64,000 nucleotides of DNA, from assembly GCA_028386065.3 (NCBI GenBank), contig JAKUCV010002060.1, positions 3,678 through 67,677 on the forward strand, read 5' to 3'. The notes below the pieces were generated by a model, which was not told where the DNA came from, searched no databases, and saw only the letters and a list, made by a program, of their open reading frames with translations. Both the position numbers and the translations under genes were made by a program. This document shows, piece by piece, positions 1 through 64,000 of this stretch (position 1 is its first letter; each line of letters starts with the position of its first letter). Source of the stretch: Turnera subulata. Its lineage: Eukaryota > Streptophyta > Magnoliopsida > Malpighiales > Passifloraceae.

Positions 1-517
1 TGTATATCCCTAACAGGTGTATAGCATTTCGCTCTCACAGTATGCCGGTCGCACGGTCCTATTTCCTTGTATGACTATTGCTGTTGTAGCAAGAATGAGT
101 TTCTTGCATTTGGTATTTTGAGCACTCTCACTTATGTGTGAGTGGGAGATGTTGGGTTATATTGTATGGAGGCCCACTTGAGGTAGTGGGGCCCACGAGG
201 TCCACCCATAAGTTGGGTGCTCACCTTGTAACCCTAGTTGCCTCCTATATATACATGTTGTTCTATGGCACAAAGACCAAGAACATTACATACATAGGGT
301 GGCTAGGTTACACCCACACATACTATACACACAGCTATAGAGAGGAGAGGTTTAGGCCGTGGAGACTACAGGGGTTGCTCCGATACACCGTGACAACTCT
401 TCACGACCGGTAGATCAAGACCTGGACTCCAAGACCTGTTTGCTTCCGCTGCTAGGACTCCAAGTAGGTGTCCTAATTTACTTTATTCAGGATATATGTT
501 ATCCTTCAGTCTTGAAC
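1..517 (+). mobile_element. Probable 3' end of an LTR retrotransposon (polypurine tract plus LTR-like sequence)
   Basis: A purine-only tract at 141-149 is followed at 150 by TGTTGGG, the usual start of a plant Copia-type LTR. A TATA-like run (CCTATATATACAT, about 241-253) lies inside, as expected of an LTR promoter. The 3' limit is uncertain; a CA end near 517 is possible. The 5' part of the element would lie left of the window, so no target duplication can be checked. A 91-residue frame at 138-413 has no family resemblance and is treated as chance. Confidence 0.35.
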
Positions 518-2374
518 ATGGATTCTATGACTATGACTTTTCTTTTTTTGACAGGGAACATGGGTTTTTGCTTGTTATCCTGATAAGCCATCATGCTGCA
601 CTCATATTCAACTCATATATATAATTTCCCTTGACATTAAACCTCACGTTAAATGGACTTATACATAGTTTTTCCTTGACTAAACCTCCTATCATCAAGG
701 AGCAGATCATGAAGCACAAATTTAAACAATTGCCAGATTAATAGTTATTCTACAAGAAATAAATCGCTCAAAATCATAAAAGTTGAATATCGCGTTTTAC
801 ACACGAGGGTAGGGCGCATATTCTTGGACATGTGTACGGTGTATGTCCTTGTTCAGTTAATTTGTAGCCGCAAAGAAAAAAAATCAAAGAAAGGTTAACA
901 TCTTCTTCCACAAACCGATGATGCTTTATGGAATCGGGCATTTGAGCATATACTGCCTTTGTGCCTGAATGTAAGCTTGGTTCACCTAAAGCCAATTTGT
1001 CTTTCTCTTTACCATGAAGGGCGTTGCAAAATCATGGCTTCACATTATTATTATTATTATTATTATATGGACATGCATGGCTTCTCATTATTAAATTAAA
1101 GGAGCCGAAGTAATAGTGTGTGACTGTGTGTTAGGAATGGTATAGCTAAAGCAGTCACTGTAAGTTTTGGAGGGATGCTTGGATTGAGGACGTTGGCCCC
1201 TACCCTATCTAATGTATATTGATGGTGTCAGTCTCCTCCTGGCCCCTGGAATCCTCTAAAATCTGCACCTGTTGCTGATGTTGTGTCCCCGCTTCCTCGT
1301 TGGAATTGGTCCCCAATCCAAAATCTGCTCCCTCGGTGTTTGAAGATTGCATCTACTTTTTTATCTACCATACTATAAGTATATGATTCCTAAATCTCCG
1401 TACACTTTCGAAAGTCTACTTCACCATGAAAATTTTAACAAGCAACCCTGACATGGTTGTTACTTTGAGTTTTTAGACCCAACCCGATACGTAAATGTGT
1501 TCCTTTGTCTTGTTTTAGACCAAGACGCAAACGCAACTGCTGTGTACTGTTCCCCCAAACTCATACTATTTGTTTGACTCAATGCAATCTCTTTTTGTTA
1601 AACCAATAGTACCCCATGAATTGTCTGCTTCCTATTTTTTTTTGTTTTGGCTTTAAACAGCAGAAATTAAAGACGTTGATTTTCTTTTTGGGTATAGAAT
1701 TAAGGCATGTATATGCCAAAAGTTGAATGCAGTTTCCAGGGAATTCTGCTCCTCAGTTATTACAATTAGAACTAAAGTACCAAAAAGATATGAACATTTC
1801 AGGTATGGAGCGTTGTTATTACTACTTTTGAGGAGACTGTGAGTGAAACCAAACATTAAATGTCCGCGGGTCCAGTGCTTTCGAGCCCGTTCTGTAATTA
1901 ATACTACGTCACATCATCAAGGAAAGAAGCTCGGTTGCGTTTAATGGAGTTGCTTGTCGCCTTCAATATAAAGCTTATTAATTTTTCTTTTTTCAAGCCA
2001 AGGTCCTCCTCCACCACCACATTTCACAGTCAGGACATTTAATGGCCTTTGTTTTGTAACCAAGCAGCATACACATACAGCTAGCCAACTAGCTAGCTAC
2101 TGTCACTCGTTGCCCAACTACATACATATAAGGCACATATATGGTATACGTCTTCTAATCCTCTTGTTCCGTCCCTATTCATCAATTTAGTCAATCTTGT
2201 CTTGTTGTTAAACGATCAATACTATTCAACCACATAGAAGTAAACAAGCTCCATTTGTTTTCTTTAAAAGAAAAAATTGTTTTCTTTTGGCTCTCTCACA
2301 TTTTCTCTTGATCCATATCAAGCCACGGGTTTCACCTCCTTGCCATTCGTGTACATCACGTAAACATACAAGTG
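518..2374. other. Intergenic region upstream of the first BAHD gene
   Basis: No convincing coding sequence on either strand. It contains an ATT trinucleotide microsatellite at about 1043-1065 and AT-rich sequence. The distal promoter of the first BAHD gene must lie in its right part. Confidence 0.6.
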
Positions 2375-2382
2375 TATAAAAG
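2375..2382 (+). promoter_or_regulatory. TATA box of BAHD gene 1
   Basis: TATAAAAG lies about 150 bases upstream of the leader-intron donor at 2528. A transcription start near 2405 would give a short non-coding first exon. The assignment rests on motif and position only. Confidence 0.45.
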
Positions 2383-2527
2383 TACGAACAACAAAAACGT
2401 CCACACTGTTGATGAAGGAAAACAAATAAAGAAACACCATAACCTTCTTCTCTCTTGTTTGTTCATAAACCTCTCTCCCTCTCGGTGCTTGTTTGATGGT
2501 AATTTTTCATTTTTCCTGACTCTAAAG

Positions 2528-3567
2528 GTATGTTAATATTCTGATCTCCGATTTGATGCTGATTGTATACTAATAGTCAACCCTTGTTTAGGGTAAATTA
2601 TTCCACTTCACACGTTTAAGTAATGGGTGGGGGGGAAGAGGTGATCGCTTGTAAGATTTCTGTTTGATGGGTGGGGGCATGCAAGTGCTCACTTGTGAGG
2701 TTTTCGGTGTTGTATAGACTATAGAGTTGTTGGTGCTAGCTATGTGGTTGGACAATGACAATTGATAGAAGCTACTGTACTTGCAACAATAATATCAACA
2801 GTCTCTAATCGCAGTCCTTTTACCTTTTGAACTGATCACTTCCATTTATATTGAATAAGATGCTTAACCTAAGAAATCTGAAACAGTGATATCTGTAAAT
2901 CAACCTATTATTAATTGGAGTTCTTTTCCTTTCTTTTTTCTTAAGAACAGTAGTTTGATTCATTATATGATGGAAGCCAAAGATTAGACATGTACTTTTT
3001 AATTTTTGGAGATCAAAGTAAGTAATCAATTGACAAAAAAAATCAAGGTGGGTCTATTCTGCCACCACCTGTGGATTTGTTTGGTGTTCTGGGTTCCATC
3101 CTGTCTACCCATGCTATTTTCATAGTTGTACGATCTCCATTGATCTATCATTTTACATAATAGATGAAACAAGTACATTTGCAATAAAAAAATGCTTGAT
3201 GTAAATGATTGCAGGAACTATGTACATATAATTAATTTCTATTTGTGTCATTTGGGCTTGTGGGTTTTTCTGAGTATTAATTAATTAATTGGTACTATAA
3301 GAACAAAACCAAAAAAAGTAATTTCCTTTGAACGAAACAAAAAAGGAAAGTACTAATTAACTTTTACAGGCGCTAGCTTCTTTTCTGGCTTTTGTTATGA
3401 ACCTGTCATAATCATTGTCTTGAGATTGTCTCTTCCATCTTGTTATCTTGTTTAATTAACACTATCGGTTTGTTTTTTCTTCTTTTCTTTGTGTTTCTAG
3501 TACACCACTTGTTTTGTTCTTCGAAGTGGCATGATATAATTTTTGCTGTATTAATCATTGTAGCTAG
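2528..3567 (+). other. 5'-leader intron of BAHD gene 1
   Basis: The donor AAAG|GTATGTTAATATT is repeated almost exactly in the leader of BAHD gene 2 (13327) and in two orphan copies (7058, 16639). The acceptor CTAG|GTAC lies 13 bases before the ATG. The intron would be about 1040 bp. Conservation of both ends among paralogues supports a genuine leader intron. Confidence 0.6.
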
Positions 3568-3580
3568 GTACAGTACCACG

Positions 3581-5067
3581 ATGAAAATCAACGTAAAAGA
3601 CTCAACTATTGTATGCCCAGCTGAAGATACGCCCCATGAACGCCTTTGGGTCTCTAACTTGGACCTAATCCATACAAGATATCATCTCCCTACAGTGTAC
3701 CTCTACGAGCCGAATGGCTCTTCCAATACATTTGACGTTCAAGTACTTAAGGAAGCTTTGAGTAAAGTTCTTGTGCCATTTTATCCTGCGGCTGGTAGAT
3801 TGGCATTAGATGCAAATGGCAGGATTGAAATAGACTGTAATGCAAAGGGAGCGCTATTCATAGAAGCCGAAACTGATTCTCCTACAAGTGATCTTGGTGA
3901 TTTCATGCCTAGCCCCGAACTTAGACAACTTGTTCCAACGATTGATTATTCAGACATTACACTTCACCCGCTTGTCCTTTTCCAGGTACAGTCATTACCT
4001 GTGTCTCTAATATTGGTCAATTAGTGTAATTAGTGCCGCTGAAGTAACATAATTTATGTTTATTTTGTATGCAAATGATCATATTCACATAGTTTTAAGC
4101 CTATACGATGTCTAATTAACTAGTCCTAGCTATTATATTGACATTTAATCCTATGGATGTTATTTGTTACTATGGCTCACAGATTACGAAATTCAGCTGT
4201 GGAGGAGTCTGCCTAGGTGTAGCATTTCATCATACTGTGGCAGATGGTCAAGGAGCGCTCCACTTCATCAACTCGTGGGCCAGCCTAGCACGGGGTCAGC
4301 CCATTTCCTGCCCACCACGACTAGACCGAACCATTCTTCGGGCCCGAGACCCACCGAGGCCCACATTCCACCATGTCGAATACGATCAGCCCCCTGCTTT
4401 GACCACACCGGCCCAAGACCTGAACCCGCCCACATCAATGGCAAACCTGAAGATCACGCCCGACCAACTGAACACGTTGAAGGCCCAGGTAAACAGCGTC
4501 AATGGCACCAACAATTATTACAGCACTTTCCAGATACTCACCGCACACATATGGCGTTGTGCGACCAAGGCTCGTGGGTTGTCTAATGATCAAAAGACTA
4601 AACTTAGTATAGGAAGTGATGGTCGATCAAGATTGGTTCCTCCACTTCCACAAGGTTACTTTGGCAATGTAATATTCCATGCAACTCCAATTGCTCTTGC
4701 GGGTGATCTTGTCACAGAACCTTTATTGCATACGGTGGAGAGACTTGACAAAGCCATTAAGAGGATGGATGATAGTTACTTGAGGTCTGCTATTGATCGA
4801 ATGGAAGAAATAGGTGATCTCACACCAATCTTGAGAGGGTCTATCACATCTCGCTGCCCTAATCTTACAGTTGCCAGTTGGATGCGGCTGCCATTTTATG
4901 AGGCTGATTTTGGATGGGGTAGACCATTGCTTTTGAGGCCTGCAAATGCCTGTGAAGGAAAAGGGTACTTGTACTCTAGCCCGGCCAATGATGGAACTTT
5001 CTCACTGGCCATTTGCTTGGAAGCTCATCACTTGACATCTTTCGAAAAGTTGTTCTATGAAGTTTGA
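3581..5067 (+). CDS. BAHD acyltransferase, HCT-like (gene 1)
   Basis: Predicted cytosolic acyl-CoA-dependent acyltransferase of the BAHD family, closest in pattern to shikimate/quinate hydroxycinnamoyltransferases (HCT/HQT). Exons are 3581-3985 and 4183-5067 with a phase-0 intron of 197 bp, giving 429 residues, the usual HCT length. The intron falls at the HCT position, just before the KFSCGG segment. The catalytic HXXXD is H152-TVA-D156 in HHTVADG, and the structural DFGWG motif is at 377-381. The SWMRLP segment before DFGWG carries the arginine that, as I recall, contacts shikimate in HCT structures. The start is MKINVKDSTIV, shared by the paralogues; an upstream in-frame extension from 3440 lies in the leader intron and is rejected. 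The canonical HCT RHHAADG is replaced by FHHTVADG, so the acceptor may differ from shikimate. Confidence 0.9.
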
Positions 5068-5336
5068 ATTTCCCGGATGGCTTAATTTGCTTGCAACAAC
5101 AGATATGTACAATTCAAGCCAATGCCATGATTTGATATATGTGAAGTTCTATACCACTCGATCGGTGTAGTTTTATCCATCCCAATAAGTTGCATGCATT
5201 TGGTGGTGATGGAGTAACACTTGAAGGAATAATTTTTTTTGTTATTGTTTTAACTAGTTCCGTTCTCTCTTCTTTTTGAAATGCCAAATTCATTGATTCT
5301 CAATAGCTTCAAACTATGAAAAACAACCAAATATAT

Positions 5337-5810
5337 TTGGATTGGGCTCCTCTCTAGTTGGTACCGGGTACCAGGAGACATCATCCTGTTAAGTCAATCT
5401 TAACCATTAGATTAAATCTAATGGTTATTAATTATTGTATAAGATACATTTTCAACACTCATTTATTTTTCTTCTTTCCTTTTTGTTTCTTTCCTTTAAC
5501 CGATGACATAAACAAAACAACTTATTTAATTTTTTTTTTCACACATACTTTTTGCAAATCCAGTATTCATGGTTGAAGACAAAAACAAGAGAGTAAAAAG
5601 CATGTGTGAAAAAAGAAAAAAATTAAATGAGTTGTTTTGTTTATGTCATCGGTTAAAGGAAAGAAATAAAAAGGAAAGAAGAAAAATAAATGCAATGTTG
5701 AAAAGGTATCTTATAAAATAATTAAGAACCATTAGATTTAATTTAATGATTGAGATTGACTTAACAAGATGTCTCCCGTTATCCCCCAACTGGAGAAGAC
5801 CCCAATCCAA
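5337..5810. mobile_element. Foldback/MITE element with long inverted arms
   Basis: The 474-bp element starts TTGGATTGGG and ends with its exact reverse complement CCCAATCCAA. Its two halves (about 5337-5557 and 5595-5810) are near-complementary almost to the centre. One example is the ACCGATGACATAAACAAAAC stretch on the left and its complement on the right. The paralogous flank at about 7690 reads straight through the site without the insert, which confirms insertion. The target duplication is short and ambiguous (TAT-like). No coding capacity, so non-autonomous. Confidence 0.8.
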
Positions 5811-6839
5811 TATAATTGTGTTAGGACGACAGGGTTATTGCATCCATAGGTTCGGGTTTAGAAATCAATATGTTCACTTATTTGACTGTTATGAACTCGA
5901 CCCGAATTGCCAAATCTAATCGTAAGTAGTTCTATTCTTAACCCAAAAGAGAGATTGACCACGCACTCGCATATTCGCCTAAACCCCACAAATCTATTCC
6001 TTAATTAACATCAAAACAAATGAATTCAATTTCACACGTTTAAGTGGTCGAGTACTCAACTTATAAGGTTTATCTGTTGTATAAAGTAGTTAGGTGTTGG
6101 ATACTAACATCTCATACGATTATATAAAGGCAATAGTCACAACTGTACGTGTGGTCCTCTTTTGTGATCAATGATCTTTCATTTTCGCACATTAAAAGTT
6201 TTCATTTTGATTGAGAGCAACTAAACAACAATTTACTTTTTTTTTTTACTAAAAAAAACAATTTACTTTATCTGAATAAATTAATACTACACTGTAACTC
6301 TGTAAGTGTTTTACTTTGGGTATTCGCTTAGGGAAGATTTTTGGATACTGAATTAAACAATATGATTAAGACTGACAATTTTTGTTCATGACCTTCCATT
6401 TAACATCGCTTATTAAACGTTTTCATTTGATTTAGAACAACTTAACAACAATTTACTTTATCTGAATAAATTAATACATTGGTATTGTCTTTAATTTATT
6501 TCTTCACGTTGCCAGCGATCATGGCTTGAATTAACCACGAGACACCTAGCTACCAATGATGTCTTTTACACATAATTAACCTAGGACCTCGTTATATAAA
6601 TTCCAGTAAACTAGTATAAGGTTCAAAAAAAAAAAGGTACCAGTTTTTACTACTACGGTCACCTTTTTCTTCCCAGATTTCACATGATCGAACGTTCCAT
6701 ATTTCATGACCTTTTACAATATTGGTCCGTCCTGAGAAAGACACTACCCCGCTATTTTTTCTTTGGGTTGACAACATTTCACATTACTCAAATGTACGTA
6801 ACACTAATTAGGGCTGGGATCAAACCTGCGAGCTAGTAT
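5811..6839. other. 3' flank of BAHD gene 1, shared with other repeat units
   Basis: No gene seen. The sequence is repeated in part at 7690-8090 and 12574-13030, showing that the BAHD array grew by tandem duplication of gene plus flanks. The 61-residue frame at 6592-6777 and its counterpart at 12784-13011 lie in this repeated flank and look non-coding. Confidence 0.6.
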
Positions 6840-7057
6840 AGCACCTTTCCAAGTCGTGGCTTATCCTCCAACCACTCAAGAAATAAAGCAAAGATAAGCA
6901 TTGCTGTTTCTTAGTCGATTGACGTTGTTATATAGCATTCCAAAAAAGGAAAAACATTGTTATATGGTAGAAATTAAACAGAGCCTAACCTCGTGAGGGA
7001 AGAAGAACGAGAGCAGCGGGGAGCATTATCTCTTCACTTTCTTGACTGTGGTGGCCG
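6840..7057 (+). promoter_or_regulatory. Orphan copy of the BAHD promoter and leader exon
   Basis: This block closely matches 13100-13326 upstream of BAHD gene 2 and 16410-16638. It includes the conserved TTGTTATATAG TATA-like segment (6925-6935), the TCACTTTCTTGAC leader segment and the GGCCG|GTATGTT donor ending at 7057. The gene it served has been deleted (see 7515-7592). Confidence 0.6.
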
Positions 7058-7514
7058 GTATGTTAATATTTCTGGTCTCTCATTTCACATTTTAATTTGC
7101 TAGCCAATTTTGCAGTTGGATTTCAAACATTATTAGCCTGAGGGCTGAAGTTTTAAAGTTGCTGGTCTATTTAGGTAGACAAAAGTCACGCACTTACGTG
7201 TGGCCGGGCAAGTGCTCATTTGTTAGGTTTTTGGTGTTGTATAGACAATGATGTATAATATGTGGTTGGACAGTGATAATATATAGAAGCTATTGTACTT
7301 GCAACAATCATAACAACAGTCTCTATTCGAGATCCATTTACCTTTTGAACTGATCACTTCCATTTATATTGAATAAGATGCTTAATTTAATTTTTGGAGA
7401 TCAAAATAAGTAACCAATTGCTAAAAAATCATGGTGGGTCTATTCCACCACCTGTGGGTTTGCTAGGTGTTCTGGTTTCCATCCAGTCTGGGATTAATTA
7501 GGGTTTGATTAGTA

Positions 7515-7592
7515 TAGCCCAATGATGGAACTTTCTCACTGGTCATTTGCTTGGAAGCTCATCACTTGACATCTTTCGAAAAGTTGGTCATT
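7515..7592 (+). pseudogene. Residual 3' end of a deleted BAHD gene
   Basis: About 78 bases match the last codons of BAHD gene 1 (4985-5062), from the CCAATGATGG segment to TTTCGAAAAGTTG. The sequence then continues into the gene 1-type 3' flank. Everything between the leader intron (about 7490) and this point is missing, so one internal deletion removed nearly the whole coding region. It is clearly non-functional. Confidence 0.8.
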
Positions 7593-8094
7593 TCCTGAAA
7601 ATTTTGTTACTGTTTTAAGTTCCGTTTTCTCTTCTTATTGAAATGCCCAAATTCATTGATTTTCAATGGCTTCAAAATGTGAAGAACGACCAAACATATT
7701 TGTGTTAGCACGACAGGATTATTACATAGATAGGTTCAGGTTTAGGAATCAATACATGTTCACCTATTTGACCAAATATGAGCTCGACCCAAGTTGCTAA
7801 ATCTAATCTAGTAAGTGGTTCTATCCTTAACCCATAAGAAAGATTGACCACCCATTGCCAGATTCGCCTAAACCCCACAAATCTATTCCTTAACATCAAA
7901 ATAAATGCGATAGGCTGGAAGTGGTGGTGCAAATCAAATTTGAAAGATGTAGAGATAAGATAAGCAAAGCACTGCTACTGCGCAAGTACCATAAGCTGAA
8001 GTTTTAGAGGACTAATGAATTCAGTTTCACACGTGGACGAGGACCCAACTTATAAGGTTTATGTGCTGGTATAGAGTGGGTAGGGGTTGGATAT

Positions 8095-8385
8095 TGTTAA
8101 GAGATCGTGGTTATTTCTCACAATCAATCAAGCACTCAACGAGAAAGAAAAGAAATAGACACAAAGATTTAACGAGGTAAAGCCATTGATGCCTACGTCC
8201 TCGGACAAGAACAGAGAGAGTTTCTCCACTATGATGAATTATAGTACAATACAGAACCTGTTTACATTCTCTGTATGTAAACCTGCACTTTCGGCAACTT
8301 AACAGTTGAGCCCTAACTAATAACAAGTCTACAAGCCCAAACCATAAACTAAGTCCACTAGAATTCAAGACAACAAAAAGCAACA
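8095..8385 (-). repeat. 3' LTR of the Copia element
   Basis: Begins TGTTAAGAG and ends CAACA in window orientation, and pairs with 12278-12568. A purine-rich tract (AGAGGAAGA on the minus strand) lies just inside it at about 8386-8400 and serves as the polypurine tract. Confidence 0.9.
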
Positions 8386-8463
8386 AATCTTCCTCTTGAC
8401 TTGAATTCTCTTCATCTACCAGGAAAAACAACCCGCTGCCTTGTCACAGCCCTCTTAAGGGCA

Positions 8464-11400
8464 TTACTGCGTACTGCCTACACCAACCAAGTCTAGGCAA
8501 TGCCTAAACTTGGTAACTGGAACTGCCTTGGTCATCATATCTGCTGGATTATCATGTGTAGACACTTTCTTCACATCAACGACACCCTGTGATATAATGT
8601 CCCAAATAAAGTAAAGTCTGACATCTATATGCTTTGTTCGCTCATGATACATCTGGTTCTTAGTAAGATGGATAGCACTTTGATTGTCACAAAACACTGC
8701 AGTTTTCTTCTGTGTCAACCCCAGATCACTTACCAGACCTTGTAACCAAATAGCTTCTTTCACTGCTTCAGTAATAGCCATATACTCTGCCTCTGTAATA
8801 GACAACGCAACAACAGCTTGCAAAGTTGCTTTCCAACTGATAGCACTACCAGAAAGACTAAAGACATAACCTGTCAAAGACCTTCTCTTATCTAAGTCCT
8901 CTGCATAGTCTGAATCAACATAGCCAATAATCGAATTCATTAACTTGGTTTTGTCAAACGTCAAACCAACACTAGCAGTACCTTTTAAGTATCTCAAAAT
9001 CCACTTCACTGCTTGCCAATGTTCCTTTCCTGGATACGCCATGTATCTACTCACAACACTGACAACATGTGAAATGTCAGGACGAGTGCATACCATAGCA
9101 TACATGATGCTACCTACAGCACTTGAATATGGAACAAGAGACATTTCTTCCATCTCCTCGTCTGTCTTTGGTGACATGTCTGCAGATAACTTGAAATGTG
9201 TAGCAAATGGAATAGACACAGGTTTAACACCTGCTAAATTAAATCTCTGGAGAACTTTCTCAACATAGGACTGTTGACTAAGCATAAGCTTCCCAACACT
9301 TCTATTCCTTGTGATTTCCATCCCTAAAATCTTCCTTGCTGCACCCAAATCCTTCATCTCAAACTCTTCACCAAGCTGCTTTTTCAATACGGTAATCTTT
9401 GACATACTGTTAGTAGCAATGAGCATGTCATCCACATACAACAACAAATACACCAAAGAATCATCTGCAAGCTTCTTATGATACACACAACTATCATGCA
9501 CTTCGAGTAAAGCCACTACGAACCATGAATGTATCAAACCTCTTATACCACAACCTAGGAGACTGTTTCAAACCATATAAGGACTTCTTAAGTAAGCAAA
9601 CATGGTCTACCATACCTGGAGTGATGAATCCCTCATGTTGACGCATATAAATTTGCTCCTCCAACTCACCATGCAAGAAAGCAGTTTTTACATCTAACTG
9701 CTCTAGTTCTAAGTCATAAAGAGCCACCACAGCTAATAAGACCCTGATAGAGCTGTGTTTTACCACTGGAGAAAATACTTCATTATAGTCTATCCCCTCC
9801 CTCTATGTAAAACCTTTAGCTACTAACCTTGCCTTGTATCTAGGTGCTTCAACCCCGGATTTCCTTCTTTCCTCTTGAAAACCCACTTGCAGCCTACTAC
9901 CTTCTGTCCTTTCGGCAATGGAACAAGCTTCCATATTTGATTCTTGTGAAGAGACTCAATCTTTTCACCCATAGCACCAATCCATTGATCAGCATCCGAG
10001 CTAGCAATAGCTTCTTTATAGCCATTAGGCTCCTGCACATCAATTGTTTCTGCAACTGACAATGCAAATTTTACAAGGTTTGCATAACCAACAAGATTTG
10101 CATCAACAACATTCGCATACTTAGCTGGTACTTTCGTTTGCCTCTTTGATCTACCTGTGGCAATATTATACGTTTGCTGTTGTTGTACAGGTGCATCATC
10201 AACAGCAAGATTTTGCACCTCCTCCACAACTGTATTACAAGGCTGAACTTGTGGAATATCAATCTCAAGCTCAATTTGTTCTCTGACACCGCGGCCTGTT
10301 TCTGCTATTGTCTTCTCCTTTTGACCATCCATTGAGACACATTCATTAAATTTCACATCCCTGCTAATAATCATACCTGGAGACTTGGTATCTATACACC
10401 ACAGCCTGTAACCCTTTACTCCAAATGCATATCCTAGAAATATGCATTTCTTTGCCCTCGGCTCAAGTTTACCATCCCTCACATGAGCATATGCAGGACA
10501 ACCAAATACTCTTAAATTAGAGTAATCAGCAGGAAAACCGGACCATACCTCAAAAGGAGTTTTCAACTCAATAGCTGTCGATGGAGACATGTTAACCAAA
10601 TAGCAAGCTGTATTGATAGCTTCAGCCCAAAAACTTTTGCTCACACTGAATGTGAAAGCATGCTTCGTGCTCTATCACAAAGCGTCGTGTTCATACGTTC
10701 TGCAACACCATTCTGTTGTGGTGTTCCTGCACAAGTGCGGTGCCTCACTATTCCCTCTTTGCTGCAGAAATTGGTGAACACCCTGTTGCAAAATTCCAAC
10801 CCATTGTCAGTCCGAAGACGCTTAATTTTTTGCTTTGTTTGGCGCTCAACCATCGTCTTCCATTTAACAAAAGTTGAAAATGCTTCATCTTTTGTCTTTA
10901 GAAAATACACCCACACCATCCTAGAATAATCATCAATCAAAGTCATGAAATACCTGGCACCATTCTTAGAAGGAACTCTGTTCAGACCCCACAAATCAGA
11001 ATGTATGTAATCTAACTTGTCCTTGGTCTTGTGTTCTGCCTTCTTGTTGAACTTCACCCTAATTTGTTTACCAACCACACAGTGTTCACAAAATTCTAGA
11101 GCTTCATTTTTATACCCATCCAGCAAGTTTTGCTTCTTCAACACAGATAATCCTTTGTCACTCATGTGACCAAGACGCAAATGCCACAACTGAGACTTAC
11201 TAAGATGACTACTCCCTGACGCAATAGCAGCTTCTCCTGAAGCCACACTACCTTGAAGAAAATACAATCTAGATTCCAATTTTCCTTTCATAAGTACCAT
11301 GGAGCCTTTGCACACCTTTAGGATCCCATTTTCAGAATGAAACTTATATCCTTGATCATCCAATGTTGAAAGAGAAATTAAATTCCTCTTCATATGGGGA

Positions 11401-11578
11401 ACATGCCAACACTCAATGCTTCTAATAACACCATCGAACATTTTTAACTTGATGTGACCAATCCCTTCCATTGACAAAGAATTGTTATTGCCCAAGAAGA
11501 CAGTCCCACTCATTTGTTTATATGTAGCAAACCAATGCCTGTGAGGACACATGTGAAACGTCGCACCAGAATCAAGAA
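8464..11578 (-). pseudogene. Copia pol: protease, integrase, reverse transcriptase, RNase H (frameshifted)
   Basis: Reading 5' to 3' on the minus strand: protease motif DSGAT at about 11570, just after an in-frame TAG; GAG-pre-integrase and zinc-binding region (HLRLGHMSDKG, CEHC); integrase core with RTDNG and GTPQQNGVAER; reverse transcriptase with LDVKTAFLHG and the YVDDM active site; RNase H with SITEAEYMA. The frame is broken near 10643, near 9823-9766 and near 9537-9494, so at least three frameshifts are needed to read it through. Domain identity is secure but the product is not functional. Confidence 0.9.
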
Positions 11579-11579
11579 C

Positions 11580-12225
11580 CTATGAATTTTGTCCATGAAT
11601 AGAACCCACAGACAAAACTTCCCCAGTTCTATCACTGTCATCAGAATTGACGCAAGTGTCGACAATATTCGCAGAACTCTCATCCTTTTTCTTCCCCTTA
11701 TTCTTCAATATTGGACAATCATATTTCAAGTGACCCTTCTCTCCACCACACTTATAACAGAATCTGTTCTTGACTCTAGACTTCGACCTAGCCTTCGATT
11801 TCTTAGAGAAATCCTTATATTGTGTTCTTCCCCTACTCACCAAACTCTCACCTTCTGATCTATTGTCTGGAAAATTCTTTGTAAGCTCTTTTGATTTTAG
11901 CGAACTACTAACATCATCCAGCTTAACACTTTCTTTCCCATACAATAATGTATCAACAAAATTCTCATAACATGGTGGTAATGAGCATAACAAAATCAAG
12001 GCTTGATCCTCATCATCAATAATTATGTCTATATTTTTCAAATCCATAATTATTGAATTAAAATCATCAAGGTGATTTCTAATAGATGAAATTCTCATCC
12101 ACTGCCTTCCACAATCCTTGCAATACCAGAGAAGATCTCATTCTAATCTTCCAAAGACTAAAACTAGATCCTCCATCAAACTTCTCTATCTCATACTTTC
12201 CTGAAGAAGATGATGAACTTGACAT
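11580..12225 (-). pseudogene. Copia gag, internally deleted
   Basis: The gag start codon is probably at 12225 (MSSSSS followed by KYEIEKFDG and SLWKIRM, the usual Copia gag opening). The next readable part begins near 12098 with IRNHLDDFNSIIMDLKN, which lies well downstream in complete gag proteins, so a central piece of roughly 80 residues appears deleted. The CCHC zinc knuckle CYKCGGEKGHLKYDC is intact, followed by a basic stretch. A TAG stop separates gag from the protease frame. Confidence 0.75.
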
Positions 12226-12263
12226 CTTCACAACCTAGATTGTGAACCCAAAACAACCCCTGA

Positions 12264-12275
12264 GCTCCGCTACCA
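12264..12275 (-). other. Primer binding site of the Copia element
   Basis: On the minus strand the sequence two bases inside the 5' LTR reads TGGTAGCGGAGC. This resembles the initiator-methionine tRNA complement (TGGTATCAGAGC) used by most plant Copia elements, with a few differences. Confidence 0.6.
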
Positions 12276-12277
12276 AT

Positions 12278-12568
12278 TGTTAAGAGATTGTGGTTATTTC
12301 TCACAATCAATCAAGCACTCAACGATAAAGAAAAGAAATAAACACAAGGATTTAACGAGGTTCGGCCATTGATGCCTACGTCCTCGGACAAGAACAGAGA
12401 GAGTTTCTCCACTATGATGAATTATAGTACAATACAGAACCTGTTTACATTCTCTGTATGTAAACCTGCACTTTCGGCAACTTAATAGTTGAGCCCTAAC
12501 TAATAACAAGTCTACAAGCCCAATCCATAAACTAGGTCTACTAAAATTCAAGGCAACAAAAAACAACA
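12278..12568 (-). repeat. 5' LTR of the Copia element
   Basis: This is the 291-bp partner of 8095-8385, preceded by the primer binding site and followed by target duplication GATAT at 12569-12573. For the minus-strand element it is the upstream LTR and would carry the promoter. Confidence 0.9.
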
Positions 12569-13099
12569 GATATAATAACATCGCACACGATTAAATGCAA
12601 TAATCACAGTGGTCCTCTTTTGTTCAATGATCTTCCATTTAACATCGCGTGTTAACGTTTTCATTTTGATTTAGAACAACTTAAATTTACTTTATCTGAA
12701 TAAATTAATACACTGATATAATATATCTTTAATTTATTCCTTCACATTGCCAGCGACCATGGCCTGAATTAACCACGAGACAATTAGCAATGGTGTCTTT
12801 TACACATAACTAGGACCGAGTGAAAAAATTCCAGTAAATTAGTTCCATTTTTAAGGTTAAGAAAAAAAGAAGTACCAGTTTTTACTACTACGGTCACCTT
12901 TTTCTTCCCAGATTTCACGCATGATCGAACGTTCCATATTTCATGACCTTTTACAATATTGGTCCGTCCTGAAGAAGAGACTACACCGCTATTTTTTCTT
13001 TGGGTCGACATTTCGCATCAACATTTAATTGACTCGTACGTTTGATCCCAGCCCTAATTAATGTTACGTACATTTGAGTAAATAATTGAGATATTTTCG

Positions 13100-13326
13100 G
13101 TTAGTATAGTACCTTTCTAAGTCGTGGCTTATCCTCCAACCACTCAAGAAATAAACCAAAATAGAAGCATTGCTGTTTCTTAGTCAACGGATATTGTTAT
13201 ATAGTATTCCAAAGTAAAGAAAAACATTGTTATATGGTAGAACTTAAAGAAGCCAACCTCAAGAAAGAAGAAGAAAGAGAGCAGGGCGCGAGCATTATCT
13301 CTTCACTTTCTTGACAGTGGTGGCCG
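13100..13326 (+). promoter_or_regulatory. Promoter and leader exon of BAHD gene 2
   Basis: This is one of three near-identical copies of a promoter module (others at 6840-7057 and 16410-16638). It has a TATA-like TTGTTATATAG at 13194-13204, then the TCTCTTCACTTTCTTGAC leader segment and a splice donor at 13326/13327. Conservation across copies supports a promoter role; the transcription start is not determined. Confidence 0.55.
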
Positions 13327-14465
13327 GTATGTTAATATTTCTGGTCTCTCATTTCACTTTAATTTGCTAGCTGAGGGCTGAAGTTTGAAAGTTGTTGGTC
13401 TATTTAGGTAGACAAAAGTCACGCACTTAAGTGTGGGGTAAGTGGTCATTTTGTTAGGTTTTTGGTGTTGTATAGACAATAGAGTACTTGGTGCACATAT
13501 GTGGTTGGACAGTGATAATATATAGATGCGATTCTACTTGCATGAATAATAACAACAGTCTCTATTCGAGGTCCTTTTACCTTTTGTACTGATCACTTCC
13601 ATAAATATTGAATAAGATGCTTAAGCATTTATTGGAGAGTTCTTTTCCTTTGTTTTTCTTAAGAATAGCAGTTTGATTCATTAATTTTATGATGGAATCA
13701 AAAGATTAAGCATATATGTACTGTTTAATTTTTGGAGATCAAAATAAGTGACCAATTGCTAAAAAATCATGGGGAGTCTATTCTGTGGGTTTGTTAGGTG
13801 TGTTCTGGGTTCCATCCACTCTTCAAGGTTTTAATGCTGTGTTTGTCTTTATGTTGTTGGTCTATTTAAATGGAGAAAAGTCACGTACTTACGTGTGGGC
13901 TTCTTGAGGATTTGCACAATCCCCAAGCCTACACAGCGAGACACATACGGGTATGGCAATTGCATACGTTTGCAATTGTCGCTTCAAGTTCTTATATAGA
14001 AGTGTTTTGAGAAAAAAAAATTCTACACAAGTTTATATATATACTATTCTTAAACCCGACCCGACCCAAATAGTTGAGCTCAGGTTCAGGACCTGAAGAC
14101 CAAGCCGGGTTTTCAATCTTTTTTGGGTTATAACCTCCAAAAGCGGTAGGGTCATGGCAGGTTCTAAAAAGTATTTAGGTTTGATAATAAAACTTATACG
14201 GCACAATTTTTGTGTCAGCCTTTGAACTTTCTCAAAATGAAAGTTATTAACTTTTTTTAAAATATATTACCAGTTTGATCTTGTTAAACCACAGTTGGAC
14301 CTTTTAATCCTCGACTCGGTACTAAATCAGATAGATGACCAAGCCGGATCTGATAACCTTGATATGATTTAAGAGTGAATAGTAATAATATTTCGTTCTA
14401 CCTTTCACCACTATGCAACATTAACAGAAGTTTCTTTGTGTTTTTTTTTTTAATCAATAACGCAG
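13327..14465 (+). other. 5'-leader intron of BAHD gene 2
   Basis: Donor GGCCG|GTATGTT and acceptor ACGCAG|GTAAAACAG, 12 bases before the ATG. The length is about 1139 bp. The 5' part matches the gene 1 leader intron. A stretch near 14041-14130 is shared with 16890-16960. Confidence 0.6.
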
Positions 14466-14477
14466 GTAAAACAGAGG

Positions 14478-15857
14478 ATGAAAATCAACATAAAAGAGTC
14501 AACTATTGTGTGTCCCGCTAAAGAAACTCCCCAAAGGCGTCTTTGTTTCTCTAACTTGGACCTATTACAGACAAGATATCATCTCCCAACAGTATTGCTT
14601 TACGAGCCAAATGATTCTAATAATTCAAATATGTTTGATGCTCATGTACTGAAGGAAGCTTTGAGCAAAGTTCTTGTACCATTTTATCCTGCGGCTGGGA
14701 GATTGGCAAAAGATGAAAATGGGAGGATTGAAATAGACTGTAATGCAAAGGGAGTGCTATTTATAGAGGCCGAGACTGATTCTCCTACAAGTGATCTTGG
14801 CGACTTCATGCCTGGCCCCGAACTCTGTCAGCTTGTCCCAACAGTTGATGATTCAGACATCACTCTTTACCCACTTGTTCTTTTGCAGGTACGTACGTAC
14901 ATGTTTTTCCTCCAATGCTTTTTTTTTTTTTTAATCAAAGCAATGAATTTTACTTGTTACTGCTAACAGGTAACAAAATTCAGCTGTGGAGGAGTGTGTC
15001 TAGGATCAGCCATTAGTCATGCCCTGGTAGATGGTGAGGGAGCTCTCAATTTCATTAATTCATGGGCCAGCTTGGCACGAGGCCTTTCTTCTTGCAGCCC
15101 ACCATACGTAGATCGAACAATTCTTCGGGCCCGAGACCCACCAAGGCCCACATTTCACCATATCGAGTATGATCAGCCCCCTACCTTGAACATACCGGCC
15201 CCGGAGCCCAAGCCCACTTCAATGACAAACCTTAAAATCACACCCGAGCAGCTGAACACCTTGAGGTCTAAGGTAAACAACGCCAATGGCACCGAAACGT
15301 ATCATTATTCCACTTACCAAATTTTGACAGCACACATATGGCGTTGCGTGACCAAGGCTCGTGGGTTGCCTGGTGATCAAGCAACCAAGCTAAGCATAGC
15401 CACTAATGGTAGGTCAAGGTTGAACCCTCCACTTCCACCTGGCTACTTTGGGAATGTAATCTTCCATGCAATTCCACTTGCTTTGGCGGGTGATCTTGTA
15501 TCAGAATCTTTACTCCATACGGTGGAGAGAATCGACAGAGCCATAAGAAAGATGGATGACAATTACTTGAGATCCGCTATGGATCGACTGGAAGAAATTG
15601 GTGATCTTACAACAATCACGAGAGGCCCAAACACTTGTCGGAATCCAAACCTTAACGTTGTCAACTGGACGAGACTGCCCTTTTATGAAGCTGACTTTGG
15701 ATGGGGCAAACCATTGTTTTTACGGCCTACAAGGACCTTTGAAGGGACGGCCTATTTGTACTCAAGTCCAGCCAATGATAGGAGTTTCTTGTTGGCCATT
15801 TGCCTGGAGGCCGACCACGTACCATCTTTCGAAAATTTGTTCTATTCTGACATTTGA
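14478..15857 (+). CDS. BAHD acyltransferase, HCT-like (gene 2)
   Basis: Exons 14478-14888 and 14970-15857 with a phase-0 intron of only 81 bp give 432 residues. N-terminus MKINIKESTIV; catalytic HXXXD is H154-ALV-D158, and DFGWG is at 379-383, preceded by NWTRLP. The active-site context is ISHALVDGEG instead of the HHT(V/L)ADGQG of genes 1 and 3. The tandem histidine and the alanine before the aspartate are both changed, although the two catalytic residues remain. This suggests altered acceptor choice or relaxed constraint. The frame is open and the splice sites are normal, so it is treated as a gene. Same family and cellular location as gene 1. Confidence 0.87.
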
Positions 15858-16409
15858 TTTTCGGATTTCCAATTGGATGGATATCTATGTGCTCATTGGT
15901 ATTTTGAGACCCTTAATTTATCATCTGCATGTGTTTTTTTTTTTTTTTCTGATGCAACATCTGCATGTGTTTTGTGAAATGGCAACCCATTGATCTAACT
16001 CCAAAGCATAAATGGGTCTGCTTCGTGTCATTCAATTTCCATGGCTATATGCTTCCTTGTGTAGCAAGTCTTCCAATTTGTTGCATTTATTTAGGGTATT
16101 TGGGATTCTTATGTACTCGGGTATAGTATAATGCAACAGATGCAATTCTCATGTTTGGCTTTTCAAAATTTTTACACATGTTTCACGGGTCCTCATCATC
16201 TAAATTATTGATTACGAATTACCCTACTCATTATATATGGTTTTGTTCCGTACCTTATTATTGCTGGCATTATCGAGTCTCCTGTGGTAATGGGTGTGAC
16301 AGCATCAAGCAAACAAACTAACATTTCACATCAACATTCATAATTAACTCGTACGTATGGTCCCTGCCCTATGTTACATTGAGTAAATAATTGGGATATT
16401 TTTGGTTAA
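15858..16409. other. 3' flank of BAHD gene 2
   Basis: No gene seen. Contains the gene 2 3' UTR and the beginning of another repeat unit; 16350-16520 matches 13030-13205. Confidence 0.5.
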
Positions 16410-16638
16410 CACGTACCTTTCCAAGTCGTGGCTTGTCGTCCAACCACTCAAGAGAATAAAGCAAACAGAAGCTTTGCTGTTTTTTAGTTGATTGACGTTG
16501 TTATATAGTATTCCTAAAAAAGCAAGACATTGTTATATGGTAGAAATTAAACAGAGCCAACCTCGTGATGAAAGAAGAAGAAAGAGATCGCAGAGCGGAG
16601 CATTAATTATCTCTTCACTTTCTTGACCCTGGTGGCCG
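16410..16638 (+). promoter_or_regulatory. Second orphan BAHD promoter/leader module
   Basis: Copy of the gene 2 promoter module with TATA-like TTGTTATATAG at 16498-16508 and the GGCCG|GTATGTTAATATT donor at 16638/16639. No BAHD coding sequence follows before gene 3, whose own promoter and leader are different. The gene once attached has been lost, or the module is a distal alternative promoter of gene 3 (no evidence for the latter). Confidence 0.55.
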
Positions 16639-16639
16639 G

Positions 16640-18940
16640 TATGTTAATATTTTCTGGTCCCTTCACTTTCGTTTGCTAATGGTTATAAATCCTAGCCAAT
16701 TTTGCAATTGGATTTCAAAACATTAGACAGGAATTAGCATTAAAAAAAAAAAGCATAAGGCAGGAGTTTGGCTGAGGGCTGAAGTTTTAAAGTTGTCGGT
16801 GTCTTTAGTTAGACAAAATTCACGCACTTAAGAGTGGGCTTCTTTTTTTTTTTTTGAGAACCTAAGAGTGGGCTTCTTGGGAATTCTGCAATGTTTGTTA
16901 AACCCAACCTGACCCCGCCAGTTGAACATGGACAACCAAGACTCGAAGACCAAGCCGGGTTTTCAACACTTTTGGGTTGCGGCCTCACTGTAATAGCTTT
17001 GCTAGATTAAATTAATCAATCAAACAAAATGAATCATATTTCCTTTCCTATTCTAATTCCATGTATACGTCCAAAGCCTCAAGTCTAAGGAAAATGTCCA
17101 GTGCGATACGTTTAGTCATCTCTAGGTTGTCTAGGTTTAAATCTTGTGTTGAATACCCTAATTTTTTTTTTCCAATTTATATATATCTCTCATGCAGCTC
17201 GACATTGACATGGCCATGTGTTCGAAGTCACTTATGTCGCAATATAATGCTATTAGTGTCATATGAAAAAATTTTGTGGATTCTATATTATTTATTTCTC
17301 TCAGATATCCTAAATTGTGGATTCTATAAAATTTACCTTGTCGCACTAATCCATTGTGCCATGTGTCAAGTGGGATTGGGCAGATGGCTAGATCATTGTT
17401 TCGAGCTGCCTGGAGCATACAAATAGAAAAAAGAAAAACAAAACTCAAAAGTAAATAAAAAGGACAAAAAAAATTATGAGATATACAATAGGAAAAAATT
17501 GGAATAGATGTTTACCCATGAGTCGTTAAGTCTTTAATGTTCTTACCGGTGGAACTCTACTTACCAAAAGCTGGAAGCTGCATTAAAGTATGATAATGAT
17601 ATTTGAGAAATATGAGGAAGTTAATCCTTTTTAGTGGGAAATAGAAAGCAGAAAGATGGATTCGGTACACTCATGAGTGGAGAGTCTAGGACAGTACATC
17701 CATTTCTGTTGTGCTGTTAGCATCAGGGAATAAACGTTTGGTCCCCTATAATAGAAAGGAATAAATGTTTGCGTTATTAATTAGTCTCTTGTTACCCTTA
17801 CCAATAATGCAGAGGGCGTTTCCTTTTGTTCTTTGAAAAGTAAATAATGGAGAAGCTTTAAGGACTTCTCTCAATATACCTTCTGCATATTCATAACCCA
17901 ATTCTGGAATAAAAAGTGCACTCCATTTACTATCGCAATGTCTTGCTTCAAAATCATGCTTGTTGTTTAAAATTTTTATTGATTCCTGGTCTATGACTAA
18001 TGGAGCCAATTAAAGTGCTGCGTTGGGCACTGGCAGGCGGTCTATTTTTTATGAAGGGGGCTTCATGCTATCATGTCCATGTGACCGAGAATCTGACAGA
18101 AGGGGTAATGATATATAAACACCTATGATGCTTTTTTTGGACAAAAACAAAAAAGATAATAATGAAATAGACATATGTATAGTTGAGCTTAATAGGGTTG
18201 TCACATCTTTAATTACTCCAACGTCCAACCTTTTCGTTTCTCTAGCTTCTTAATTTTTCGGGTAGGTTTGATCCAGATCAGCTTATCAAGGGCTATAATT
18301 CCAGTACCCCCAACAACCACTCATTTTTGGTTGCCCCATCAGTTTTATCTTGAGTGATCTGGATCCGACTCGTCACGAACAAGATAGCAAAATAGATTTC
18401 CAGATAAAGGAAAAGAAATAGAGCATTAGTAGAAATTTTATGTCTGTGCCCCTAGAAGCATGGTCTATTGAAAGGGCCAAACGATTAAATTAAAAACATG
18501 TGCATACAGTACTATACGCGATTTTGCTACGACGTTCACGTTTTTTTTTCCCCCTTTCACTTTCTACGTACTTTTCAGTTTTCCCCACACCACAATATTC
18601 TCTCAAAAACACTTAATAGACTGTACTTATAGAGGCTCCTGTTGTTTTCATTGTAGGTTCCTGTAGTTTTCAGTCTGGAAAGTGCTAGGATTTGTTGTTA
18701 ATACCTCAGTAACTTCACTTTCAACCACTCCACTCCAAGAAGTAAAGACAAAGAGACTATAGCTTTCCTGGGTTATAATAATACGAAGGGAGGCAGCCCT
18801 AGGATCAATGGAGTAAACAAAAGAGAGCAGTACTGGAGCATCTGTTTGCTCTTTTTTCTCTCGGACACTCTCTTCTCAAGAGAAAAAACAATTGTTCACA
18901 AATCTTTGCAACTTACCCAACAGCAACTTTTCATTCTCCC
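16640..18940. other. Intergenic region between the orphan leader and BAHD gene 3
   Basis: Holds a remnant of leader-intron sequence to about 16980, then AT-rich sequence without recognisable genes. An 87-residue frame on the minus strand (17746-18009) has no family resemblance that I can see. The proximal promoter of gene 3 must lie in the last few hundred bases. Confidence 0.5.
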
Positions 18941-18950
18941 TGCTCTGAAG

Positions 18951-19423
18951 GTATAATATATAAATCCTTTGTCTCCATAGTTGGGGTTATTAAAATGTTC
19001 TTGTATCCCGAGTGTGTTGAAGTGGGGGTGAGGACTGAGGTTTTATACTGTTGGTCTATTTTGGTAGACATATTGGCCGGCCATGTGAATTGCCTAGGAT
19101 TGGAAATCAAAAAGAAGAAAAAACCTAGACCGTGAAAACGGCCTTGTCTAAAGTTTCATTTTGGGAGTGACTTTGTTTGCTATCTCTTAGTTTTAAATTT
19201 TAAGGCATTTGGTTTTTTTTCCTTAGTTTGTGAGCTTGTTTTTTCCCAAGCAGTTTGTGCTACTTGTCCTATATTAGGCTTTTAATTTCTAAATCTGCCA
19301 TAACATTTCGCTTGAGATTCTCTCTTCTATTAATTTTGACTGCTTTCAGCTCTTGATAATCATAATACATTCCTTTGTCTCTCAATTAAATAAAGAACAA
19401 AAAATGGTTTTGGAACACTGTAG
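18951..19423 (+). other. 5'-leader intron of BAHD gene 3
   Basis: Donor CTGAAG|GTATAATAT and acceptor CTGTAG|GTACGAG, 15 bases before the ATG. The length is 473 bp. The position matches the leader introns of genes 1 and 2. Confidence 0.55.
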
Positions 19424-19438
19424 GTACGAGAAGACGAT

Positions 19439-20971
19439 ATGAAGATCAACATCAAAGAATCAACAATTGTTCGTCCAGCAGAAGATACTCCCCATAAGCG
19501 CCTTTGGGTCTCTAACTTGGACCTAATTCATACAAAATATTTTCTCCCCACAGTGTATCTCTACGAACCAAGTAATTCCTCCAATCTGTTTGATGCTCAA
19601 GTACTTAAGGAAGCTTTGAGTAAAGTTCTTGTACCATTTTATCCTGCGGCTGGGAGATTGGCAAAAGATGAAAATAGCAGGTTTGAAATAGACTGTAATG
19701 CGAAGGGAGTGCTATTCATAGAGGCCGAAACTGATTCTCCTACAAGTGAACTAGGCGATTTCATGCCTAGCCCCGAACTTAGCCAACTTGTTCCAAGAGT
19801 TGATTCTTCTTCGGACATTTCTCTTCACCCACTTGTCCTCCTGCAGGTACATGTGTTTCTATCCAATGTCTCATAAACGAAATAATACACACAAAATGAT
19901 CACATGTTGTTGTTTAATAGTAGTGGTGTAGGGTTTAATGTTGATACCTTATTTAGGGAAAAATTATGAGTGAATTGTGATAAACTACATATCCTAACCT
20001 TATCTAACAAAATTAAATAGGTACAAATTAAGTAGCCATTTAATGTTGCACTAATGAAGCTTAGTTGTTTTTGCTTACAGATAACAAAATTCAGCTGTGG
20101 TGGAATGTGTTTAGGAGTAGGGTGGCATCATACGCTCGCAGATGGTCAGGGAGCTCTCAATTTCATCAACTCATGGGCCAGCCTAGCCCGCGGCCAATCC
20201 ATTTGCATCCCACCACACACAGATCGCACCATTCATAAAGCCCGAGACCCACCAAGGCCCACATTCCACCATATTGAATACGATCAACCCCCAACCTTGA
20301 ACACACCGGCCCAAGATCCAAAACCCACTTCGATGACAAACCTTAAGATCACACCCGACCAACTCAATACCTTGAAGTCCAAGGTAAACAACGTCAATGG
20401 CGGCGGCAACAAAGCTTGTTACTCCACTTATCAAATCCTGACCGCCTACATATGGCGCTGTGCCACCAAGGCTCGCGGGTTGTCCAATGATCAGGCAACT
20501 AGGTTAGGCCTAGCCGTTGATGGTCGGTCAAGATTGGATCCTCCACCTCCACCTGGCTACTTTGGCAATGTAATCTTCCATGCTTCGCCTTTAGCTTTGG
20601 TGGGTGATCTTGTATCAGAATCTTTATTGCATACGGTGGAAAGAATTGACAAAGCCATAAAGAAAATGGATGACAGTAATTACTTGCGATCAGCTATTGA
20701 TCGACTGGAAGAAATAGGTGATCTTACACCAATCTTGCGGGGTCCAAAAGTATGTAACACCCCGAATCTTACTGTTAATAGCTGGACGCGGCTGCCCTTT
20801 TATGAGGCTGATTTTGGATGGGGTAGACCATTGCTTTTGCGCCCTACGTATGCATGTGAAGGTAAGGGATACCTGTACTCAAGCACAGCCAATGATGGGA
20901 GTTTCTTGTTGGCCATTTCCTTGGAGACGGAACACATACCAGCTTTTGAAAAGCTGTTCTATGACATGTGA
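19439..20971 (+). CDS. BAHD acyltransferase, HCT-like (gene 3)
   Basis: Exons 19439-19846 and 20081-20971 with a phase-0 intron of 234 bp give 432 residues. It starts MKINIKESTIV. The catalytic HXXXD is H153-TLA-D157 in WHHTLADG, and DFGWG is at 380-384 after SWTRLP. It is very similar to genes 1 and 2 and belongs to the same subgroup, marked by (I/V)TKFSCGG at the second-exon start; the 45-59 kb subgroup has KTTFSCGG there. No lesion is visible. Predicted role: transfer of an acyl group, probably hydroxycinnamoyl, from CoA to an unknown alcohol or amine acceptor in the cytosol. The acceptor cannot be assigned from sequence. Confidence 0.9.
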
Positions 20972-22103
20972 TGATGATTTCGGGTGGAATTGATATCCAG
21001 GCCACGTTTTACCTAGCAGAATGTACTTATGCTGTTGGTTACTCTTTTCTATTCTTCGTACGTATATCACCAATTGGTGTAAACTTTACATGAATCTTTG
21101 TGTTCCACCAATGGGTGTAAATGGTCTGTTTCCTGCATTGTGCCTTTTCATGGAGAATCCGGCGAAGCTCATGTAGATGGTGGGGCACTTCCAGAACTCA
21201 CAGGTCGATTGTAACTTTGTCAGGTCAAGTTTAATTTGTTGATGTTTTCCTCCAAACTGTTTTTGTTTGGGTTACGTGATTTCTGATGAGGTGTCCTTGT
21301 ATTAAAGCTTTTTCTCAGTCACTTCTTCATGACTGGTGTTATATTCTGTTGATTTACAGTTAATGAAATGCAACTCGATTAATTAGCATAAAAAATGATT
21401 TTCTCCTTCTTTGAAATTAAATGAATGCATCGTTTAATGAATTTACAGGGGGCATGATCAAGTACCCCAAGTCCAAATAATTAATGTTGCCAGAGTTTAT
21501 ATTATTTTTAGATAAATTCATTTATATATATATATGTATATCCCAATTTTATATCATGCTATGTAGAAAAGTAAGGACACTGACAGTTTTTCATAAAAAC
21601 AGAAGTTTGCGCAGCTAAACAGTCCACATTGAAAATTGAACTGGAAAATTTTTGGACTGATGGGTTCATATCATAGCAATTACAAAAACAATCATCCTTT
21701 AGGAAAAAGCATACAGGATCGATATATAACTTTTGTGGGTCACAATTACCTTTCCTTCAACAACTTAGTGAGGGATGATAAAAAAAGCAACAACTTAGCG
21801 ATGAAGTTCTTTGGTCTAAAAAAAATTGAAGAAAGAAAACCTTAGAAATGAAGTACTAGCTTTTCGGTCCCACGTAACTTTGGCGAATCCAATGTTAAGT
21901 TGCCAAGTGACTTCCCACTTGACTAAACAACGACCAGAACAGCAAGTCAACTAGCTAGTGTTCTGCTTTCCTTATAACAACTTCTTTATTAACTGATCGC
22001 GGGGTAGTAGCTGTGAGTGGAAAACATCAATCAACGATCTTGCCTTACAATAGCAATACAGATTTCAAACTTTACTCCTTACCTCTGGAGGGTTCCCGAT
22101 CGG
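20972..22103. other. Intergenic region between the BAHD array and the DUF4283/MIF4G array
   Basis: AT-rich sequence with a short TA-rich run near 21522-21540. No gene recognised. The promoter of the next gene must lie in the right part. Confidence 0.5.
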
Positions 22104-24008
22104 ATGGCCAACCCTGAAGCGCAAGCACTGAATGATGAAATCACAGGAGTCACGAAGGAAGAGACAGGACAGGTATTATTGGTGGGTAAGGTATTAACTG
22201 AAAGGTCCATCAATGTGGCGGAAGTCAAAACTGTTATGGATGAGTTTTTGAACCTAATCAGCAAAGTTGAGGTAAAAAACCTTAGAGACAATACTTTTCT
22301 GTTTAGTTTTGAGGTGGAAGCTGACAGGAGAAGGGTTTTGAATGGATCCCCTTGGTCCATTTTTGAGACTCCAATCGTCTTCAAAGAGTGGCCCCGTGAT
22401 GAAGCTTTGGAGGGAGAAGAATTGGAAAAAGCTTCCTTCTGGACCCAGATGGATAGCCTGGAAAATAGACTTGAAAGGACCGGGTTGGGTGCCTATGAAA
22501 GAACTCGAGCCAAGCAGAGCGCAAACCCAGAGGTTTCTTGTGCAGGAGAAGGGACAAGTAGAGTTATGGGACAGAACAGAAGGAAAGCAAAGGAACACAT
22601 GGTAGATAGCATTAGGTAATATAACTGGCGAACTTCTTCTCCTTGTTAGCAATTGCAAATTTGAGTTTTGCACAAATTAACTGCCTTAGAGATCCTATTT
22701 AATTTTGTTATAATCCGAAAATTTTTGTGTGATCCTGAATGGAGTTATAATCATTTTTTTTTGGTTGAGTGCTAGTTGTTCTTGTGCCATGATAAGAAAT
22801 GAAACCTGTATTGTCAGTGGTGAATAGGTAATCAGTAGAAATTTTTGCAGGCATTAATTCTAATTTAGACATACATTATGGAGTGCTAATGTTAGGCTAA
22901 AGTTTAGGTTTTCTATGTTTCTGGATGTGCAGGATGCTTAACAAGCTTACCCGCCAGAGGATTGATCCTCTCAAGGTTCAACTAATTGCATCTACCATCA
23001 CATCGGCTAATATATTAAAGGTTGTTCTATCTATTTTGCCACTTAATTAATCTAGTTAATATTAGTGCAGCTGGTTCTTCAACTTATCCTTGTAATTCTA
23101 TGCTCTGCAGACAGTGGTGTCAGTTATACATGAGAAGGCCATTCTTGAACCTGCAGTTTGTTCTTCATATGCACAATTGTGTTGGGACCTTCACTTAATT
23201 CTCCCCTCCTTCCCATCAGAAGATGGACCTGGAGATAGAGAAATCACCCTCAAGCGAGTCCTTTTAAACATATGCCAAATGACGTTTGAAAGTTCTGATG
23301 AATTGATGGCAGAAGTTAGGCAGGTGACAGCTCCAGAGCAAGAACTGGAGCCTAAACCAAAAGAAAAAACTGTAGAGGAAGAACTCGAGCGTAGGCGAAA
23401 GGAAAAAACTGTGAAGCTGCGTATCCTTGGAAACATTCGTTTCATTGGAGAACTTGTGAAGCAGAGGATGGTCCCTGAAAGGATTATGCATTTTATTATC
23501 CGCGTCAGCACCAAAACTCTCAGTAATCAGTCTTTATGTCATTAAATTTTTTTATGATGTCTTTCATGCTAACTTGTGATGTCAAATATATACGTGCAGG
23601 AGCTCTTAGGACCTGACACCAATGTTTCTCCTCCCGAGGAAAAGATTGAAGGTTTGTGTGTTCTCTTTGACACCGTTGGCCAGCTGGAGGTTGCATCGGG
23701 CCCTAAGATACGAAGTATAAATGATGTGTATTTCAGTCGACTGGAGGCATTCTTGACAAATCCTCATCTTGCTCCAAGGTTGAAGTTCATGATCCGGGAA
23801 CTCCTTGTTCTACGGGCAAACAACTGGGTTCCCAATAGTCACAAGGTAAGAGTAAGACATTCGTGGTAAAAATCAGTTTCAGTATGGTACACAGAATTGT
23901 TGTTAAATTTATATGTGGATACTCAATACTTTTTATCATATCAAATCATCCATGTAGGTGACAGAGAGCATCGTTCAATTGGATTCAAGACGTGGAAAAG
24001 AATCTTGA
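22104..24008 (+). CDS. DUF4283-MIF4G chimeric protein, copy I (eIFiso4G-like)
   Basis: Five exons, 22104-22615, 22933-23020, 23111-23503, 23600-23845 and 23958-24008, total 1290 nt and join in frame to 429 residues. Residues about 1-115 resemble a shortened DUF4283 domain (VLLVGKVLTERSIN, FLFSFE, FKEWP), which normally occurs in plant LINE ORF1-like proteins. From about residue 171 the protein is the MIF4G domain of eIFiso4G (MLNKLTRQRIDPLKVQL, then the RVLLNICQ, LGNIRFIGEL and NDVYFSRLE segments), the eIF4A/eIF3-binding scaffold region. The eIF4E-binding N-terminus and MA3 domain of full-length eIFiso4G are absent. The protein ends with a private tail (VTESIVQ...). An upstream in-frame ATG at 22017 is possible; 22104 is preferred because the copy family shows no leader extension. 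Confidence 0.8.
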
Positions 24009-24746
24009 GTTGGGTCCAGGTTAATTTTACTATAGGCAATAGACAGACCTGAAGATCTTTGTATGACTCTGTGAGAAACTATTTAGTGTGGATCGGATAT
24101 GTAATTGTTGTTTACCTTGTCTAGTTTGGGAATTATATGACTTGTATTTATATCCTAATATAAATAGCCAGGTTGACTTAATTGGTTGGGTGCAATGGTT
24201 GCTATGTGCCCTTTATTTAACGTTATCCATCTTTATTTTTTGTTTTAGAAAGAACAGGGATTACTTCCCCTGTGATTGGCCGCCTATACACCACGAACGA
24301 TTGGGAAAAAGAAATGGACCAACTTTCAAGTTTGATTAAAGATACAAGTCCTTGTTCGAAAAAACAGTCCTCCAAAAAATTTGTTCACATTACGTCCGAT
24401 GAAGATCTACAGTGTTCTTAATTTTTTCTTAAAAAAGATCAATCTACATATCATGATATAGCAGCGGAAAACAGGACAAATAATTTTATATTATCATTTG
24501 CGGACTACCTTTCATGCTAATCCAGAACCACATATCTACAAGTCAAATAAATGAAGAAGATTCAAACATGTAGCCGGTCGCCCCACCTCACCTACCAGCA
24601 CTTAAGATGGTTGCAGCTCATCCTTTCCCTATCTCCTCTATCGATCACAAAGTTCATATATAGTTCATTTCTAAATTACCAGACACCCTTTTGCCAGTTT
24701 CTCGCTTCTCTCCTTAGTTAGCTATTTATTTTGGGTTCAAGCAGCC
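24009..24746. other. Intergenic region
   Basis: 3' flank of DUF4283-MIF4G copy I and promoter of the small secreted protein at 24747. A TATA-like CATATATAG occurs at about 24654-24662. No other gene seen. Confidence 0.45.
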
Positions 24747-25088
24747 ATGTTTGTTACAAGACACATAACCCCTTCTTTCTTAATCATCAGCTGCCTGCTA
24801 CTTTCACAGTTTCTTCCAAGTTCGAGTTATAATTATGTTGGCGTGCATCAAACTGGGGAAGTTCCAATCCAATCCTTGTCTACAGGATCAAGAAGCTCAG
24901 CTGATAGAGACATCATCAGTGTGTTTCATACCAGGAAGCTTAAGCTTGGAACTGTCATCAAGAGAAGATTTCGTTCTCGCTATGTTCCTCTTCCACGATC
25001 TCGCACCAGATCATCATCTTCTGTACAAATTCAAGTCTCTTTAATCCATGTGATTGGTTCTGTTCTCGGTTTCTTTATCTTCTTGTAG
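24747..25088 (+). CDS. Small secreted protein, uncharacterised (P1)
   Basis: Single-exon frame of 113 residues. Residues 1-28 look like a signal peptide (basic start, then FLIISCLLLSQFL and SSS). The middle is rich in Arg and Ser (KRRFRSRYVPLPRSRTRSSSS), and the C-terminus is a second hydrophobic segment (VIGSVLGFFIFL). This layout fits a secreted peptide precursor or a GPI-anchored small protein. It shares only the PRS core and hydrophobic end with the proteins at 41159 and 43408, so family membership is tentative. No known peptide hormone motif (CLE, PSK, IDA, CEP, RGF) is recognised. It lies between two DUF4283-MIF4G copies. Confidence 0.5.
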   Translation: MFVTRHITPSFLIISCLLLSQFLPSSSYNYVGVHQTGEVPIQSLSTGSRSSADRDIISVFHTRKLKLGTVIKRRFRSRYVPLPRSRTRSSSSVQIQVSLIHVIGSVLGFFIFL

Positions 25089-25213
25089 GTTTCTTCCAGT
25101 TCTAGATATTGTATGTGTGGCAAGTTGTAAAAAAATGTAGAATATTTCTTGTTAAAAGGTCCATTAATATTCAGTGTATTTTTCTCTTTTCTTTTAAGGA
25201 AAGATGAGGAGTT

Positions 25214-25460
25214 ATTGAGTTTATGGAGCCTCACCCACTGTATACTGATTCGAATCCGGAAGGATGGCTCTATTTGTGTCCACACACACTGTACCAAAAT
25301 GTAAATTGACGGTCTCATTTATCAACAAATGTGAACTAAATGCCTTAACTATGCCCGCCGGTCTTCTGCCTCTTCCCGTTGATCTTTGGATATCCCGTTC
25401 TCCACTCATCTCTATTGACGTTACAGTCCCCAAGAAAGTTGCATGAACTGGCACACTAAG
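25214..25460 (+). repeat. Promoter-proximal repeat of the DUF4283 array, copy 1
   Basis: A block including GATTCGAATCCGGAAGGATGG, AAATTGACGGTCTCATTTATC and the TTGACGTTACAGTCCCCAAGA segment recurs at about 28930-29160 and 39120-39420, each time a few hundred bases upstream of a DUF4283 copy or its remnant. It is probably part of the duplicated promoter. The short frames in it are not conserved as protein. Confidence 0.6.
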
Positions 25461-25609
25461 TTAAAGTGGAGTAACTAATACTAAAACAATGGCCTACCCT
25501 GTATAACACACCAACCTGTCTATTTCTTCTCTTAACCCATCTTTGATAGCAATACATATTAAGTTCTACTCCTGTCTATACAGTCAACACAGACCTTAGC
25601 CAAGGAAAG

Positions 25610-28455
25610 ATGAGAAGAAATTGGGAAGAATTTCCAATTGATTTAACTACAAACGAGGAGGCAGGGCTGGAATTTTCAAGGTTGGTACTGTTGGGTAAGG
25701 TAGGAACTGATGAGGTACTCGATGTAGAAGCTATCAAAACTCTCGTGGTGTCACGGAGCCAAGTAAACTCGGTTAAGGTAAGAACAACTGCTAGGGAGGA
25801 TATCTTTCTCTTCTTTTTTGAATCGGAAGAAGACAAGCAGAGGGTTTTGCATGAAGCGTTTTCGTCTGCTTTTAAGAATATCATCTTCAAAGAGTGGCCC
25901 CATGATAAACCCTTAAAGGACATCAAGTTTTCAAAAACTCCTGCCTGGATTCAGGTGCATGGCCTGGCGCCAGATCAATTGATAAAGGAAAATGCGAAAA
26001 AGATTGGAGCTCTGTTCGCCGGTTTGGTGGAATTTGATGATACTGATCTGCGCAGTGATGTTGTTTGTTCGAATGGATACATGAGGCTGAAAGTTGATGT
26101 TTGGGTTGATGAACCATTAAGGGAAGGATTTCTTAATAGGAAACAGAATGGTGAGAGTTACTGGGTTGAGTTCAAGTACGAGGATCTTCCTGCCTTAGAC
26201 TTAGTGCAGGACTGTTGCCCGGAAGAAGACTATGCTGTGTTAGAAAAGGCAATCCTATCAGAAGGCAGGCATATGCCTGAATCGATTGATTTACGAGCCA
26301 GGGAGAGTCCAAAGGTAGGGATTTCTTGTGTAGGAGAAGCGACAAGTGACCTTGCCTGCCATAATAGAAGAAAAGCGAAGGAACACAAGGAAGACAACCT
26401 TATATTACAGGTTGTTCTATCAATCTAAGATCATTTTAGTTAATGTCTTGCAGCAGCTTATTCAACTTGTATTTTATTTCAACCAATTTTAAGTAGATTT
26501 CTGTATATCCCTCTTCTCATTAGAATTACTATGGATAATTTCCAACTCAATTCCTGATATGCACAGCTCAGAGTGGCGTCTTAAGTTACAATCTGCTCCT
26601 GTAATTAGGATATCTTTGAGGCTTGTTAAGTTTATATTTGGAGATCTACAACTAGGAGATTCCTAGTTGACTCTTCAGTAATGATATGATTTGCTGAGTC
26701 TGTACAATTTACTTAAGAACACATGTCCTTATAATGCTTGTCTTAGCCTTGATATCTCAATACTTGTATTTCTATTGTAAAGCAGGGAGGCCCTGCTCCT
26801 GCTTTGGCCAAGGCTGAGGTACCATGGTCTGGTTGCACGGGGCGTCTTTCCGAGAAGGACCGTGTATTGAAGACTGTAAAAGGGTAAGTATCATTAATCC
26901 TTCTCTATTCCTTCAGTAGCAGCTAGGATGGGTGGGTGTCAATTGTCAGTATAGTCCCAAATGTTTCTGTTTTCTTTGATTTGTTGTGACTCCTACTGTT
27001 GCAGGTGGTGATGGTTCAATCATATGCATAGTCATGCACTCAGCATTTTCTTTTTCTGATATGTGATTCTTCAAAACTTTCTAAATACTTCAAATGGTCA
27101 CGCATATATAATTGACTTTGAAGTGTTTTCCTTTTAATCTTTTAATTTTTTAGCTAATGCTAATCTTTGAACAACCAAAGCTTTTGTACAAGTTGCTCAT
27201 ATTCAGTATGCCAGAATGGTGTTTATTATACCATTTTAAATCGTTTATAGCAGTTTGTAAATTTTTTAAATTTTCACTTGCTCTTTTACTTTTTCTTTGT
27301 TTCGAGCAGTATACTAAACAAGCTTACATCAGAGAAATTTGATGTCCTCAAGGGTCAAATTATCGACTCTATCACATCACCCGGACATTTTAAAGGTTAT
27401 TTATTTTATTCTGTATTATGTATTGCTGATTCTTTTGTTCTTTTTTCGGCTTTCAGTCAATCTTACATTTGACTTGCACTGTAGGATGTGATCTCACTTA
27501 TGTTTGATATGGCTGTCGAACCCACGTTCTCCCCTATGCATGCACGGCTGTGCTCTGATCTTAATGAGAAGTTCCCCCGATTCCCACCAGATGGAGAAGA
27601 AATTACATTCAAACGAGTACTCATACATAATTGTCTAGATGCATTTGAGCGTACTCTTAAATTGTGGGAGGTAGTGTGTCTGTTAGCTCCTGGTCCAGAC
27701 CAAGTGAGCGAGCGAAGGGATAATGTGATAGTGCACATGCTCCGGATCCTTGGAAACATCCGTCTGATTGGGGAGCTGTGGAAGCGGCGGATGGTTCCTG
27801 AAAGGATTGTCCATCATATTGTTCAGGTTATTAATAAGATCCTTACTAGTTGCACTTTGTCTTGAAACACGTTAATTTTTATAGGATTGCTCATCGTAAC
27901 TTGCCGTGTTCTAACAGGAACTTTTATTTCCAGTCGAAAAAGTTTACTCTGCTGAAGAAAATGCTGAGGCTATATGTCAGTTCTTCAACACCATTGGCAA
28001 GCAACTTGATGGAAGCCCAAAATCACGGCGCTTAAATGATGTGTATTTTAGTCGATTGAAGTTTTTGTCATCAAATCCTTTGTTGGCGCCACGTCTGAGG
28101 TTCATGATCCTGGATGTGCTGGATCTTCGTGCAAGCAACTGGGTTCCGAGGCTTGAAGAAGTTGTGTGATCCCTAGCTTTGAGTTTGCATGTAATGTAGG
28201 GGTTGAAGATGTGCAAAGGTTCATACCTTTGGTGTTTTGCAGGTGAGACCCAAAACCATTATTAAAATACATTTGGAAGCAGAGAAAGCTCTTGGATCAC
28301 GGCCTGGTGCTACTGCTAGTATGAGAAACAATCGAGGCGTTGCTGGCCTAGGAGGCTTCCGAATAATGCCAGGGATGCCAGGAACCTGGACAGGAATGCA
28401 TTGGATTTGTAATGACAAATTGTTGTTGTTGTTGTTTTTTTTTTTTTTTGGATAA
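25610..28455 (+). pseudogene. DUF4283-eIFiso4G chimeric gene, copy II (probably frameshifted)
   Basis: Exons by comparison with eIFiso4G: 25610-26410 (DUF4283), 26786-26883, 27310-27395, 27485-27826, 27918-28160 and 28243-28455. Exon 1 codes 267 residues with a full DUF4283 domain (LVLLGKV, FKEWPHD, WIQVHGLAPDQ, GYMRLKVDVW). Where the usual zinc knuckle would follow there is only DCCPEED. Exon 2 reads [15 protein letters not shown] and [13 protein letters not shown], the segment just before MIF4G in eIFiso4G. Exon 3 is 86 nt against 88 in copies I and III, breaking the frame into the MIF4G exons. The last exon matches the eIFiso4[10 protein letters not shown] region and ends in a poly-T-coded tail. 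Either it is a pseudogene or it makes only the DUF4283 part. Confidence 0.7.
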
Positions 28456-28929
28456 CGCAATGCAATTGTCGTTTGGGATGGTTGTAGTTTCCCGTTTCTG
28501 GTTTTATTTTCCTAAAAAGAAAACCAAAACCATATTTGGCTAAACTGCCTAGTTTTTATTTTTTAAAAGGGAAGTGGAATTAAAATCTAATTTTAAGGAA
28601 ATCATAAAGAGTGGTTTTTATATTTTGGTTTCCATTTTACAATCCAACGGAGCTAGAGTGTTTGAATTTGAAAAGCCAGTGAGAAATGAGAGCAGGAGTC
28701 TTAGATAGAGAGAGACATTCCTTCTCTGGTAATGAGTAGTTCTACAAGGAAACTTAACTTAAAATTTATATGGAGCCTCGCCCACTATGGTGGTGTAAGC
28801 AACTCGGATTAAAATCCACATTAATTACAGCAGAGTTAATAGTAGAATATGATGTATAGGGGGTGTTTTCAGACAAAAAAAAAAAGATGTATAGGGGGGG
28901 TGTTTCTTTTTCTTTGCACAGTCTGTATC
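28456..28929. other. Intergenic region after DUF4283-eIFiso4G copy II
   Basis: AT-rich 3' flank, with a segment near 28565-28625 that recurs downstream of copy III (31445-31510). No gene seen. Confidence 0.45.
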
Positions 28930-29280
28930 AGAAGAAAGTGATTCGAATCCGGAAGGATGGCTCTTTTTGTGCCCACAATCACACATTACCAAAATGTAAA
29001 TTGACGGTCTCATTTATCAAGAAATGTGAATTAATAAATGCCTTAAAACTATGCCCGCTGGTCTTCTGCCTCCCTTCATTGATCTTTGGATATCCCGTTC
29101 TCCACTCATCTGTATTGACGTTACAGTCCCCAAGATAGTTGCATGAATTGGCTCACTAAGTTAAAGTGGAGTAAACTAATACTAAAACAATGGTCTACCC
29201 TGTATAATGCACCAACCTGTCTATTTCTTCTCTTAACCCATCTTTGATAGCAGTACATATTAAGTTCTGCTCCGGAATAG
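28930..29280 (+). repeat. Promoter-proximal repeat of the DUF4283 array, copy 2
   Basis: Matches 25214-25580. At about 29275 the sequence jumps directly to the equivalent of 26362, so the whole DUF4283 exon except its last codons has been deleted here. Confidence 0.65.
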
Positions 29281-29299
29281 GAGAAAAGCGAAGGAACAC

Positions 29300-31303
29300 A
29301 TGGAAGACAACCTTATATTGCAGGTTGTTCTATAAATCTAAGAATATTTTAGTTTATGTCTTGCAGCCGTTTATTCAACCTGTAATTTATATCAACCAAT
29401 TTTTGGTAGATTTCTGTATATCCCTCTTATCATTAGAATTACAATGGTTATTTCCCAACTCAATTCCTGATATGCAGAGCTCAGAGTGGCGTCTTTAAGT
29501 AACTATCTGCTTCTGTAATTAGGATTTCTTTGAGGCTTGTTAAGGTTATATTTGGTGGTCTGCAGTTAGGAGTTTCCTCGTTGACTCTTCAGTTTACGTT
29601 TGATGATTATTTGACTTCCTTAGTTCTGTACAATTTACTTAAGAATACATGTGCTTATAATGCTTGTCTTAGCCTTGGTATCTCAACACTTGTATTTCTA
29701 TTGTAAAGCAGGGAGGCCCTGCTCCTGCTCTGGCCAAGGCTAAGGTACCATGGTCTGCTTCAAGGGAGTGTCTTTTCGAGAAGGACCGTGTATTGAAGAT
29801 TGTAAAAGGGTAACTATCATTAATCCTTCTCTATTCCTTCAATAGCAGTAGGGTTGGATGGGTGTCATTTGTTAGTACAGTGTCAATTGTTTCTATACCA
29901 TTAAATTGTTGCAACCGTAATTTTGTAATTTTTTTTTTATTTTAACTTACTCTTTTGGCTGATACTTTTTTGCTGTGTTTTGAGCAGTATACTAAACAAG
30001 CTTACACCAAAGAAATTCGATGTCCTCAAGGGTCAACTCATCGACTCTGGCATCACATCCGCAGACATTTTGAAGGTTGTTTGTTTTCTTCTGCAATACC
30101 TGGGCTGATCCTTAAGTCTCTGTTTTCTTTTTGTCAGTTTCTATTTAATCTCACAAATTCCCTTAAACCGCAGGATGTTGTCTCACTTATATTTGATATG
30201 GCTGTCCTGGAACCCACGTTCTGCCCTATGTATGCGCGGCTGTGTTCTGATCTTAATAAGAAGCTTCCCCAATTCCCATCAGATGAACCAGATGGAAAAG
30301 AAATTACAGTCCGGCGAGTACTCTTAAATAATTGTCAAGAGGCATTTGAGGGTGCAGTTAAACTGATGGTGGAAGTGAGGCAGATGACTGGTCCAGACCA
30401 ACAAGAGAGCGAGCGAAGGGACAAGGAGAGACTCGTCAAGCTCCGGACCATTGGAAACATCCGTATGATTGGAGAGCTGTGGAAGCGGAGGATGGTGACT
30501 GAAAGGATTGTCCGTAGTATTGTTCAGGTTAGTAAATAAGATCCTTACTAGTTGCACCTTGTCTTGAAACATGTTGTTTTTGTACGATTGCTCTTCGTAA
30601 TTTGCCGCATTGTTAAACAGGAACTGTTAGAAGCTGCCGACAATAAAGTTTGCCCTGCTGAAGAAAATGTGGAGGCTATATGTCAGTTCTTCAACACTAT
30701 TGGCAAGCAACTTGATGAAAGCCCAAACTCACGGCGCATGAATGATGCGTATTTTAGTCGATTGAAGGGATTGTCATCAAATCCTGAACTGGCGCCGCGT
30801 CAGAGGTTCATGATCCTGGATGTGCTGGATCTTCGTGCAAGCAACTGGGTTCCAAGGCGTGAAGAGGTAGGGTCCTGTATCCGTTAGTTTTGGGATTGTA
30901 TGTAGGTTGAAGATGTGCTAAAGTTCATTCCTTTGGTCCTTTTCAGGTGAAAGCCAAAGCCAATACTGAAATACATTCTGAAGCAGAGAAAAATCTTGGG
31001 TTACGGCCTGGTGCTACAGCTAGTATGAGAAACAATCGTGGGGTTATATCTGCTGCTGCTAACCGACCTGGTGCTGGTGGTATGATGCCTGGCATGCCAC
31101 GAACTAGGAGAATGCCTGGAATGCCTTGTATTGATAATGACAATTGGGAGGCGCCGCGCACCCGTTCAATATCACGGGGTGATGTGTCAGCCATGCAGCC
31201 TTCAGGACGTGTCCAATCTTCAGGATTTAACAAGGCAAGGCGCTGGTGGCCTAGGATGCTTCCGAATCATGCCTGGGATGCCAGGAACCTGGAAAATGCA
31301 TAG
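29300..31303 (+). CDS. MIF4G-only eIFiso4G-like protein, copy III
   Basis: Exons 29300-29323, 29712-29809, 29988-30075, 30174-30527, 30621-30866 and 30947-31303 total 1167 nt, in frame, 388 residues. The first mini-exon codes MEDNLILQ. In copy II the matching codons, AAGGAAG, end the DUF4283 exon; a base change here makes an ATG. The rest is eIFiso4G-like: GGPAPA linker with [11 protein letters not shown], a complete MIF4G domain ([86 protein letters not shown]) and the post-MIF4[18 protein letters not shown] and DNDNWE segments. A late frame change replaces the usual continuation, and the MA3 domain is missing. Potentially a stand-alone eIF4A/eIF3-binding fragment. Whether the mini-exon is used is unproven. 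Confidence 0.7.
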
Positions 31304-32336
31304 GATTTATAATGAAAAATGGTAGATACCCCGCACCCGTTCAATTACGAAGGGGTGATGCAATGCAATTGTTGTTTGGGTGGTGTTGTAGTTTTCCGTT
31401 TTCGCAGCATGTTTGGCTAAACCCTCTAGCTTTTATTTTTTAAGGGAGGTGGAAATTAAATTTAAATTTAAGGGAATCATAAATAGTGATTTTTATATTT
31501 TGGTTTGTTTTTATAATCCATCTCTAAATCTTAAAATTCAAAAATTCTAAATTTTAAATTTTAAAATTCAAATTCTAAACTATAGATCTTAAATCTCAAA
31601 ATTTAAATCTTAAACTTTAAATCCTAAAACATTAAATCTGATTATCCAATCCCAAAATCTACACCCTAAAACCTTAAATTTAGGGTGAACCTTAAATCTT
31701 AAAATTCTATACTCTAAGATGGTTGCTATATTCAATACCATCAAATTAACAACATATATTAGAGCAGGTTAATCTTTTCGATTGAATCGGTTGATGACTT
31801 TATAAAAATTTAATTAAACAGGCCGACTTCATAAAATTCTATATTTAGATCGATATAGGCAACCTAAATTACAATAACTCAGACTTTCAATTAATTAGGT
31901 CGATCTTTAACAATTAAACACGTCTACATTATAACAATACTATCGATAATTTCATGTAGATCCTTCAAGATTGACCAAAAAGTAGACCCCTTTAATTTAG
32001 AGGTCAACTTTTAGTTAAAATGGAGTAGTGTAAACCAACCTGTGTATTTCTTCTGTTAACCCATCTCTAATAGTAGTTCAACAGATTTTAAGAAGAAAAT
32101 TCAGTGAATATAAGATTTCGGTACATTCTGATGGTGTTTTACATCCATCACTGGGATAAGCACAAGGAGAAGATGACAATCTAGGCTAACTACGAGATAG
32201 GAAATAGTAATCCTTATCTTGCTACAGATTATGATTATCAGAAGATATATATTGCTAACCAGTAGACGTACACCAATACTTAAGTTCTACTCCTGTCTAT
32301 TCAGTCAATACATACAGACCCTATAGCCTAGAATAG
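31304..32336. other. Intergenic region with AT-rich degenerate repeats
   Basis: Between about 31500 and 31730 the sequence is a degenerate run of AAATTCTAAA/TAAATCTTAAA-like units. The remainder is AT-rich. From about 32030 the sequence resembles the DUF4283 upstream flank (GGAGTAGTGTAAACCAACCTG). No gene seen. Confidence 0.55.
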
Positions 32337-33150
32337 ATGGGAAGAAATCGGGAAGAATGTTCAATCGTTTTCACTACTAGCGAAGAGGCAGGGCTGAAAT
32401 TTTCAAGGTTGGTATTGTTGGGTAAGGTAGAAGCTGATGATCGGGTACTCCGCATAGAAGCTATCAAAACTCTGGTGGTGTCACGGAGCCAAGTGAACTC
32501 TGTCAAGGTAAGGACAACTGACAGGGAGAATATCTTTCTCTTCATTTTCGAATCGGAAGAAGACAAGCAGAGGGTTTTGCAAGAAGCGTTTTCGTCTGCT
32601 TTTAAGAATATCATCTTCAAAGAGTGGCCCCACGACAAAGCCTTAAAGGACATAAATTTTGCAAAAGGTCCCGCCTGCTGGATTCAGGTGCATGGCCTGC
32701 CGCCAAATCAAATGACCAAGGAAAATGCGAAGAAGATTGGCGCTATGTTTGCCGGTTTGGTGGAATTTGATCACGGGGATCTGAGCGGTGATGTTCTTTG
32801 CTCGAATGGATATATGAGGCTGAAAGTTGATGTTTGGGCTGATGAACCATTCAGGAAAGGATTTCTTAATAGGAAACCGAATGGTGAGAGTTACTGGGTT
32901 GAGTTCAAGCCCGAAAAGGTATAGGGTCCTGTATGTATCTATTCATTAGCTTTGAGTTTGTATATATGCAGTAGCTAGGGTTAAAGATGTGCAAATTAAG
33001 ATCATACCTTTGGTTTTTTTGCAGGTGAATGCCAAAACCAGAACTGAAAAGAATTGTGAAGCTCTACTTCGGGCACTACGAGAAAAAACAAAAATTAAAA
33101 ATGGATTTAACGAGAGATTCATGAGAAGCCCTCCATACATACCGTTGTAA
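32337..33150 (+). CDS. DUF4283 protein spliced to an eIFiso4G tail exon, copy IV
   Basis: Two exons, 32337-32918 and 33025-33150, give 235 residues. Exon 1 is a complete DUF4283 domain (LVLLGKVEADD, FKEWPHD, CWIQVHGLPPNQ, GYMRLKVDVW) ending at EFKPEK, just where a zinc knuckle would begin in LINE proteins. The intron and exon 2 start (VNAKTRTE) correspond to the intron and final-exon start of copy III (VKAKANTE), so all MIF4G exons were removed by an internal deletion whose junction lies in or next to intron sequence. The encoded tail soon diverges. Both exons are open and the splice sites are sound. Function unknown; no zinc knuckle and no MIF4G domain. Confidence 0.65.
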
Positions 33151-33555
33151 GCTAACGGTACTTCTTTATCAAAAAAAGCTAATGGTAGTTACCGTGGATT
33201 TGTTGTCCACTAGTGCATTAATTATTATTAGTTTATAGGTATTTACATGTTAAGTTGTTGGTTTTGTAGCTTATTACTTTTCCTATGGAATAAACATCTC
33301 AAAATCATCCAAGCATTCTGTTAAGTGTTCTTTTTTAGTCTACCGTTGTATTGCTGTTGAGTGTTATAAATAATACACTATTTTAGTGTTCTATTTTCTG
33401 TGTCGTAAGTATAACTTAATTCGATTAGTCGATTGATTTGCCCGTGCTTACTCTTGCTAGAATTTTTTTTCTTTTTCGCACGGGTGTCTTGGGCCAACCC
33501 ACCTTTAAAGAATAACAACGGACCCAGACTAATTCAGCTCATGGTATGATTGGAA

Positions 33556-33672
33556 TCACAAAGGTTGCCGCCACTAGCCGTTAGAGTACTGTTTCCCCAA
33601 AACTCGAACTCGAAATCCCTTACTTAAGCTAGAACAACCTCCAACCAGTTGATCTAACCCATCGGGGTTTCT
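33556..33672 (-). mobile_element. SINE-like fragment with Pol III box motifs
   Basis: On the minus strand a box A-like GGGTTAGATCAACTGGTTGG is followed about 45 bases later by a box B-like GAGTTCGAGTT. This is the layout of a tRNA-derived SINE head. Borders and target duplications are not resolved. Confidence 0.35.
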
Positions 33673-33779
33673 TGCTAGAAAAATTTTTGATCAACTAACC
33701 TAGTTTAGAAGGTTTATGATGCTTGGCATGCTAGGAATCAGGGGAGTGCCAGCAACGCAAGGTTAAGCTCCTCCTCCCT

Positions 33780-33945
33780 CAAGTGAAAGCCCTTTGGGCT
33801 TGAAACTTGCATAGGTTCGTCCATATCTTGTGTTTTTTAATTCAACAAGGAGGGAGGCGTAGGGATTCGAACATCCGACCGTTTGGTCATTATGACTCCA
33901 CTACCATGTCAAGTGACCATCTTAACCAAAAACTTAAGTTCTCAT
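33780..33945 (-). mobile_element. Second SINE-like fragment
   Basis: On the minus strand TTGGTTAAGATGGTCACTTG (box A-like) is followed by GATGTTCGAATCCC (box B-like). The sequence continues towards 33780. No poly-A or target duplication is defined. Confidence 0.35.
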
Positions 33946-34061
33946 AATTGATTGATTTTGGGCTTATTACTCTAATGGATAGTGTGATTGAGCGAATATG
34001 CTAGATGATTATAGGAGCTTTCAGTTTTAGTGGTTTCATGGATTTGGATTTTTTTTATTGT

Positions 34062-34076
34062 AAATCTTAGACATGG
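34062..34076 (+). repeat. Left target-site duplication of the truncated LINE
   Basis: AAATCTTAGACATGG is repeated exactly at 36762-36776, on the other side of the element. The 15-bp length is typical of LINE insertion. Confidence 0.9.
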
Positions 34077-36730
34077 GAGGCTACATGTCTGGGAGATTTA
34101 ACGAGACTGACATAGTCTTGGTGCCAAAAGTGCAGCAAGCGACCACTGTGAATGACTACAGGCCAATCAGTTTATGCAATTTTGTTTACAAAGTCATTTC
34201 CAAAATCCTCGCAAACAGACTGCAGCCTATCATGAATGAGCTGATCTCCCCTGAACAATCCGCTTTCATTCCTGGGCGTCTCATCCAAGACAACATCATT
34301 ATTGGACATGAGGCTCTACACGGCTTAAGAACAGCCCGGAGTAAATCGAGGTGGCACATGGGTATCAAACTTGATATGATGAAGGCTTTTGATAGGGTTG
34401 ATTGGTCTTTCATTGAAATGATGCTCTTGAAAATGGGATTTGCTGAAATATGGGTGCAGTGGGTCATGCAGTGCATATCAACCGTGAGATTTAGCGTCCT
34501 CATCAATGGAGTCCGCACACCAAGTTTTAAGCCACAAAAAGGATTATGGCAAGGGGACCCTCTCTCCCCTTACCTCTTCTTACTAGTTGGCGACGTCCTC
34601 TCTTCTATGTTTACTGATGCAAAATCCTCTGGCATTATCAATGGCTATCAAATAAACGAATCATGCCCCTCGCTGTCACACATCATGTTTGCTGATGACA
34701 CAATGCTCTTCGGTGAAGCGACTGTGACGGAGGCTCTTGCAATTAAGCGACTGTTGGAGGACTACTGCAAGGCATCTGGCCAGGCTGTGAATCTGAGTAA
34801 ATCATCAATCATTTTTGGAAAAAATGTCTCTTCCATTACTCGAAGCCAAGTTACTGATGCCATTGGAATCTCTGAATCTAGTCATAGTGATAAGTACCTG
34901 GGGCTGCCAAGCATGTGGGGAAGGTCCAAGAGTGATGCCCTAAAGTTTCTAATGAGGCGTATCGAGGGAAAGATGAATGCATGGAAGAAAAAATACCTTA
35001 GCCAAGCGGGACGCGAGATACTCATCAAAGCGGTCCTCACCTCAATACCGGTATATGCAATGTCATGCTTCCAGCTCCCTAAAGGTTTTATTGATGGGAT
35101 ACACAAGAGGATCAGACACTTTTGGTGGTCTCGCAGTAATGAGGGTGGCTCGGTGCATTGGGTTAATTGGGAGCGGCTCACCCTTCCAAAGCACATGGGT
35201 GGTCTTGGCTTCCGTGATCTTCATCTCTTCAACAAAGCCCTACTTGCTCGCCAATGTTGGCGATTAATAAAGCAACCTGATCAGTTATGGGCAAGGGTCC
35301 TTAAGGGCATTTACTTTCCCCGATCAGATTTTCATGTTGCGCCCTTAGGGGGTAAGCCTTCTTGGGTTTGGAGGAGCCTGCTTGAGGGACGAGCTGTACT
35401 ACAGGCCGGACTACGGTGGAATATCATCAGTGGGAATGATGTGAACATATGGGATGATCCGTGGGTACCCTCTTTGGCTGGCTTCAAAGTGAACTCGCCT
35501 AGGCCCCCAGACTGTCAACTATTTCAAGCCAGCAAAATGAAGAGGGACAACTATGAATGGGATCCTGGCATTCTCTCGCTCTTATTCTCTCCTGAGGAGC
35601 AAAAGGCTATTATGTCCATCCCAATTGGTAATCCGCTGGAACATGATGAACTAGTATGGCACTACACCACATCTGGCGTGTATACTGCTAAATCCGGTTA
35701 CTCCCGCCTGTGCCAACTAAGAATCGATGGGGAAAGGGGACCTCCCTCTGCAACTAATATTACTGCTTTCCCGTGGCACACGGTTTGGAGTCTGGAGGTT
35801 GGTCTGCGAATAAAGAACTTCATGTGGAGGGCCTTGAATGTAGCACTCCCAACCATGGCTAACCTTCATAGTAGAACCATTTCGGCCAGAGCCACCTTCC
35901 ATGTTTGTGGAACTCATGATGAAACTGTATCGCACGCACTGCTATTCTGTGATCAAGCTAGAACCACGTGGCTGTCCAGTGCAACTGGCTATCGCCTAGT
36001 ACAGAATGAGTCCCAGTCCTTCCGTGAGTGGTGGCTCTCCTTGCTGGATGGTGCGGCTCAGCTCCCTAAAGGCTACCTTGAGCAGATTGCCTATCTATTA
36101 TGGGAAATTTGGAAAGCACGTAACACTGCAGTTTGGGGCTCCCCCATATGCCCTCATGATACTGCAAGGAAAGCGCATCGATTGTCACTTGAACAGCTTT
36201 CGCTGCGACAATCTACCTCTATGGTAACGCGCCCTACCAGAAATACTAGATGGGTTCCACCACCAAAGGACTGGTGCAAGGTGAACACGGATGCATCCTT
36301 TGTAAGTGCCTTCAAGCCTACTGGTATAGGAGTGATTATGCGAAATGACAAAGGCGACATTGTGGAGACGGTACAGTTGGCCTGCAAGACCACCTCTGCC
36401 ATGATGGCTGAAGCTTGGGGTATGATCTACGGTATTCAATCTGCACAGAGGCACGGGTGTAAAAAGGTGATCATGGAAATAGATTCAGCGGTTTTGGCGG
36501 ATGTTATCTCCAACCCAGAGAAATGTCGCTGGGAAATAAGAGCCCTGTTGTCCAGAATTCTAGCTTTACTAGACTTCTTTGATAGCGTAGAGATCTCTGC
36601 AGCTCATAGACAAGCCAATAGAGTAGCTGACTTGTTGGCAAAGAATGCTAGAAACAATTTAAGCCCTGGCGTTGTCCTATGCCAGACCCCCAGCTCTCTT
36701 CGTCCCATTGTAATTGATGAGCTTGCTTAA
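34073..36730 (+). CDS. LINE ORF2 fragment: reverse transcriptase, zinc-binding region, RNase H
   Basis: Open frame of 885 residues. RT motifs: YRPISLCN at about 29, the first catalytic aspartate at 101 (IKLDMMKAFD), GDPLSP, and FADD at 206-209. A zinc-binding RT-associated region follows (WHTVWSLEVGLRIKNFMWR; CGTHDETVSHALLFC). The C-terminal RNase H has D740 in VNTDAS, then GIGVIMRNDKG and EAWGM. The N-terminal endonuclease of a complete plant LINE ORF2 (about 1300-1400 residues) is missing through 5' truncation. The first ATG (34073) lies in the target duplication, so the frame opens in host sequence; the next is 34085. The frame has no internal stop, so insertion is fairly recent. Confidence 0.9.
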   Translation: MGGYMSGRFNETDIVLVPKVQQATTVNDYRPISLCNFVYKVISKILANRLQPIMNELISPEQSAFIPGRLIQDNIIIGHEALHGLRTARSKSRWHMGIKLDMMKAFDRVDWSFIEMMLLKMGFAEIWVQWVMQCISTVRFSVLINGVRTPSFKPQKGLWQGDPLSPYLFLLVGDVLSSMFTDAKSSGIINGYQINESCPSLSHIMFADDTMLFGEATVTEALAIKRLLEDYCKASGQAVNLSKSSIIFGKNVSSITRSQVTDAIGISESSHSDKYLGLPSMWGRSKSDALKFLMRRIEGKMNAWKKKYLSQAGREILIKAVLTSIPVYAMSCFQLPKGFIDGIHKRIRHFWWSRSNEGGSVHWVNWERLTLPKHMGGLGFRDLHLFNKALLARQCWRLIKQPDQLWARVLKGIYFPRSDFHVAPLGGKPSWVWRSLLEGRAVLQAGLRWNIISGNDVNIWDDPWVPSLAGFKVNSPRPPDCQLFQASKMKRDNYEWDPGILSLLFSPEEQKAIMSIPIGNPLEHDELVWHYTTSGVYTAKSGYSRLCQLRIDGERGPPSATNITAFPWHTVWSLEVGLRIKNFMWRALNVALPTMANLHSRTISARATFHVCGTHDETVSHALLFCDQARTTWLSSATGYRLVQNESQSFREWWLSLLDGAAQLPKGYLEQIAYLLWEIWKARNTAVWGSPICPHDTARKAHRLSLEQLSLRQSTSMVTRPTRNTRWVPPPKDWCKVNTDASFVSAFKPTGIGVIMRNDKGDIVETVQLACKTTSAMMAEAWGMIYGIQSAQRHGCKKVIMEIDSAVLADVISNPEKCRWEIRALLSRILALLDFFDSVEISAAHRQANRVADLLAKNARNNLSPGVVLCQTPSSLRPIVIDELA

Positions 36731-36761
36731 TAAAAGATATCTTCTGAGTTTCAAAAAAAAA
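34077..36761 (+). mobile_element. 5'-truncated LINE (non-LTR retrotransposon)
   Basis: Body between the 15-bp duplications, ending in an A tract at about 36753-36761. It is inserted in the 3' flank of DUF4283 copy IV. The duplicated block around 40490 carries the uninterrupted site (TTTAGTGATGGAAAAGCAAAG), which confirms the insertion. Confidence 0.92.
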
Positions 36762-36776
36762 AAATCTTAGACATGG

Positions 36777-37481
36777 AAAAGCAAAGTGAACCACGCGTAC
36801 ATGAATGAACCGCACAAATTAATTAAGAGAGTGGTGTGTGATTATGGGGTATCATATTCGCTCAAATCTTACTCTAGAAGACGGAATTGTTCTGTAAGTT
36901 CAACACAAACTCACAGTTCATTGAAATTGATAAGGGACTTTGCATAAAAAGTAGCTGTCTTTTCTTCCCATTCTTCACAATTTTTGCCCGACCAAAAAAA
37001 ACAATTTCGATTCTTTTCCCTATTATAATCACCGAAAGTGCTTTGTCGGGATGGTCTAATTGGTAAGCCACTTGGTTTTTGATTAAGTGAGATATTGGTC
37101 TAATTGGTAAGCCACTTGGTTTTTAATTAAGTGAGATATTGAGTTTGAGTTCTTGTGTAGGTAGAAAATTTTCACTGAAAGACCCATCATCATACCTGTG
37201 CGACCCGGATCGAATCTGGATTTGCCGTGAAAAGCCCCGAATACCCCGAGAATGCACTTTTTGGACATAGGCGACTATTAATAAAGCAACGAGAATAGCA
37301 TAATTTGCAGCTAACTCTTTACCGGTGGCCCAACCCAAGTAGACATTATAGAGGACTAATTGGCTGGCTGCTTTAGTTACAAGTATAGGTCTTACTGTCT
37401 TCATCACCAAGCGCAGCTATACTGATAAACTGTTTTTTAATTGCCCACCTCCTCCAGACCCTTCTCTGATTCCAAGCCAAC
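36777..37481. other. Upstream region of the P2 pseudogene, duplicated at 40494-41158
   Basis: Matches the upstream region of the intact small secreted protein gene at 41159, including GAACCACGC, GAAGACGGAATTGTTCTGT and GCATAATTTGCAGCTAAC. A SINE-like insert (about 37045-37260) interrupts it. No coding sequence. Confidence 0.6.
37045..37260 (+). mobile_element. SINE-like insertion with duplicated box A region
   Basis: GGTCTAATTGGTAAGCCACTTGG, a box A-like element, occurs twice about 50 bases apart. The second copy is followed by GAGTTTGAGTTC, box B-like. The paralogous region near 40770 lacks this sequence. No tRNA cloverleaf can be formed, so it is not a tRNA gene. Confidence 0.4.
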
Positions 37482-38162
37482 AGGAAGAGAAAAATACCCA
37501 CATGTCTACTGGCCTTCATCTTTTGCTTCAACAGTCTTTCACTCTGTGCATGTGAAAGGCGCAATTCGTCTTTGAGTCAAGACCAAGGTTTTGAAAACCG
37601 GACCGGCCATTGAACCGGCGAAGGGGATGTTCAAGGAAAACCGGGGTTCAACCTTTTTATTAAAATATATTAATTTTTTAAGAAAACAGTCAAAATATAT
37701 TCATTATAATAATTTTATGGTCAAAATTGAAGTCATTCTCAATATATACTAAAACTTATGTAAACATAACACTAGTTTGTAATAGTTTAGTTGGTTAATG
37801 ACTTTAAATATTATTAAGAGGTCAAGGGTTCAAGTCTTACTCTCACCATTTTTAAAACTTTTAAATGAAAAAAAGAGGTTCAACCGGTAAAAAATCGTAA
37901 AAACCGGCCGGTTCAAAACGGTTGTGTAACAGGGGGATTTTTTCCAGTGAACTGGACCGGAGCTTTGCTGAAAAAGCGGTTGAACCGGGTTAACCGGACA
38001 AACCGGTCCGGTTTTGATAACCTTGGTCAAGACGCAATTCGTCCTCGTAGCACCAATTCCAAGAAGAGTGTAGCACAGTCTTTACTCTTGAAACCTTCTT
38101 CCCTATCGACAATAATAAGATATGCCGGTGTTGGGCTACTTGTTCTGGTTGCCTTCCTTTAG
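37482..38162 (+). pseudogene. Pseudogene of the small secreted protein family (P2)
   Basis: Paralogue of the gene at 41159-41734. The start codon position reads AGG instead of ATG (37482-37484). The signal-peptide part runs into a stop near 37551 (GCATGTGA). The intron and first half of exon 2 are missing, and a MITE splits the rest (37584-38025). The final part, DAIRPRSTNSKKS to GLLVLVAFL, remains readable up to 38162. Confidence 0.8.
37584..38025. mobile_element. hAT-type MITE
   Basis: A 442-bp element with imperfect inverted ends (CAAGGTTTTGAAAACCGGAC and the complement of CCGGTTTTGATAACCTTG), flanked by an exact 8-bp duplication GTCAAGAC (37576-37583, 38026-38033). The 8-bp duplication points to the hAT superfamily. 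It is rich in GGTTCAACCGG-type internal palindromes and has no coding capacity. Confidence 0.85.
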
Positions 38163-39119
38163 TTTAGTACTAGCAGATTTGAGAAAAAAAACAAGTACAT
38201 GTATGCTCTCTTTTTTAAACCCAGAGAAAAACAAGTACTATGTTGAAACAAAGGGTTCATTTTTTCTTTTTCATCTCTGTACAGTTTTTTTTTTCCCCCA
38301 TCTTACTATGTAGTTTCTGGATTCAACAATGGTCTTCAATGTTTTGCTTTATTGCAGATTTTCCGATCATTTGCAAATTGCAAGTTAAATTGTTGATTTA
38401 TTTTATTTAAATATTTATTTGTCCAAATATAATGGGCCTGTGTAAGTATGTGGGAGAAAAAGAAAGATAGCCCCATACGGGCCCATTACTAGATTCCACT
38501 TCTTTACGTCCTTCATGGCGCTGGACTCTCTCATTAAGCCCATGTCTCCAAGAGACTCTCGGCCCAGACGATGGTATGAATTGCTGAGGGAATGGTCTAC
38601 GATGCGTTTTAAAACTCAAAAAGGGCCAACCGGTACGCAATCGGTACGCATTTACGATGCGTTTTAAAACTCAAAAAGTCTTTAACATCAATTGGAAGAA
38701 AGCAAAAACCATTGTGGTTGGGTTGGAGAAGAATCTATGATGACAATTTTTTTCCATCTACAAAGTAATAATGTTTCAGCTGTAATTAGATTTATTTTTT
38801 AAAATATTTGATGGTTATGTTTGCAAAGGAAATTTAGGAAGAAAAATTTAAACTGTATAGTAACAGTTTTTACGTAGAAATTAAACGAAAGAATGCTGCA
38901 TAATAAAGATATATAGCAATACGTAAAAAATAAAGGATAACTTGATATTTCAAAAAGTAATAAATGATGTTGATATAGCATGAACAATTGATAAATAAAT
39001 ACAGCCGTAAAGTAGATATGTTAAAGAGTTTCAATGCACAATAAATACTATTGGGCACCGTTAGCCGCTCCCAATATGGGGTGTGTTTTTTTCCTTACGA
39101 TATGTATAATGTATCAGTA
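38163..39119. other. Intergenic region; left part duplicated at 41735-42200
   Basis: To about 38800 the sequence parallels 41735-42200. A roughly 55-base tandem repeat around 38598-38680 contains ACGATGCGTTTTAAAACTC twice. Very AT-rich beyond 38800. No gene seen. Confidence 0.5.
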
Positions 39120-39430
39120 GAAAGTGATTCGAATCCGCAAGGATATGGCGCTCTTTCTGTCCACAGTCCACAGTCACACAATACCAAAATGAGAAGATTA
39201 ATTAGATACGCTTTATCTTTGTAATTAAGCCCATGTTCGACGCACGTTCTCAGTTCAAGTAAATGTACATTGACGGTCTCATTTATCAAGAAATTATGTA
39301 AATTAAATGCTTTAACAATATACCCGGCGCCGGTCTTCTGCCTCTCTTCTGTTGATGTTTGGATTTCCCATTCTCCATTCAACTGTATTGACGTTACAGT
39401 CCCCAAGATAGTTGCTTGAATTGGCTCACT
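39120..39430 (+). repeat. Promoter-proximal repeat of the DUF4283 array, copy 3
   Basis: Matches 25214-25460 and 28930-29160 (GATTCGAATCCG, TTGACGGTCTCATTTATCAA, TTGACGTTACAGTCCCCAAG), with a private insertion of about 60 bases near 39185-39260. Confidence 0.6.
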
Positions 39431-39561
39431 AAGCTAAAGTGGAGTAGTATAAACCAACCTGTCTATAACTTCTCTTAACCCATGTTTTATGGTAGTATAG
39501 TATATTAAGTTCTGCTCCTGTCGATACACTCAATACGTACATACCCTAGTTGGAAATTAAG

Positions 39562-40280
39562 ATGGCAAGAGATTGGGAAGAATGTTCAATCGTTTCTCTA
39601 CAAGCGAAGAGGCAGGGCTGGAATTTTCAAGGTTGGTACTGTTGGGTAAGGTAGTAACTAATGAAGAGGAACTCCATATAGAAGCTATCAAATATCTCGT
39701 GACGTCGCGGAGCCAAGTGAACTCTGTTAAGGTAAGGATAACGGACAGGGAGAATATCTTTCTTTCTCTTCATTTTTGAAGCGGAAGACGACAAGCTGAG
39801 GGTTTTGCGTGGAGCGTTTTGGTCTGCTTTTGATAGTATCATCTTCAAAGAGTGGCCCCATGACAAAGCCTTAAAGGACATAAATTTTGCAAAAGCTCCC
39901 GTCTGGATTCAGGTGCATCATGCATGGCCTGCCGCCAAATCAAATAACAGCGGAAAATGCGAAAAAGATTGGCGCATTGTTTGCTGGTTTGGTGGAATAT
40001 GATTACGGCGATGTCAGCGGTACTGATGTTCTTTGCTCGAATGGATATATGAGGCTGAAAGTTGATGTTTGGGATGATGAACCGTTATGGGAAGGATGTT
40101 ATAAAAGGAAACCGAATGGTGAGAGTTATTGGATTGAGTTCAAGCTCGAAAAGGTATTTATTAGCTTTGAGTTTGTATGCAGTAGGGTTAAAGATGTGCT
40201 ATGTTCACATCTTTGTGTTTGCAGGCGAATGAAAAATGGTAGATGCATGCCCCGAACCCGTTCAGTTACCAAGCGGTGAT
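39562..40280 (+). pseudogene. DUF4283 pseudogene, copy V
   Basis: Aligned with copy IV, the ATG at 39562 is followed by a one-base loss near 39596. Extra bases near 39761 (TCTTTCTTTCTC) and a small insertion near 39914 (CATCATG) add further frame changes. The remaining segments (LVLLGKV, FKEWPHD, MHGLPPNQ, GYMRLKVDVW) are recognisable in three frames. The 3' donor at EFKLEK and the downstream intron are conserved with copy IV, but no good tail exon follows. Non-functional. Confidence 0.8.
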
Positions 40281-41158
40281 GCAATTGTTAACCGAGATCG
40301 ATCAAGTTTTTTGCGTTTTAATTTATGAAAAAAAAAGTTTATTTCACTTTTATGTAAGGTAGGTAAATTTATTGTGACTGTGCGAATATGGTTGATGATT
40401 GTAGCAGCTTTTTTTTGGGTGAAAAGATTGTAGCAGCTTTCAGTTTTAGTGGTTTCATGGATTTGGATTTTATTTTTTAGTAAATTTAGTGATGGAAAAG
40501 CAAAGTGAACCACGCATACATGAATGAACCGCAGAAATTAATTAAGTTAAGAGAGTGGTGTGCGATTATGGGTATCGTATTCCCTCAAATCTTTCTCTAG
40601 AAGACGGAATTGTTCTGTCAGTTCAACACAAAATCGCAGTTCATTGAAATTGGAAAGGGACTTTGCATAAAAAAGTAGCTGCCTTTTCTTCCCATTCTTC
40701 GCAATTTTTTCTCGACAAAGAAAAAAACAATTCTTTTCCTTTTCCCTATTTATAATCACCGAAAGTGCTTTGTCGGCTGCACAGGGCCTCCGGGCATCTC
40801 CTTTATTGCTTCAAATACTTTATCTTTGTTTTTCCCCAAAGAAAATGAAGAAGAAAGAACATAGAAATAGAACAAAACATAATACTTAGTTAAAACAATG
40901 CCCTTCTTTTTTACAATGCCCTTTTCTTTTTCTTTTTTGGGTTAGGTAATTGTCAATAAAGCAACAAGACGAGAACAGCATAATTTGCAGCTAACCTTTT
41001 ACCGGTGGCCCAACCCAAGTAGACATTATAAAGGACTAATTAGCTGACTGCTCTAATTACAAGTATAGGTCTTCTGTCTTCATCACCAAACGCAGCTATA
41101 GTGATTAACTGTTTTATAACTACCCACCTCCTTCACCCTTCTCTGATTACAAGCCAAC
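40281..41158. other. Upstream region of small secreted protein gene P3
   Basis: Duplicate of 36777-37481 without the SINE-like and LINE insertions. No coding sequence. It presumably contains the P3 promoter; no clear TATA box was chosen. Confidence 0.5.
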
Positions 41159-41734
41159 ATGAAGAGAAAAATACTCACATGTCTATTAGCCTTCATCTTT
41201 TGCTTCAATAGTCTTTCATTCTGTGCATGTGATGAAACTCACTATGTCACACTCACACCTGATGAACACAATTCACCGCTGAAGAGCACAAGCCAACATA
41301 AGAGTACGTGATTATACCTGCAAATCTTGTTCTTTTTTTTTTCTTTCGCTTTAAGCTAGTGATCAAGACTCAAGAGGACATTGCCTCTTAATTAGTTGAC
41401 TTATGCAACATAATATTACCGTATTGTAATATTTCACGTTTTAATATATTGATGCCCTATGTGTAAACTTGCAGATATCTACGAAGGATTGATGAAGCAA
41501 TCGAAAAGAAAATTAGGCTATGGCAGAATACAGGAGGGTATACATGAAGCGAATTATAAAGTGAAGAATTTCCAGAGAGCGGCAAAAGGTGTTTACGGTG
41601 GTCAAGATGCAATTCGTCCTCGTAGCCCCAATTCCAAGAAGAGTGGAGCACCCTCTTTACTCTTGAAATCTTCTTCCCTATCGACAATAATAAGACATGC
41701 TGGTGTTGGGCTACTTCTGGTTGCCTTCCTTTAG
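41159..41734 (+). CDS. Small secreted protein with YGG-D-PR core (P3)
   Basis: Two exons, 41159-41303 and 41475-41734, with GT-AG ends, give 134 residues. Residues 1-24 form a signal peptide (KRKILTCLLAFIFCF, cleavage likely near FCA-CDE). A charged middle (KQSKRKLGYGRIQEG, KNFQRAAKG) follows, then the core VYGGQDAIRPRSPNSKKSG and a Ser-rich stretch. The C-terminus is hydrophobic (AGVGLLLVAFL). The layout suits either a peptide precursor or a GPI-anchored small protein. The pseudogene at 37482 is its duplicate and the gene at 43408 a more distant paralogue with the same intron position. No named family recognised. Confidence 0.65.
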
Positions 41735-43407
41735 TTTAGTACTAGCAGATTTGAGAAAAAAACAACTATATGTATGTTCTCTTTTTTAAACCCAGAGAAA
41801 AACAAGTACTATGTTTCATGTTTTTATTTTTTTTTTTTTTCTCTTCATCTTTGGATGTAGTTCTTGACTCAACAAGGGTCTTCAATGTCGAGCGTTATTG
41901 CAGATTTTCCGATCATTTGCAAGTTAAATTGTTGCTTTATTTTATTTAAAAATTTATTTGTCCAAATAGGATGGGCCTGTGCAAGTATGGGGAGGGAGAA
42001 AAAGAAAGATTGCCCCTTATGGGCCCATTAGGTGATTGCACTTCTTCATCTCCCTCCACGGCCTCCAAGAGAATCTCGGCCCAATTCGAAGAAAGCAAAA
42101 ACCGTTGCGGTTGGGTTTGGTGGAGAAGAATCTATGATGACAATTTTTTTCTATCTACAAAGTAATAATGTTTCAGCTGTAATTAGATTTATTTTTTAAG
42201 ATACGAAATGTCAATTTTCATGTGAAAATAAGCAGAACCTATGCAAATTGGAGATATATTGTTTTTTTTTCAAATTACCTTTGAGATATGAGGAATCCGA
42301 ACATATCATTGCGCAATGACTAATTATTGTTAGGCCATATTTGATTTTGATAAACATGTTTTTGAAGAATTAAGTGATTAAATTCATAGGGGCCACCTGT
42401 ACTGATTCTACCCAGGAAAAGATTTATGAAAGATATGATCCAAAAGTCATTTGGATGATTATTAAAATTTTTCCATTTATAGCTTTTCGTACAATAAAGA
42501 AGGGGTAGTTGGTAGGTACTAATCGAAGAAAGATTGCAATTATGCAAAACCAATTATTCCATTCAAAATTTCCAGGGCCAAAGATTTGAAGTGATTAGAT
42601 TAGATTTGTCTATTAAAAATTTTAAACGCTGAGAAATTGTCAGACTTGTGCGTTTATGCCTTACAGTACAATTTGGGTGCCAAAACCAGACTGCTCAGTA
42701 ACCGAGCTACAACTGCGTCTGATGCATTTTCTTCTCTTCTTTTTCTGGGTTAATTAAACTGATGCAATTTCTTAAAGAAACACATGCCAGTAAAACTTTT
42801 ACAGAATATATTATAAAGCTTCGAGAAAAAGTAGTGTTGCATAACCCACTTAATTCAAACTGAAAGAGGAAACATGAGATGAGGTGAAGATATATATGTA
42901 TTTTTGCATAAGGCATTATAGTATCTGTTATTCACACTTCACAGAGAACTAAAGTACAAGGGAATTAAACCAAAGACTTCGATCCTGTAGTCAGGTTCCA
43001 GATAAGGTACCAAATAAAAAGATGCTCCAAAACACCAACCCAAAACATATCTATCTTGGAATCTAGACCTAATTACAAAAGAAAAGAGATTTGACTTAAA
43101 TCAGCTGATAAAAAAACATGAAAAGACTTCACTTCCTTAGACAATTAATGACTTTTAACTGTATAAAATGGATTCCTGTGACCATTCCAATTTTAAAGGG
43201 CATCGAATCATACAGCAATACACCTAATCAATCAATCTTTTACCATTCCGTTCCACCGAAAAAGCTTTACAGGACTTAATCGTGACAACACTATAAGAGC
43301 ATATACTAAACTTCAAGAGTTTGACAAGCAGTGTACTACTAATGATATATAATAGCTAGCTACCTGCATGCTTTTCCTACCCTTAAAAAACTTAGAAACT
43401 GACTATA
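41735..43407. other. Intergenic region between P3 and P4
   Basis: To about 42200 it parallels 38163-38800. The rest is AT-rich with no recognisable gene. The P4 promoter must lie at its right end. Confidence 0.5.
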
Positions 43408-43877
43408 ATGAGAACATTAAGTGGATGGTTCCTCTTCATAGTATGCTCAATAATAGCTCTTTCACATCACGTTTGTGAAAGTTCTTCCATCCCTCAAGAC
43501 AAGCCCTTGGTGGTGGTGATGGCAGGGCAAAACTATACTAGTAAGTAACAAACAATTTTTAAGTTAATATATACATGCGTATATATAGATAACTTACAAG
43601 CCAGTTTGTACACATTTATAGTGGTATGTGATGTATAGAATAGTCATGTGTCTAATTGCATGCAGAAGAAATAGACAAGGGAGTGAGTGTAGAGAGTCTC
43701 CAAAGAACTGGGAAGGGAGCTTATGGTGGTGGAGACCTCCTTCATCCCCGTGCCAAACACACCAATGGGGCGGCCGGATCTCTGCTTGTGAAGCCATCTT
43801 CCTCCCTCTCAACATTATTTGCGCATGTTACTCTTCAGTTCTGCATAATCTACGTTCTATTTTCAGTGCTGATATAG
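43408..43877 (+). CDS. Small secreted protein with YGG-D-PR core (P4)
   Basis: Exons 43408-43540 and 43666-43877, splice ACTA|GTAAGT and GCAG|AAGAAA, give 114 residues. Residues 1-25 are a signal peptide (WFLFIVCSIIALS, cleavage near CES). The core is GAYGGGDLLHPRAKHTNG, followed by LLVKPSSSLST and a strongly hydrophobic end (CIIYVLFSVLI). Intron position and phase (1) are as in P3. Conserved positions with P3 are K-G-x-Y-GG-x-D, then PR and the S-LL-K-SSLST segment. The middle sequence diverges, as expected if only a short core is constrained. Function unknown; secreted or surface-anchored by inference. Confidence 0.65.
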
Positions 43878-45530
43878 TGTGGTAGTCACTTGTAACAGGT
43901 GAACTACGACTCCCTAGTGCCATGATCATTCATTTGGTTATGTGCATCATTAATGTAAATATTCTAGCTACTTTGTAATGATCATAACTCTTGATGGCAG
44001 CAGTACACTAAAGGAAAATAGCGGCATCAGATCATCAGATCCCATTTACAATATGAAGCTATTTTGTTGGGTTTAACCATATATAGTCCCTTTTACAGTT
44101 TACTGCTTGGTGAAATTGTTAATTAGAGCTCTATCCAAGGTGTTTTACAAGGATTTTTTTAACAAAAAATCAAATGCTGCTTGTAAGCCAATTGTATTCC
44201 ATGCAACAGAGTTGGGTTTGAAACATGATAAACACCACTTCCGGGGATGCTTTTAATTTTAATTGTTTTGACTCTTGTTGGCTCGCAGCACCAATTGGTT
44301 AGTGGAAACTCTGTAGCATGTGAATACCATATTCTATCCGTATCCGATGAAATTAATATGCCACTTCTCAATTCACAACATGCACCTGATCAGACATGCC
44401 ACATATGATCAAGGATCGATGTCTATCCATCCATATACTGATATACAAGCAGATCACCAATATCTGTTCATGACCAGACAATCCTCGGTACAACGGTCCC
44501 TCAAACCACCTGTTCCCTATCCACATTGATTGAATAGAATCAATGCCCCGCTACCTAGATCCTACGATCCCTCATCAACCCTGAAAATTGCAGCTAACAA
44601 TGATCAAATTAATTATTCCTAACAACAATAGCAAACTCAGCTGCATGTACAGAGCCTATATATATGGGATCAAACACCATAATTATGGGGATGCACAGCT
44701 CATGCCTCGTATGTATGTCCCATGTTCAAACTAGCACTCCCAGCCAAAATATGAAGGATTATTCTATGTAACTTTTGCAACATCTAAACCTCCACGACTG
44801 GCCACAGGTCAGAAGAGTAAATGGCATCCAGAATATCTGGGCCTACATTCAGATTCCAATTGGGTCTCTGGCCCATTAGTCGTAAGCCATGCACGTCGGG
44901 CATCTGAAGTCTGAACTCGACTGATGGGCCAGAGGCAAAAACAATAATGAAGGGAAAATTCATCTCTTTTGTGTTCCTACTTGATATCAGTGGTGAAGTT
45001 AGGAAATGTTTTTTGATATTTAATAAAACAAATTTATTCATAACGGTGCAAATAGAATTAATTAGAGGAAGAATCAACAAAGAATTAATACTCACGCAAA
45101 AGAGAAAGGAAACACAATCAAAATTGAGGACGAAACCTCTATAACATTCTACACAAACACAATATCGCACCCCTGCATACGTTGCTTTCACAATTTTTTT
45201 TTTTGGGAAAAAAAAAGGATGGGTTTATCTTCATTCTTTAGCATTAAATCTTGCAAAAATTGATATAGTAATATTAAAACAAAATTTAGACACAAACAAA
45301 AGACCTTAATTGCATGGCTCTCTATGCCACACGTCTACCAAGAAGAAAGCAACAGCCACTTGTGGCTTAAGACAGGAAGTCGTGGAAGAAAAAATAATGT
45401 AATAGTACACCTCTTCACTGCGGACCAATCATAATTCGGTGAGAGGTGGAACATTTACGAGCCATCAAACAGACCACGTACCTTTCTAGAAACAAACTTA
45501 ATAAATGCATGCCTCCCAATCTCTTCTATC
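43878..45530. other. Intergenic region upstream of BAHD gene 4
   Basis: No gene recognised. The 135-residue minus-strand frame at 44784-45191 has no family resemblance and atypical composition. Confidence 0.5.
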
Positions 45531-45537
45531 TATAAAT
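45531..45537 (+). promoter_or_regulatory. TATA box of BAHD gene 4
   Basis: TATAAAT in CTATCTATAAATGCTGG, about 220 bases upstream of the leader-intron donor, which fits a transcription start near 45565. Confidence 0.5.
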
Positions 45538-45755
45538 GCTGGTCATCGGATCAATTTTCTCCAAAAGTACAATTAACTGTCATATGTTTGTCAACTTCCG
45601 TATCCCAGAAAGGAAATAGCAATATTCTCTAGCTAGCCTCATCAACTTCCTCTTCCTATCTATCCATTTGATTTGAGCAAGTAAGAAGATAAGAAAATCC
45701 TCTACCTTTCATTCTTTTGCTTCACGCTCCTCTCCTCTGCTTTGTGTCCACCAAG

Positions 45756-45845
45756 GTATGTCACCTTCTCTTTATTGCATTATTTGACTGCTCGTGAGTG
45801 CTCTTTCTAAAAAAAGGCTCTAATATCTATTCCATCCATTTGCAG
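45756..45845 (+). other. 5'-leader intron of BAHD gene 4
   Basis: Donor CCAAG|GTATGTC and acceptor TTTGCAG|GTTGGG, 16 bases before the ATG; 90 bp. The acceptor context is retained in BAHD pseudogene 5 as TTTGAAGGTGGG. Confidence 0.6.
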
Positions 45846-45861
45846 GTTGGGATTTAAGAAG

Positions 45862-47926
45862 ATGAAACTGAAGATAAAGGAATCTAACATTGTAACCCCG
45901 GCCCAAGAAACACCCAACCATCGACTCTGGGTCTCTAATCTAGATGTATTGCAAGGAAGATATCATGTTCCTACATTGTACTTCTACAAGTTCAACGGCT
46001 CTTCCAATTTCTTTGATGGTAATCTCCTTAAAGATTCTCTAAGCAAAGCTTTAGTGCCGTTCTATCCAGTGGCCGGGAGACTGGGTAGGGATGAGAATGG
46101 TAGGATTGAAATACATTGCAATGGGGAGGGAGTGCTATTTGTGGAAGCTGAGACAGATTCTGCGCTGACTGATTTTGGTGACTTCCCTCCTATGGTGGAA
46201 TATATGCAACTTATACCAAAAGTTGATTATTCAAGGGGTCTCTCTTCTTTTCCACTCTTGGTTGTGCAGGTAAGCGCACTTACATTTATTTTGTTCTCTT
46301 GATTAGTAATGCTAGCTTTTTGCCTGCAAAAACTGTAATGCAAATCTTGATTTTATGGTTCTTCAAGTAACCTGAGAGAAATTAACTATCTCTATCTGTT
46401 TTTTCACCACGGAGAAAAGATCTGTTAACATGCGGCGGGAATAAAAAATTTACTGGAACGTTATTGGAAAATTAATAAATAATTTCAGGTTATTATTATT
46501 GAATAGGGTTAAAAAAACAGGTGATCTAGCTCGTTGAATGTGTTATAGAGTGTGCACTGGCATTAACCTTGATTTCCATTAGCTTACGCGTTTGCAATAA
46601 CGAACCTGTCATGTAGGCTATATGATACAATAATAATCAATGAATGATCATGTATTAAAAAGAAAAACTCTACATTTATTGCAACAATTGAGGGCCACCT
46701 AGCTTTTGGATTTATTTGTCCCATTTGCCAAAATTCTGTAGATGTATCACTTCTACTAGTAGCGGGCCACAGAAGTAAACTATTGTCAGTAGCTTGCGTG
46801 GTGGGCTAGCCATCGCAACACAGTCAAGTGGCCCCTTGTATCATCACTATCAATATCCATATCTAGAAGACTAGAACCAAAACAAAAGTACAGACTCGAA
46901 GCCTATCCTCTAATCTGTCATTGTCGCTACCATTTTTTGTTACAGAGTATCATTTAATTATTTCTTCTGTAGTATAAGTACCATGATATCTATGTAACAT
47001 ATGCACAAATGTTCAATGAAATATGATTCCAGAAAACAACCTTCTCCTGTGGCGGAGCCTGTCTTGGTACTGGGATGATACACACTTTAGCTGATGGAAC
47101 AGCAGCTCTCCAGTTCATCAACACATGGTCAGATATGGTAAGAGGCCTATCCCTCAGCATCCCACCATTTCTTGAGCGGACCATCCTTCGAGCAAGGGAT
47201 CCACCCAAGCCAACATTCCACCACATTGAATATGACCCTCTTCCTACCCTGAACAACCCTGCTCCTGATCAAGACTCTAGGCCCACTAGTGTGGCGAATA
47301 TAAAGATCAGAGCAGATCAAATCAATGCCTTGAAAGCCAAAGTTATGAGCAGCAAGGACAAGAGTACTAAAGTCAGGTACAGCACCTACGAGATCTTAAC
47401 TGCGCATTTATGGCGATGTGCATGTAGAGCTCGGGGCTTGCCCGATGATCAAGCAACCAAGTTGAATATGCCTGTTGATGGCCGGGCCAGATTGTATCCT
47501 CCACCTCCTCCTAACTACTTTGGTAATGTTATTTTCCAAGCTACGCCGGTTGCTCTGTCTGGTGAGCTGGTGTCAGAGCCATTAGTGGAGACAGTGGACA
47601 GGATACACAGAGCTATTAAGCAGATGGATAATGAGTACTTGAGGTCTTCTATTGACTGTTTAGAAGAACTGGGTAACCCATCGATTGTCATGCAAGGGAA
47701 GGAAACATCTAGATGCCCAAACTTCAAGATTAACAGTTGGCTGCGGCTGCCATTCTATGCAGCTGATTTTGGGTGGGGAGAACCAGTGTGTATGAGACCT
47801 GGGAATGTTTTTGAAGGAAAGGGATACTTGTTACCTACCCCAACCAACGATGGAGGCTTAACCTTGGCCATTTGCTTAGAGGCGGACCACATGGATTCCT
47901 TCCAGAAGCTATTGTATGACTTCTGA
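45862..47926 (+). CDS. BAHD acyltransferase, HCT-like (gene 4, second subgroup)
   Basis: Exons 45862-46269 and 47033-47926 with a phase-0 intron of 763 bp give 433 residues. It starts MKLKIKESNIVTPAQETP. The catalytic HXXXD is H153-TLA-D157 in MIHTLADGTA, and DFGWG is at 381-385 after SWLRLP. The C-terminal LPTPTNDGGLTLAI segment is closer to classical HCT than genes 1-3, as is RGLSSFPLLVVQ. The canonical RHHAADG is replaced by MIHTLADG, so shikimate may not be the acceptor. It lies about 25 kb from gene 3, beyond the DUF4283/MIF4G array. An in-frame upstream TTG at 45847 is not a credible start. Confidence 0.9.
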
Positions 47927-48405
47927 TTTGTGTTTTAATTTTTGCTTTGCCTGTCCACTTCTGTGTGCCATCATTGCGTGGAAGAGTCCCACTGCTGCCA
48001 ATTATAAGTCAATCCAGAATTTAGTAGCAATGCATGTGTAGGGATTGCAAAACTGTATGCAGTGTTCAATGTCGGTGTGAAAGCAATCAATTGAAAGTTT
48101 CTTTTTTGGCCAAAACAATCAATTGAAATTAACTCCCCACTTGGGTTCAAAACCAGTCAACTAGTAAGCAGCTCTGTGAAAAATCTTGTCACTTGAAAAC
48201 TATGCCAAAGTTCCCCTGTTCGAAAGGTAGCAAAGTATCCAAATACACGCTTTCTACCGGCTTTCGCGTCACAACTCTACTCAAGTGCCGGAATATGATG
48301 ATCTCATATATACATGACCATAGAAATGCAGGTTATCATGCAATGTAATTATGTAGTAACTCTGAATCAGAACTTGCGAGTATATGTATAAGTTTATTTT
48401 TAGAC
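47927..48405. other. 3' flank of BAHD gene 4
   Basis: To about 48075 it matches the 3' flank of BAHD pseudogene 5 (58700-58840). It then diverges because of inserted sequence including the LINE fragment. No gene seen. Confidence 0.5.
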
Positions 48406-49380
48406 CTCATTTTTTCTTTTTTGCTAGGCCATCTCAATTTTATTAATAAAACGAGGAAACATACACTGAAATGAGTTTGAAAAAGACATAACAGGACGCA
48501 AAACATTAAGTAAAAAATATTAAATCCACGCAACAAAAAATGGCGGGGACGTTCCCATTTCGGCCAAAGAGTCTGCAGTGTTGTTAGCACTTCTGTAAAT
48601 GAATGGACTAATTAAGGTAGCCTGTGAGAATTCCGATGTGAAGTTGATAAGCTTATTGAAGAGATTGTTGAGCTGCCATGGATGGTCCTTTTTCCTGTAT
48701 TTGAGACGCATGAGAGAACAATAGTAGAATCCAACTCAAAGATAAACTTTGTGGATGCAGGGTCAAATCTATATTTAGAGATCACTAAAGCTTTGGGAAG
48801 AGCTAATAATTCAGCTGTTGCTGCATTCTGCATACCCACATAACAGGAAAAAATGCATAAAAAAGATCCGTTAAAGAGTCTCTAAGAATCCCACCAATAC
48901 CAGCCATTCCACGAGAGCCTTTAGCAGATCCATCCGTGTTCCATTTCAATGATCCACAGGGAGGGGAGACCGCTGAATTGGCAAGATTTTTGCTGGTGCA
49001 GGATTCCAAATTCTCAGGGAACTAGGGCCTTGTTTGAGGTCATTGCATGAGTAGGGGAAGTCTTGAAATTGAGCCTTAACCCAAACTAAAACCCGGAAGA
49101 GAATCATTTAGAAAACACTTTTTTTGGCTCAAAGAGCATAAATAGTGAAGGAGGGGATACCTGCAGGACCAGTTGAGAATGAGAGACCAAACCTTCCAAG
49201 AGCATATATGTACATTGTAAGAAGAGATGTAATGAGGTTTTCATGAGGACTACTGCACAGAGGACTAAGATTTTGATCCGGGTCAATGATTTGTCTACCA
49301 TGCGAGGAGATAACAGGTAGGACTTCTTTCTTCTGCTGCAAACCAAAGAAAGAAGTTTGGCTTTTGGAGGAGCAAAACCA
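48406..49380 (-). mobile_element. Truncated LINE fragment (RNase H and zinc-binding region)
   Basis: On the minus strand RNase H is recognisable as LKWNTDGSAKGSRGMAGIGG and ILRDS, then FELDST, and finally YRSANNTADSLAEMG. Upstream is a degraded RT-associated zinc region (CSSPHENLITSLL). Frames are broken. An A-rich end lies at about 48406-48420. The paralogous flank of BAHD pseudogene 5 lacks it, with the junction near 49385 corresponding to 58968. Confidence 0.75.
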
Positions 49381-50794
49381 AGCCAAATTCAAAGTCATCC
49401 CAAAACCCCATTTACGTCATTATGTGTAAGTTTATGTGTAATTGATGACATTGTTATTCAAACCTTGTCATTTTCTACGAAGCGTAAGAACAATAATCAT
49501 CTAGAAAAGGTATTGCACGGAATCACTTACCTACCGAGTCTGATAGTGGTTCGGCAAAAATAACTCCATATTATCGTACAACAGATAGATTATAGAATAG
49601 GTGAATAATCCTCCTGACATGTAGCATGTGAATGGATTTGAGGTGGTTCTTTGACGAGAAATAGTAAACTGACATCTTTCCCTTTTGTATCAAGTAAACC
49701 GAGTATTTATGGATGGTAAAAGAAGAAAAGAAAAGAAAAGAGAAAACTGAATATTATTTTTCCACCTTTAAGAAAAAAATAACCTGAATGAGCCTATCTT
49801 CCCGATATTTTTACTTGTAGAAGTTTTAAAGTTATTTTCCCAATATTATTATCTTGGAGATTATTTTAAGAATTTTTAGTCAAGGAACTTGTTTTTCCTA
49901 ATTCTATTGAGTTATTTCTTTGAAAATAACATCCTATTTTATTACGTTGAGATCAATTATTAAATTGGTCCACTTTGAAGTATAATATGTTTTCGTAGCA
50001 TTTAGATGTCAAACCCAACAATTTGTTGCGTTTTGACCGAGCCCATGACCTGTTGATATGGTGCCATACATTAAGCACAAAACGACGTAGCCGCCTCCTT
50101 CCCTCATACTTCCTTTCTCCTTGGTTTCGACCGCGCACAGGTTCAAGCGGTAGAGAGGGCGAGGCTTGGTGGCTTGTGGGTTGCTGGAATTGTTATAGGA
50201 TAGCGCTTTGATCGGGCTCTAACTGAAGCATGAGCTGATTTCGACCTTTTTGTTTATTGACGAGTCGGGTTGTCAGTCTTTTGTTTGTGGGTAATTGCTT
50301 GTTGGGGTTCTGCAATTGTTTTGCATTATGGCACATGCTACAGATTGTTTATCCTCTGACCACAAATCCATTAATCAAACAATAGAACATGTGTTATTTG
50401 CTTGGCAATGTTGGATAGACACAATACGTGGTTTTTGCCTCCTGTGGCTGGCTGACTGTCAAGATATTGATCTTGGAGAAGTAGTAGTGTTTGCATGCCT
50501 GTGGATTTGTGTCAAGTGCAGAAGCGTTTCACATGGGTTCCTCTAATTTCAATAATTGTTTCCATTAAATCATTATTAACTCTTCCCTAATTGTGAGTTG
50601 GCACTTGTGGACATATGCTTACAAACCCCTTGTTCATTTAATCATATCATTATCACCCATTTGTTTCATGTCTCATGTTCATGGCAGTTTCTGTAGTTTT
50701 CTTAAAAATAAATTAGGACCACAATCTTTTGAAAAGATCTTCACCCACACAACATTCTTAAAAATAACAGCTGGGGTTTATAAGTGAAGACAAT
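49381..50794. other. Intergenic region between the LINE fragment and the full-length LINE
   Basis: 49385-49780 matches 58968-59370, the 3' flank of BAHD pseudogene 5, marking a duplication of gene plus flank. Beyond this no gene is recognised. Confidence 0.55.
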
Positions 50795-50863
50795 CTTTTA
50801 AGTTTAATTTTTTTTTTTTTTTGGTAAAAGAACGACCAAAAGGCCAAATACACTAATTAATAA

Positions 50864-53800
50864 CTAGCCATAATTATCCCGAATAAGCCTAGTCTGGCCA
50901 ATACCCACAACATCCCCAAACAGAGAGTTTAACAGAAACGGTGGAGGAGAGTCAAACTTCTGCATAATGAGCCCTTGAGCACACCCTACATTAGCCAACA
51001 AATCCGCGCATTTGTTCGCCTCGCGATATACATGACACAACTGAATTTGCCAAGGTTTATGGAGAAGATCACAAATGCTCATCATCAAAGCGTAAATTGT
51101 ATCTCTCCGGGGTTCCCCACCCATCAACAATTGCAGCACAACTTGAGAATCGACCTCCAATACCACATGACTAAGCTTCTTCTCCCAAGCTAACTCCAAA
51201 CCGGATTTTACTGCCCATAGCTCAGCCTTGACCGATGAACACACCCCCAGATTTCGTGCAAAGCCACACAAAAATCTGCCATCCTCATCCCGAATCAGTC
51301 CCCCGGCACCAGCCGCACCAGGATTACCTTTTGATGCGCCATCAGTATTTACTTTAACCCAACCCTTCGAAGGAGGTTTCCAACGGATCATCACGTCGAC
51401 TCGGTCACCCATTCCATTCAATTTAGACTCCAATCCCACAGCCATCTGAATGTCCTCCAAATAGTGAACAATGGCACCAACATTCACCGAGATGTTATTA
51501 TTCTGTTTCACCCATCTTTCATTCCTAGATTTCCAAAGCATCCAAACAGTGACACCAAACCAATTACTCCAACCGTTACTGGAGGCGGAGCCAAGGAAGT
51601 TTGATAAGTTAAACTTTATCCAATCAACCAAGCCACACCTGTAGAAATAATCCATCATAGGGGGGGGAACCAAAACATTCCATATTTTACGGGCCATAAA
51701 GCAATCCCTCAAAACATGCAACAAAGACTCATCCTGACTACACACACCACAACAAGGGTTCATTGACAAATGCCTCCTGAATCTTTCAGTATTGGTCAAT
51801 AAGCAGTCATGCACAGCAAGCCACAAAAAAGATCTGATGCGTTGAGGACCATGCCAGGACCAAACCATCCTCCAAATATCACTAGGAGTAGATAAAGAAA
51901 TCCTTTCCAAGTCATTATAAGCAGAGGAAATGGTAAACATACCTGAAGAGGATTGCTTCCACACCATTAAATCCCTCCCAGCACCGTCCCGTGGAGGAAC
52001 AATAGCCCGTAACTTCTGTAAAATATGGTGGGGAAGTAATTTTTGGAGAGAAGTCCAGTCCCAATCACCATTACAATCCACATACTCAAACACATGCTTA
52101 TTCAGATGGATACTATCCAGTTCAACCAAAGCATGATTAAGAAGAACACCCTCCTCTTCAATCCAGAGATCAACCCAAAAACGAATGGATCTGCCATTAC
52201 CAATGACCCACTGAATTCCCTCCAACACGTGACACCAAACATTCTCCATTCCTCTCCAAACATGGGACTTTCGACCATAACCCTTAATAAACCAACCATC
52301 CTCCCTTTTTACAATATATTTGGCAACGAAAACTTGTGCCCATAGACTATCAGGTTCTTGAATCAGATTCCACGCTAATTTCATCAAAAAGGCAGCATTC
52401 ATAGATTCTAATTTTCGCAAACCAACCCCACCCGCCTTAATCGGTTGACACACTACATCCCACTTTAGCAAATGCAGCTTTCGGCCCTCATCATTACTGC
52501 CCCACACAAAATTTCTACAGCATTTCTCAATTTCATTGCAAACACCCTTAGGCATCCTAGTCGTCTGCATTGTATAAATCGGGATGGCAGCCAGCACAGA
52601 CTTGCAAAGAGTTATCCTACCTGCCATAGATAAACTAGAAGCTTTCCAAGAGGCTAGCTTACTTCTAACTTTGTCCACAACATCCCAATAGGTAGAGTTA
52701 GTAACCCTCCCATGAATTAGTGGTACACCCAAATACTTTCCCAAATTTTTAGTGAGAGAAAACCCACTGAGTTGTGCCAATCTATTAGCCTCTTCTTGCG
52801 TGACACCTTTTGAGAAGAAGATTCGAGTTTTAGATAGACTAACCTTTTGGCCAGAAGACTCACAGAACGAATGCAGACACCGTTTCATGGTAGCTAATTG
52901 GTGATCAGTAGCTTCCCTAAAGAGTAAAAGATCATCAGCAAACATCAACACAGACAGCTGAGGCCCCTTGTAACCAAACCGCAGTGGCTTCCAATTCCCC
53001 TGCTCCACTTCAAAGTTAATTAGATGTGCCAGTCTCTCCATGCAGATCACGAACAGGTATGGGGATAAAGGGTCCCCCTGGCGGACACCTCTTGTAGGCT
53101 GAAATTGAGAAGTCTTAGCACCATTCCACAATACCTGCAAAGTCGAGGAAGAGATGCAATCCATTATACACCTCTGAAGATTCTCAGGAAAACCCACCAA
53201 TTTTAAAGATTCGGCCAAAAAACTCCAACTAATGCGGTCATATGCCTTTTCTAAATCCACTTTGATTGCCATGAATTGCTTCCCCGAACACTTCCCATGC
53301 ATAGTATGGATTGCTTCCTGCGCAACCACGATATTGTCAGAGATATGTCTCCCAGGAACGAAGCTGCTTTGATGAGGCCCAATGATCTTCGGTAAAATAG
53401 ACTTAATCCGGTTAACTAGAACTTTAGCTATAACCTTGTAGGTCACATTGCATAAACCAATAGGCCTGAATTGCGAGATGACTTCTGGTTTATCTACTTT
53501 AGGCAATAATACTAGAAAAGTTGGATTCTTGTCAGCCAATGAATCAGATCCATCCCAAAATTTCTGCACAAAACTGCATATATTTGAACCAACCAACCCC
53601 CATTGATTTTGAAAGAAAGCCGCTTGAAACCCATCTGGACCCGGTGCTTTCAAAGGACCAATACTGAATAACGCAGACCGAACCTCCTCATTTGCAATTG
53701 GAACAGCAGAGGCCAGCATCATATCAGCATCAGCTTGCGGAAAACCCATACTAACCGTCAATGTAGGTCTGCAGGTACAATCCTCAGTGAATAAGTCTTG

Positions 53801-55000
53801 ATAATAAGAAGTAGCTAAAGAGCTCAAAGATTGGTCATCCCAGATCCAAACACCATCATGATTCTTCAACCCCTCCACTTTGTTCCGTTTCCTACGAATG
53901 ATAGTAGAGACATGAAAAAATTTGGTATTTCTGTCCCCTTGCACGATCCACTTAGATCTGGATTTTTGAAACCATAAGATTTCTTCTTGCTGCAAGATAA
54001 CATTATACTCCCTGATCAACTCTTGTTCCCTCCTTTCCAATTCAGGCCACTTTGCCCCCGCCATCATTTTTTGCAAGCTGTGAATCCTCGCAAGGCACTC
54101 CTTTTTACGTTGAAAAATGTTGCCAAAAACCGTAGCATTCCAAGTTTTCAATGCAGGCTGCAACTTGTCCAAAGCGGAGACAATATGTTCATCCTTACTC
54201 CATTTACTGCATATAAATTCTGGAAAGGATTCATGACTGAGCCATGCCGCCTCAAACCTAAAAGGCCGCAAATTAGAGGCAGGTGGGGCCGATCCAAGAA
54301 CATTGAGAAAAATTGGGTGATGATCAGATTTCACCCTAGGTAAATTCCGCAATGAAGCTTCAATGAATTTGGTTCTCCAAGCAGTGTTAACTACAACCCG
54401 ATCCAGTCTTTCATATACTCTCTTTAAACCAAACCTCTTATGACCCCTCCATGTAAACCTCGGTCCATGAGCCTCCAAATTCAAAAGCTGACAGTCATCT
54501 AACCGCTGCTGGAACATAATACATCTACTCATATTAGTAGGACGACCACCACTCTTTTCATGACTGAACAGGATATCATTAAAATCGCCCATCACTGCCC
54601 AGGGGTATATGCACCCCAAACTTATAGTCTTCAAATCCCTCCAAAAAATATCTTTCAGCCCCACATTAGGATTCACATACACTACTGTTAACCACCATTT
54701 AACACCCAACTGACTACGCACTTCCATGTGAATGAGTTGGGAAGTAAAGGAAATCACCCGAATGTGATTAACTTGAGTCTGTGCTAACACCCATAAGCCC
54801 CCCGAAAAACCTTGTGCATCAACCCTATGTAAAAAAACCAACCCCATACTTCTAGCAACATTCTCTGCATCATTACCACTAACTCTGACCTCAGCCAAAA
54901 TAATAATATCAGGACGATTAATCCTAATTAAATCCCTTAGGATGCTATGGAGTCGTTTGCTCTTAGCACCCCTGCAATTCCAGTATAAGAATCTATTCAT
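50864..55000 (-). CDS. LINE ORF2: endonuclease, reverse transcriptase, RNase H
   Basis: 1378 residues, complete. An N-terminal endonuclease/exonuclease/phosphatase domain (YWNCRGAKS at 6-14; E37 in LAEVR; VMGDFNDIL; SDHHP) would nick the target DNA. The central reverse transcriptase carries LKAPGPDG, FRPIGLCN, IKVDLEKAYDR, RQGDPLSPYLF and FADD at 687-690. An RT-associated zinc region (CGVCSQDESLLHVLRDC) follows. The C-terminal RNase H has D1220 in VNTDGAS, then NPGAAGAGG and EVDSQ. All catalytic residues I looked for are present. The ATG at 55000 is the first in frame, 27 bp after ORF1. Confidence 0.95.
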   Translation of the reverse strand: MNRFLYWNCRGAKSKRLHSILRDLIRINRPDIIILAEVRVSGNDAENVARSMGLVFLHRVDAQGFSGGLWVLAQTQVNHIRVISFTSQLIHMEVRSQLGVKWWLTVVYVNPNVGLKDIFWRDLKTISLGCIYPWAVMGDFNDILFSHEKSGGRPTNMSRCIMFQQRLDDCQLLNLEAHGPRFTWRGHKRFGLKRVYERLDRVVVNTAWRTKFIEASLRNLPRVKSDHHPIFLNVLGSAPPASNLRPFRFEAAWLSHESFPEFICSKWSKDEHIVSALDKLQPALKTWNATVFGNIFQRKKECLARIHSLQKMMAGAKWPELERREQELIREYNVILQQEEILWFQKSRSKWIVQGDRNTKFFHVSTIIRRKRNKVEGLKNHDGVWIWDDQSLSSLATSYYQDLFTEDCTCRPTLTVSMGFPQADADMMLASAVPIANEEVRSALFSIGPLKAPGPDGFQAAFFQNQWGLVGSNICSFVQKFWDGSDSLADKNPTFLVLLPKVDKPEVISQFRPIGLCNVTYKVIAKVLVNRIKSILPKIIGPHQSSFVPGRHISDNIVVAQEAIHTMHGKCSGKQFMAIKVDLEKAYDRISWSFLAESLKLVGFPENLQRCIMDCISSSTLQVLWNGAKTSQFQPTRGVRQGDPLSPYLFVICMERLAHLINFEVEQGNWKPLRFGYKGPQLSVLMFADDLLLFREATDHQLATMKRCLHSFCESSGQKVSLSKTRIFFSKGVTQEEANRLAQLSGFSLTKNLGKYLGVPLIHGRVTNSTYWDVVDKVRSKLASWKASSLSMAGRITLCKSVLAAIPIYTMQTTRMPKGVCNEIEKCCRNFVWGSNDEGRKLHLLKWDVVCQPIKAGGVGLRKLESMNAAFLMKLAWNLIQEPDSLWAQVFVAKYIVKREDGWFIKGYGRKSHVWRGMENVWCHVLEGIQWVIGNGRSIRFWVDLWIEEEGVLLNHALVELDSIHLNKHVFEYVDCNGDWDWTSLQKLLPHHILQKLRAIVPPRDGAGRDLMVWKQSSSGMFTISSAYNDLERISLSTPSDIWRMVWSWHGPQRIRSFLWLAVHDCLLTNTERFRRHLSMNPCCGVCSQDESLLHVLRDCFMARKIWNVLVPPPMMDYFYRCGLVDWIKFNLSNFLGSASSNGWSNWFGVTVWMLWKSRNERWVKQNNNISVNVGAIVHYLEDIQMAVGLESKLNGMGDRVDVMIRWKPPSKGWVKVNTDGASKGNPGAAGAGGLIRDEDGRFLCGFARNLGVCSSVKAELWAVKSGLELAWEKKLSHVVLEVDSQVVLQLLMGGEPRRDTIYALMMSICDLLHKPWQIQLCHVYREANKCADLLANVGCAQGLIMQKFDSPPPFLLNSLFGDVVGIGQTRLIRDNYG

Positions 55001-55027
55001 AGGGAAAGAAAAATCAGAGAGCAGACC

Positions 55028-56869
55028 TCAGATAGAGGACACGGAGGAGACGCCCTCTTCCCTCAACCCATCGCCAGTGTATGCTCCACGCATAGCCGAG
55101 TCCAAACCCCCGCCAATGGATGGATCTCCTATTGGAGGGCCTCGAAAGTTATGAATTACCAACGTGCCTCCCCCAGAATCCATCAAGCTTTGAAATGTTA
55201 CTTGAGGATCTGAGTTCAGCTTCGGTAAGTCCACCATGTGCGTCCCCATGGGATGGCCACTACCCGTAGCACTCACAGGCTCCTGCAACATACCCTGGGG
55301 AATAACCCTTGACATCTCAAGTGAGGTAGCATCATGTGGTTCATTGATACGGCAACTAATCTCAGCAGCGGCACAAGGATTCTCACCGACCGGCATTTCA
55401 ACCGGCACTCTGCCTTCCCGAGTCAATTTCCTTCCCCTAATCACAGACATACTACGACTTCTACGCCTAACAGGCTCATTCACTTTGTCTTTTCCCTTTC
55501 CAACATTTGTGATATCCTTCAGCGGGGCAGGCTGCACAAATCTCCCCTCATTAATTGAAATACCTCCACTCCTCTGTAACTGAGTATCTTCCAAAGGGGA
55601 TAAAAGGGTCTCTGAGGCCAACGGGATCTTCTCCACCAGGGGCTCATCCACCTCCATAGACACGCCCTTCTTTCTTTGTGCACTTCCAGCCCCTTGTCGA
55701 GGACCAGCTTCGTGAGATACACCCACCTCAGACGACTCAACCTGCATATTATTGGCAGCCTCCATTGGAATATTATCCTTAAAATTATTAAATACCTCAA
55801 ACCTCGACCCAGAACCACCCCCAACAGGTTTGCTTGGAGCAGTACGCCTACCTCGACTCTTTTTCTGTACCAGCATCCATTGACCCCGCGCTTCGAACAC
55901 TTCAGGCCTCAAATGGGGGATTGCTGCACCGGGACGGTGCGTATGAGGAGTGGGTCCAGTGTTAGGAGACTCTGAATTCAAGTTCTTAGCAGGGCATATC
56001 TCCTCTTTATGGCCATATAAACCACAGTTAAAACAGACAAGGTGGAGACCGTCATACTCCGCCCTCCACGTTCTGCGTCCTAACCGGAATTTAGCCAACA
56101 ACGGCTTCGTTAAGTCCACCTCCACACAGACCTTGGCAAATTGAGCCCTCTCAGCATTCAGAGTAGTACGGTCCACTCTCAGTGTACGCCCAAGCTTATC
56201 ACCCAACCTCTTCAGAAAATTATTATTGTAGTATTCAACAGGAAGATTAGGAAAATGAACCCATACAGCAACCCTGTCAATAGAAGTAGAGAAAGGGTCA
56301 AAATTTGGGCACCAAGGTCTCACCGTGAGGTAATGATCAGCAACCGTCCACGGACCACCACGAAGAACCATAGCATAGTCCTCCCGACAGTTGAATCGAA
56401 CCACATAGAACTCATTTCCCAAATCGGCCACAGTAAAGGACCGGCTGGTTGACCACAGGGAATGAAGACGATTCACCAGGAACCGATAGCTCACTCTTCG
56501 ACCCAGAACTTTCACGATCAAAGCGTTCTTCCAGTGGCTATAAAGCTGTCTTTTCTCCGCCGCTGACAAGCGAATAGTTGGGCATTCCGGGTCATCATCC
56601 TCTGAGTCCGAGTCTGAGAACACCTCCATCTCTTCCTCATCGCAGTCTCCATCATCCATCGCGGAATCCCGAACCTCATTGCCCAAGAGCAGGTCTTTAT
56701 AAGAACACCTACGTTTGGGATCTTCTACAACCCGCGAAGCCGAGCCACCAGCAGAGTCTCGGAACCCAGCATTGTGACGGGTCTTCTTAGACGCCGACTC
56801 CAGGACCTCCTCCCCCATTGCAGTGTTCTCATCTTCAACAATCTTCAAAAAGCCATCCCCCGTAGCCAT
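55028..56869 (-). CDS. LINE ORF1: DUF4283 and CCHC zinc-knuckle RNA-binding protein
   Basis: 613 residues from the ATG at 56869 (MATGDGFLK); a longer frame from a GTG upstream is not used. An acidic N-terminus (DCDEEEMEVFSDSDSEDDD) is followed by the DUF4283 domain at about residues 105-265 (LIVKVLGRRVSYRFL, VVRFNCREDY, VWVHFPNLPVEYY, AKVCVEVDLTKP) and a CCHC knuckle C279-C282-H287-C292 (CFNCGLYGHKEEIC). The C-terminal half is low complexity and basic. Predicted to bind element RNA in a ribonucleoprotein particle. It provides an in-window reference for the DUF4283 domain of the eIFiso4G chimeras. Confidence 0.9.
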   Translation of the reverse strand: MATGDGFLKIVEDENTAMGEEVLESASKKTRHNAGFRDSAGGSASRVVEDPKRRCSYKDLLLGNEVRDSAMDDGDCDEEEMEVFSDSDSEDDDPECPTIRLSAAEKRQLYSHWKNALIVKVLGRRVSYRFLVNRLHSLWSTSRSFTVADLGNEFYVVRFNCREDYAMVLRGGPWTVADHYLTVRPWCPNFDPFSTSIDRVAVWVHFPNLPVEYYNNNFLKRLGDKLGRTLRVDRTTLNAERAQFAKVCVEVDLTKPLLAKFRLGRRTWRAEYDGLHLVCFNCGLYGHKEEICPAKNLNSESPNTGPTPHTHRPGAAIPHLRPEVFEARGQWMLVQKKSRGRRTAPSKPVGGGSGSRFEVFNNFKDNIPMEAANNMQVESSEVGVSHEAGPRQGAGSAQRKKGVSMEVDEPLVEKIPLASETLLSPLEDTQLQRSGGISINEGRFVQPAPLKDITNVGKGKDKVNEPVRRRSRSMSVIRGRKLTREGRVPVEMPVGENPCAAAEISCRINEPHDATSLEMSRVIPQGMLQEPVSATGSGHPMGTHMVDLPKLNSDPQVTFQSLMDSGGGTLVIHNFRGPPIGDPSIGGGLDSAMRGAYTGDGLREEGVSSVSSI

Positions 56870-57245
56870 GGAGGATGGCGCACCAGGTGTTTGACGAAAC
56901 ACCCAAAAGAGACACCCAGGAAAAGAGAGAAACCACGCGGTTTTTTTTTTTTTTTCTTTGTTGCGCACTAAAGAAGAAGTCCTTTTAAGTTTAATTTATA
57001 CTTTAGCCGAAGCCAATCCGAAGCCCAGTCATCTGGCTTCTTTTCTTTTATTGTTATTATTTCGCAAACTATGCCGAAGCTAATCTCAACAAATTTGACT
57101 TCCGGGGTTGTCCAAAGCTATTCACACCAAAAAAAATTTTGTAGTGATTGTTGGACTGCTTGTGGCCATTTTGCAAAAGGCTGCAAAATCCACAGATTGA
57201 AAAATAACGAAACTCCATATCCATTTGAAGGTGGGAACTAAGAAG

Positions 57246-58626
57246 ATGAAAGTGAAGATAAAGGAATCCGCCATTGTAACCCCGGCCCAAGAAACACCTG
57301 ACCAGCGACTTTGGGTCTCCAACCTAGACGTATTGCAAGGAAGATATCATTTTCCTGTATTGTACTTCTACAAGTTCAACGGCTCTTCTAATTTTTTTGA
57401 TGGTAAAGTCCTGAAAGAATCTCTAAGCAAAGCTCTAGTGCCGTTCTATCCACTGGCCGGGAGGTTGGGCAGGGATGAGAATGGCAGGATTGAGATACAT
57501 TGTAATGGAGAGGGAGTGCTATTTGTGGAAGCTGAGACAGAATCTGCCCTGGCTGATCTTGGCGACTTCCCTCCTATGGTGGAATATAAGCAGCTTACTC
57601 CAAAAGTTGACTATTCAAGGGGTCTCTCTTCTTTTCCACTCTTGGTTGCGCAGGTGAGCACACATTTTCATGTATTTTGTTCTCTTGATTACTTTGTGTC
57701 AGTTACGTCATGATGAACCATACTATTCACAAATTTTTCAATGAAATATATGCTTCCAGAAAACAACCTTCTCTTGTGGCGGAGCCTGTCTTGGTTGTGG
57801 GTTTATGCACACTGTAGCTGATGGGGGTGGAGTTCTCCATTTCATGAACACATGGTCAGATATGGCAAGAGGCATATCCCTTAGAATCCCACCATTTCTT
57901 GACCGGACCATCCTTCGTGCAAGGGGCCGTCCACCCAACCCAACATTCCACCACATTGAATATGACCCTCTTCCTACCCTGAACAACCCTGCTCCTGATG
58001 ATCAAGACTCTAGGCCCACTAGTGTGGCGAATATAAAGATCACAGCAGATCAGATCAATGCCTTGAAAGCCATAGTAATGAGCAGCAAGGACACGAGTAC
58101 TAAATTCAGGTACAGCACCTACGAGATCTTAACTGCGCATTTATGGCGATGTGCATGTAGAGCTCGGGGCTTGCCCGATGATCAAGCAACCGAGTTGAAT
58201 ATGCCTGTTGATTGTCGTGCCAGATTGTATCCTCCACTTCCTCCTAATTACTTTGGTAATGTTAATGTTCCAAGCTACACCGGTTGCTCTGTCTGGGGAG
58301 CTCGTGTCAGAGCCATTAGTGGAGACAGTGGACAGGATACACAGAGCTATTAAGGAGATGGATAATGAGTACTTGAGGTCTTCTATTGACTGTTTAGAAG
58401 AACTGGGTGACCCATCAGTTGTCATGCAAGGGGCGGAAACATCTAGATGCCATTTTTTCCCTCTGATTTTGGGTGGGGGAAGATTGTGTGCGTGAGACCT
58501 GGGAATGTTTTTGAAGGGAAGGGGTACCTGTTACCTAGCCCAATCAACGATGGAAGTTTAACCTTGGCCATATGCTTAGAGGCGGATCACATGGATTCCT
58601 TCCAGAAGCTAATGTATGACTTCTGA
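57246..58626 (+). pseudogene. BAHD acyltransferase pseudogene (gene 5)
   Basis: Duplicate of gene 4. Exon 1 (57246-57653) is open, the 106-bp intron has good ends, and exon 2 starts at 57760 with the catalytic HTVAD intact in MHTVADGGG. A one-base insertion near 58262-58268 (GTTAATGTTCC against GTTATTTTCC in gene 4) shifts the frame. A deletion of about 40 bases near 58450 then removes the SWLRLP segment, so DFGWG survives only in another frame. The original stop is at 58624-58626. Any product would end after about 319 residues without the DFGWG part, so it is called a pseudogene. Confidence 0.85.
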
Positions 58627-60416
58627 GTTGCAGTAGAACTTTCTTTTTCTGTTTGATATTAGAAGAGTATATTGTCGAACTAATCTCTCACCGTTTCCCA
58701 TTTGCAGTAACATTTTTCCATTGCCTGTCGACTTCTGTGTGCCATCATGGCGTGGAAGAGTCCGACTGCAGCACAATCAATCCAAAATTTAGTAGCAATG
58801 CATGTGCAGGGATTGCTAAACAGTATGAAGTGTTCAATGTCACTTCAAAACACTTTTGTCCTCTGTTTCGTTTCGACCATGTCAGTTTGTTCCATTTACA
58901 CCTGTTTTTGCAATGTCAAGTTACTCTTTATCATGGCAAAGAATCATATGGGATTCCTCATTCTCTGTCCAAAGTCATCCCAAAATCCCATTTACGCCAT
59001 CATGTGTAAGTTTATGTTTAATTGATGACATTGTTATTCAAAACCTTGTCATTTTCTACAGAGCGTAAGAACAACAATAATCATCTAGAAAAGATATTGC
59101 ACGGAATCACTTTACCTACCGAGTCTGAGAGTGATTCTGGAAAAATAACTCCATACTTTGGTACAACATATATAGATTATAGAATAGGTGAATAATCCTT
59201 CTGGCATGTAGCATGTAAATGGAATTGAGGTGGTTCTTTAACGAGAAATAGTAAACTGACATTTTTCCTTTTTGTATCAAGTAAACCGAGTATTTATGGA
59301 CGATAAAAGAAGAAAAGAGAAGAAAAGAGAGAACTGAATATTATTTTTCCACCTTTAAGAAAAAATAACCGAGGCCAAATCTGAAACACATGGTGACCTC
59401 TAGTGCTTTTAGTTTGTGATACAAGTTATTCCCCAACTATACAGCAAATATTCAGTTAATATTCTCTACTAGGATAGGAGGCAGTCGAGCACAAAATTCA
59501 CTGCATTAACAAAAATTTCTTCGTCAATGAAAATTAATTACGATACCGCCTACCTTCTCATGACGAGCAAGTAATCTATGATTTCCCCTGCAGGTCGCCC
59601 AAGCATTTAAACATTAAAAGACAATGTTGCATGTGTCTAGCAATTTCATGTGCAGGTCGTCTAAGCATTTAAACATTCAAAGACGATGTTGCACACTCAT
59701 TCCCAAAGCAAATGAATGTGTCTTTAGTAATTTCATGTCCAAACTCCCATTCGAGGCAACACAGAGAATGGAATCACTAACTAATTTGGAAATTGACAGT
59801 CTTAAATAATTCCAATCCATAAGTACAATCCTCTGTAATTCCAAAACTCTCCAAGCATTACGAGTTGTAATTTGAGATGTCATTTCATGAATTTGGTCAG
59901 CGTTGATTCTACATATAGCAGCAGCAAAATGGTAACCTTAGAAATGCCACCAGCTACATGACATTTAACATTAGAAACACAGTACAATCTCTCCACTGAA
60001 ACTAAATGCCGACAAACTCAACTTAATCCTTGGAAAAAAATTTCATTTATTTCTTTAAAGCTACACCACACCCACATACAGGGTTATTTACACCAGGTCC
60101 AGCACAAAGTTGGCAACCCATTGCAGGTTTTGCTCAAAAGAAGACGCATTGCATCTCCAATTGTAACACAACATTTATTCTACAACATAACTTAGAGGTA
60201 CATATCATCAACAACCAACTAAATACCAATCTGGGGACATGTAAAGACAATACAGAAACAGAATCACACAACATTTGAAGCCATAGCAAAGCCAGACTTC
60301 TAGCAACTGGTCACGCTTTTATGTCTAAAAGCATAAAACCAGTGAATTTATCTACAGAGATCGTCAGCCTAGCTCATATATGCACTAGGCATTATCTAAG
60401 CAGACAATGACTTGGA
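58627..60416. other. 3' flank of BAHD pseudogene 5 and 3' side of the F-box gene
   Basis: 58968-59370 is duplicated at 49385-49780. No coding sequence recognised; short frames around 58653-59068 lie in the duplicated flank and are not conserved. A pair of near-identical 40-base stretches (GTCGCCCAAGCATTTAAACATT / GTCGTCTAAGCATTTAAACATT type) occurs at about 59593 and 59655. The 3' UTR of the F-box gene must lie at the right end. Confidence 0.5.
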
Positions 60417-61477
60417 TTAAACACGGAAAACATCCGTTTGAAACCGCTCATCATACAGCCTCCAATGCCCATACCTTTCGGTGTGGAAAACTGACCTGGG
60501 AATGTAGAAATTCGGCTTCTTGACCTCCTTCAAATTCTTCAAACTAGAAGTAGAATTAAGAATATCCCTGCTCGTCAAATTAGCACACCCGGACAAGTCC
60601 AGGTACTCCAAATTCAAGCACCCATCGCAAATCGAGACGAGCCCTTTTGCGGTCAACTTGGAGAACCGAAGCTCGAGGTGTCTCAGATGCGGCATGTATT
60701 TCCCGATCGCGGCCGCCTCCGAATCCCCATCTTGAGGGCAAGCATTCAGGTACTCGCTTGGAACAACCCCTACGTGATGCGAAGGATCCAACCAATTCAT
60801 CAGGTTTCGCTTTAGAACCTTGAGGTTCGCGCAATTCGACCCGATCATCACCAGCGATTCGTGAGAGATTTCGTAGCAGTAACTGATGTCAAGCTCCCTG
60901 AGCTTGGTGCACTTGTAAGCTATTTGCGCCACCGACGCGTCGGTCACGTTTGGGCAACTCCTGATCGAAAGGACCTCAAGGTTGGGGCACCTAATTTATA
61001 AATCAGAATCAATAATCACTCACTCTTGATCGGTTAATTGAATATTTTGAAATACAAGGTGTTGCTGATGAGGATGTGTACGGTGTACCTGTCGGCGACG
61101 AGAGAGAGGGAGCGGTCGGAGCAGTGGCGGACGCGGATCTTGGTTAAGGAGCCGGCGCTCCAGGAGACGACGGAGCGGAGCATGGAATCGATCTTGCGCT
61201 CGAACTCGGGGGACCACCAGGTGGCTGGCTCGGCGGCGACGGCGTCGAACTGAGCGGAGAGGTCGATCGCGGAGTTGAGGGAGGGGTCCTTGCAGGCGGC
61301 GAGCCACGACTTGCACACCAGCATGGGCCCACGCCATCTGTGCTCCAAGGTGAGGCGGGAGAGGATGTTGATCAGGCACTCGTGAGTCAGCTCGGCCCAG
61401 TCGGTGCCGGGTCGCGACGCCGACTCGGCGTCACCTTCCGTCTCCGTCTGGGTGGTCTCTCCTCCGGTGGTTTTCAT
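60417..61477 (-). CDS. SKIP1: F-box/LRR protein, SKIP1 type
   Basis: Two exons on the minus strand, 61089-61477 and 60417-60990, separated by a 98-bp intron, give 320 residues. The N-terminal F-box is at about 25-70 (WAELTHECLINILSRL, WRGPMLVCKSWLAACKDPSL) and would bind an ASK/SKP1 adaptor in an SCF ubiquitin ligase. Leucine-rich repeats follow (RVRHCSDRSLSLVADRC, RELDISYCYEISHESL, LEYLDLSGCANLTSRDI). The C-terminus, SVFHTERYGHWRLYDERFQ and TDVFR, matches what I recall of Arabidopsis SKIP1, about 300 residues. Splicing restores DRC-PNLEVLS across the junction. The substrate is unknown. It appears to be an ordinary conserved gene outside the rearranged region. Confidence 0.92.
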
Positions 61478-63938
61478 TTTTGTTTTTTTGGACCTTGTGT
61501 TTTCGTGAAATGGATGAGAGGAACCGCTTAAAAAGAAGATGGTAGTTTTTTTATGTTGCGCTTGAGGGTACAGATGTCAGCTCCTGATTCGTTGTGGTTG
61601 GATTATCGCGCGTATTATAAAATTGTAGTGCTCCATCGTTAACTCCCTCGGTCGTTTCCGCTTTAAAACCTTAGACGGCGTGTCGTCCTCTTAGGCTGTG
61701 TAAATCTCAGGTTTCCTTTTTCATTGTGGCTTTTCTGGACTTGGATACCTCAAGGGATAGTTTAATCAAATGTTGCATGTCCCTTCTTTATATATGAGAG
61801 CAAACGTGCGGCTTTTGTTACTTCAATGGTGAAAGGGGAGAAAGAAACACATCTCCCTCTTCCCATCAAAGAAAAAACACCCTCTCCCCTTAAAAATGAT
61901 GTAGCCAGGTAATTCTGTACAAGTAGATTTGTATGGTGAGGTAGGTGGCAAGTCACTGTGGTTTACAAAGGTTTATGTCCGAATTGGAATAAAAACATGG
62001 TGCCACATTTGCTGCAGTTCGTCCATATATAACTTGGTTCACTGTTGCAGGTCACCGTGACAGGCGTGACCAGATTTCTCAAGAGCAGGTGCAATATTTA
62101 CATCCATATTGTATGCAGCTTCCTCCTCAAGCCCCAGAACATGACATATGCGGAGATGAGAGAAACAACCATATATCTTTTGCAAGATAATCATAGGTAT
62201 ATGACCACTTACACAGCTTGTAATTACATGCATTTGTCACATGGCATGCACAACTTTCCAATTTCTCTCCATTTCGTAGCTGCACTTCCATATAATAGTG
62301 TTGCCTACAGTAATGTAGTGATCATAATGCATTCCCTGTACTGTTTAGAGACATTTTTGGAGAAGGCATTTTATTTCCAGATGTTAGTCATTTCTACACG
62401 CAGTATAAACAACAAGATAGACAGTCACATGGCGAGTAGAAACCACAAAAAGACAGTTGCATCGGCATGGTTGGAAGCAGAATCCAAGAACCACCCTCAA
62501 AAAATCTAATGTCCAAAGAAAATCAGAAGTCATCTACGAAGCAAATCATCTGGTTTCCACATAAATGATCGCCTGATCGAGTAAACTATTGCCACTGAAA
62601 AGAAGAAACATGAACAAAGAGAAAGCTAAGCATGAGCAACTTGATATTTTATCCGTCCTTTGCTCCAAATCTTATTATATTCTACAAAAGAAAGAAAATT
62701 CTGATAACCAGCACAAGTACAAGAAAAATGCATTAAGTTAGGATTTAGGAGTTCGGTATCAAGAGGTTCAGTCGATGAAGAAACGGTTCAGGCGATTATA
62801 TAGCATAACTGCATGTTTCGTAAACCCTCTTGACTCATAATTCCAAACAACAAGCCACAATTCGATGTCCAAACCTTTCTAGTTCACACCGTCCTAAAGG
62901 CTTTAATCCGTGGCATGTTCATCAATACAACAAGAAAGAAAAAGTTAAAGCTGAAACCATGCATCCACAAGTAAATGCAGAAAGTGAGATTTGTGCACTT
63001 GACAGAGACAATTTCCACATTAAGAACCACTCTAACAATAATCAAACTAGTAGGAAATATAGACGGCACATGCAATGGCAAAAAAGGATATGTACCATCA
63101 CCAAATGCCAAGCCGCAAAGATTCAACTCTCCCTTGAGGCTTAAAGGTGGAAACATGCATGCACCTTGCAAGATTTCCAACAGCCATAGCGAGTAATTCT
63201 AACAAACTATAACCAGTCATATGGCAACATCTGAGTGCTCAACCATGTCAAGTCCAAGTTACCCAACAATTATTTCTTCGACCCAAACCAGAGCATGCTG
63301 CTCTGCTCATTCACATATCATTGCACAAGGGGCTCTAGGCTCAAGCACCTAGCCAATTCTTTACCAGGACTAACACTAAGTCTAAAACTATTGTGCATAA
63401 TGATCACCAAAAACTTCCAATCAAAATGAATTGACTCATGGTGAGAACATTGAGCAAAGAAACTCTAAACCCATTCCTAGCTGCCCAAACCGGTCAACCT
63501 CCTATCTCCTTTTTCACTTTTCATGATGGGTAGAATAGAACCAGTTCTTTAATGGGTAACAGAGACATAAAAGAGAGGAATCCATAGTCTTAAGATGATG
63601 CTAAAGAGGTAGCAGTATCTTAAAAGAGTGGGTCCATGCCTTTAACGAATCATTATCTCACAGAAGCACAAGTGGTGGGTTCTGAAATCAGCAATATCCT
63701 AGAACTACTGCTTCATCATGTCTAATCAAACCACAAAACACTAATCAAAAAAAAGAGAAAGAACAGAGGGGCAAAATAGTCAACAATGAAGCAGACAAAT
63801 AAGGTTTTGACGATGAACTGATAAAAATTTAGACAGAACAGACTCAGTAGCGAATTAAATCAACAGTTGTAGGAGATAAAAACCCCCCCAAACAAAATAC
63901 GTTACAGAGGTAGAGGAAGTAAAAAAAAAAAAAAATCA
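61478..63938. other. Upstream region of the F-box gene and 3' flank of the window-edge gene
   Basis: No coding sequence recognised. The left few hundred bases should hold the F-box gene promoter. The right part probably contains the 3' UTR of the minus-strand gene ending at 63939. Frames at 62045-62509 and 62830-63144 have no recognisable domains. Confidence 0.5.
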
Positions 63939-64000
63939 CTAGTAAGAAGGAGCATAGAGTGGGCGCCTGTACTCGTCGAAGTACTCATCCCGATTGACGA
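63939..64000 (-). CDS. C-terminal end of an unidentified minus-strand gene (partial)
   Basis: Reading the minus strand from the window edge, one frame gives NRDEYFDEYRRPLYAPSY followed by TAG (63939-63941). The composition looks like a real protein end, and long non-coding sequence follows downstream. The other two frames are less plausible. Too short to identify. Confidence 0.4.
   Translation of the reverse strand, partial: VNRDEYFDEYRRPLYAPSY

Follow-up and report, generated by a model that had tools for sequence, protein, structure and literature searches.

One in-frame DUF4283-MIF4G chimera among five copies of a DUF4283/eIFiso4G-type locus in Turnera subulata

The fusion of DUF4283 with eIFiso4G-type MIF4G exons in Turnera subulata is real, and most of what the first-pass annotation took for a family of working chimeras consists of remnants. 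The window, i.e. the whole stretch of 64,000 nucleotides that was analysed, holds five copies of the locus, all on the + strand, and in one of the five, copy I (22104-24008), the DUF4283 exon is joined in frame to MIF4G exons, giving 429 residues; the remaining copies are broken or down to one of the two pieces. Since copy II has lost its frame and copies III, IV and V lack parts, the array has a single in-frame chimera. Its parts, with a neighbouring LINE, are:

22104..22615, + strand: copy I exon 1, DUF4283, start codon at 22104 (Pfam E 3.2e-14; GT donor at 22616)
22933..23020, + strand: copy I exon 2, an 88-nt exon of eIFiso4G, MLNKLT type (tblastn with eIFiso4G proteins; phases)
23111..23503, + strand: copy I exon 3, MIF4G (Pfam; alignment with copy III)
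23600..23845, + strand: copy I exon 4, end of MIF4G (Pfam 27.4 bits scanned alone, below the cut-off of 30.8)
23958..24008, + strand: copy I exon 5, what is left of the H1-CT exon, frame-shifted, closing the 429-residue frame (alignment with copies II and III)
25610..26410, + strand: copy II exon 1, DUF4283 and degenerate zinc-knuckle region, 267 open codons (Pfam DUF4283 E about 5.9e-08 to 7e-08)
26786..26883, + strand: copy II exon 2, eIFiso4G linker GGPAPAL... (tblastn; splice frame)
27310..27395, + strand: copy II exon 3, 86 nt, frame loss (splice frame)
27485..28169, + strand: copy II MIF4G exons (27485-27826, 27918-28169), no longer in the frame of exon 1 (Pfam)
29300..29323, + strand: copy III exon 1, what remains of the DUF4283 exon (its last codons), with an ATG giving MEDNLILQ (tblastn; frame)
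29712..29809, + strand: copy III linker exon (tblastn; frame)
29988..30866, + strand: copy III MIF4G exons (29988-30075, 30174-30527, 30621-30866), in frame (Pfam E 2.1e-21, 1.5e-12)
30947..31303, + strand: copy III exon holding H1-CT, linker and stop codon (frame; motif as given in PMC3352336)
32337..32918, + strand: copy IV exon 1, DUF4283 joined to the end of a match to the last MIF4G exon (Pfam E 9.8e-10)
33025..33150, + strand: copy IV exon 2, short remnant of the H1-CT exon (VNAKTRTE...), closing the frame (intron 32919-33024 matches introns 5 of copies II and III)
34077..36763, + strand: 5'-truncated LINE (RT, zf-RVT, RNase H-like) behind copy IV, outside the chimera (Pfam; ends)
39562..40330, + strand: copy V, DUF4283 with frame breaks, without MIF4G like copy IV (tblastn, intron comparison, frame)

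The domain search that the first-pass annotation had asked for finds both DUF4283 and MIF4G in the exons of copy I (Pfam). DUF4283 passes its cut-off in copies I, II and IV (exons at 22.1, 25.6 and 32.3 kb), and each of the six pieces of copies I, II and III that were scanned shows MIF4G, five of them above cut-off, with no such domain in copies IV and V. As had been proposed, the five exons of copy I join to 429 residues across four GT-AG introns; exon 3 carries a 36-nt in-frame insert relative to copy III and ends on a weak-looking donor (CCGC/GTCAGC). Between copies I and III the three MIF4G exons show four gaps, all multiples of three (3, 36, 3, 3). Copy I keeps 76 of the 108 columns that are invariant in 15 canonical eIFiso4G proteins and copy III 97, and the retention in copy I is also below that of most short MIF4G proteins; its H1-CT motif has been lost by a frame shift in the last exon. 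The NCBI model of copy I, Tsubulata_029249, has both domains, is marked LOW QUALITY and differs at its ends.

That the DUF4283 exons are in phase with the MIF4G exons holds for copy I and is not borne out for copies II, III and IV. Copy II is in frame across DUF4283 and the linker and only into exon 3; this exon has 86 nt where its counterparts in copies I and III have 88, and it shifts the frame to a stop after 335 residues. Copy III has an open MIF4G frame, 388 residues in all, with DUF4283 reduced to the exon end, and copy IV has a frame of 235 residues in which DUF4283 is spliced to an eIFiso4G scrap, without a MIF4G domain. The H1-CT motif is closely matched in copy III, lies behind the stop in copy II and is a scrap in copy IV. 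Copy V, which lies beyond the originally given range of 22104..33150, is a broken relative of copy IV with a like arrangement, and both probably once had MIF4G, since an intron 5 of the type in copies II and III lies behind their DUF4283.

The likeness to eIFiso4G lies in the MIF4G/HEAT-1 domain (copies I, II and III by Pfam, out of frame in copy II), the linker exon and, in copy III, the close match to the H1-CT motif, PRREExKAKTIxEHxEAExxLG as given in PMC3352336; the copies differ from it in that no N-terminal motif, eIF4E-binding site or MA3 was found, and in the DUF4283 that heads copy I. The earlier description of proteins without eIF4E-binding or MA3 regions agrees with our search, as neither was found in the window by tblastn with eIFiso4G proteins (limit E 0.01). 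A poplar protein with both the N-terminal SLRPGG motif and the eIF4E-binding site (P0036) matches the window only from residue 190, and for MA3/HEAT-2 the matches of P0007 and P0012, proteins that both list PF02847, reach no further than residue 374 of 607 and residue 493 of 718. Short or doubled eIFiso4G-like proteins (P0002-P0005, P0024; Eucalyptus, Syzygium, Solanum, Alnus) have copies of the MIF4G exon block and no MA3 listed, and the four that are doubled each begin again at the same GGP linker, but unlike copy I they have no DUF4283 in their Pfam lists.

A CCHC zinc knuckle is typical of LINE ORF1. In copy II zf-CCHC_4 gives 0.009, below cut-off, and it is unlisted for copy I (Pfam). DUF4283, found by Pfam in copies I, II and IV, is reported as conserved in LINE ORF1 proteins (PMC11288735), which bears out in kind the statement that it is typical of plant LINE ORF1; the array has this domain in common with them and differs by the MIF4G partner and the degenerate zinc knuckle. 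No ORF2 of the same element was found after DUF4283, where the eIFiso4G exons come next. The RT frame behind copy IV lies inside an insertion flanked by a 13-base repeat of its own, ATCTTAGACATGG, at 34064-34076 and 36764-36776, and we regard this LINE as cut at its 5' end because Pfam shows no endonuclease domain. The DUF4283 of copy IV was rejected as ORF1 of this adjoining element, which has its own flanking repeats and is 5'-truncated. The LINE at 50.9-57.0 kb was also rejected as the source, its ORF1 giving 19% identity to copy II (BLASTP E 0.71) and a probability of 2.8 in profile comparison with alignment A1. The DUF4283 of copy I weakly touches that LINE (tblastn E 0.002, 21% identity).

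DUF4283 is named in PMC4759884 among the domains fused to NLR receptors, where, as here, it is combined with a host protein, the partner here being MIF4G. No other protein with DUF4283 and MIF4G was among the matches listed in the protein searches. No DUF4283 relatives were found beyond the locus (2 matches among 630 candidates, both on the same contig, and 1 among 693, itself), which is weak evidence since the Turnera gene set had been filtered of genes carrying transposon domains (PMC9862265, section 4.2), the protein search requires shared 5-letter words, and the search for two-domain proteins scored the best 8000 candidates. The PDB search with alignment A1 gave 0 sequences up to E 1. We found no literature pairing DUF4283 with MIF4G or naming Tsubulata_0292, the main text of PMC12661371 had no match for the terms sought, and the papers listed on chimeric genes, exon shuffling and translation initiation factors included none apparently related.

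We consider it probable (about 0.7) that the array has the anatomy described here and the following history. A DUF4283 exon of LINE ORF1 type would have been joined by DNA rearrangement to a duplicated eIFiso4G MIF4G segment in the Turnera lineage, the chimera would then have been duplicated in tandem and have acquired a second, younger eIFiso4G segment by uptake or recombination, and parts would afterwards have been lost by deletion; how these steps were ordered and how many segments took part is what we infer. Introns at matching places are common to the copies when these are compared with one another, and since the eIFiso4G-type exons keep them, the MIF4G part was probably duplicated as DNA, as first suggested. 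An intronless retroposed copy does not fit the MIF4G part, which says nothing of how the DUF4283 exon arrived. In copy I, the last part of exon 2 together with the intron behind it matches the DUF4283 exon end and intron 1 of copies II and III with scores of 73 and 59 (reached in 0 of 1000 shuffles each), and has no match with exon 3 and intron 3 of the same copies (76 and 339 of 1000 shuffles). These intron matches suggest that two eIFiso4G segments contributed. In the first intron screen only intron 1 of copy II, and not that of copy III, was above z 5 against copy I. In the tree copies II and III fall together (100/98) and then with Dovyalis eIFiso4G (94/74, unstarred), and copy I sits by itself on a long branch (0.7) for which no placement was reached; the AU test does not reject a single clade of these three copies (p 0.139), which counts against the proposed history.

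The substitution patterns suggest constraint on the MIF4G of copy III and the DUF4283 of copy IV, and none on the MIF4G of copy II and the DUF4283 of copy V. Silent to altering changes by branch are 15:26, 9:8 and 7:30 for the DUF4283 of copies II, IV and V, and 9:10 and 9:40 for the MIF4G of copies III and II. Pooled, the intact pieces (III MIF4G, IV DUF4283) have 18:18 and the broken ones (II MIF4G, V DUF4283) 16:70 (p 0.0008, in a grouping chosen after the counts were known); single-branch tests gave 0.016 and 0.032 for copy IV, 0.044 and 0.076 for copy III, and 0.096 and 0.20 for the DUF4283 of copy II. In a neutral simulation of DUF4283 between copies II and IV, 33 or 113 of the 2000 draws, depending on ts/tv, reached the observed ratio, and stops were absent from 159 or 224 of them (8 to 11%). 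There is a serious chance, somewhat short of even, that every copy is a pseudogene at a differing stage of decay with open frames as leftovers, which is compatible with the proposed history. The breaks in copies II and V, the neutral look of the MIF4G of II and the DUF4283 of V, the LOW QUALITY mark, the share of neutral draws leaving the DUF4283 frame open and the enrichment of DUF4283 among pseudogenes of some plants reported in PMC7935947 all agree with it, but the frames are open in copies I, III and IV, the gaps of copy I are in frame, and copies IV and III have a lower ratio of altering to silent changes than do V and II.

It is unlikely that the MIF4G pieces act alone (copy III), as short eIFiso4G-like proteins elsewhere may, with the DUF4283 exon incidental; copy III is open and slow-changing, and MIF4G-only or double-MIF4G proteins are predicted in Eucalyptus, Syzygium, Solanum, Alnus and Cephalotus, but the DUF4283 of copy IV likewise looks constrained. 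A decoy or dominant-negative eIFiso4G that limits viruses would be very improbable and is unsupported, for although PMC6806492 reports that silencing one eIFiso4G copy altered the susceptibility of plum to potyvirus, and PMC3352336 that eIFiso4G disruption gave virus resistance in Arabidopsis and that MIF4G and MA3 bind eIF4A, the idea is weakened by the eIF4E-binding and MA3 parts missing from the window by tblastn, by a copy I without H1-CT, and by the MA3 deletion in wheat eIFiso4G that, according to PMC10721207, disrupted interaction with PABP, eIF4A and eIF4B.

If expressed, copy I would most probably be an adaptor whose head is DUF4283 and whose body is MIF4G. DUF4283 is possibly nucleic-acid-binding, and the MIF4G body could weakly touch eIF4A or eIF3, but could not be expected to recruit eIF4E via the usual site. 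That copy I makes a functional fusion protein is conceivable but doubtful. Copies III and IV, if expressed, would give a MIF4G-only and a DUF4283-only protein, and we think it distinctly improbable that the fusion of a retroelement-type with a translation-scaffold domain founded a new host gene, kept as a fusion in copy I, from which deletions later made a MIF4G-only (III) and a DUF4283-only (IV) gene, each under selection of its own, i.e. fusion and fission within an 18-kb array.

The pairing of the domains is new and the process is an ordinary one. If it is expressed, the chimera would be a translation-factor derivative with a head of the jumping-gene type, a pairing absent among the matches listed, and fusion, duplication and fission could be read together with the broken copies as controls. 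If it is not expressed, the array would be a clear case of tandem duplication making short-lived chimeras.

The chimera of MIF4G with DUF4283, a putative nucleic-acid-binding domain, is real, and it belongs to an array of five related copies that occupies 22.1-40.3 kb of the window. The first-pass annotation had described a chimeric family with DUF4283 in phase with MIF4G, and for copy I this is borne out; the rest of the family does not follow, and the five copies include one in-frame fusion. The copies and the other elements are as follows.

Copy I: DUF4283 exon followed by MIF4G exons; in frame, 429 residues
Copy II: DUF4283 exon (267 codons), linker exon, frame-shifting 86-nt exon; stop after 335 residues
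Copy III: DUF4283 exon reduced to its last codons; the linker, MIF4G and H1-CT exons that follow are in frame and, from the ATG at 29300, give 388 residues
Copy IV: DUF4283 joined to the apparent end of the last MIF4G exon, with the intron after it and a fragment of the following exon; frame of 235 residues
Between copies IV and V: 5'-shortened LINE with a 13-base repeat on both flanks
Copy V: layout as copy IV; frame broken after 30 residues
3401-5064, 14454-15858, 19424-20971, 45811-47926 and 57201-58630: tandem BAHD-type acyltransferase copies flanking the array
8093-12571, minus strand: open frames bounded by a pair of 296-nt direct repeats that are 95% alike
50867-56995, minus strand: LINE carrying a pair of long reading frames, both open

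In the protein search the predicted copy I protein matched Tsubulata_029249 of Turnera subulata (98% identity, 98% query cover), and the copy IV protein is also present among the predicted proteins of this species. Exon 3 of copy I carries a 39-nt tandem duplication at 23335-23412, which probably gave rise to the 36-nt in-frame insert of that exon. Compared by eye, Tsubulata_029253 (the partial predicted protein P0048; 39900-41740) seems to join part of the broken copy V to a frame further downstream that is unrelated to it.

The introns of IV and V resemble intron 5 of copies II and III (z 8.8 to 17.5), which makes a MIF4G-bearing ancestor probable for IV and V. In copy I, the stretch from the end of exon 2 into intron 2 matches the stretch of II and III that runs from the end of the DUF4283 exon into intron 1; neither score was reached in 1000 shuffles. 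In a first screen only copy II exceeded z 5 for this match. At the equivalent position of II and III, exon 3 with intron 3, there is no such match to copy I (76/1000 and 339/1000 shuffles), and two further controls likewise fail to match (302/1000 and 239/1000). We read the matching stretch of II and III as what is left of an older unit resembling copy I, followed by a more recent eIFiso4G segment. In part, the tree supports this history: II and III are grouped (100/98) and joined with Dovyalis (94/74), copy I stands separate, and none of 200 bootstrap trees holds the three as one group. A single clade of I, II and III is not rejected by the AU test (p 0.139), and copy I is hard to place because of its long branch.

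Pairwise dN/dS for MIF4G (bootstrap ranges in brackets) is 0.79 (0.53-1.31) for II-III, 0.28 (0.17-0.43) for I-III and 0.34 (0.19-0.53) for I-II; the linker exon gives 1.39 (0.44-4.23) for II-III. For DUF4283 it is 0.40 (0.23-0.67) for II-IV, 0.81 (0.55-1.24) for I-II and 0.41 (0.22-0.67) for I-IV. Pairs with copy I also span a period as ordinary eIFiso4G. The method is biased low here, with a neutral-draw median of 0.76 or 0.63 under the two ts/tv settings, and the II-IV value was reached in 33/2000 or 113/2000 draws. Silent to altering changes on the MIF4G branches are 9:40 in II and 9:10 in III (Fisher 0.029; 194 codons, 25 sites unpolarised, the distant copy I as outgroup), and on the DUF4283 branches 15:26 in II, 9:8 in IV and 7:30 in V (186 shared codons, 6 sites ambiguous; IV vs V 0.022, II vs V 0.13). 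Intact pieces (MIF4G of III, DUF4283 of IV) against broken ones (MIF4G of II, DUF4283 of V) give 0.0008, or 0.001 and 0.007 with DUF4283 of II added to either side; these groupings were chosen post hoc, and with several tests the p values are nominal.

Motif definitions for eIFiso4G were taken from PMC3352336. Measured by the columns invariant across 15 canonical eIFiso4G, copy I keeps 76/108, copy III 97/108 and copy II 84/107. Among short or doubled MIF4G proteins from other plants, the numbers kept are 85 to 98 of 102 to 108 for the units of Eucalyptus, Syzygium, Solanum, Alnus and Cephalotus, 77/104 for Papaver, and 59 to 65 of 105 to 107 for Medicago and Urochloa. Among sequences with solved structures, seven distinct ones match the NCBI protein P0001, with 1hu3 (EIF4GII, E 5.6e-31) at the top. 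The predicted chimera protein may bind eIF4A or eIF3.

The element at 8093-12571 presumably is of copia type, judged from a motif. The LINE at 50867-56995 has a 655 aa frame with DUF4283 (E 1.8e-29) and a 1387 aa frame with endonuclease, reverse transcriptase and RNase H-like domains, and is possibly young. The Pfam Transferase scan of the BAHD-type copies covered one piece; the style-length gene of Turnera is a BAHD as well (PMC9862265).

The main text of the paper on the Turnera subulata draft genome, which is of the S-morph, makes no mention of eIFiso4G or MIF4G (PMC9862265), and no paper treating DUF4283 together with MIF4G was found in the open-licence literature searched, where DUF4283 by itself occurs in 18 papers. 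Fusion partners of NLR receptors include DUF4283 (PMC4759884). Four NCBI proteins, P0002 to P0005 (Eucalyptus, Syzygium and two of potato), have two consecutive MIF4G units, and in each the second unit begins again from the same GGP linker. The MIF4G exon block seems to have been duplicated repeatedly among flowering plants, and DUF4283 with MIF4G is a new domain pairing made by an already known process.
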